Below, piece by piece: positions 1 through 29,930 of a stretch of DNA of 29,930 nucleotides. Location of the stretch: IMG/VR virus record IMGVR_UViG_3300025151_007460, positions 1 through 29,930 of that record; one strand, written 5' to 3'. A program made the translations under genes and the position numbers. The stretch is from a virus. The notes under the pieces were generated by a model. That model did no database searches. It had not been told where the DNA came from and worked only from the letters and a program-made list of their open reading frames with translations. Position 1 is the stretch's first letter. The number at the start of each line of letters is the position of its first letter.

Positions 1-49
1 GACGTTAGGGCCTAGGTATGCTAAAATAGATGACACAAAGGACAAAATT

Positions 50-1114
50 ATGACAAAAGTATTTGACGCAACAAAATTTAGAAAAAGTTTAACGAAGTCC
101 ATACAAGGACTAGGAATAGGTTTCAGTGATCCAACTGATTGGATATCAACAGGAAATTATGCACTGAACTATTTAATGACAAGTGATTTCAATAAAGGAA
201 TTCCCCTAGGCAAAGTTACAGTACTTGCCGGTGAGTCTGGTGCAGGTAAATCCTACATAGCATCAGGCAACATTATTAAAAACGCACAAGATCAAGGTAT
301 CTTTGTAATATTAATTGATACAGAAAATGCGTTAGATGAACAATGGCTACAGGCACTTAACGTGGACACATCAGAAGACAAACTCATGAAATTGAGCATG
401 TCCATGGTTGATGATGTTGCGAAGACTGTATCCGAGTTTATGAAAGGTTACAGAGAACAACACGCAGACAACAAAGAAGGTGCACCTAAAGTGCTATTCG
501 TCATAGACAGTTTGGGTATGTTGCTGACACCAACAGATGTCAACCAATTTGAAGCGGGTGAGATGAAAGGTGACTTGGGTAGGAAACCAAAAGCACTTAC
601 GGCACTTGTGAGAAACTGTGTGAACATGTTTGGAAGTTGGAACGTTGGACTGATAGCAACCAACCACACATACGCATCACAAGATATGTTCGACCCCGAT
701 GACAAGATATCGGGCGGACAAGGATTCATCTATGCATCAAGTATTGTTGTTGCAATGAAAAAACTTAAATTAAAAGAAGACGAGAAAGGTAACAAAGTCA
801 GTGACGTAAGGGGTATAAGGGCCGCTTGTAAAGTTATGAAAACAAGATATGCAAAACCATTTGAAGGAGTACAAGTGAAGATCCCTTATGACACAGGTAT
901 GGATCCGTACAGTGGACTTGTAGATTTGTTTGAGAAAAAAGGCCTATTAGTACAGCAAGGAAACAGACTGAAATACATTGATAAAGCAGGTAAAGAGCAC
1001 ATAGACTTCAGAAAAGCATGGGTCGGTGATAAATTAGATATGATAATGGCGGAGTTCAAAGAAGAAGCATCAGTTGAACAGCCAGAAGAAATAGAAGAGG
1101 AAATAAAAGAGTAA
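50..1114 (+). CDS. uvsX: UvsX, RecA-like recombinase
   Basis: This is the T4-type strand-exchange protein, which coats single-stranded DNA and drives ATP-dependent strand invasion in recombination-dependent replication and repair. The 354 aa product has a Walker A motif GESGAGKS at residues 61-68, a Walker B strand VLFVIDS at about 148-154, and the RecA-type segment LIDTENALDE at about 88-97. An acidic tail (about 340-354) resembles the C-terminus of RecA/UvsX proteins. It is slightly shorter than T4 UvsX (about 390 aa). The ATG at 50 has an AAGGA-type ribosome site just upstream, and the N-terminus after it (FRKSLTKSI, then DPTDWISTGNYALN) matches the marine T4-like family as I remember it. 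The same frame stays open to the window edge, so a longer N-terminus cannot be formally excluded. It overlaps the next gene by 1 nt. Confidence 0.97.
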   Translation: MTKVFDATKFRKSLTKSIQGLGIGFSDPTDWISTGNYALNYLMTSDFNKGIPLGKVTVLAGESGAGKSYIASGNIIKNAQDQGIFVILIDTENALDEQWLQALNVDTSEDKLMKLSMSMVDDVAKTVSEFMKGYREQHADNKEGAPKVLFVIDSLGMLLTPTDVNQFEAGEMKGDLGRKPKALTALVRNCVNMFGSWNVGLIATNHTYASQDMFDPDDKISGGQGFIYASSIVVAMKKLKLKEDEKGNKVSDVRGIRAACKVMKTRYAKPFEGVQVKIPYDTGMDPYSGLVDLFEKKGLLVQQGNRLKYIDKAGKEHIDFRKAWVGDKLDMIMAEFKEEASVEQPEEIEEEIKE

Positions 1115-1347
1115 TGATCGACTTTACACACGAAGATATTGAGAGGTTATGGGATTCTGTTGTACACTACGTACCTGAAAGACAGAAACTGGACATGGCT
1201 ATTGATTTTATCAAAAGTTTAGAAGACATAGGTGTGGAACATGACGAAATAAAAGCGTCTGCTGAATACGATCCAAAATTAGAAGAAGCCATAAACACTG
1301 TGTTCGAGGAAGACGAAGAGTCAGACGGATACGGAGAAAATGATTAA
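1114..1347 (+). CDS. small acidic conserved phage protein downstream of uvsX
   Basis: This is a 77-aa strongly acidic protein with no catalytic motif or membrane segment that I can see. Residues 1-50 look helical and the C-terminus is a run of Glu and Asp. The start codon overlaps the uvsX stop by 1 nt and its end overlaps the next gene by 8 nt, so it is translationally coupled within the uvsX operon. Small proteins of this kind follow uvsX in marine T4-like phages, to my recollection. Its position suggests an accessory role with the recombinase, but the function is unknown. Confidence 0.8.
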   Translation: MIDFTHEDIERLWDSVVHYVPERQKLDMAIDFIKSLEDIGVEHDEIKASAEYDPKLEEAINTVFEEDEESDGYGEND

Positions 1348-1801
1348 TTGGTACAACGAAGTCAGCAGGAACTTAGACAAGATCCCAGATTGCATTGCGT
1401 ACTTTGACAAGGAACTTGTCGAAGCAAAGAAGCAGTGTAAAATTTACGGCAACCTTGAACGAGCAAGTGCGGCACTGCCCGGAATAGTGGAAGAAAGATT
1501 TGGACAACTGCAACAACTCGAAGCGATACTCGAATATCTAAACATCGAATTGAGAAGATTAAGATCAAAAACTTTTAGGAAATATCTAGAAAACTACAAC
1601 AGAGCATTGTCAAGTAGAGATGCTGAGAAATACGTAGATGGCGAAGACGACGTAGTTGACATGGACAAAATAATTAATGACTTTGCACTTATACGAAATC
1701 AATGGCTGGGCATAACCAAAGGACTGGATCAAAAACAATGGCAAATCACAAACATTGTTAAACTACGAGTCGCAGGAATGGAAGATGCCGACATCAAATA
1801 G
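1340..1801 (+). CDS. conserved helical protein, UvsY-like candidate
   Basis: This is a 153-aa, mostly alpha-helical, charged protein with no enzyme motif. The second half (LRRLRSKTFRKYL, then EKYVDGEDD, then a C-terminal helix ending NIVKLRVAG) has the size and helix layout of T4 UvsY (137 aa). UvsY is the mediator that loads UvsX onto Gp32-coated ssDNA; it also has a basic helix, a tyrosine/glycine turn and a C-terminal helix with an Arg near the end. That resemblance is by eye and weak. The place, two genes after uvsX in the same operon, fits a mediator. It overlaps the gene before (8 nt) and after (17 nt). Family membership in marine T4-like phages is likely; the UvsY identity is an inference. 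Confidence 0.75.
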   Translation: MINWYNEVSRNLDKIPDCIAYFDKELVEAKKQCKIYGNLERASAALPGIVEERFGQLQQLEAILEYLNIELRRLRSKTFRKYLENYNRALSSRDAEKYVDGEDDVVDMDKIINDFALIRNQWLGITKGLDQKQWQITNIVKLRVAGMEDADIK

Positions 1802-2411
1802 GATTATACTCACAGACGTCGACGGGGTGTTACTGGAGTGGGAACATCATTTCACAAAGTGGATGTTGCAACGAACACTGTTTGACGAAAGAGGTGCTAG
1901 GTATCATCCATACAGGTTATTGCCAGATAAACAAAACACATACGAGATGGCAGAACGCTTTGGGTTGACTGTCGAACAGATTCGTAAAGAGATCAGAGAG
2001 TTCAATAGGAGTGCATGGATGGGAACACAAAGGCCTATGCTTGAATCTCAGACTTGGGTCAAACTCTTGGCCGCGGAGGGATGGACATTCATACCTATTA
2101 CATCTCAAACATCCGATATACCTGCCCAACAGTTGCGTAAGAAAAGACTTGGTGAACTTTTTGGGGATCATGTTTTCACAAATTACCATATTCTAGGCAC
2201 AGGTGCGGACAAAGATTCAGCATTAGCAGAGTTTCACAACACCGGACTGTATTGGGTCGAGGACAAGCCAAAGAACGCTGTAGCCGGGCTCAAATACGGT
2301 TTAAAGCCTATATTAATCGACCACGAATACAATCGAGACTTTGAACATCCTGAGGTTATACGAGTAAGTAATTGGAAAGAGATACACCAAATAGTTTCAG
2401 GTAGAAAATGA
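1785..2411 (+). CDS. HAD-superfamily hydrolase (phosphatase)
   Basis: This is a 208-aa haloacid-dehalogenase-type phosphatase. The four HAD motifs are visible: motif I DVDGV (nucleophile Asp11, acid/base Asp13), motif II ITSQTS, motif III Lys in GADKDSAL, and motif IV VEDKPKN. A cap-like helical insert lies between motifs I and II (residues about 20-95). The start at 1785 was preferred over an upstream ATG at 1755 because an AGGA site lies 7 nt ahead of it and the domain begins immediately after. It overlaps the preceding gene by 17 nt and shares an ATGA overlap with the next. The substrate is unknown; nucleotides, sugar phosphates or DNA 3'-phosphate are all possible. It may belong to the uvsX repair operon or be the first gene of the sugar cassette. 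Confidence 0.85.
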   Translation: MPTSNRIILTDVDGVLLEWEHHFTKWMLQRTLFDERGARYHPYRLLPDKQNTYEMAERFGLTVEQIRKEIREFNRSAWMGTQRPMLESQTWVKLLAAEGWTFIPITSQTSDIPAQQLRKKRLGELFGDHVFTNYHILGTGADKDSALAEFHNTGLYWVEDKPKNAVAGLKYGLKPILIDHEYNRDFEHPEVIRVSNWKEIHQIVSGRK

Positions 2412-3082
2412 AAATATACGTAGGACACGACAGCAGAGAAGATATAGCATACCAAGTTTGCGAACACAGTATCAAGCGTAGAGATCCATCTGCGGAAGTG
2501 ATACCACTCAAACAAAAGCAGATGAGGGATCAAGGTTTGTACACACGTCCAGTTGACAAACTAGGTTCAACAGAATTTACATTTACAAGATTTTTTGTGC
2601 CATACCTAAATGATTTTAAGGGATGGGCAGTTTTCTGTGACTGTGATTTTCTTTGGAAGATACCGAGTCATGAACTAGTGAAGTTTTGTGACAGTTCAAA
2701 AGCGGTGGTGTGTGTTCAACACGACTACACCCCAAAAGAAACCACCAAAATGGATGGACAGGTGCAGACAGTGTACCCAAGGAAAAATTGGTCAAGCATG
2801 GTATTATGGAACTGCGAACATCCTAAGAATAAAATACTAACACCGGATTTGCTTAACACAGAAACTCCTAAATTCTTACACAGATTTAATTGGTTAGAGG
2901 ACAACGAGATAGGATCTTTGCCATTAGAATACAACTGGTTAGTTGGTTGGTACAAGGAACCAAAAGATGGCACGCCTAAGATACTACACTACACAGAAGG
3001 TGGTCCTTGGTTTGACGGCTACCGTGACTGTGAATATGCAGACGATTGGAAGAAAGAACTTATCAATCTATTCAGTGCATGA
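2408..3082 (+). CDS. GT-A-fold glycosyltransferase (GT8-like)
   Basis: This is a 224-aa soluble protein with the hallmarks of a nucleotide-sugar transferase. It has an N-terminal beta strand MKIYVGHDSRE, a hydrophobic strand leading to the metal-binding DxD motif FCDCDF (Asp78 and Asp80), and a C-terminal HYTEGGPW segment that resembles the His-containing end of GT8-type enzymes. It would transfer a sugar from a nucleotide donor, in the cytoplasm or at the inner face of the membrane. It overlaps the HAD gene (ATGA) and the next ORF and opens the glycan cassette. Donor and acceptor are unknown. Related proteins occur in marine phages and bacteria, as I recall. Confidence 0.8.
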   Translation: MKIYVGHDSREDIAYQVCEHSIKRRDPSAEVIPLKQKQMRDQGLYTRPVDKLGSTEFTFTRFFVPYLNDFKGWAVFCDCDFLWKIPSHELVKFCDSSKAVVCVQHDYTPKETTKMDGQVQTVYPRKNWSSMVLWNCEHPKNKILTPDLLNTETPKFLHRFNWLEDNEIGSLPLEYNWLVGWYKEPKDGTPKILHYTEGGPWFDGYRDCEYADDWKKELINLFSA

Positions 3083-3519
3083 TGGACTGGGACAAACTCA
3101 AACCAGAACATTATCACGATCAACCAGTAGAGCACATCTGTGTTACCACCTTGATTGATACAAACACCTATGATAGATTGTATGAGAATCAAAAAAATTT
3201 AGAACACTCTAGTTGGCAATACTTCAAAAAAAAACATGATGTAAATTGTTATTTCAGAGAAAGCCTATCGGATATTGATCTCAGCAAAGACATAATTTGG
3301 ATTTGGTTCTTCAAAGAAAGAAGCGATACTACTGCATCATACGTACACATCAAAGGTAAACAGATTAGGTATAGGCCCAACACATTCTTGATATCAAAAT
3401 CAAAGGAATTCAAGTTTGTCCACACTACTAGGAAATACATTAGAAGTCCTTTTGTGCAATTGGATATGACCGAAGAGGACTACAATAAAATCCTAAAAAG
3501 ATTTAATAAAACTTCTTAA
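3079..3519 (+). CDS. uncharacterised 146-aa protein
   Basis: I do not recognise this protein. It starts at one of two adjacent ATGs (3079 or 3082) that overlap the stop of the GT8-like gene. An upstream in-frame start at 3046 would lie inside that gene and is unlikely. The sequence is rich in aromatic and charged residues (IIWIWFFKER at about 70-79) with no signal peptide or clear membrane helix. Its 3' end overlaps the convergent minus-strand transferase by 27 nt. Context suggests a role in the sugar cassette, for example as a partner of the preceding transferase. Confidence 0.65.
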   Translation: MMDWDKLKPEHYHDQPVEHICVTTLIDTNTYDRLYENQKNLEHSSWQYFKKKHDVNCYFRESLSDIDLSKDIIWIWFFKERSDTTASYVHIKGKQIRYRPNTFLISKSKEFKFVHTTRKYIRSPFVQLDMTEEDYNKILKRFNKTS

Positions 3520-4203
3520 AGCATCAACATCTGCTTGTAGATGTCTATTCTTGACTTTGGTCCATACAAAGTTATCTCGATCACGTATGTTTAAATTTTT
3601 ACGTATTTGCTTCCCTGCATTATCATCTAATATTTTTTTTGCTTTGAATTCAACACTTGGAAGATAGAGACATCGATTTAGTTTACGTGCAACCTTTTGA
3701 GTATATGAATCGACATGCCAGTGCCAGAAGAAGGCAGGAGCCAAGTATCCTAATGTGTTTGTCCAGTTTTTATGCACTGCGAAATGAGCCGCTGGTAAAG
3801 GTTTGTCTGGCCATAGCATGGTTTGGTTTCCTAAATCTTTGTTGCCCTTTGGTCTGCCGTCACTAGGCACTACCATTAATATCTTGTCTTTGTACTTGTT
3901 AATTTCATCCGTTATTAGTTGATCCCAATGTTTGGTCTTAATTTGCACATCGTCGCCCATAAGCATCACAACGTCATGACGTGCCTTGTCGCACATTAGA
4001 TTCCAACTGAAACAAGTTGATTGATTTGGTCCTACTACATAATGTTTTTCATCTATGAGATCTCTGTATTGTTCAAGCGTTGCATCGTCACTGTTAAGGT
4101 AAAAAAGCAATTCAGTATCACCTTTTTGGGTTTGGACGACAGTGTCCACTAGTCTTTTTGCTAATTTAGGCCTACCTCTGGACGGACAGCACAACGAAAT
4201 CAT
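3493..4203 (-). CDS. GT-A-fold glycosyltransferase (GT2-like)
   Basis: This 236-aa protein begins ISLCCPSRGRP, the typical first strand of GT2-type transferases, followed by a helix (KRLVDTVVQ) and a strand with an Asp-rich turn (LNSDD). The metal-binding motif VMLMGDDV (Asp84-Asp85) sits where GT2 enzymes carry DxD. No membrane segment is visible, so it acts on a cytoplasmic or membrane-surface acceptor. It is the last gene of the minus-strand block 3493-7323 and overlaps the upstream SDR gene by 4 nt. Its end overlaps the convergent plus-strand ORF. Sugar and linkage cannot be read from the sequence. Confidence 0.8.
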   Translation of the reverse strand: MISLCCPSRGRPKLAKRLVDTVVQTQKGDTELLFYLNSDDATLEQYRDLIDEKHYVVGPNQSTCFSWNLMCDKARHDVVMLMGDDVQIKTKHWDQLITDEINKYKDKILMVVPSDGRPKGNKDLGNQTMLWPDKPLPAAHFAVHKNWTNTLGYLAPAFFWHWHVDSYTQKVARKLNRCLYLPSVEFKAKKILDDNAGKQIRKNLNIRDRDNFVWTKVKNRHLQADVDALRSFIKSF

Positions 4204-5204
4204 ATCAATTTATTTTTCCAAGTTTCCGGCGTTATGTCGTTCACTATTTCTAAAGGTAAGTGATATTGGAATTTTTTTGTGCCTCTTGATCTTATGTATT
4301 CCGCAGTCTTACTCACTGCCTGCCTCATGTTAGTAGATGTTTTGTAGTCTAACAACTTACGTGCTTTATCAGACGAACACGTGGCAAGTTTGACTTCCTT
4401 CGGCCTATCTTTATGATGTATAGGATCTAAATTTATACCAGTCTCATTTGCACACGCTTCCGCAAGTTCGTTAATTGTGACAGGCTCTTCGTCTGGTCCT
4501 ATATTGATAACTTCGCCAACAACATTTTTATTGAATGCCAGTGCGTTCAAGCAATACAGACAGTCATCGATGTAACTAAAACACCTTTGTTGTTTTCCGT
4601 CCCCATAGATGATAGGTTGTTTACCTTGCAACATCCTATTCAACATTATAGACATGACATTCCTAAACGGATCGTCATACTTCTGTCTTGGGCCAACGAT
4701 GTTGTGAGGCACCGCGATCACATATTCCACTCCGTGAGTATCACACAGATTTTTCAAAACATCTTCGCCGGCTTTTTTAGCGATACCATATGGATCCTGT
4801 GGCCTACATTCGTAATCTTCCCTGTATGGCAACTGATCATGATGACCGTACCTAGCCATGCTGGAGCAGTACACAATACGTTTTACATTATTTCTAATAG
4901 CCGCAGTGATCGTGGTTACTGATGCTTCGAAAATATTCTTAGTCACCAACACAGGTGAAAACACGGATAGTCCTTCATACGCCGTCGCGGCGGTATGGTA
5001 CACTATGTCACAACCTTTCATTGCTTTGGTCATGTTTTCTAAATCACAACAGTCGACTTGATGAAATTCAACGTCCTGTGGTACGTTGTCTGTGTAACCA
5101 CCTATCATGTTGTCATTGCCAGCCACGGTGTGGCCTTCCGATAGCATTAGGTCTGCGAGGTGTGAACCTAAAAAGCCTGCAACGCCTGTAATAAAAATTT
5201 TCAT
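4200..5204 (-). CDS. NAD-dependent nucleotide-sugar epimerase/dehydratase (extended SDR)
   Basis: This is a 334-aa member of the extended short-chain dehydrogenase family that acts on nucleotide sugars. The Rossmann motif TGVAGFLG is at residues 6-13. The SSM segment at 114-116 and the catalytic Tyr139-x3-Lys143 (YGIAKK) form the active site. Further extended-SDR landmarks are GPRQ near 175, GDGKQQRCFSYIDD and INIGPDE. Closest in feel are UDP-glucose or UDP-glucuronate 4-epimerases, but 4,6-dehydratase or reductase activity cannot be excluded. It probably supplies a nucleotide sugar to the neighbouring transferases. It lies between the FkbM methyltransferase (19-nt gap) and the GT2-like gene (4-nt overlap). 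Confidence 0.92.
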   Translation of the reverse strand: MKIFITGVAGFLGSHLADLMLSEGHTVAGNDNMIGGYTDNVPQDVEFHQVDCCDLENMTKAMKGCDIVYHTAATAYEGLSVFSPVLVTKNIFEASVTTITAAIRNNVKRIVYCSSMARYGHHDQLPYREDYECRPQDPYGIAKKAGEDVLKNLCDTHGVEYVIAVPHNIVGPRQKYDDPFRNVMSIMLNRMLQGKQPIIYGDGKQQRCFSYIDDCLYCLNALAFNKNVVGEVINIGPDEEPVTINELAEACANETGINLDPIHHKDRPKEVKLATCSSDKARKLLDYKTSTNMRQAVSKTAEYIRSRGTKKFQYHLPLEIVNDITPETWKNKLI

Positions 5205-5223
5205 TTTGGGTATTTAATTACAG

Positions 5224-5850
5224 TCACGCACGGTAGTAAACTTTGTCAGGCCAGTGATCCATCAGTAATTTGTAGCCTAAGGATGTTATGTGCTGTTCAA
5301 CTTCAATGTTACTACTGCCATACTTTTTGGTATTATTGTTCAACTCTATCATCAAAAACCTAACGTTTTCTAATGTCTTTGCCGCACCCTTTAATACTTC
5401 CATCTCATAACCTTCAACGTCGATCTTAATAAGATCAACATGTTCTAAATTAAGACTGTCTACTGTGACCATTTGTATTTTACCTTCGCCGACTACCCTT
5501 TTACTTTGTGTAAAATTGTCCTCTGATAGTGAAATCAATTGCTGTTTCGAACCAACTGCTAATTGATGTGTTTCTATGTCTTTGCTAACATTTTTCACCA
5601 GGCATTCATAATGCAGGCTATCTGGTTCTAATGCAATTATTTTACTACAAAATTTTTCCATTGCCATGCTCCAGGTACCGACCCATGCTCCGATGTCTAA
5701 AATTTTATTGAATTTCTCGTTTTTGTCTACACAGTATTCTATGAATTTCAGCAAACATTTATTCTGTGTAAATGGTTTACCTGTTTTCCAATCCTCAAAA
5801 TGCAGATCATTTTTTGGCACCCAAAAGTCATTCACTTTTTCTATGTTCAT
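5224..5850 (-). CDS. FkbM-family SAM-dependent methyltransferase
   Basis: This 208-aa class I methyltransferase has the SAM-binding motif LDIGAWVGTW at 51-60, the acidic ribose-binding end of strand 2 (IALEPDS at about 72-78) and the FkbM signature LIKIDVEGYE at 140-149. FkbM proteins O-methylate sugars and natural products, and they are common in capsule and LPS loci. It overlaps the next gene of the block by 4 nt, so it is co-translated with the GT-B-like transferase. The most likely job is capping or decorating a glycan made by this cassette; that substrate is an inference. Confidence 0.92.
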   Translation of the reverse strand: MNIEKVNDFWVPKNDLHFEDWKTGKPFTQNKCLLKFIEYCVDKNEKFNKILDIGAWVGTWSMAMEKFCSKIIALEPDSLHYECLVKNVSKDIETHQLAVGSKQQLISLSEDNFTQSKRVVGEGKIQMVTVDSLNLEHVDLIKIDVEGYEMEVLKGAAKTLENVRFLMIELNNNTKKYGSSNIEVEQHITSLGYKLLMDHWPDKVYYRA

Positions 5851-6659
5851 AGCATACCTTTGTCCATTAAAATTTCAATAGCCTTTCCGTTTTTGATTTC
5901 TTCTGGAGTAAATTGCTGGTATGCAAGACTGTACAGCCAAGGCTCTGGTCCAGCATAATATGGATCCTCAATGTCTTCGAGATTCAGATTACCCATTGGT
6001 TCTGCAAAACTTTTCCTATCACAAAACACAGGAACTCCCATACAGACTGCTTCAATGGCGCTAATACTACAACTGGTAACACACGCCCATGCGTCCTTAA
6101 GATCCTCGGATAGGGGTACCTTGGCCTCACTCGGTCCTGATGTACCCCTTCCCCTAGGCTTGTGTCGAAGTCTGATCGGTCTGTCCGTTACTCTTTTCAA
6201 TCTTTCAATTGTATCATTTGTCCAATTAGGTTGATCCAGATAATTGTTCATTCCATCTGAACTAGGACACACTAAGATGTGTCTGCCTTTCAAAGTAGGT
6301 GCTTGTATTTTCAGTCCAAACTTCTCAAATCTATCTGGCTTACAATTTTTTAGAAATCTAGCGTGTATGCCATTTTTGCACACACGCCAATAGTGATTGT
6401 CTGGTTTGAGATTGTTGTTGTCAAATCTTCCAAAATAAGGAGTATCAGTGAACCAATAGGTGTGATTACGTGACTCCAGTTTTTTAACCATTTCTAAATT
6501 GTTGCCCACAAATCCCCAAAACATACTGTTGCTGACTGGTTCTTTTTCAACAGCGTTATCGCGTTTCTGTATCTGCTCAGGCCATGATTTTTCAACACCG
6601 TTGAATACTTCCCATGCCTTGCTTCCTTTGTTACTAAATGGTGCGTAAATTGTTAGCAT
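5847..6659 (-). CDS. GT-B-like surface-glycan transferase, paralogue A
   Basis: This 270-aa protein is one of four related proteins in the window (others start at 9181, 9983 and 16555). Shared blocks are TDRPIRLRHKP (158-168), a strand ending in ACVTSCSISAIEAVCMGVPVF (about 191-212) and a C-terminal SLAYQQFTPEEIKNG. The 'S..S...A...G.P.F' block resembles the donor-binding region of capsule-synthesis and CDP-glycerol-transferase-type GT-B enzymes. Here the usual RPHP is changed to RHKP. It lies between the SGNH hydrolase (26-nt overlap) and FkbM (4-nt overlap). The precise donor is unknown. Family placement is by eye. Confidence 0.75.
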   Translation of the reverse strand: MLTIYAPFSNKGSKAWEVFNGVEKSWPEQIQKRDNAVEKEPVSNSMFWGFVGNNLEMVKKLESRNHTYWFTDTPYFGRFDNNNLKPDNHYWRVCKNGIHARFLKNCKPDRFEKFGLKIQAPTLKGRHILVCPSSDGMNNYLDQPNWTNDTIERLKRVTDRPIRLRHKPRGRGTSGPSEAKVPLSEDLKDAWACVTSCSISAIEAVCMGVPVFCDRKSFAEPMGNLNLEDIEDPYYAGPEPWLYSLAYQQFTPEEIKNGKAIEILMDKGML

Positions 6660-7323
6660 CTATAAATTCTTTCAATTGATTCGCCCAATCTTTATGACCT
6701 TCGGAAGATGGATGTGGATCATCTGGTGCACAATGTTGTTTATTTTGCACAGTGTAATCTAAGTGACTGGTTTCAGGTTTGAAGAATCGACTGCCATCTA
6801 TCTTATCGTACAACAACTTTACGTCAGGGTTTGTTATGTCGGCATCGGACAATGTGTTGTACATGACATATGGATAACCTCGTAATTTAAAAAAATCCTG
6901 CAAATCATGTATGGCCAATAAAGATTCAATCTGAGTGGCCTGCTCTATATCTAGACCTTTTTGAGATAGGTACTTGAAAAAAGACTGTGTGTTGCTGTCT
7001 CTGTTCGGATCCCATGTCTTCCATGTTGTTTGCATCGTGGGGAATTTATATTTCTTGAACCCGTCTCCTGTTGGAAAATCAAATCGATTACCACCACTAG
7101 ATCCTATCAGGAAAAAGCAATCTTTGGCCTTGTCTGGAAATTTTTCACACCATACTCTTGTGGTCCACATCAATCTTTTGTTACCGCGACCGCCTCCGGC
7201 TAAGTTATCGGCGATAGGCAACTGCATAAGTTTAGAAAGTTCTTCTCCACAGTGAGTGTTTACACCACATTTAGGTCGTGAGGTCAAAAAAGAACAACCA
7301 TTTATGAACATTTTTGTTGGCAT
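6634..7323 (-). CDS. SGNH/GDSL-like hydrolase (sugar O-acyl esterase candidate)
   Basis: This is a 229-aa protein with the block pattern of SGNH hydrolases: an N-terminal strand ending in INGCSF (nucleophile Ser11), a Gly block LAGGGRGNKR (41-50), LIGSSGGNR around 72-80, and the C-terminal catalytic DPHPSSEGH (Asp and His at about 201-204). Such enzymes add or remove O-acetyl groups on sugars. It is the first gene of the minus-strand block and starts at the divergent control region, with no clear Shine-Dalgarno. Met5 is a possible alternative start. It overlaps the next gene by 26 nt. The substrate is inferred from its glycan-gene neighbours. Confidence 0.75.
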   Translation of the reverse strand: MPTKMFINGCSFLTSRPKCGVNTHCGEELSKLMQLPIADNLAGGGRGNKRLMWTTRVWCEKFPDKAKDCFFLIGSSGGNRFDFPTGDGFKKYKFPTMQTTWKTWDPNRDSNTQSFFKYLSQKGLDIEQATQIESLLAIHDLQDFFKLRGYPYVMYNTLSDADITNPDVKLLYDKIDGSRFFKPETSHLDYTVQNKQHCAPDDPHPSSEGHKDWANQLKEFIDANNLRTI

Positions 7324-7332
7324 GTGACAATA

Positions 7333-7361
7333 ATTATATACTACTTATTGACGGTATGCAA
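7333..7361 (-). promoter_or_regulatory. sigma70-like promoter for the minus-strand sugar block
   Basis: Read on the minus strand, TTGCAT (7356-7361) and a perfect TATAAT (7333-7338) are separated by 17 nt. The -35 matches consensus at its first three bases. Transcription would begin only 2-4 nt before the ATG at 7323, so the first gene may be read almost leaderless. The -35 overlaps the presumed start codon of the divergent GT61 gene. This is plausible but AT-rich DNA produces such matches by chance. Confidence 0.4.
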
Positions 7362-8447
7362 ACAGTAAAAAACATCAACTCTCTGAAATATTTCCTGGAT
7401 CGTTGGGAGATTGTAGATCCAGAATACAACTACACTGTGCCCTACCATGAATCAATAGATCCAAATTTCACCAGCCTCCCTACTTTCGTAGCAGAGTTCC
7501 ATGAATGTAAAGTTAACACCTGTCCAATATTGATTACCAGAGAAAACAAAATGATAACCAATTACGTGTGGGGACTTACTCACAAAAGCAAACACAAACC
7601 ACACAAAACACATAATCTATGGAAGGAATGGGACGAGTCAGTCAACATAGATTTACCTCCGGTTACTGAAAGTTTCAACGAGTCTCACACATACGTCTGG
7701 TTACCAATAGACGAAGAAAGCAAAAACAATCCATGGCACGTATGGATAGACGTAATATCCAAGTTCAGACTTATGGAAAAAAGATGGTCAACAAACTTTG
7801 CAAGATTTTGCTTTGTGCTTGCCAACCACAGTGATTACTTCGAAAAAGTTTGCAAGGCGCTTTTCCCCGATGTAAAAATTGTTGTTATGCCGAAAGGTGC
7901 AACATGGAGATTCAAACACTTGCTAGTACCAAGTATGAGCAACTCCAAGGACGGAGTCATCGTCCCACCAATGGCTCCATGGTTGCGTCATTTCAAAGGT
8001 TTGAAAAACCTAAAAGGAGTGAAGCCTCACAGGAAAATTGTTGTGCTGAGGCCCGGAGCGAAGACGAGACGTCTTGTAAATTCAGATGAGTTGCTTTTGA
8101 AACTCAAGGGGTGGGAAACAGTTGCCTTAGAAAAATTATCTATAAAAGAACAAATGAAAACTTTTGCGGAAGCGAGTCACGTGCTGGCGGCCCATGGTGC
8201 AGGATTAGTCAACTTACTGTGGTGTCAACCAGGGACTAAAATCATAGAAATACAGGATAGAAACATGATACACAAAAAAGTATACCCTTTACTTTCGCAC
8301 AACTTGAACCTAGACCACAAATTATACCTGTCAGACGTTGTGCCAATACCTAGAAAGAATGGAGCAAAACTAGAGGGAGTGAAGAGATTCAGCGACATGA
8401 TAAACTTTAAGATTAACATTCCAGAGATAATGGAGCACTTAGAATGA
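7356..8447 (+). CDS. GT61-family (DUF563) glycosyltransferase
   Basis: This is a 363-aa glycosyltransferase of the GT61 type. The diagnostic C-terminal block HVLAAHGAGLVNLLWCQPG followed by KIIEI is clear, and a basic strand KIVVLRPGAKTRR lies about 50 residues before it. The first 150 residues are less conserved and carry aromatic motifs (WLPIDEE, PWHVWIDV). I chose the ATG at 7356; an in-frame ATG at 7314 lies inside the divergent gene. It heads the plus-strand sugar block and overlaps the 2OG oxygenase gene by 4 nt. GT61 enzymes act on a range of glycans, including bacterial polysaccharides; the acceptor here is not known. Confidence 0.88.
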   Translation: MQTVKNINSLKYFLDRWEIVDPEYNYTVPYHESIDPNFTSLPTFVAEFHECKVNTCPILITRENKMITNYVWGLTHKSKHKPHKTHNLWKEWDESVNIDLPPVTESFNESHTYVWLPIDEESKNNPWHVWIDVISKFRLMEKRWSTNFARFCFVLANHSDYFEKVCKALFPDVKIVVMPKGATWRFKHLLVPSMSNSKDGVIVPPMAPWLRHFKGLKNLKGVKPHRKIVVLRPGAKTRRLVNSDELLLKLKGWETVALEKLSIKEQMKTFAEASHVLAAHGAGLVNLLWCQPGTKIIEIQDRNMIHKKVYPLLSHNLNLDHKLYLSDVVPIPRKNGAKLEGVKRFSDMINFKINIPEIMEHLE

Positions 8448-9184
8448 TATCAGTGTTACAAAAAACACCTGTTGTGAAGTTAGAACCTTATCCACACGTG
8501 GTAATAGAGGACGCTTTGCCACAAGACATATATGATCAACTTGCCAAAGAGTGGCCTGAGGGACCACTACTTGCAACTGTCCCTCACGACAACGGTGTGT
8601 GTTACAGACTCAAAGCAGACGAAATGCTGAAACCGGGTAGGGTGTCTAAGTTATGGAAAGATTTTACAGAATATCATACAGGTATTGATTTCTTCAATGA
8701 AGTCAAAAGTGTTTTCAAAGATTACATCAAACATGAAAATCCTACCTTGGGAGCCAGAGGATGGGCCAAAAAATCCGACATGATATGGACAGATTGTCAA
8801 ACTGTAATGCACGAACCTGTAACCACCACAACACGCACCCCACACATAGATAACCCCAGGGAAATATATGCAGGACTTCTGTACATGCCTTTCAGCAACG
8901 ACACAGCACAAGGTGGCGACTTTGAAATATACAGTTCTAATAATACAGTAAATGCTGTGGACATGAAAAAAGGAAGACAAATATTTGAAGAGGATTTGGG
9001 AGAGGTGCACACAACTGTGCCTTACAAGGCAAACACATTTGTGATGTTCTTAAACAACTCGGCACAGGCGATCCATGGAGTGACGCCTCGTACAAACGCC
9101 ACAATGCGTAGAAGAAGTGTTAATATAATCGCAGAATACAGCAGACAGAGTAGAAATCAAATGTATTCCATAAACGAAATATGA
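8444..9184 (+). CDS. 2OG-Fe(II) oxygenase
   Basis: This is a 246-aa 2-oxoglutarate/Fe(II)-dependent dioxygenase of the prolyl-hydroxylase-like fold. The iron ligands are visible as His134-x-Asp136 (TPHIDNP) and His211 (AIHGVTPR), with a following Arg (about 222-224) suited to bind 2-oxoglutarate. The core strands YAGLLYMPF, GGDFEIY and NTFVMFLN are typical of the family. It hydroxylates or desaturates a substrate with succinate and CO2 as by-products. Such oxygenases are common in T4-like marine phages. Here it is coupled by 4-nt overlaps to GT61 upstream and a GT-B-like gene downstream, so glycan or virion-protein hydroxylation is plausible, though this is an inference. Confidence 0.9.
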   Translation: MISVLQKTPVVKLEPYPHVVIEDALPQDIYDQLAKEWPEGPLLATVPHDNGVCYRLKADEMLKPGRVSKLWKDFTEYHTGIDFFNEVKSVFKDYIKHENPTLGARGWAKKSDMIWTDCQTVMHEPVTTTTRTPHIDNPREIYAGLLYMPFSNDTAQGGDFEIYSSNNTVNAVDMKKGRQIFEEDLGEVHTTVPYKANTFVMFLNNSAQAIHGVTPRTNATMRRRSVNIIAEYSRQSRNQMYSINEI

Positions 9185-9993
9185 TAGCAGGCATACACAC
9201 AACAAAACCACGGACTCAAAGATACATAGATGCTTTTGTTAAAGGTGCTGGAGGCGGAGAGATACATCATTTTAGAAATCTAAAAAAACTGCCAGAAGGC
9301 GAATTAGTGATGTACGGCATCCTAGCAGGTTCTGGAGAAGTTTACAAATGGTGTGAAAAAGAACAAAAAGTTTTTTACTTCATGGATCATGGTTATTTCA
9401 CAAACGCCCACGACAAACCCCATTGGTTGAGGATTACAAAAAATAAGCATTGTCAGAATGTCATGCAACAAAAACCAGCAGACAGATATGAAAAATATTT
9501 CAAGCAAGACATAAAACAATGGAACAAGAAGGGACACAAGATACTTGTGTTGCCACCCACGAATGCAATGGCTAATTTCTTTTCTGCTGAAAATTGGCTT
9601 GCCAACACTCTAAAGACATTAAAGGATAACACAGACAGACCAATAGTTGTGAGGGAGAAGCCATACAACCCAACAATCACAGTAGACGAAGTTGGTGCAA
9701 CGGTGAAAGTCGACAAGCCTACAAATCATCAAGGCAAAATAGACTGGTCCGAATACTATGCCACAGTCACATACAATTCAAACACAATGGTCGCAAGTCT
9801 TAGTAATGGTGTCCCTGTATTCTGTGATCCTAAAAATTGTGCGGCGGCACCAATATCAGAAACTGATTTCAGTAGGATAGAAACACCTAAATACGGTGAC
9901 AGAGTTGCTTTGTTTTCAAGTTTGGCCTACAACAACTGGAACATGGATGAAATGGCCAATGGTACAGCGTGGAGAATGATTAATGAAAGTTGA
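9181..9993 (+). CDS. GT-B-like surface-glycan transferase, paralogue B
   Basis: This 270-aa protein is the closest relative in the window of the minus-strand gene at 5847-6659: same length, and the same order of landmarks. These include HWLRITKN then a 'KP.DR.EK' block at about 81-105, NTDRPIVVREKP at 150-161, a 'Y.S.TM.A...GVPVFCD' block at about 195-216, and SLAYNNWNMDEMANG at the C-terminus. The RPHP motif is changed to REKP. Family placement (capsule-synthesis-type GT-B) is by motif resemblance. It overlaps the oxygenase by 4 nt and the next paralogue by 11 nt, suggesting tandem duplication followed by divergence. Confidence 0.75.
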   Translation: MIAGIHTTKPRTQRYIDAFVKGAGGGEIHHFRNLKKLPEGELVMYGILAGSGEVYKWCEKEQKVFYFMDHGYFTNAHDKPHWLRITKNKHCQNVMQQKPADRYEKYFKQDIKQWNKKGHKILVLPPTNAMANFFSAENWLANTLKTLKDNTDRPIVVREKPYNPTITVDEVGATVKVDKPTNHQGKIDWSEYYATVTYNSNTMVASLSNGVPVFCDPKNCAAAPISETDFSRIETPKYGDRVALFSSLAYNNWNMDEMANGTAWRMINES

Positions 9994-10966
9994 AATTTTT
10001 AGAAGAACAGTAAAAGACAGGCGTAAAGGCAACAGTTGGGAACTGTTATACCATTTAAAAGAAGGCATAGAAGCGGCGGGAGATGAAGCAGTAATAGTGA
10101 ACGAACACAGGACTGGACCAACAGTGCCAGGAGAAATGATACCAACTGCACCCATGGCCGCCATGTTTGGTTATGGCGGTGACAAACAGATGCATCATAC
10201 AAAAGGTAGACGTAGAGAACTTGCAGACAACTGTAGGGCAAAAAATATTCCCTTGATAACATTTGATGGAGGATTGTTATCTAGTTTTGGCAATGTTTCA
10301 ACATCACCAGATCATCATTTTAGGGTGTCACTATACACACCAATGAATGACGGAGATTTTCTTTCTGACAACAGTCCTAGTGATCGCTGGGAGATGATGG
10401 TAAAAAAATTCAATGTGAAGTACGAACCATGGCGCAAGTCGAATCAGGAAGATCCAATCATATTTGTCTTGCAACCGTCTGACAACTGGAGTATGAATGA
10501 GTTGGACCCAATTGACTGGTTCAACGGGGTGTATGAAAAGTTAAGGCCAATCACTGATAGAAAATTTATCGTTCGTCCTCATCCAAACAACGTGGCGCCA
10601 ATCGTTGACCGTATAAAGGAGTTACCAGAAGATATAGAATTACAATACACACAAAAACATTTTGTCGGTGACGAGAAAAAATATTATAGGTTTCATTTTC
10701 AAGAAGCCATAACACATGCCCACGCTGTGGTCACACACAACTCCACTGCCAGCACTGACAGTTGTATAAGGGGTATACCAACATTTTGCACCTCCAACCT
10801 TGCACTGTGTTGGCCTGTGTGTAATAAAGACCTCAACAACATTGAAACGCCCGAATATCCGGACAGGACGCAATGGGTCAATGACCTTGGCTACAAGATG
10901 TGGAGCATCAAAGAAATTAGAGACGGAACAGTTTACAAAAGGTTCAAATCAAAACTAGGTTTATAA
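9983..10966 (+). CDS. GT-B-like surface-glycan transferase, paralogue C
   Basis: This is a 327-aa member of the same family, with a longer N-terminal part containing LLYHLKEGIEAAGDEAVIV at about 20-38, a GT-B-like first Rossmann segment. The core motifs are intact: ITDRKFIVRPHPNNV (about 190-204) with the full RPHP, AVVTHNSTASTDSCIRGIPTFCT (about 250-272), then IETPEYPDRTQW and a C-terminal KEIRDGTVYKRF. RPHP plus 'H.S....D....G.P.F' is the pattern of capsule/CDP-glycerol transferase-like GT-B enzymes. It lies directly after paralogue B (11-nt overlap) and overlaps asnB by 1 nt. The sugar it transfers is unknown. Confidence 0.78.
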   Translation: MKVEIFRRTVKDRRKGNSWELLYHLKEGIEAAGDEAVIVNEHRTGPTVPGEMIPTAPMAAMFGYGGDKQMHHTKGRRRELADNCRAKNIPLITFDGGLLSSFGNVSTSPDHHFRVSLYTPMNDGDFLSDNSPSDRWEMMVKKFNVKYEPWRKSNQEDPIIFVLQPSDNWSMNELDPIDWFNGVYEKLRPITDRKFIVRPHPNNVAPIVDRIKELPEDIELQYTQKHFVGDEKKYYRFHFQEAITHAHAVVTHNSTASTDSCIRGIPTFCTSNLALCWPVCNKDLNNIETPEYPDRTQWVNDLGYKMWSIKEIRDGTVYKRFKSKLGL

Positions 10967-12681
10967 TGTGCGGCATATATGGCATCACGGACAATAATCC
11001 TAAATTTATAGAAGACTATTTGGAGATATGCAAACACAGAGGACCAGACGGTTCGAATCTGTACACTTCAGACATTGTTACCTTAGGACACAATCTTTTG
11101 AGTATAATGGCAGATCCTGGAAAATCACAACAACCATGGATCACTCCAAAAGGTAATCGTCTTGTTTACAATGGAGAAATTTTCAACTATGAAGAACTAC
11201 TGAACAAATACAAAAAGTTTAACAACACTACAGGGTGTGACACCGAACTACTTGCATGGGGCCTCGATACACATGGTTTAGATTTTATAGATGAGATCGA
11301 TTCCATGCATGGCTTTGCGTATTATGATTTGCACAATAACACAATAACGCTCAGCAGGGATCATGCTGGCATCAAACCGTTGTATTATGCAGAGATAGAC
11401 AAAGGTCTTGTGTTTGCTTCGGAGATAAAAGGAATGTTAGATATAGTTCCAAATGCAAGAATCCTTGACAACCTGGCATGTAGCATGATGACCAAAGCAG
11501 GAACAAATCCATTAAGAAACACGCTGTTCACAAATATAAAAAAAGTTTTACCAGGCGAAACGTTGGTTTACGATATTTCAAAAAGAACTATAAATTTCGT
11601 GAAGAGGATATACATCAAACCAAACGCCAATAATGATTATGATAAGAATGAGTTGAAAGAAATGTTTGCCAACGCTGTGAGACAATGCAGTATCGGAAGA
11701 AGAAAGATTGGGGTTTTCCTTAGCGGAGGAATAGACTCCACGATTGTTGCATATGAACTACAACAGATAAAAAATGATGTAAACACTTTTACGAATAGAA
11801 TTACCCCACACACAGTTGCTGAAGAGGATTACAACAGTGATTCAAAAATGGCACAAAAATTTGCTACAGAGCGAGGTTTCAAGCACCATGACGTTGTGAT
11901 ATCACCCAAGGAGTACCTGTCAGCATGGGAAGACAGCATATGGTACCAAGAGCAACCAATTTACAATCCAAGTAATGCGATGTACTGCTACACAAACAAA
12001 TACCTAGCGGAAAATGATATTGTAGTTACTTTGGCAGGAGACATGGGAGACGAACTGTTTGGCGGCTATCCAAAATATTTAGAACTTTTTAGGAAAACAA
12101 AAAAGCCAACATCATGGAGAGAACTTTTAAGCCTATGGATGCAGAGAATCAAGAAAGGCAGTTATGCCTTGACCGAAGTTTTAGAGGATGACACAGTTTT
12201 GTTAGACGAATTAGAAAAATGTTATGGAGATGAATTATGGAATCCTAAAGATCCAACAGCATCATACATGGCTCTGGATTGCGTTGCACAGGTCCCTGAC
12301 TGCTTTCTTGCACGAAACGATAACTATGGCATGGCATACAGCATGGAGGGAAGATTTCCTCTAGCATCAAAAAAATTCATGCAGTATTGTCTAGACATTA
12401 AATCAAAACACAAGTTTGCAAGAGGAAGTACAAAATCCCTAGTGAAAGAATCATACAAAGACTTTTTGCCAAATTATATACTCAATAAACCAAAAACAGG
12501 GTGGACAGTTCCGATTGGTTATTGGATCATGGACGGGGTCGACAAGGATTTAAGTAAGGTGTACGCAAACACAATCGGAGCAGATAGATTAAAACTAGTG
12601 GGCAGATCGCAAAAGATAGGCAAAAGACTAATACCCGAATGGCAAATAAAAAGTTGGAAGGAAAAATATAAAATTAAATAA
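10966..12681 (+). CDS. asnB: glutamine-dependent asparagine synthetase-type amidotransferase
   Basis: This 571-aa protein is full length for AsnB (E. coli AsnB about 554 aa). It has the N-terminal glutaminase nucleophile Cys2 (MCGIYGI), the glutamine-pocket motifs RGPDG (25-29) and YNGEIFN (69-74), and then the synthetase domain with the pyrophosphate loop SGGIDS (253-258) and GDMGDELFGGY (about 359). It would hydrolyse glutamine and amidate an ATP-activated carboxylate. Homologues in polysaccharide loci (for example WbpS-type proteins) amidate uronic acid residues. With transferases on both sides, that role is more likely here than asparagine supply; this is inference. It overlaps paralogue C by 1 nt. 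Confidence 0.95.
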   Translation: MCGIYGITDNNPKFIEDYLEICKHRGPDGSNLYTSDIVTLGHNLLSIMADPGKSQQPWITPKGNRLVYNGEIFNYEELLNKYKKFNNTTGCDTELLAWGLDTHGLDFIDEIDSMHGFAYYDLHNNTITLSRDHAGIKPLYYAEIDKGLVFASEIKGMLDIVPNARILDNLACSMMTKAGTNPLRNTLFTNIKKVLPGETLVYDISKRTINFVKRIYIKPNANNDYDKNELKEMFANAVRQCSIGRRKIGVFLSGGIDSTIVAYELQQIKNDVNTFTNRITPHTVAEEDYNSDSKMAQKFATERGFKHHDVVISPKEYLSAWEDSIWYQEQPIYNPSNAMYCYTNKYLAENDIVVTLAGDMGDELFGGYPKYLELFRKTKKPTSWRELLSLWMQRIKKGSYALTEVLEDDTVLLDELEKCYGDELWNPKDPTASYMALDCVAQVPDCFLARNDNYGMAYSMEGRFPLASKKFMQYCLDIKSKHKFARGSTKSLVKESYKDFLPNYILNKPKTGWTVPIGYWIMDGVDKDLSKVYANTIGADRLKLVGRSQKIGKRLIPEWQIKSWKEKYKIK

Positions 12682-12685
12682 TGTC

Positions 12686-13561
12686 ATGCCAACCCTAGCA
12701 GTAGTAACAACTTTCCCGCCAAACAGATGGAGTACCTATGCCAAAAGGATGATTGATAGTCATGTGCAATTTTGGCCTGAGGATGTGACTCTGTATGCTT
12801 ACTATGAAGGCGCCAAGCCTGACTACAATCATGCAAAAGTAAAATTTATTAACACCGAAGAAGCGAATCCTGAACTAATGAAGTTCAAACAGCGACATAA
12901 AGATGATCCAGTTGCTAACGGTGAAACTCAAGAAATACCAGGCGGAGTGAGACGAGATCCTAATGCCGGTAATAATGACAAAGGAAAAGGATCTTACCTG
13001 TGGGACTCTATAAGATTTGCACACAAAACATTTGCAGTTGACCATGCACTGAAAAATTTACAAACAGATTATGTGCTATGGTTAGACGCCGACACGTACA
13101 CTTTCAGACCGATATCGACTGAATTTGTCACAGGATTGTTGCCTTCAGACAAACTTGTAAACTTTCTCGGTAGAGGAGACAAATATCCTGAATGTGGTTG
13201 GGTCTGTTACAACAGGAATCATAAAAAACGTAAAGAGTTTATGGAATACTGGACAAACTTGTACATACAGGACACAATATTCAAAGAACTAGAATGGCAT
13301 GACAGTTATGTATTTTGGCAATGCGTTAAAAGAATTGCACCAAACGATGGAGTTGATATTGGTAAAGGTGCTGGTGCAAAAGGACATCATGTCTTTGTAA
13401 ACAGTGTGCTTGGATCATATGTTGATCATCTAAAAGGCAAAAGAAAAATAAAGGGTAAAAGCAGTGCGAGTGATCTAAGGATGGCACGTGATGAGGATTA
13501 TTGGAAGAACGTCGAATCATACGATCCATTCGGTGGCTTGAAATTTGATCCAAAAAAATAG
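12686..13561 (+). CDS. GT-A-like glycosyltransferase, paralogue 1
   Basis: This is a 291-aa protein with a GT-A-like layout: an N-terminal strand TLAVVTTFPPNRW, a pre-catalytic helix SIRFAHKTFAVDHAL, and the metal-binding motif YVLWLDADTYTF at about 130-141 (Asp-Ala-Asp). A C-terminal VNSVLGSYVDHLKG block is shared with the 290-aa protein at 14734-15606, which also has 'D..RF..K.FA', LDAD and 'S.LG.Y.DH.KG'. The two are clear paralogues separated by the ColD-like gene. There is a 4-nt gap after asnB. Donor unknown. Confidence 0.82.
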   Translation: MPTLAVVTTFPPNRWSTYAKRMIDSHVQFWPEDVTLYAYYEGAKPDYNHAKVKFINTEEANPELMKFKQRHKDDPVANGETQEIPGGVRRDPNAGNNDKGKGSYLWDSIRFAHKTFAVDHALKNLQTDYVLWLDADTYTFRPISTEFVTGLLPSDKLVNFLGRGDKYPECGWVCYNRNHKKRKEFMEYWTNLYIQDTIFKELEWHDSYVFWQCVKRIAPNDGVDIGKGAGAKGHHVFVNSVLGSYVDHLKGKRKIKGKSSASDLRMARDEDYWKNVESYDPFGGLKFDPKK

Positions 13562-13579
13562 TAAGCATAATTACTTGAA

Positions 13580-14737
13580 ATGAAATATCCATTAGCATTT
13601 TCAACTTGGGGTGTTGAAGAAACAAACGCAATACAAAAAGTTGTCGACTCCGACATGTACACCATGGGTAAACATGTCAAACAATTTGAAAATGAATTTG
13701 CTGAATTGTTCAAAAGTCCAAACGCGGTAATGGTGAATTCTGGTTCGTCGGCAAACCTGTTAATGTTAAGTTTGTTGAAATGGAAATACAAACTGAAAGG
13801 TGACATCATAGCGCCTGTTGTAGGATGGGCCACAACATATTTTCCAATAGCACAGAACGGCTTTACAATAAATTTTGTAGATGTTGATCCAGACACATGG
13901 AACATCGATGTACAAAAGATCGAACAATCAATCACATCTAACACCTGTGCAATTATGCCTGTAAACTTGTTAGGCAACAGTTGTGACTATGATGCAATAC
14001 GAAGTATTTGTGATAAGCACGGTTTGATGTTGATCGAAGACAACTGTGAATCGATGGGAGCAAAGTTTAATGGACAGTACACGGGTACATTTGGCCTTGC
14101 AGGATCATTCAGTTTCTTCTTCAGTCACCACATACAGACAATGGAAGGTGGAATGGTATTGTGTAAAAACAAGGACGATGCAGATTATCTAAGAAGTATG
14201 AGGGCACATGGCTGGGTGAGAGACCTGCCAGACAATTCGTCTCTTTACAAAAAAACTGGAAATGCATTCAATGACAATTTTATATTTGCTACTCCCGGAT
14301 ACAACTTAAGACCATTAGAAATGAGTGGTGCTATTGGATCAGTACAACTGGGCAAATGGGATAGCATCATGCAAACGAGACTTGAAAACGCAAAACACTT
14401 TGTAGAACTTTTTAGCGACAAGCCATGGTGTAGGATACAAAAGGAATTAGGTGAGAGTAGTTGGTTTACATTTGGAATGGTCCTTGACGGAGCACTAAAA
14501 GGACGTAGGACAGATGTAATACAAGCATTGGACAAAGCAGGAATACAGAACAGACCTTTAGCATCGAGGAACTTCTTGAACCAACCTGTGATGCCCAACC
14601 TTGACCACACAGTAATAGGATCAATGGAGGCCGCAGATGACATACATGACAACGGTTTCTTTGTTGGCAATGGAAGTGTCGCACTAAAAGAAGAAATAAG
14701 TCTCCTATATGAAATAATATCAGGAATGGTAAAATGA
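13580..14737 (+). CDS. DegT-fold sugar 3-dehydratase, ColD-like (active-site Lys replaced by His)
   Basis: This 385-aa protein belongs to the DegT/DnrJ/EryC1/StrS PLP-dependent family: GSSANLLMLSLL (about 55-66), a cofactor-ring strand LIEDNCESMGAKF (about 151-163) and GSFSFFFSHHIQTMEGG (175-191). In aminotransferases of the family the residue at position 183 is the Schiff-base lysine; here it is His. That substitution marks the dehydratases ColD and RfbH/E1, which use PMP to remove the C-3 hydroxyl from a 4-keto-6-deoxy sugar nucleotide. The length fits ColD (about 388 aa) better than E1 (about 437 aa), and no extra C-terminal iron-sulfur Cys cluster is evident. It probably makes a 3-deoxy sugar precursor. 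It overlaps the next gene by 4 nt. Confidence 0.88.
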   Translation: MKYPLAFSTWGVEETNAIQKVVDSDMYTMGKHVKQFENEFAELFKSPNAVMVNSGSSANLLMLSLLKWKYKLKGDIIAPVVGWATTYFPIAQNGFTINFVDVDPDTWNIDVQKIEQSITSNTCAIMPVNLLGNSCDYDAIRSICDKHGLMLIEDNCESMGAKFNGQYTGTFGLAGSFSFFFSHHIQTMEGGMVLCKNKDDADYLRSMRAHGWVRDLPDNSSLYKKTGNAFNDNFIFATPGYNLRPLEMSGAIGSVQLGKWDSIMQTRLENAKHFVELFSDKPWCRIQKELGESSWFTFGMVLDGALKGRRTDVIQALDKAGIQNRPLASRNFLNQPVMPNLDHTVIGSMEAADDIHDNGFFVGNGSVALKEEISLLYEIISGMVK

Positions 14738-15606
14738 AAACATTAACTATTGCTACCACGTGGGGGACCAAGTATTGGCCTAATCCAGTTCGGCCTTGTG
14801 TCGAAAGCACGATTGCGAATTGGCCTGCTCATGCAAAAATATTATTGTACCCGGATGACATGTCACAAAAGATAGAATCAGATAGAGTAGAATACATAGA
14901 CTTGTGCCAAGCACAACCAAATTTGCAGGCATTCATAGACAGGCATAAAGACAATCCTGAACTAAATCCACGGATTAGACAGAACAAAGAAGAACAAGCA
15001 GGTTTTGACAAAGACACATCAATATATGTGTATGACGCAGTGCGTTTCAGTTACAAAGTTTTTGCCTGCATAGATGCATGGCAAAGGACCAAACCCGACA
15101 TGCTCTGGTTCTTAGATGCTGACCTGTTGACATTTGAAAAGATCCCAATGTCTTGGTTAGAACACATCATACCTGACTCTTCTTTCACTTCGTACCTCGG
15201 CAGGCCAAAGAAAGGATTTTCTGAAACTGGTTACTATGCATTCAACACTGCTCACAAGTACGCAGGAGAATTTTTCAACAGATGGGAACAATACTACACA
15301 GAAGATTTATTCTTCAACATACAAAAAGGATTCCTTAACCATTTCCCAATCGCTGGCTACACCGATTCATTCACGTTTGATGCAGTGAGAGTTGAAATGG
15401 AGCAGGCTGGTAAAATTAAAAATGAAGATTTGAATGATGGGAGATGGGCAGGAGAAAGAAAAGCACGACACCCATTTATAAACTCTGAGCTCGGCCAGTA
15501 CATGGATCACATGAAAGGCTACACAAGAAAGTCAGCCATGAGCTCTAAGAAAAGGGACCTTACAACCAATCAGACCCATCCATATTGGAAGACACTAAAA
15601 GACTAG
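14734..15606 (+). CDS. GT-A-like glycosyltransferase, paralogue 2
   Basis: This is a 290-aa paralogue of the 12686-13561 product. Shared features include an N-terminal TLTIATTWG strand, a 'D.VRFSYKVFA' helix, the metal-binding DxD in MLWFLDADLLTF (about 123-134), YTDSFTFD, and a C-terminal INSELGQYMDHMKG. No signal peptide or membrane helix is seen. The ATG overlaps the ColD-like stop by 4 nt, so the deoxy-sugar enzyme and this transferase are likely made together. It could transfer the sugar that enzyme helps to produce; that pairing is inferred from position only. Confidence 0.82.
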   Translation: MKTLTIATTWGTKYWPNPVRPCVESTIANWPAHAKILLYPDDMSQKIESDRVEYIDLCQAQPNLQAFIDRHKDNPELNPRIRQNKEEQAGFDKDTSIYVYDAVRFSYKVFACIDAWQRTKPDMLWFLDADLLTFEKIPMSWLEHIIPDSSFTSYLGRPKKGFSETGYYAFNTAHKYAGEFFNRWEQYYTEDLFFNIQKGFLNHFPIAGYTDSFTFDAVRVEMEQAGKIKNEDLNDGRWAGERKARHPFINSELGQYMDHMKGYTRKSAMSSKKRDLTTNQTHPYWKTLKD

Positions 15607-15616
15607 CATTGTAAAT

Positions 15617-16555
15617 ATGGTTATGAGATCATTAATCACCGGTTGCCAAGGCTTCATTGGAAAAAACCTAGCACAGCATTTGAAAAAACAAGGGCATCAT
15701 GTCACAGGCATAGACAAGAAACTTAAAGTAGGTGATCCTGTTTTTGTAGACGAGTTCGTTGGACATGACATGGAATCGAGGATCACAATCGAAAATGATT
15801 TCGATAGAGTTTACCATCTATCAGCAGATGTGCCAAACTCAAAAAATGTTGGGTCTGCACAACTAGGAACGGGTAGAAGCAATCCAATACAGTCAATACA
15901 AGCAATGGACTTTGCGGCAAAAAATAAATCTCATTTGATCTACGCCTCAAGTGCTATGATATACAACACAGATCATCAAGGACATAATGGTCCAGATCTA
16001 AAAGAAGACGAACACATATGGCCAGCACAACCTGCCGGCAACATATACGGAATGGAAAAACTGTACAACATGCAATTGGCACAAGAGTACGCTAAGAGTT
16101 ATGGAATAAAAGTCTCACTGCCTATATTTCATGCCATGTATGGACCACACTGTGATGTGTTAGAAAATTCAAAAGTGGTGGCCGCCACATGTTTAAAAAT
16201 TTTACAGGCAGACGACCCAGGTGAAATAGAGATATGGGGCGATGGAACACAAATCAGATCATTCTGTTACATAGACGATCTCATGGTGGGATTGGACAAA
16301 TTGATTGAGAACGATGTTCAGGTTCCAATTAACATGGGATCCGACGAAGCGATAACAATGACACAACTAGCAGATATGTTGATCAAGATATCGGGAAAGA
16401 AAATAAAAAAGAATTATCTACCATCTGGTCCAGCAGGATGTATGAGAAGGAACTCGGACAACACAAAAATTATGAAACTGACGGGGTGGAAGCCTAACTT
16501 CCCTTTACAGGAGGGTCTTGAAAGGACGTATGAATACGTCAAGACAGTTTTATAA
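15617..16555 (+). CDS. extended SDR, GDP-mannose 3,5-epimerase-like
   Basis: This 312-aa nucleotide-sugar SDR has the Rossmann motif TGCQGFIG (8-15), Ser111-Ser112 and the catalytic Tyr144-x3-Lys148 (YGMEK). Its second half carries blocks typical of GDP-mannose 3,5-epimerases: EIWGDGTQIRSFCYIDD, a 'NMGSDE' strand and RRNSDNTKIMKLTGWKP near the C-terminus. GDP-fucose or GDP-colitose synthase-type chemistry (epimerase/reductase) is the main alternative. Together with the ColD-like enzyme it suggests a GDP-linked deoxyhexose. The start could also be Met3 at 15623; neither has a clear Shine-Dalgarno. It overlaps the next gene by 1 nt. Confidence 0.9.
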   Translation: MVMRSLITGCQGFIGKNLAQHLKKQGHHVTGIDKKLKVGDPVFVDEFVGHDMESRITIENDFDRVYHLSADVPNSKNVGSAQLGTGRSNPIQSIQAMDFAAKNKSHLIYASSAMIYNTDHQGHNGPDLKEDEHIWPAQPAGNIYGMEKLYNMQLAQEYAKSYGIKVSLPIFHAMYGPHCDVLENSKVVAATCLKILQADDPGEIEIWGDGTQIRSFCYIDDLMVGLDKLIENDVQVPINMGSDEAITMTQLADMLIKISGKKIKKNYLPSGPAGCMRRNSDNTKIMKLTGWKPNFPLQEGLERTYEYVKTVL

Positions 16556-17427
16556 TGAGGGTAGAAGTTTGGCCAGGTTTTGGCCCTCTTAATTCAAAAG
16601 AAATATTCGAAAAATTTATAAATTCCTTGCATAACTCGGGCGATGAGGTGCACATCAACAGAGAAGCAAACGGCGATGTTGCAGTGATATGGAGTGTCCT
16701 GTGGCAAGGACGTATGCGTCAAAACAAACAAGTGTGGGATCGTTTCCGTAATTCTAACAAGCCAGTGGTGGTGATAGAAGTAGGCGGTATCAAAAGGAAT
16801 GAAACGTGGAAAATTGGGATAAACGGTGTTAACAGAGAGGCAGACTTTGCCAATGAGAATGTTGACGAGAACCGTTGGAAAAAGTTTGGAATCAATTTGA
16901 GGCCATGGGGACAAACAGGAGATGACATAATTGTGTGTGGGCAACACACTGACAGTCATCAATGGAGGAATAATCCACCAATGTCAAAATGGTTTGATCA
17001 GCAGATCACAGGAATAAGAAAACACACAGACAGGCCAATCGTTATTCGTCCACACCCCAGAAACAGTGTTTTCATAGACACCAACAAATATCAAAACGTT
17101 AAAATAGTAAGACCCATAAGAGATCAGAAGACATATGATGATACAGACCTTGCAGAACGATTGAAATCAGCATGGGCGGTGGTGAGTCATTCCAGCAATC
17201 CGGCCATGACAGCAGTGTTCTCTGGCATACCTGTGTATGTGTCGGAATCAAGTCTAAGTTATGATGTTGGTAACACATCGTTCGCAAACATAAACAATCC
17301 TGCGATGCCTGAAAGACAAACATGGGCCAATCGGTTAGCATACACAGAATGGTGGATAGACGAGATAGAACAAGGCATACCTTGGAATAGGATCAAAAAA
17401 CAATTGAAGGAAAAGTATTTGAAATGA
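16555..17427 (+). CDS. GT-B-like surface-glycan transferase, paralogue D
   Basis: This is the fourth member (290 aa) of the window's GT-B-like family. It has the full motif HTDRPIVIRPHPRNSV (about 156-171), then AWAVVSHSSNPAMTAVFSGIPVYVSESS (about 205-232) and a C-terminal RLAYTEWWIDEIEQG matching the same region in A, B and C. The N-terminal third (VEVWPGFGPLNSKEIFEKFINSL) looks like the first Rossmann half. It overlaps the SDR gene by 1 nt and the next gene by 4 nt. Its sugar specificity cannot be read; family placement is by motif. Confidence 0.77.
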   Translation: MRVEVWPGFGPLNSKEIFEKFINSLHNSGDEVHINREANGDVAVIWSVLWQGRMRQNKQVWDRFRNSNKPVVVIEVGGIKRNETWKIGINGVNREADFANENVDENRWKKFGINLRPWGQTGDDIIVCGQHTDSHQWRNNPPMSKWFDQQITGIRKHTDRPIVIRPHPRNSVFIDTNKYQNVKIVRPIRDQKTYDDTDLAERLKSAWAVVSHSSNPAMTAVFSGIPVYVSESSLSYDVGNTSFANINNPAMPERQTWANRLAYTEWWIDEIEQGIPWNRIKKQLKEKYLK

Positions 17428-18146
17428 TCGAACCCATCGAGTGGAAACCATATCAAGGAGAAAAAGTCTGTGTCAATACAATAATCAGAGGCGGTAAAAA
17501 AATTCAAGAATGGCAATTTTACGAAGATCGAGTAAAGGCAGTTCCTAGAGGCAATGCGTATTGTATAGGTAACGGTCCGTCACGTAAAGGGTTTGATCTT
17601 TCACTCCTTAGAGACACAGGACAGTTGTATGGTTGTAATGCACTGTACAGAGACATCCTACCAGATTTTATTTTTTCCGTTGATGCTAAGATGACTGCAC
17701 AGATGATAAAAGACGAGGTAGGATTAAAGACAATACACTATGCGCCTTCGTTAGAAGTAAACAGAGACAAGACAAAAATGTTACATTTGATCCCAAACAA
17801 TCCGCATTGGATATCGGGCAACCAAGCATTTTGGACGGCAGGTGTACATGGACATAGGAACATATATCTTATAGGTTACGATTTCAGAGAATACGGTGCA
17901 GGAGAACTTAACAACATATATCAAGACACACCTAATTATGGTGAACGTAATGCTGATACCATATTTGACGGATGGCTCAAACAATTCAGACACATGATCA
18001 AACTAAGACCTTACATTAATTTCACAGTTGTCCATGATAGTCCACCAGAGTACCTTCACCATTTACAGACAGGCACTGACCTAGGCAACACTAAAGTTAT
18101 AAGTTATAAAGAGTTGGAGACGGTGTTAGCATCTAGCAAGGCCTAG
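17424..18146 (+). CDS. GNGPS-motif protein, sialyltransferase/DUF115-like
   Basis: This 240-aa protein has AYCIGNGPSRKGFDLSLL (about 45-62), then YGCNALYRD (69-77) and DFIFSVDAKM (81-90). That 'GNGPS..., CN..., D' order is the nucleotide-binding pattern seen in GT42-type sialyltransferases and in DUF115/MptE-like proteins of flagellin- and glycan-modification loci. A later strand NIYLIGYDF also fits GT42-type proteins. It is therefore likely to use a CMP- or other nucleotide-sugar, but family and substrate are not settled by eye. It is the last gene of the sugar block; its end overlaps the convergent SprT-like gene by 21 nt. Confidence 0.7.
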   Translation: MIEPIEWKPYQGEKVCVNTIIRGGKKIQEWQFYEDRVKAVPRGNAYCIGNGPSRKGFDLSLLRDTGQLYGCNALYRDILPDFIFSVDAKMTAQMIKDEVGLKTIHYAPSLEVNRDKTKMLHLIPNNPHWISGNQAFWTAGVHGHRNIYLIGYDFREYGAGELNNIYQDTPNYGERNADTIFDGWLKQFRHMIKLRPYINFTVVHDSPPEYLHHLQTGTDLGNTKVISYKELETVLASSKA

Positions 18147-18602
18147 TCCAGCACTTGCAAATTTTGTCCGCCAAGCAAAAAAGTTTTTATTATGGTTCGA
18201 ATAAGGATCTTTCAGCCAAGTCATTTGGTAAAGGTGCACCATTTCGTGTGCTAATGTTTCTATGAAGTCTTTCCATTTTGGAAACTTACAGTGTAACTCT
18301 ATAAAGTAATCAACATCAATATGATACGGAATTACTCTTTGATCAAATTTACCTCTTGGTGTTTTTCTATTGTCCCAATTAGCGACACACCTACCCCAGT
18401 CTTTATGAAGTTTCCTTATGTGCAACGGAACCATTGGTAATCTACTGTTGAACAAAGCACGATTTATGTATCTGAACCATTGATATGCCTGTTGCTCGGT
18501 TGGTCTGAATCCTTTCTTATTCTTGTATCTGGTCTCAGTATTTTCCAACCTAATTTTCAATAGTTTTTTAACGTTTACCTTTTTACTTTTAGTTTTTTTC
18601 AT
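18126..18602 (-). CDS. SprT-like zinc metalloprotease
   Basis: This is a 158-aa basic protein with the zinc-binding motif LAHEMVHLYQ (HExxH) and a downstream SNHNKNFFAW, typical of the SprT/Spartan-like family whose members cleave DNA-protein crosslinks in cells. The N-terminus is a Lys-rich segment (KKTKSKKVNVKK). The ATG at 18602 is preferred; a TTG 18 nt upstream is in frame. No Cys4 zinc ribbon is seen at the C-terminus. It is transcribed against its neighbours on the minus strand and is the only such gene between the sugar and UvsW modules. SprT-like genes are common in T4-like marine phages; the substrate in infection is unknown. Confidence 0.88.
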   Translation of the reverse strand: MKKTKSKKVNVKKLLKIRLENTETRYKNKKGFRPTEQQAYQWFRYINRALFNSRLPMVPLHIRKLHKDWGRCVANWDNRKTPRGKFDQRVIPYHIDVDYFIELHCKFPKWKDFIETLAHEMVHLYQMTWLKDPYSNHNKNFFAWRTKFASAGLGLARC

Positions 18603-18604
18603 GG

Positions 18605-18632
18605 TTGACAGTTTTACCAATTATGCTATAAT
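18605..18632 (+). promoter_or_regulatory. consensus sigma70-type promoter upstream of the HARP-like/uvsW operon
   Basis: A perfect TTGACA (18605-18610) and a perfect TATAAT (18627-18632) are separated by 16 nt on the plus strand. Transcription would start near 18639, about 18 nt ahead of the ATG at 18657. Consensus host-type promoters are used by T4-like phages for immediate-early genes, so this operon may be expressed at once by the host polymerase. The promoter sits between the divergent SprT-like gene and this operon and overlaps the 5' end of the former. Confidence 0.85.
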
Positions 18633-18656
18633 ATACTAATAATTACCTAAAATATC

Positions 18657-20009
18657 ATGGATAATATGCACACAGATTTGCCAAAAACAATTAACGAAGC
18701 CCTTAAAATACTAGCATATAATGATTATTTTTGGTCAGATGACACATTCCCCCAAAAGATGCAAATAAAACCCCACCCAAAAGATTTTGCCACAGTGAAA
18801 TCATTGGCAGAAGCACAATATCCATGGACAGAAAAACAGGCGAGGTTGGCTCTTGTAATTCTGAAAAGATATCTTACAAAGTTCCAAACACACGGCATGG
18901 ATATAAAAAATTTGCTCGACCATCCACAATACGAGGATGAATTTAGGGTAATAAATTTTGATAAAGTGATTGAAAAGTTCACCGACGACGAGGGCATAGA
19001 CAGAATAGAATTGAAATTTCCGTACAATAAAAAAGTTATACAACTTATTAGATGTCTGAAAGACAAGAGAGACTTCCCTGCAGGCTACAGTCAGTATGAT
19101 GGCGAAAACAAAAAATGGACATTCTTGCACACTGACGTGACAGCCTACTACCTTACACTGATTGCGGCACGTTATGATTTCAAATTTACTGACGACAGTC
19201 TATTACGTGATTATGAAACAATTAAAAAAGAGATAATAGGACACAGACAACCTACTGCACAACTTATTGGAAACGAGATTGTGTTGAACGACGCACCTGA
19301 ATCTTTGCAAGAATATTGGAATGAGAACTTGAAAGACAAACCTGCCCTGAGTCAAGTCGACGCTCTCAAAAATTTAAGTATACCCACACAAGGTATCCAT
19401 GTTCCTGCACAAACAAGTATAGGTTACAAAGTGGCCCATAACAAATATCATAAACTGTGGATCGATTCAAAAACTTACTCTAAAAATGAAGTTGTCAAAG
19501 GACTTATAGAATTAAATTGTTTTCCTTTAATGATGCCTGTGAGTGGTGACATACACATGGAGTCAGACGTAAAAGAATTTTGGGAATGGATGAACGCTTT
19601 CAAATCACACGGTATAGATTTATTGCAACAATGCAGTTGGGGGTTCGAAGTAAAAGAACCAATTTTCAAAAAAGATGTAGACAGGCACAATGAAAGAACC
19701 TATCTCCTAGACAACCAGAAGTCTCAAGAATTTTTCGAGAACTTATATGAATTACACCAAATGAGTAAACAATTCAAATTGATAAATCAAGATACCAAAA
19801 TAATATTTGTGCGTAACAGAATACCAAGAGCACTGATCAAAAGCAAGGTAAAACCAAAGGCCTCTTTGGTGGCACTAGGTGGTGGTTATTACGCCACTGG
19901 CACAGACAATCTTAAAAGAATGCTTGAAAATCTTCCAAAAAAGTTGTACTATAGTGATCACCAGCCGAGTAGTTGGGATTGGCATGATCATATAATAATA
20001 AAACTTTAG
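18657..20009 (+). CDS. 450-aa protein with HARP-like segment, partner gene of uvsW
   Basis: I recognise no complete family. Residues 40-75 contain a helical WTEKQARLALVILKRYL segment seen in related marine phage proteins. Residues about 117-175 (ELKFPYNKKVIQLIRCLK, then YSQYDGENKKWTFLHTD) resemble the HARP domain of SMARCAL1-type annealing helicases: a 'Y...+I..+' helix, a YD..N/R KW strand and a helix after. The C-terminal part (about 385-450) contains KASLVALGGGYYATGTDNLKRML, whose role I cannot assign. It ends 1 nt before uvsW, so the two are surely co-transcribed. A role with UvsW in fork remodelling is an inference. The start may be at 18657 or 18666; neither has a clear ribosome site. 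Confidence 0.8.
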   Translation: MDNMHTDLPKTINEALKILAYNDYFWSDDTFPQKMQIKPHPKDFATVKSLAEAQYPWTEKQARLALVILKRYLTKFQTHGMDIKNLLDHPQYEDEFRVINFDKVIEKFTDDEGIDRIELKFPYNKKVIQLIRCLKDKRDFPAGYSQYDGENKKWTFLHTDVTAYYLTLIAARYDFKFTDDSLLRDYETIKKEIIGHRQPTAQLIGNEIVLNDAPESLQEYWNENLKDKPALSQVDALKNLSIPTQGIHVPAQTSIGYKVAHNKYHKLWIDSKTYSKNEVVKGLIELNCFPLMMPVSGDIHMESDVKEFWEWMNAFKSHGIDLLQQCSWGFEVKEPIFKKDVDRHNERTYLLDNQKSQEFFENLYELHQMSKQFKLINQDTKIIFVRNRIPRALIKSKVKPKASLVALGGGYYATGTDNLKRMLENLPKKLYYSDHQPSSWDWHDHIIIKL

Positions 20010-20010
20010 A

Positions 20011-21477
20011 ATGAGCAGTTGTAAACTAGTAATAAAAGACGAAGTAAACGTTAAGTTTGAGAACCTTAGCCTCGAATGGCGTAAGAGATTATCTAATAAA
20101 TTCAAATATGAAATACCATATGCAAGGCACTTGCCCGCAGTAAAACTAGGAAGGTGGGATGGTAAGGTCAGTTTCTTTGGTCTTGGAGGCACAACATACC
20201 TCAACCTTGTGGACCAAATCCTGCCAATATTGGATGAAGGAGGAGTGTACGTCGACTTCGAAGATCGCAGGAAAAAACACAACTTTGAATTTAAGGCAGT
20301 GGACAAAGATTTCCTAGCACACATCACATGGCCCGACACACATCCATGTGCTGGACAATCAATACAGTTACGAGACTATCAGGTTGAAACAATAAACAAG
20401 TTTATTGAAAACCCACAATGCATACAGGAAATTGCCACAGGAGCAGGTAAAACTATAATCACAGCGGCATTGTGTCAGTTGGTAGAACCGTACGGCAGGA
20501 CGCTTACTATTGTTCCAAATAAAAGTTTAGTCACGCAAACAGAGGAAGACTTCTTGGCCTGTAACCTCGATGTTGGGGTGTACTACGGAGACAGGAAGGA
20601 ACTAGGAAGATACAACACAATCGCGACATGGCAGTCATTGAACGTGCTAGAGAAGAAAAGCAAGGACGAACACACAACAGATTTTTTAGAAGCGATACAA
20701 GGTATAAGCACAGTCATAATTGATGAGGTGCACATGGCAAAAGCAGATGTATTGAAAAGATTGTTGACAGGGCCATTCGCACACTGCGGCATACGTTGGG
20801 GTCTGACAGGCACTGTACCAAAAGCAGACTATGAATTTATGGGTCTGAAGTGTAGCATAGGAGAAGTGGCAAACAGAATACAAGCGAGTGAACTACAAGA
20901 CAAAGGAGTTTTAGCAAACTGTCATGTAAACGTTCTGCAAACACAGGATCATCCACAGTTCAAAACATACGGTGAGGAGTTGAAATGGTTAACCACAGAC
21001 ACTAACAGGATGTCTTGGGTGGCCAACACAATCAAAGATATAGCAACGTCTGGAAACACACTGATCCTTGTTGATAGAATATCAGCAGGAGAAATATTAG
21101 AGAAGAAAATTAAAGATGCAGTGTTTGTTTCTGGAGCAACTAAAAACACAGATAGAAAGGAACAGTATGATGAAGTATCTACTAGCCAAAATAAAGTTAT
21201 TATTGCCACATATGGAGTTGCCGCTGTTGGTATTAATATTCCTCGTATTTTCAATCTTGTTCTTATAGAACCTGGAAAGTCCTTTGTTAGGGTAATTCAG
21301 TCAATAGGACGTGGGATAAGAAAAGCCGAGGACAAAGACAGTGTGCAAATATGGGACATCACCAGCAGTTGCAAATTTGCAAAAAGACATCTCGGAGCAA
21401 GGAAAAAATTTTACAAAGAGGCAAATTATCCTTTCAATATAGAAAAAATAGATTATCCAAATAATTTCAACATGTAA
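20011..21477 (+). CDS. uvsW: UvsW, SF2 recombination/replication helicase
   Basis: This is a 488-aa superfamily-2 helicase, close to T4 UvsW in length. Motifs in order are the Q-like LRDYQ (120-124), Walker A ATGAGKT (142-148), DEVH box (238-241), GLTGT (264-268) and motif VI QSIGRGIRKA near 430. The N-terminal 100 residues match the UvsW N-terminal DNA-binding region (LGRWDGKVSFF at 46-56). In T4, UvsW unwinds R-loops and D-loops, regresses stalled forks and anneals strands, helping the switch from origin- to recombination-dependent replication. It follows the HARP-like gene by one base and precedes a small unknown gene by 8 nt. Confidence 0.96.
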   Translation: MSSCKLVIKDEVNVKFENLSLEWRKRLSNKFKYEIPYARHLPAVKLGRWDGKVSFFGLGGTTYLNLVDQILPILDEGGVYVDFEDRRKKHNFEFKAVDKDFLAHITWPDTHPCAGQSIQLRDYQVETINKFIENPQCIQEIATGAGKTIITAALCQLVEPYGRTLTIVPNKSLVTQTEEDFLACNLDVGVYYGDRKELGRYNTIATWQSLNVLEKKSKDEHTTDFLEAIQGISTVIIDEVHMAKADVLKRLLTGPFAHCGIRWGLTGTVPKADYEFMGLKCSIGEVANRIQASELQDKGVLANCHVNVLQTQDHPQFKTYGEELKWLTTDTNRMSWVANTIKDIATSGNTLILVDRISAGEILEKKIKDAVFVSGATKNTDRKEQYDEVSTSQNKVIIATYGVAAVGINIPRIFNLVLIEPGKSFVRVIQSIGRGIRKAEDKDSVQIWDITSSCKFAKRHLGARKKFYKEANYPFNIEKIDYPNNFNM

Positions 21478-21485
21478 ATAGGTTT

Positions 21486-21929
21486 ATGATTAAGAATGTA
21501 TCTTTAATGCATAAGGAACCTTTTAGGTGCAAATGTATTTGTAACGAAAAACTAATTGGTGAAACTTTTAATCAGACCTATCATTATTTTGAAATCAACG
21601 AAACTCCGGCTAAAGTTGTGCTGGAATTTGAACCATTCAAAATTAGGCCACTTTTGCGTTTGAACAAATGCTTGGTAGATACGGGTGTGGCAGAAGTAGA
21701 TGTGTATGATCACAAATACGAAATGTCTTTGAAACCAGATTGGTTAGAGATGTATACAAAAAATATTATAAAATCAAAACAAGAATATCTTAAGAGAGAA
21801 AATTTAGGTAAGGATGCTGATCCCGAGAAAGTGAAAAAATGGTTTGAAGAATATTACTTTGAACAACAAGAGAGAAAATTTTCTTACTACAAGAAAGAAC
21901 TAGACCAAATATTAAGTAATTTACAATGA
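21486..21929 (+). CDS. uncharacterised protein downstream of uvsW
   Basis: I do not recognise this 147-aa protein. The first half has beta-rich segments (KVVLEFEPFKIRPLLRLN at about 44-61) and the second half is a charged helical tail (KSKQEYLKRENLGKDADPEKVKKWFEEYYFE). Two Cys residues lie near the N-terminus (RCKCICNEK). It is 8 nt behind uvsW and overlaps the radical SAM gene by 4 nt. It may be a substrate or partner of that enzyme, or a uvsW-operon accessory protein; nothing in the sequence decides. Confidence 0.7.
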   Translation: MIKNVSLMHKEPFRCKCICNEKLIGETFNQTYHYFEINETPAKVVLEFEPFKIRPLLRLNKCLVDTGVAEVDVYDHKYEMSLKPDWLEMYTKNIIKSKQEYLKRENLGKDADPEKVKKWFEEYYFEQQERKFSYYKKELDQILSNLQ

Positions 21930-23407
21930 AATCCGCACTTTTAGTTAACCTACCAAAATACGATTTACATGCCAGTCCGGGAGCAATTGGCATTATAAGA
22001 GGAATGTGTGAATCTCAAAATTTACAAACCAACACCTTAGATTTCAACGTGTACTTGTATAACAATCTCACAAAGGACGAATGGTGGACTGTCGACAACT
22101 GGTGCAAATTTCTCGACAACAAACTTCCACAGGCCCTCGAAGATAAAATCCTCAATTTGTGGGACAGAGCAGTGCAGGAACATTTACCACGAAGTTGTGA
22201 GTTTATGATGATATCTGTATTCTCATATTGGACAATGTATATTGCACGACTTTTGATAACTCATGAATCTAAAAAACTAAGACCTTACAAACTAGTTGTT
22301 GGAGGCAATGGGTGTATAAGCACTTTCCCAGACACAAAATTATCATTTGAAGAATGGAATCGGAAAGGCAACTACATCGAACACCTATTAATAGGCGAAG
22401 CAGAAATCAAACTATCTGAATTACTCACCAACGGGCAAGTAAAATATAATGAAAACGATTTAGATTCTTTCCCTTTCCCTTCATATGGAGGAGTTAAGTT
22501 TGACGATTATTCCGAAAAAAAATTGTATATCACAGGATCTCGTGGTTGTGTTCGGAAATGTAAATTTTGTGATATAAAGAATACCTGGCCTACCTTTAGA
22601 TTTCGGACAGGACAATCGTTGGTAGATGAAATAAAAAGGCAAGTTGGAGAGTATGGAATTAAAACTTTTGAATTTACAGACAGTCTTATTAATGGCTCGG
22701 TTTCTCAGTTTAGCAAATTCAATGAAATTTTAGCAAACGAAAAACAAAAAAATAAAGACCTAGAGGATGTAACATACATCGGACAGTTCATAGTGAGGCC
22801 AAAAAAGAACATGCCAGAAAGCCATTATGAGGCAATGTACTACGCTGGTTGTAAACAATTGACAACAGGCATTGAAAGTTTTTCAAATTCCGTGCGTGAT
22901 CACATGGGTAAGAAGTTTTCAGACAATGACATAGAATACCATTTAGAACAATCTGCTTTCTGGAATATACCAAATGTCTTTTTAATGATAAGTGGATACC
23001 CAACTGAAACAGAAGAAGATCATGCAAAAAATTTAGCGGATCTTGAAAAATATTCAATGTATGCCAAATTAGGTGTGATAGAATTGATCAGTTGGTGTAC
23101 AATGCACCTCATACCAGACACACCAATTACATCACCAAAAATGATGGAGCATTTCAAATTTTACATGGAAGAGAACGCCACAGCGTTAAAGAATGTAAAC
23201 CATCATATGCCTACTGCTTCTTTCCTATGGTCAACACCAAAAAACAAAGGCAACAACCCAAAAACCAGATTGTTAAGACTCATAGACATACACAGGGTGG
23301 GAGACGAATTAGGTTACAATCAAACTAAAATGGAAGAAAATTTCAAACAATTATTAAAATTATCAGAAAATTATAAAAATAAAAAACAAAATCTACTGTA
23401 CAATTAA
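21926..23407 (+). CDS. B12-binding-type radical SAM protein
   Basis: This 493-aa protein has an N-terminal cobalamin-binding-like Rossmann region. It includes ALLVNLPKYDLHASPGAIGI (about 4-23), LVVGGNGC (about 123-130) and IEHLLIGEAEIKLSELL (151-167). The radical SAM core contains CVRKCKFC with Cys208, Cys212 and Cys215 (CxxxCxxC), binding the 4Fe-4S cluster that cleaves SAM. Downstream strands (KTFEFTDSLING, KQLTTGIES) fit the TIM-barrel. B12-dependent radical SAM enzymes often methylate unactivated carbons or modify RNA, peptides or lipids. The typical B12 signature DxHxxG is not clear, so cobalamin binding is uncertain. It overlaps the preceding gene by 4 nt. Confidence 0.88.
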   Translation: MKSALLVNLPKYDLHASPGAIGIIRGMCESQNLQTNTLDFNVYLYNNLTKDEWWTVDNWCKFLDNKLPQALEDKILNLWDRAVQEHLPRSCEFMMISVFSYWTMYIARLLITHESKKLRPYKLVVGGNGCISTFPDTKLSFEEWNRKGNYIEHLLIGEAEIKLSELLTNGQVKYNENDLDSFPFPSYGGVKFDDYSEKKLYITGSRGCVRKCKFCDIKNTWPTFRFRTGQSLVDEIKRQVGEYGIKTFEFTDSLINGSVSQFSKFNEILANEKQKNKDLEDVTYIGQFIVRPKKNMPESHYEAMYYAGCKQLTTGIESFSNSVRDHMGKKFSDNDIEYHLEQSAFWNIPNVFLMISGYPTETEEDHAKNLADLEKYSMYAKLGVIELISWCTMHLIPDTPITSPKMMEHFKFYMEENATALKNVNHHMPTASFLWSTPKNKGNNPKTRLLRLIDIHRVGDELGYNQTKMEENFKQLLKLSENYKNKKQNLLYN

Positions 23408-23431
23408 TAAGCATTTTGTTATAATAATAGG

Positions 23432-23935
23432 ATGAAGATTCTCACACTCGATAATAAATCTTACACTCTGGAAAAAGTACCGGAATGGGTGGACGATAAG
23501 TTGAGATTTGCAGTGCTTGATAATTCAGATCCAACTAATCCTGATTTCTTTTACATACCTCTAATATTCCTTGAAAGTTTCAACGCACCTGCGGCAGTGC
23601 TTGAAATCGGCGACCACAAAATTAAAATGCCATTGGATTGGAAGATGCTGATAGGTGAAGCAGGGCAATCTGAGATGCATGTGTTACCGATTACTAGTTT
23701 GAATGACAGAGGCTTCGATGCCTTTACATTCAACCCTTTATCAAGTCCTAAACCAGATTTCGTACCAATAGATGTTGTTGACATCTACACCGAAGTGAAA
23801 TGGTACTTCCCTAAAATTAAATCTGGCCAGATGTTGGCAGTGCCATTGACTGATGGTCCGTCACCAACATGTGCCTATTTTGTAAAAGACATTTCAAGAC
23901 AATGCGAACAGGTAGATTATGGCTCCGTCTGGTAG
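23432..23935 (+). CDS. conserved 167-aa phage protein
   Basis: I do not recognise the function. The protein appears beta-rich with many hydrophobic strands (FYIPLIFLESF, AAVLEIGDHKIKMPL, QMLAVPLTDG), ends in VDYGSVW, and has no membrane segment or enzyme motif that I can see. It looks like a compact soluble domain. Its 3' end overlaps the next small gene by 17 nt, and it opens a run of small genes continuing to 26219. A TATAAT lies only 6 nt ahead of the ATG. Confidence 0.72.
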   Translation: MKILTLDNKSYTLEKVPEWVDDKLRFAVLDNSDPTNPDFFYIPLIFLESFNAPAAVLEIGDHKIKMPLDWKMLIGEAGQSEMHVLPITSLNDRGFDAFTFNPLSSPKPDFVPIDVVDIYTEVKWYFPKIKSGQMLAVPLTDGPSPTCAYFVKDISRQCEQVDYGSVW

Positions 23936-24152
23936 GAGGTCTATTACGATCGAAGCACCTGTTATGATAACAAGTAATAAACTTGCAGTATGGATGGACG
24001 AGAAATGGATGCACGACTTTTTTGATTTTTTACAACTTCATAAATTCAAACTTTCAGGTTTACAACACAAACAAAGGAAATTAAAATTAACATTTGTAAC
24101 AGCAAAAGAATGCACAATGTTTGGACTAAAATATGCCGGCAGAAAAAAATAG
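23919..24152 (+). CDS. small uncharacterised protein (77 aa)
   Basis: This is a 77-aa basic protein with a helical, aromatic middle (WMDEKWMHDFFDFLQLHKFKL) and a basic C-terminus (KYAGRKK). No family is recognised. The ATG at 23919 has an AGG-type ribosome site (CAGGTAG) upstream. A perfect AGGAGG at 23934-23939 is within the coding region (Arg-Arg codons) and has no normal start codon at the right spacing. An internal ATG at 23964 is a less likely alternative. It overlaps both neighbours (17 and 20 nt). Confidence 0.6.
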   Translation: MAPSGRRSITIEAPVMITSNKLAVWMDEKWMHDFFDFLQLHKFKLSGLQHKQRKLKLTFVTAKECTMFGLKYAGRKK

Positions 24153-24585
24153 AAAATTTTTTGACTTACGTAATGGTCTTAAAGCAGTAGACTTTAGAAA
24201 CAAGGATTACTTTGATCGGATAGACGACAAAGAAAAATCATTGTATTCGCCGTACATGCTCATGAGGTACGTGTCCAGCACTTCGTCCAAAGACCAATTT
24301 TATGTTGAACACTATGTGGAGATGGTCAACGAGTGTGTAAACAAACACTGTTTCACGCTAGGCAAACACAAAAAATTGTTATGGGTACTGACCGCAATGT
24401 GTGGATCGTTGCAACAACAATTTCATCCATGGATCAAACCAATGAAGCGTGTTCCAAACAAAAGTTTGAAAAAATTGCAACAGATATACCCAACTTGGAA
24501 AGAGTCTGATTTAGAAACTTTAGATAAAGTAATCACTGACAGGGAACTGGAGGAACTGATAGAAGCACATGGCCTCAACGAATAA
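24133..24585 (+). CDS. 150-aa conserved protein, possible clamp-loader small subunit (gp62-like)
   Basis: This is a 150-aa helical protein: FFDLRNGLKAVDF, then YSPYMLMRYVSS and a HYVEMVNECVNKHCF/KHKKLLWVLTAM segment. The order 'SPYML.RY', long helices, 'W' and a basic stretch (HPWIKP..RVPNKSL) resembles gp62 of T4-like phages, the small subunit of the sliding-clamp loader, which shows little sequence identity between phages. The resemblance is by eye only and there is no gp44 in this window. The ORF overlaps the preceding gene by 20 nt and the next by 17 nt. Confidence 0.7.
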   Translation: MPAEKNRKFFDLRNGLKAVDFRNKDYFDRIDDKEKSLYSPYMLMRYVSSTSSKDQFYVEHYVEMVNECVNKHCFTLGKHKKLLWVLTAMCGSLQQQFHPWIKPMKRVPNKSLKKLQQIYPTWKESDLETLDKVITDRELEELIEAHGLNE

Positions 24586-25252
24586 ATGCACTTATTGTGG
24601 CAAGGAGTTTGCAAAAGCAAGGACGTTACAAGTTCACTTGTGCGAACCTAAACGTAGATATTTGCAACGTGATGAGAAATGGGTAGTAAACGCATTTATG
24701 GTGTTTCAAAGATTCTATCAAATACATCAACACAATTCAAAGCCAAAGACATATGACGACTTTGTGAAAAGTTCGTACTACAACGCATTTGTAAAATTTG
24801 GTCGATTCATTATGCACATCAACCCATTGTACCCAGACAAATACATAGACTATGTTTTGCAATCAAAAGTGAAATTGGATCACTGGGCAAGAGATGATCT
24901 TTATGAATTATATCTAGTAGAAGCGTTGAAGACGGAACCAGTAGAAGCCGCACTGCAAAGAAGTATAGCAACAATGATGGACTGGGCAACAGAACAAAAT
25001 GCACAATGGTCAGACTACTTCAGACTCGTAAACACAAACAGAGCAGTAGCACACATCCAACAAGGCAAAATTAGTCCGTGGTTGTTGTTAGGTTGCAACG
25101 CAGGCAAAAGGATGTTAAAATCATTTAACGACGAACAATTACAAATGATCGAAAAATTTATAAATCCAAGTTTCTGGCCAAGCAAACTAAAAAGTTATCC
25201 AGCGGATCTTATGTTGGTGCAGGACACAGCACGGGAGGCTAAAATTGTCTAA
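24569..25252 (+). CDS. conserved marine-phage protein with N-terminal zinc finger
   Basis: This 227-aa protein starts with a zinc-finger-like motif CTYCGKEFAKARTLQVHLC (Cys7, Cys10, His23, Cys25 as likely ligands), followed by CEPKRR. The helical remainder holds TYDDFVKSSYYNAFVKFGRF (about 53-72) and FINPSFWPSKLKSYPADLML near the C-terminus. I recall close relatives in T4-like cyanophages, all of unknown function; single-stranded or double-stranded DNA binding by the finger is plausible. It overlaps both neighbours, by 17 nt and 8 nt, and lies in the same run as the mini-DnaE gene. Confidence 0.82.
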   Translation: MASTNKCTYCGKEFAKARTLQVHLCEPKRRYLQRDEKWVVNAFMVFQRFYQIHQHNSKPKTYDDFVKSSYYNAFVKFGRFIMHINPLYPDKYIDYVLQSKVKLDHWARDDLYELYLVEALKTEPVEAALQRSIATMMDWATEQNAQWSDYFRLVNTNRAVAHIQQGKISPWLLLGCNAGKRMLKSFNDEQLQMIEKFINPSFWPSKLKSYPADLMLVQDTAREAKIV

Positions 25253-25478
25253 AATAGATATACAAGTTGCAGAGAGTTTAGAATTTGAACATGGTGATAT
25301 TGCAATCACAATCAAACCAGATGGAACAATAGGAAAAGTCATAATGCCCAAGATGGACGAAGAAACTAGGAACAGCGAAGGTTATAGAAAAATGCTTGAC
25401 GTAATAGAACTTTTACAACCCGGATCGAAAGAAGAATTTATAAAACATGATTCAAAAGCAAAAGGAAGTGTACACTAA
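25245..25478 (+). CDS. small conserved phage protein with TTG start
   Basis: This is a 77-aa protein: a beta-rich N-terminal half (FEHGDIAITIKPDGTIGKVIMP) then a charged helical half. The start is TTG at 25245, supported by a strong GGGAGG ribosome site at 25233-25238 with 6 nt spacing. There is no ATG nearby in this frame. It overlaps the preceding gene by 8 nt and the next by 1 nt, so its translation is tightly coupled. The function is unknown. Confidence 0.75.
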   Translation: MSKIDIQVAESLEFEHGDIAITIKPDGTIGKVIMPKMDEETRNSEGYRKMLDVIELLQPGSKEEFIKHDSKAKGSVH

Positions 25479-26068
25479 TGCCTGATGTGGATATAGATTT
25501 CTATGACAGAGACAACACATTAAAGTTGTTCAAGCACACACCTGCGTCTATGATCAAAGACGGCAAGTCAGAGAAGCACAAGACCGGAGTGTATTTCCAT
25601 GCAGTACCAGAACACCCTGTAACTGGACACGCAAGTCTTGATTACAAACAAGCAGAGGACAGAGGATACTTCAAAATAGACTGCCTTAATGTGAACATCT
25701 ACAAGGACGTGAAGTCTGAACAGGAACTGGTTGAACTGATGATACAGGAGCCAGACTGGGACATGCTGAAAGATCCAAAGATTGTTGAAAACCTTTTTCA
25801 CCTAAATGGCCATTATAACATTGTGTCCAAACTTGAACCAAAAACTATAGAACAACTTGCGGCTGTGTTGGCAATAATACGTCCTGCAAAAAGACATCTT
25901 ATGCACAAGCAATGGGTAGACATAATGAAAGAAGTATGGGTGCGTCCAACAGATGGATCTTATTTCTTCAAGAAGTCACACGCTGTTGCATACGCACAGG
26001 CGATAGTAGTGCAGATGAATTTGATGTTAAGGGATAAATATAGTTTTGATGCGACGTCAAAAAAATAA
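25478..26068 (+). CDS. miniature DnaE-like (Pol III alpha) palm protein
   Basis: This 196-aa protein follows the order of the catalytic palm of bacterial DNA polymerase III alpha (DnaE). MPDVDIDF (1-8) matches the DnaE catalytic PDxDxDF motif. KHKTGVYF (33-40) corresponds to KHAGGVVI. GYFKIDCLNV (63-72) corresponds to the KFDFLG block bearing the third catalytic Asp (here Asp68). LAIIRPAKRHLM (131-142) matches the ALFRPGPL block. FFKKSHAVAYAQ (163-174) matches FNKSHSAAYA. All three catalytic aspartate positions (Asp5, Asp7, Asp68) are kept, whereas the PHP, most of the fingers, beta-binding and OB regions are absent. Whether it has nucleotidyl transfer activity is unknown. It overlaps the previous gene by 1 nt. 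Confidence 0.8.
   Translation: MPDVDIDFYDRDNTLKLFKHTPASMIKDGKSEKHKTGVYFHAVPEHPVTGHASLDYKQAEDRGYFKIDCLNVNIYKDVKSEQELVELMIQEPDWDMLKDPKIVENLFHLNGHYNIVSKLEPKTIEQLAAVLAIIRPAKRHLMHKQWVDIMKEVWVRPTDGSYFFKKSHAVAYAQAIVVQMNLMLRDKYSFDATSKK
26033..26040 (+). promoter_or_regulatory. T4-type late promoter (GATAAATA)
   Basis: The octamer GATAAATA matches the NATAAATA form of late promoters in marine T4-like phages and differs from T4's TATAAATA in one base. It lies 8 nt before the ATG of the 56-aa gene and inside the end of the mini-DnaE gene. A chance match in AT-rich DNA is possible. Confidence 0.5.
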
Positions 26069-26219
26069 AAAGAAAATAGAAAATTACCTAAAGAAATCCA
26101 AACAAAAATCCACGTCTTCTCTTCGTTCAGAGTTTAAAAGTTATCAGCCGGATAGTCCTTTGACACAACACTATCTTACAACTGGTGCTATACTTCCTGA
26201 AAAAAAGAAGACTAGGTAG
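26049..26219 (+). CDS. small basic protein (56 aa) with a late promoter
   Basis: This 56-aa ORF fills the interval between the mini-DnaE gene and the convergent minus-strand gene. The protein has a Lys-rich N-terminus (MRRQKNKKKIENYLKKSKQK), a Ser-rich middle and an ending ILPEKKKTR. It starts within the last codons of the mini-DnaE gene (20-nt overlap) and is preceded by the late-promoter-like octamer. Its stop codon lies in the loop of the convergent terminator. The function is unknown; a small basic virion or DNA-binding protein is a guess. It may be missed by length cut-offs. Confidence 0.6.
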   Translation: MRRQKNKKKIENYLKKSKQKSTSSLRSEFKSYQPDSPLTQHYLTTGAILPEKKKTR

Positions 26220-26227
26220 GTCTTCTT
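26200..26227 (-). terminator. rho-independent terminator of the minus-strand gene
   Basis: AAGAAGAC (26205-26212) and GTCTTCTT (26220-26227) form an 8-bp stem around a 7-nt loop TAGGTAG. Read on the minus strand, the hairpin is followed by a U-tract of about seven. The stop codon of the minus gene (26212-26214) and the stop of the plus 56-aa gene (26217-26219) both lie at or in the loop. On the plus strand no U-tract follows, so termination is expected mainly for minus-strand transcripts. Confidence 0.8.
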
Positions 26228-26586
26228 ACTAATTGGATAGTTCTTCTTTTTACCCGTTTCTTTGAAATTTCAGATAATTTCACAGTGGGTCCATGCACTA
26301 TCTCAATATCCTTTGAGTTGAGTGTTACCAATGTTGACCTGAAATATCTAAACTCTCCTTTGAGGAATATGTTGATTGGTAATTTCCTATTGGATTCATG
26401 CCACCATATCTCACCACATTTCAAAAATCTCATTTTGTCCTGTGGCATCATCAGTCTGCCATAATCATAAAAACTGATAACGTTAGCATCTTCGTTCTGG
26501 ACTATACCAACATATTCTAGATCTCCCTTTCTGATCAGGCTCAAAAATGGGAATTTGTCTCTCAGGGTGTTAAAAATTTCGATCAT
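26212..26586 (-). CDS. conserved marine T4-like phage protein
   Basis: This is a 124-aa protein with mixed strands and a very basic C-terminus (SEISKKRVKRRTIQLVRR). The N-terminus begins MIEIFNTLRDKFPFL; a WWHESNRKLPINIFL segment in the middle is memorable from homologues in T4-like cyanophages, all uncharacterised. A good AGGA ribosome site lies 5 nt ahead of the ATG at 26586. It is the only minus-strand gene in this part of the window and ends in its own terminator. Its divergent partner is the late virion gene at 26619. Confidence 0.85.
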   Translation of the reverse strand: MIEIFNTLRDKFPFLSLIRKGDLEYVGIVQNEDANVISFYDYGRLMMPQDKMRFLKCGEIWWHESNRKLPINIFLKGEFRYFRSTLVTLNSKDIEIVHGPTVKLSEISKKRVKRRTIQLVRRPT

Positions 26587-26594
26587 TCTATTCC

Positions 26595-26602
26595 TATAAA
26601 TA
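26595..26602 (+). promoter_or_regulatory. T4-type late promoter (TATAAATA)
   Basis: The octamer is a perfect match to the T4 late promoter TATAAATA, recognised by the phage late sigma factor gp55 with the sliding clamp. It lies 16 nt before the ATG of the probable virion gene, which is consistent with late expression. It sits in the 32-bp gap between two divergent genes. Confidence 0.8.
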
Positions 26603-26618
26603 CTGTTAAATATGTACT

Positions 26619-27437
26619 ATGCAAACAGTTCAAAGGTATTTACTATCGCAGACGGTAATAGTTTACCAAAGCGGTTATCACGGGAGGAACTCTAAAGTGT
26701 ACGATAGGCGATTAACAGTGTACAGAGGGGTGACCAACCCACTTACCTTCACGTTCAAAAACGAAGATCAGAAGGCCCAAGACGTGTCCGCTAAGACGGT
26801 GTCTTCGGGCAATTATTACCAATTAGAGGTGATAGACTCAGAATCAAAGCAATCAGTGATAACGAAAAATTTAACAATAATCGATGATGGCAGTACTCAA
26901 GCAACAAAAGGACAAGCCAGTTGTGAGATAAGTGATGGTGATTTATTGAGTCTAGATGCTAAATTTTACACTTACGCCATCAAAGAAATAAAATCAGATG
27001 GAAGCACTTTGGTCACATACGCTGATACCAGTTACGTAGCCGGAGGTACTATTGAAATACTGGATGGGGCATACGCACAGTTTTTACCAAGCACAAGTGT
27101 TTCAACATTTCCAAGCGGCGGCCCACTGGCTTACGTGTCTGGAAACATCAACGCTAAGCCTGGACTTAACAACAACAAGGCTCTTCACACAATCGCTGTT
27201 TACACAAAAAACTTCTCTGGGGCGTTAAGAGTGCAAGGCACTATGAGTGCAAGTCCTAGCGATACTGATTTCTTTGACATCACAATGGACGGCGCTAGTG
27301 TTCCTGCGAATTCATTCACTAGTTCTTCAACAGTTACCAATTTCAATTTCACAGGTGTTTACCAATTTGTGAGATTTGCGTGGGGCAACGACAGTGGTAA
27401 CACAGGCGTGATTGACAAAATCCTTTACAGACAGTAA
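26619..27437 (+). CDS. probable virion structural protein
   Basis: This 272-aa protein is beta-rich and low in Cys. It starts TVQRYLLSQTVIVYQ, has VYDRRLTVYRGVTNPLTFTFKN at about 28-49 and a Ser/Thr/Gly-rich second half with short hydrophobic strands (ALRVQGTMSAS, FVRFAWGNDSGNTGVIDKILY). The N-terminal part resembles a virion protein family of T4-like cyanophages as I remember it; a neck, baseplate or capsid-decorating protein is possible. The late promoter TATAAATA directly upstream supports expression with structural genes. It lies between a divergent conserved gene and the primase gene. Confidence 0.78.
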   Translation: MQTVQRYLLSQTVIVYQSGYHGRNSKVYDRRLTVYRGVTNPLTFTFKNEDQKAQDVSAKTVSSGNYYQLEVIDSESKQSVITKNLTIIDDGSTQATKGQASCEISDGDLLSLDAKFYTYAIKEIKSDGSTLVTYADTSYVAGGTIEILDGAYAQFLPSTSVSTFPSGGPLAYVSGNINAKPGLNNNKALHTIAVYTKNFSGALRVQGTMSASPSDTDFFDITMDGASVPANSFTSSSTVTNFNFTGVYQFVRFAWGNDSGNTGVIDKILYRQ

Positions 27438-27447
27438 AATATAGTTT

Positions 27448-28461
27448 ATGAACCTGATCCAGAATACAATTCTGACTAGTCTGCCTGCGGGTAGAAAGAA
27501 AACTCCAAGTGGTTGGATAAGTTTCAACGCACCCTGTTGTGTGTACAATGGCGAGACAGCAGACAAAAAGAAACGTGGTGGCATAATGACCAGTGCTGAT
27601 GGCACTGTAAGTTATCACTGCTTCAACTGTGGCTTCAAAGCAAGTTACGTAATAGGTAGAAAACTTGCGTACAAGATGAGGCAATTCATGGGATACATTG
27701 GCATACCCGATGACACAATACGTAAATTGGCAATAGAGGCAATGCGTGAAGAGGAGGGTGATGTCAAATATGAAAAGAAAAAATTTGTAACATTCAAGAA
27801 AAAAGAATTGCCAAAACACACAAGGTTGCTTGGCGAATGGTTGGAGGAGTACACAGTAGGAACAATGCCAACAGAACAACAAAACAAAATTGATAATCTA
27901 CTGAACTATCTAGCAGGAAGGGGTATAGGTCCCGATTGGTATGACTTCATGTACTCATCTGACAAGCATTGGGACGTTGATAAAAGATTGTTGATTCCAT
28001 TTTATTGGCGTGGCGATGTTGTTGGCTTTACAGGGAGACTGTTTGATCAATCTGACAAAGTGAAATATTACACAGACGTACAGCCGGGGTATGTGTTCAA
28101 CATGGACGCACAAGATTGGACAAGGAAATTTGTTATAGTCACAGAAGGTCCATTTGATGCTATTACCATTTCTGGTGTCAGTATATTAGGATCGGAGATA
28201 AATGATACACAAAGAGAATTAATTGATGGCCTGGGCAGGCAAGTTATTGTGGTCCCAGACAGAGATGCTCCTGGAGAAAAACTAATAGGACAGGCAAAAG
28301 ATTTTGGATGGAGCGTGGCTTTCCCAGAATGGGGAGATGACGTAAATGATGTTGCGGATGCTGTAGCAAAATACGGAAGATTATTTGTCATACAATCTAT
28401 ACTGAAAACAGCAGAATCCAATAAACTGAAAATAGATCTAAAAAGGAAAATGTATGGTTAG
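27448..28461 (+). CDS. 61: DNA primase, gp61-type
   Basis: This is a 337-aa primase of the T4 gp61/DnaG type. Primases of this kind make RNA primers at the replication fork together with the gp41 helicase. The N-terminal zinc-binding region has Cys30-Cys31 and YHCFNCGF (Cys58, Cys61), the region that recognises the template. A TOPRIM domain follows with VTEGPFDAI (Glu near residue 231) and VVPDRDAPG (Asp near 270), its metal-binding motifs. The length is close to T4 gp61 (342 aa). It follows the virion gene with a 10-nt gap and overlaps a radical SAM gene by 8 nt, which separates it from the helicase. Confidence 0.93.
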   Translation: MNLIQNTILTSLPAGRKKTPSGWISFNAPCCVYNGETADKKKRGGIMTSADGTVSYHCFNCGFKASYVIGRKLAYKMRQFMGYIGIPDDTIRKLAIEAMREEEGDVKYEKKKFVTFKKKELPKHTRLLGEWLEEYTVGTMPTEQQNKIDNLLNYLAGRGIGPDWYDFMYSSDKHWDVDKRLLIPFYWRGDVVGFTGRLFDQSDKVKYYTDVQPGYVFNMDAQDWTRKFVIVTEGPFDAITISGVSILGSEINDTQRELIDGLGRQVIVVPDRDAPGEKLIGQAKDFGWSVAFPEWGDDVNDVADAVAKYGRLFVIQSILKTAESNKLKIDLKRKMYG

Positions 28462-29362
28462 TTTTCATATTGAACCTACAAGTAAATGCACACTAGAGTG
28501 CCCGTTGTGTGATAGGACTTGGTTCTACGAGACATTCAAAAAAAGAAACTTGCATGAAATAAACATAGAACACCTTGTTGACTTCGTGGGTGTCAACGCT
28601 GAAGTGGCGATGTGTGGCAACAACGGAGATCCAATATACCATTCACAATTTATTGAACTGTGCAAAAGATTAAAAGACAATAACTGCAAGATTAGTATTA
28701 CAACAAACGGATCCTCAAAGACTAAAACATGGTGGGAAAAATTGAACAACATATTAGATGAAAATGATCTTGTGCAGTTTTCTATTGACGGGTTGGAAGA
28801 CACAAACCATTTATATCGCAGAAACGCAAAATGGAAGTCTATCATGGATGCCATAGAAGTTTTTGCCAGACGTGATTGCCAACTGACATGGAAGTTTATT
28901 GTTTTCAAACACAACCAGCATCAAATTAAAGATGCCAAAGAGTTATCTAAAAAACTTGGATTTGATAATTTCAGATTAGAACACAGCGACAGATGGTTAG
29001 GGAAAAAAGAATTTATGCCTGACAGAGAATTTGTTGATACGTATTACCAACAACAACAGAAAGTTTTGATTGATCCTAGTTTTGAGACTGACATGGAACC
29101 TATGTGCCTTGTTGGTCACACACCAAGCAAAGACTTATACATTGATGCAGAAGGAGATTTTTACCCTTGCTGTTGGATCGGAACATATAGATACAAATAT
29201 AAAAGTTTGTTTTCACCAAAAGAAAACAAGTTCAATATAGCAGACAACACACTAGATGATATTTTAAACAATACCAAAGTAAAAGATTTCTTTGAAACAA
29301 CAAAACAATTTACATCTGCTCATAATTGTTGTAAAATACACTGCGGAAAGAAAAATGGCTGA
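28454..29362 (+). CDS. radical SAM/SPASM-like protein between primase and helicase
   Basis: This 302-aa radical SAM enzyme has the cluster motif CTLECPLC (Cys12, Cys16, Cys19) within the first 20 residues and the core segments AEVAMCGNNGDPIYH, KISITTNGS and LVQFSIDG. Its C-terminal part has MCLVG, FYPCCWIG and NCCKIHCGKK, a Cys pattern like the auxiliary-cluster (SPASM/twitch) region of peptide-modifying enzymes. The ATG at 28454 has an AGGA site 6 nt upstream. It overlaps primase (8 nt) and helicase (8 nt), so it is embedded in the replication operon. The substrate is unknown; peptide or protein modification is suggested by the SPASM-like Cys set only. Confidence 0.88.
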   Translation: MVSFHIEPTSKCTLECPLCDRTWFYETFKKRNLHEINIEHLVDFVGVNAEVAMCGNNGDPIYHSQFIELCKRLKDNNCKISITTNGSSKTKTWWEKLNNILDENDLVQFSIDGLEDTNHLYRRNAKWKSIMDAIEVFARRDCQLTWKFIVFKHNQHQIKDAKELSKKLGFDNFRLEHSDRWLGKKEFMPDREFVDTYYQQQQKVLIDPSFETDMEPMCLVGHTPSKDLYIDAEGDFYPCCWIGTYRYKYKSLFSPKENKFNIADNTLDDILNNTKVKDFFETTKQFTSAHNCCKIHCGKKNG

Positions 29363-29930
29363 ATATACATTTGATGTACAGAAACTTTATATAGAAATGC
29401 TCCTTGCAGATGCAGAGTCATTTGCTAGGGCACAGAACATATTCAAACCTGAATCGTTTGATCGTAAACTACAACCCATTGCCAAGTTTGTAAAAGATTA
29501 CATGGACGAATACAAAGTAATGCCTGAAGTAGAACAAGTGAACGCAAAACATGACATCAAACTTAAATCGGCAAAAGATCTAGATCCAAGTCATTTCAAT
29601 TGGTTGCTAGACGAATTTGAAACATTCTCGAGACACAAGGCACTAGAACGTGCGATACTACAATCCGCTGATATGTTGGAGAAGGGTGATTACGCACCAG
29701 TCGAAGACATGGTCAAGGATGCAGTGAACGTCGGACTGACACGTGATCTCGGTACAGACTACTTTGAGGATCCTAAAGGAAGACTAGAGGCACTCAAGGC
29801 AAACAACGGACAGATCAGTACAGGCTGGAATAACTTAGACAAGAAACTGTTTGGCGGTTTCAACCGTGGAGAACTAAACATCTTTGCAGGTGGATCAGGC
29901 GCAGGTAAGAGTTTGTTCTTGCAGAATCTT
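29355..29930 (+). CDS. 41: replicative DNA helicase, gp41/DnaB-type (partial, runs off the window)
   Basis: The first 192 codons are present. The N-terminal domain (about 1-110) is helical, as in gp41. A linker with STGWNNLDKKLFGGFNRG leads into the RecA-like core, where Walker A GGSGAGKS is seen at about 180-187. The ring helicase unwinds the lagging-strand template and activates the primase. The ATG at 29355 overlaps the radical SAM stop by 8 nt. The 3' end is outside the window, so Walker B and the C-terminus cannot be checked. Confidence 0.94.
   Translation, partial: MAEYTFDVQKLYIEMLLADAESFARAQNIFKPESFDRKLQPIAKFVKDYMDEYKVMPEVEQVNAKHDIKLKSAKDLDPSHFNWLLDEFETFSRHKALERAILQSADMLEKGDYAPVEDMVKDAVNVGLTRDLGTDYFEDPKGRLEALKANNGQISTGWNNLDKKLFGGFNRGELNIFAGGSGAGKSLFLQNL

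Follow-up and report, generated by a model that had tools for sequence, protein, structure and literature searches.

A conserved sigma70-type element, probably a pre-late promoter, upstream of the HARP-like/uvsW operon of a phage group

In phage T4 a late promoter supplies the helicase UvsW, which unwinds the R-loops at origins and so contributes to the shut-off of origin-dependent replication (available text of PMC3016281). In a virus record of 29,930 bases (the window, a fragment by content), a UvsW-like helicase is encoded behind a HARP-like gene, and the two genes follow what look like perfect boxes for sigma70 polymerase. Are these boxes a genuine promoter, and at what stage of infection would it be used? 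The first-pass annotation had read them as a rare exact match that implied immediate-early transcription and a regulatory change for this phage group. The features are collected in Table 1.

Table 1. Features of the window, with positions on the 29,930-base record.
Feature	Position	Strand	Basis or remark
SprT-like (zinc metallopeptidase-like) gene	18126-18602	-	Pfam SprT-like 31.3 bits, cut-off 25.6
-35 element TTGACA	18605-18610	+	read from sequence; conserved form TTGAC[T/A]
Spacer block TTACCAA, invariant	18614-18620	+	TTACCA in 79/79, next A in 78/79 unique upstreams
Extended -10 TGC	18624-18626	+	TG (18624-18625) in 76/79 upstreams
-10 element TATAAT	18627-18632	+	spacer from -35 of 16 nt
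Hexamer TATTAT overlapping the -10	18628-18633	-	candidate -10 of the SprT-like gene, inferred
Predicted transcription start (A)	18639	+	7 nt past the -10, inferred from spacing
Start-region block AATTAYC, conserved	18641-18647	+	AATTA and final C in 79/79
HARP-like gene (450 aa), first of the operon	18657-20009	+	alternative start ATG at 18666
UvsW-like SF2 helicase gene	20011-21477	+	1 nt after the HARP-like gene; phrog_16 (DNA helicase), E 3.8e-76
T4-type late box TATAAATA	26595-26602	+	before the virion structural gene
Virion structural gene	26619-27437	+	phrog_14467, E 1.3e-13

TTGACA-16-TATAAT is indeed present on the plus strand at 18605-18632, and the claim of rarity held as well, since this is the sole exact match to TTGACA-N15..19-TATAAT on both strands of the window (mean of 0.07 in 100 shuffles, seven of which contained one match). 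Consensus sites as such were not enriched in a scan of positions 10,000-29,930 (66 sites vs 56.8 ± 8.0 in shuffles), nor was TTGACA in 305 intergenic upstreams of related contigs (11 vs 11.8 expected). In the same upstreams TATAAT was found 46 times vs 8.4 expected, an excess due in part to AT-rich intergenic DNA and to copies of the HARP-like/uvsW promoter. The window and 11 related contigs (37 pieces, 623,577 bases) contained five exact TTGACA-16..18-TATAAT sites, three of which are the same promoter in different phages; the expectation was 0 in five simulated sequences, a small sample, and about 1 as estimated from base composition. The tract at about -40 to -60, where an A-rich UP element would lie, is T-rich and encodes the lysine-rich start of the SprT-like protein.

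To assess conservation, we used 224 loci found by protein similarity, 211 of them with the HARP-like gene; the motif was not used for picking, although one query alignment included three motif-found members. Twenty-six loci in which the start was absent or had fewer than 75 nt upstream were dropped, and the 185 kept were reduced to 93 distinct loci by merging identical ones (lowest protein identity 64%). These 93 and three diverged loci reached by motif-found queries form a 96-locus set, from which 79 unique upstreams were taken. TTGAC-N4-TTACCA precedes the HARP-like gene in 93 of the 93 distinct relatives, and the full pattern TTGAC..TGnTATA[A/C]T is found in 88, whereas the exact TTGACA-16-TATAAT occurs in just 21. 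All 79 unique upstreams have a 16-nt spacer between a -35 of TTGACT (47), TTGACA (28), TTGACG (2) or TTGACC (2) and a -10 of TATAAT (65), TATACT (13) or TACACT (1). The window and nearly all of these relatives have the near-consensus boxes, the spacing within 16-18 nt and the TGn of a sigma70 -35/TGn/-10 promoter. The first-pass annotation overstated the exact match, as the exact form is not the conserved state and TTGACT is commoner; the element itself is conserved. It had also passed over the invariant spacer and start region and the conserved SprT-like gene on the other side of the gap. The exactness of the boxes is weak evidence, and their conservation is strong evidence.

In 234 random pairs, the first 900 nt of the HARP-like gene had a pairwise identity of 0.73 for the protein and 0.43 at fourfold-degenerate sites, while the identities were 1.000 for the -35, 0.992 for the spacer block and 0.952 for the -10. 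Boxes that are near-identical when fourfold sites have diverged to this extent point to strong selection on the element. Judging from these alignments, the sigma boxes are not the only part under selection, which extends to the spacer and the start region; the near-invariance of TTACCAA and of the start region makes a role of the element beyond sigma binding probable. Diverged homologues (38-49% protein identity) also carry the element; these loci were found by the motif, so they are not independent evidence and illustrate its reach only. In diverged relatives the AATTAYC block is kept but lies closer to the -10, and the spacing between the two conserved blocks differs among lineages while the spacer block is unchanged.

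The element is essentially tied to one place. The collected loci contain 219 motif copies (overlaps included), with 212 before the canonical start of the HARP-like gene, six before diverged homologues and one elsewhere; 18 of 22 records hold exactly one copy, and the other four none in exact form. A motif scan of viral contigs gave at least 119 stretches. A second copy of TTGAC-N4-TTACCA..TATGCTATTAT, with one mismatch, was found before a 98-aa gene in one contig (L372:4377, genome G008), and this gene has a signal-peptide-like start. A phage-wide promoter class was rejected: a scan of the 623,577 bases with at most two mismatches gave one further site outside this promoter, and a scan of viral contigs with the TTACCAG form gave eight stretches, seven of them this promoter and one the second site. 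Among the matches listed, a motif copy in locus L204 stands in an unrelated context and was taken as chance.

Three other readings of the conserved stretch were also rejected. A leader peptide could start at the ATG at 18601, which opens a 12-codon frame through the element, but this ATG is absent in a number of relatives, and most variable columns are at first or second codon positions. Mimicry of a host promoter was considered, but a scan of a genome collection gave two contigs, each binned in a MAG and carrying the phage gene downstream, and the one genome with the motif among 289 of the Pelagibacter MAG's class was that MAG itself. Diverged relatives do not preserve both TGGT..ACCA and ATTAT..ATAAT, the arms of a possible inverted-repeat operator. 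No Rfam family reached its gathering score in the window.

Conservation of this degree was compared with that of other upstream regions, using 18 gene families from the window and the 11 contigs with at least four intergenic upstreams each. By its best 28-nt stretch the upstream of the HARP-like gene ranked fourth (0.97), behind the late control region, counted from both its genes (0.99 and 0.99), and another upstream (0.98). Extreme conservation is therefore not special to the promoter, as the divergent region with the late box (26587-26618) is at least as conserved. This region is a 32-nt gap with TATAAATA between a 124-aa gene on the minus strand and the virion structural gene on the plus strand, and its best stretch of 0.99 was obtained among 9 and 10 related upstreams. 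In a plain ungapped comparison to the window, the 60 nt before the HARP-like gene scored 0.66 and several other genes scored higher (up to 0.89); the low score is explained by small insertions close to the start, which shift the sequences out of register.

The spacer was compared with those of hand-picked sigma70-like promoters of the same phages. Spacers are freer in two of them, one before a 142-aa gene (L344, L365 and L376), whose proteins share 85-92% identity, and the other before a 76-aa lipoprotein-like gene (L348, L359 and L372 at 15052), with 44-70% protein identity. In a third promoter, before a gene of about 360 aa, the spacer is frozen too, in closer relatives (88-99% protein identity); two further families (229 aa and 362 aa) had inconsistent boxes and were left unused. 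Such freezing of the spacer is unusual in a plain promoter, though not unique; in other respects the HARP-like/uvsW promoter is of an ordinary type. The promoter before the ~360-aa gene, TTGACGTTAGGGCCTAGGTATG with a weak -10, was read in five contigs (L364, L366, L370, L374 and L375) and is also present in L190 and L357; the near-palindromic TTAGGGCCTA within it looks operator-like, and GGCCCT is repeated upstream.

The timing of the promoter was approached through the T4-type late box. ATAAATA was seen 56 times in sense intergenic upstreams vs 2.2 expected, where the expectation assumes a uniform spread and is crude for AT-rich gaps. It was absent within 110 nt upstream of the HARP-like gene (0 of 95 distinct upstreams) and within 120 nt upstream of uvsW (0 of 115). 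The operon is most likely pre-late, since late boxes are missing before both genes yet enriched elsewhere. Late sigma families (phrog_12791 and phrog_234) were found in 0 of 21 partial records, a search in which no positive control gave a signal, so the late class is defined here by its box. A Sigma70_r2-type phage sigma factor was found in 0 of 20 partial records, and gp55 of phage CBB had no tblastn match at E up to 1 in the collected loci, which are fragments. In the leaders of some late-box genes the word AGGCA recurs in several related contigs (TTTAGGCA, ATAGGCACA, CAAGGCA and ACAGGCAAA). By eye, no TGCTT of the MotA box (as given in the available part of PMC2988021) is present at -30, where TTGAC is found instead in 79 of 79 upstreams. 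The immediate-early timing proposed earlier may apply to the operon; at the level of sequence it looks the same as middle timing, because a middle factor could act at TTACCAA.

The UvsW-like helicase has the Pfam domains ResIII and Helicase_C above cut-off and is closest to those of giant phages (Sinorhizobium phage Phosso, 53% identity; PA5oct-like, 51%; Atu_ph07, 51%; CBB, 48%). The label HARP-like, taken from the first pass, is plausible for the first gene, and 4 of the 13 members of its family match HARP with E values of 0.05 or less (best 0.0082), but the window protein is under the Pfam gathering cut-off (PF07443; 14.3 vs 25 bits). This protein had no match at 1e-5 in 50,697 phage records, but uncultivated viral contigs yielded 141 relatives, and 80 of these were retained. 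Its profile gave no PDB sequence match at E up to 1, and its structure model (mean pLDDT 83, pTM 0.57) no Foldseek match with an E value of 0.001 or below. Residues ~235-450 of the model align, among the best rows listed, with SF2 RecA-like helicase domains (top Z 9.3), and the comparison with T4 UvsW (1rif) gave a Z of 7.5 (rmsd 3.7, 142 residues); scores of this size lie at the limit of those returned for models that lack a clear match. No Walker A motif is visible in the sequence. From the model, the protein may be a degenerate relative of UvsW/XPB-like helicases, and as a guess it could be a catalytically dead, helicase-like partner of UvsW.

Behind uvsW the operon continues to a DNA-polymerase-like gene (25478-26068). 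In the window a 147-aa gene and a radical-SAM gene (21486-23407) lie between uvsW and a 167-aa gene. These two genes were found in only two distinct loci, vs 104 for the 167-aa gene, and in the relatives read the 167-aa gene comes immediately after uvsW. On both grounds the pair was probably inserted into the operon. The group's contigs were binned in MAGs from which we guess that the phages are marine.

The best explanation, to which we assign a probability of roughly 0.6, is that the element is a genuine sigma70-type pre-late promoter of the HARP-like/uvsW operon, set in a control region shared by divergent genes. Host sigma70 polymerase would bind TTGAC, TGn and TATAAT and start near 18639, before late transcription. 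The resulting mRNA, with a short leader, would carry the HARP-like gene, uvsW and the following genes up to the DNA-polymerase-like gene. The promoter lies within a 54-nt gap between the SprT-like gene, whose ATG (18602) is 2 nt left of the -35, and the HARP-like gene. As the gene to the left is read in the opposite direction, rightward transcription from upstream would cross it antisense, so the operon probably relies on this promoter. The compact gap would have a second duty besides the operon, as an overlapping leftward start for the SprT-like gene, as a binding site for a regulator that covers TTACCAA and the start region, or as both, and we propose that this double duty keeps the spacer frozen.

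The strongest competing reading, which falls a little short of even odds, is that the near-symmetric -10 (TATAATA on one strand, TATTAT on the other) drives both the operon and the SprT-like gene, and that the two start regions account for the conserved blocks. Of the 93 distinct loci, 92 have, within 8 nt to the left of TTGAC, a CAT, which is the SprT start codon read on the opposite strand, and the SprT-like gene was found in all five diverged loci read (45-54% identity). The minus-strand hexamer among the 79 upstreams is TATTAT in 64, TAGTAT in 11 and another in 4, so that a near-symmetric -10 lies between divergent genes, the arrangement expected of bidirectional bacterial promoters (PMC10268837 and PMC12825309, available text). 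In the portion of PMC10268837 at hand, the start sites of such promoters are usually 18 bp apart, with -7T and -11A paired; this reciprocity argues little here, because it comes free with any TAnnnT hexamer. Unlike the published bidirectional promoters, the gap has no recognisable -35 on the minus strand, and the leftward start would be a predicted one. In addition, the SprT start lies ~20 nt further off in three diverged loci (L339, L240 and L251), yet the spacer is the same. Because the SprT start and the distance between the conserved blocks shift in diverged relatives while the spacer block stays, a bound protein is slightly favoured over a purely bidirectional reading.

Such a protein could also change the timing. 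A phage or host regulator sitting over TTACCAA may repress or activate the promoter, and uvsW may then be late or conditional despite its perfect boxes. We consider this possible and on the unlikely side. The near-invariance of the spacer block against the divergence at fourfold sites agrees with an operator, as do the freer spacers before the 142-aa and 76-aa genes and the one-mismatch repeat of the pattern that G008 carries in front of another gene. Against this, the TTACCAA block is no clear palindrome, and the distance between the conserved blocks varies by lineage. Furthermore, the two comparison promoters with freer spacers comprise three copies each, and the spacer of the third, before the ~360-aa gene, is frozen as well.

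A transcription-primed replication origin, in which RNA from the promoter would form an R-loop, is very improbable. Its attractions are the single exact copy in most records, the AT-rich sequence, the adjoining uvsW, and the precedent of T4 oriF and oriG, which use middle promoters and whose R-loops UvsW unwinds (PMC3016281, as available); however, GC and AT skew track the coding strand, with no flip at the promoter in the window and in the profiled pieces of G001 and G002. A chance consensus match in an AT-rich intergenic stretch, with which the unenriched counts of consensus sites and TTGACA would agree, has next to no probability in view of 93 of 93 relatives that keep the element while their fourfold sites diverge.

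The sigma70-type promoter preferred here resembles the early promoters of T4 in its near-consensus -35, TGn and -10 for host sigma70 polymerase; the T4 promoters are described as strong combinations of UP, -35, TGn and -10 (PMC2988021, in the part available), with a -35 region like GTTTAC (PMC1524935, likewise). It differs from them in its TTGAC[T/A], in its nearly invariant 16-nt spacer and in that it occurs at essentially a single site, linked to one gene. The uvsW gene of T4 is under late control, unlike the pre-late control predicted for this group. In the Rak2-like jumbo phage CBB, according to the accessible portion of PMC5259590, the range of ORFs 258-329, which includes uvsW (CBB_281), has a second, RpoD-like promoter class, and structural genes are reported to have a late class, ATAAATA. 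The non-late, sigma70-like promoters reported for the CBB region of DNA-synthesis genes in which uvsW lies resemble the pre-late promoter predicted here. The TGAAACG word of the second CBB class is visible before the CBB ssb gene. CBB uvsW comes after ssb, RecA-like and DnaQ-like genes, whereas in our group a promoter of its own precedes the HARP-like/uvsW pair; the 250 nt upstream of CBB uvsW contain no site of 10/12 or better and one of 9/12.

In Agrobacterium phage Atu_ph07, uvsW is closely preceded by TTGACT-18-TATAAT; the record of this phage annotates the uvsW start ~130 nt later than the reading frame used here. As in our group, sigma70-type boxes and an extended -10 stand before uvsW and adjoin an oppositely read gene, but the spacer has another length and sequence, and no HARP-like gene lies between. 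The regulatory change that the first-pass annotation suggested for this phage group is therefore not peculiar to it, as CBB (PMC5259590, accessible portion) and Atu_ph07 also point to a non-late uvsW.

A more far-reaching and rather doubtful interpretation is that of a dedicated pre-late switch, in place of the late control seen in T4, for the fork-remodelling helicase UvsW: an essentially single-copy, frozen element of ~45 bp that would combine a sigma70 promoter, a regulator site in the spacer and a divergent protease-like gene, and would set up repair before replication peaks. The compact control region with its frozen spacer offers a clean bait for a DNA-binding regulator. If UvsW is made pre-late in these related giant phages, their replication must start or switch in a different way.

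Follow-up and report, generated by a model that had tools for sequence, protein, structure and literature searches.

The gene and its neighbourhood

The window analysed here, i.e. the whole stretch of 29,930 nucleotides of IMG/VR virus record IMGVR_UViG_3300025151_007460, carries a complete, ATG-started gene for a 196-aa protein (Table 1). It is a real ORF, located in a gene-dense forward-strand run that constitutes the replication module. The protein matches the profile of phrog_11778 'DNA polymerase' over its full length (E 9.7e-66, residues 3-187) and is a member of the family named here the C-half, after its place at the C-terminal end of a split minimal Pol III alpha (DnaE). Its match with phrog_405 (full phage DnaE) is weak (E 8.9e-07), and that with PF17657 (Pol III alpha fingers) is sub-threshold, with 14.9 bits for a cut-off of 22.

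Table 1. Features of the replication module and of the 196-aa protein (coordinates of the window; residues numbered from the first Met)
Feature	Position	Strand	Basis
UvsW-type helicase, upstream end of the conserved module	20011..21477	+	phrog_16, E 4e-76
phrog_11058 protein, conserved neighbour	24569..25252	+	phrog_11058 match
Probable C-terminal half of a split minimal Pol III alpha (DnaE), 196 aa	25478..26068	+	phrog_11778, AF2 model
DVDID: D3, D5 (= DnaE D401, D403, metal ligands), D7 (= D405)	25484..25498	+	invariant in 221 relatives
H34-x-x-G37 (= DnaE KHAGG, H511-G514)	25577..25588	+	221 relatives; hhalign to KHCGG of compact DnaE
K66-x-D68 (= DnaE K553, D555; third catalytic Asp)	25673..25681	+	221 relatives; hhalign to DnaE 529-642
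R135-P136-x-K138 (= DnaE RPGP 639-642, start of the shortened fingers)	25880..25891	+	invariant in 220 relatives; also search seed
KKSHAVAY: K165, H168, Y172 (= DnaE N-K-S-H, K758-H760; end of the fingers)	25970..25993	+	H168 invariant; also search seed
phrog_11637 protein, small convergent gene	26212..26586	-	small reverse-strand gene at or near the same place in the relatives read
Primase (gp61-like)	27448..28461	+	phrog_47, E 4e-39
gp41/DnaB-type helicase, cut by the window end	29355..29930	+	same ORF as L003:4522-5961, which is phrog_19, E 1e-73

Relatives of the C-half were found by tblastn in 63 of 50,697 phage records, all with at least 80% coverage and about 35-55% identity. The carriers include RaK2, 121Q, GAP32, CBB, PA5oct/Paride and Atu_ph07, as well as Phosso, XacN1, SCTP-2, RAS14, a Vibrio phage and two 141-kb Alishewanella phages. 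At least 455 stretches in IMG/VR hold C-half relatives, and the window belongs to a marine lineage of carriers. In many records the gene is misannotated, either as 'putative membrane protein' or as 'hypothetical protein', e.g. JN882285 (GAP32) and KU574722 (CBB). The CBB protein is a 'putative membrane protein' in KU574722 and a 'DNA polymerase' in NC_041878.

The order of UvsW, the C-half, the small reverse gene, the primase and gp41, with other genes following UvsW and preceding the primase, is common to RaK2, 121Q, GAP32, XbC2 and the window. The dN/dS ratio of the C-half gene versus its relatives is 0.03-0.07, a rough estimate since dS is high. The gene is under strong purifying selection, strong evidence against a fossil, one of the possibilities raised in an earlier note on this DNA.

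Several other genes of the window deserve mention. A radical-SAM protein (21926-23407) is inserted in the replication module before the C-half, and another one with SPASM (28454-29362) lies between the primase and gp41. A SprT-like metallopeptidase is encoded at 18126-18620 on the reverse strand (PF10263, E 2e-07). Positions 3493-17430 hold a block of sugar/surface-modification genes, comprising an NAD-epimerase (4200-5204), a 2OG-Fe oxygenase (8444-9184), an asparagine synthase (10966-12681), a DegT aminotransferase (13580-14737) and, as judged by eye, several glycosyltransferase-like ORFs.

Predicted fold and conserved residues of the C-half

An AF2 model of the C-half was built from 99 diverse alignment rows (pLDDT 92.9, pTM 0.82). 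When this model is compared with the PDB by Foldseek, the first 16 matches are all Pol III alpha or PolC. Using VIA-align, it superposes on PolC (3f2b, residues 971-1310) with a Z of 10.0 over 195/196 residues at 3.6 A, on Taq DnaE (461-851) with a Z of 9.8 over 195/196 residues, and on E. coli DnaE (400-794) with a Z of 9.0 over 193 residues. The highest-scoring unrelated chain has a Z of only 3.2. The model reproduces the fold of DnaE from the DxD motif onward, and the proposal of a family-C palm made in the earlier note is borne out by the predicted structure. Searching the PDB with the single sequence gave only MutH (E 1), a chance match, and a profile of 13 C-halves gave no match among PDB sequences. 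The alignment by hhalign with the single E. coli DnaE sequence is weak (prob 19%, E 0.0012), with KxD and RP in register. Homology to solved DnaE structures thus rests on the model, on hhalign and on phrog_405.

Eight residues (D3, D5, D7, H34, G37, K66, D68 and L70) are invariant across 221 distinct C-half relatives, which reach down to about 35% identity. Their columns lie outside the seeds used for the searches. The motifs quoted in the earlier note (DxDID, HxxG, KxDxL, IRPxK and KxHxxxY) are all present and conserved, the conservation of RPxK and KKSHA being partly built in because these stretches seeded the searches for relatives. The landmarks in E. coli DnaE are P400-D401-F-D403-V-D405, K510-H511, K553-F-D555, R639-P640 and K758-S-H760. 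Its published catalytic triad, D401/D403/D555, places the Mg2+-binding Asp of the C-half at D3, D5 and D68, conserved in 221/221 sequences. The claim that the three catalytic Asp are kept is therefore correct, and the proposed assignment to Asp5, Asp7 and Asp68 has to be revised. D7, which aligns with DnaE D405, never varies either. The C-half thus presents the DxD ... D pattern of the bacterial DnaE/PolC palm. For these alignments, a first version (A1) in which the RaK2, 121Q and GAP32 rows were cut too short was replaced by A3, while A2, with a short RaK2 row, was used solely as a search seed. Two loci have no DxD motif: one (L336) is a fragment at a contig edge and the other (L319) is a broken ORF.

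The model spans DnaE 400-794 only. It has no PHP, thumb, tau-binding, clamp (beta)-binding or OB region as found in DnaE/PolC proper, in line with the earlier note on the PHP, tau-binding, clamp-binding and OB parts. That note also regarded most of the fingers as missing; they are in fact shortened, with RPxK and the KKSHAxAYA helix retained. Counted between landmarks, most of the lost length corresponds to two stretches: D7 to H34 (27 residues versus 106 in E. coli DnaE) and P136 to H168 (32 versus 120). The GRGS motif (DnaE 361-364), the Gly-Ser motif for the dNTP phosphates, is absent from the chain, which begins MPDVD. The ORF starts just two residues ahead of D3, and the Gly-Ser motif carried by DnaE and PolC in the same chain is not there. 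The earlier note is silent on this lack, which is the key to the identity of the protein.

The N-half and a compact one-chain DnaE

In DnaE the Gly-Ser loop is needed and precedes the DxD motif, and the GRGSS loop holds the dNTP triphosphate. PF07733 locates such a motif in a second protein in 12/12 isolate genomes carrying the C-half. This protein, the N-half (phrog_11127), is about 175 aa long and mostly ends with EFL(K/N). Its GRGS loop is invariant, as is WGxGRGSS in 80 IMG/VR sequences. The N-half profile matches residues 210-393 of E. coli DnaE (E 2.6e-07), and its AF2 model (pLDDT 93.5) superposes on DnaE 278/279-393 with a Z of about 9.5-10.5. As the N-half ends at DnaE 393 and the C-half starts at 400, the two proteins tile one DnaE stretch (about 278-794). 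The C-half is hence not a stripped palm standing on its own, as previously supposed: in its relatives the remainder of the palm is a second protein, with its gene at another place in the genome.

The two halves occur together. By BLAST, the RaK2 N-half matches 60 phage records, and comparison of the two lists by eye places 60/60 among the 63 records with a C-half. Of the remaining three records, Slicko01 yields the N-half by profile; the other two are its near twin Slickus01 and a partial record of 109 kb. Among 14 long IMG/VR contigs, the C-half is present in 13/14, the N-half in 13/14 and both in 12/14. Three contigs (G013, G035 and G040) have a C-half with the N-half undetected, and these may be fragments. 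The N-half gene is usually tens to hundreds of kb away from the C-half gene, e.g. about 33 kb in RaK2 and 182 kb in Atu_ph07. A family-B polymerase, expected in such a phage according to the earlier note, is indeed carried by the sister phages, with 12/12 of the C-half isolates tested.

The marine sisters of the window (G036, G037 and G039) hold both the N-half and the family-B polymerase, far from the C-half; in G036 and G039 these two genes are about 120-150 kb downstream of it. Neither an N-half nor a family-B polymerase was matched on 20 contigs of the window's lineage (up to 144 kb), which end before the positions of these genes in the sister genomes. Other T4 core genes are likewise undetected on these contigs. 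Given this and the distance in the sisters, absence from the contigs is uninformative. The idea that the window's lineage lost both genes was dropped, the sisters keeping both outside the reach of the contigs.

Close relatives of the window encode, in addition, a single-chain DnaE of about 560 aa; on 43 contigs its gene lies downstream of the C-half gene at a distance of 3.9-8.6 kb. This compact DnaE has a full Gly-Ser motif (RGSAGSS), DVDID, KVD and fingers elements, and lacks PHP; its Pfam matches are PF07733 (E 2e-43) and PF17657 (E 5e-15). In one example (L003:6692-8377) it is preceded by the gp41-like helicase and by an endonuclease III-like gene of the HhH-GPD type. The window ends at 29930, ahead of this position. 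Matches of 565 aa to the N-half profile near the C-half were considered as fused N-halves and rejected, as they are the compact, complete DnaE. A homolog with 39% identity is encoded together with a family-B polymerase by LR756508, an uncultured phage of 484 kb in which neither N-half nor C-half was found. None of the contigs examined holds both compact DnaE and N-half. The carriers of the compact DnaE do not form one clade on the C-half tree and are interleaved with genomes bearing the N-half.

A probable two-chain polymerase and its known relatives

The homology, the predicted fold, the invariant catalytic residues, the complementary and co-occurring N-half, the module context and the purifying selection point to the following interpretation. 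Most probably, these T4-related phages encode a minimal family-C polymerase as two chains, the window protein being the C-terminal one, and the halves would assemble and polymerise DNA in an auxiliary capacity. The C-half would supply the three metal-binding Asp (D3, D5 and D68) and K66, and its shortened fingers would hold primer-template and dNTP. The N-half of about 175 aa would contribute the GRGSS loop that holds the dNTP triphosphate. The two chains would form a single palm whose active site is shared between them, with the two metals, the primer-template and the base on the C-half side. The assembled pair could then perform nucleotidyl transfer as an auxiliary to the family-B replicase, within the gp41/gp61/UvsW replication-recombination module. 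Its role beside the family-B enzyme can only be guessed: it may serve a single strand, act in repair, or initiate at recombination forks, as UvsW and UvsX are nearby. Three points are inferred: the association of the two halves, DNA polymerisation by their complex, and the presence of an N-half in the phage of the window, of which 29.9 kb are known.

It is worth considering whether the C-half, alone or together with the N-half, has kept its fold but lost polymerisation, and now has a structural or regulatory part, binding either primer-template or the family-B polymerase. Fingers, thumb and clamp-binding regions as found in DnaE are reduced or lost, a family-B polymerase is present in every isolate tested, and no activity is known. 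However, the metal ligands and K66 are invariant in all 221 sequences, at identities as low as about 35%, the N-half likewise shows no variation in its GRGSS loop, and a complete active site distributed over two genes is unexpected for a structural role, which makes this explanation unlikely. A nucleotidyltransferase, as the earlier note suggested, here in the form of a stand-alone enzyme with a new substrate, would agree with the intact Asp triad. This is very improbable, as the Gly-Ser phosphate motif of the Pol-beta type is absent from the C-half but present in the co-occurring N-half. That the truncated C-half, similar to host DnaE, acts as a decoy for the holoenzyme of host Pol III, or is the decaying fossil of a captured dnaE, is hardly credible: nothing specific favours a decoy, the DnaE regions that bind tau, clamp and epsilon are absent, and the low dN/dS, the invariant catalytic residues and the gene order kept between distant phages all speak against it.

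Another possibility concerns the window's lineage, in which the C-half could work with the compact DnaE in place of a separate N-half. The proximity of the two genes on 43 contigs, and the fact that compact DnaE and N-half never share a contig, agree with such a pairing. Yet the compact DnaE has its own complete active site and therefore needs no donor, and the N-half of G036 and G039 lies beyond the stretch covered by the compact-DnaE contigs; we regard this pairing as quite improbable. A further, rather doubtful reading is that this marine lineage has rebuilt its family-C apparatus: the compact DnaE would have taken the place of the N-half, and perhaps of the family-B replicase too, with the C-half kept in the same module as an accessory or swapped subunit. 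If true, a family-C enzyme would replicate the DNA of a T4-related phage. The compact DnaE offers a natural comparison of one-chain and split forms.

Under the preferred interpretation of two assembling halves, a family-C polymerase of replicative type with roughly 370 residues over two genes would be strikingly small. The pair allows a direct test of the Pol III palm as a heterodimer, and of the proposal by Iyer et al. (2021, PMC7824862) that a split Pol III palm resembles an ancestral state. The same authors predicted computationally that group 2.2 jumbo phages have a split minimal Pol III alpha, so that the enzyme is not novel as the earlier note had assumed. The window protein is a real, strongly selected member of a new lineage of this described family, and what is new here is the additional compact DnaE near the C-half in its relatives. 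Our literature search found no later or experimental work on split Pol III alpha. The CBB paper lists a 'Truncated Pol III alpha, 172 aa' (CBB_328, PMC5259590), which by its length and its match in the CBB record is the N-half of the same system. For one cluster of marine jumbo phages, PF07733 was reported in about half of the members (PMC9123017, ISME J 2022), and this protein may be the N-half as well.

Compared with bacterial DnaE and PolC, the C-half shares the palm fold, the equivalents of D401/D403/D555 and K553, and the RP and KSH elements of the fingers. It differs by being about half as long over DnaE 400-794 and by having no PHP, Gly-Ser half, thumb, tau-binding, clamp-binding or OB regions. 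The single-chain DnaE-like proteins of phages (phrog_405, e.g. of Streptomyces phages) belong to the same catalytic family and give the weak match stated above, but they are one chain with the Gly-Ser motif, whereas the window's enzyme is split and reduced. The Alishewanella phage Slicko01 (L090), with a genome of 141 kb, carries the split polymerase below the jumbo size limit. The closest known system remains the one described by Iyer et al., with an N-terminal NTP-binding and a C-terminal Mg2+/template-binding protein encoded by distant genes and a family-B polymerase in the same phages. The presence of the C-half in Slicko01 extends this system beyond jumbo genomes. Iyer et al. (PMC7824862) state that other Pol III domains are absent from phages carrying the split version; the window's lineage therefore differs, since its close relatives add a compact one-chain DnaE near the C-half.
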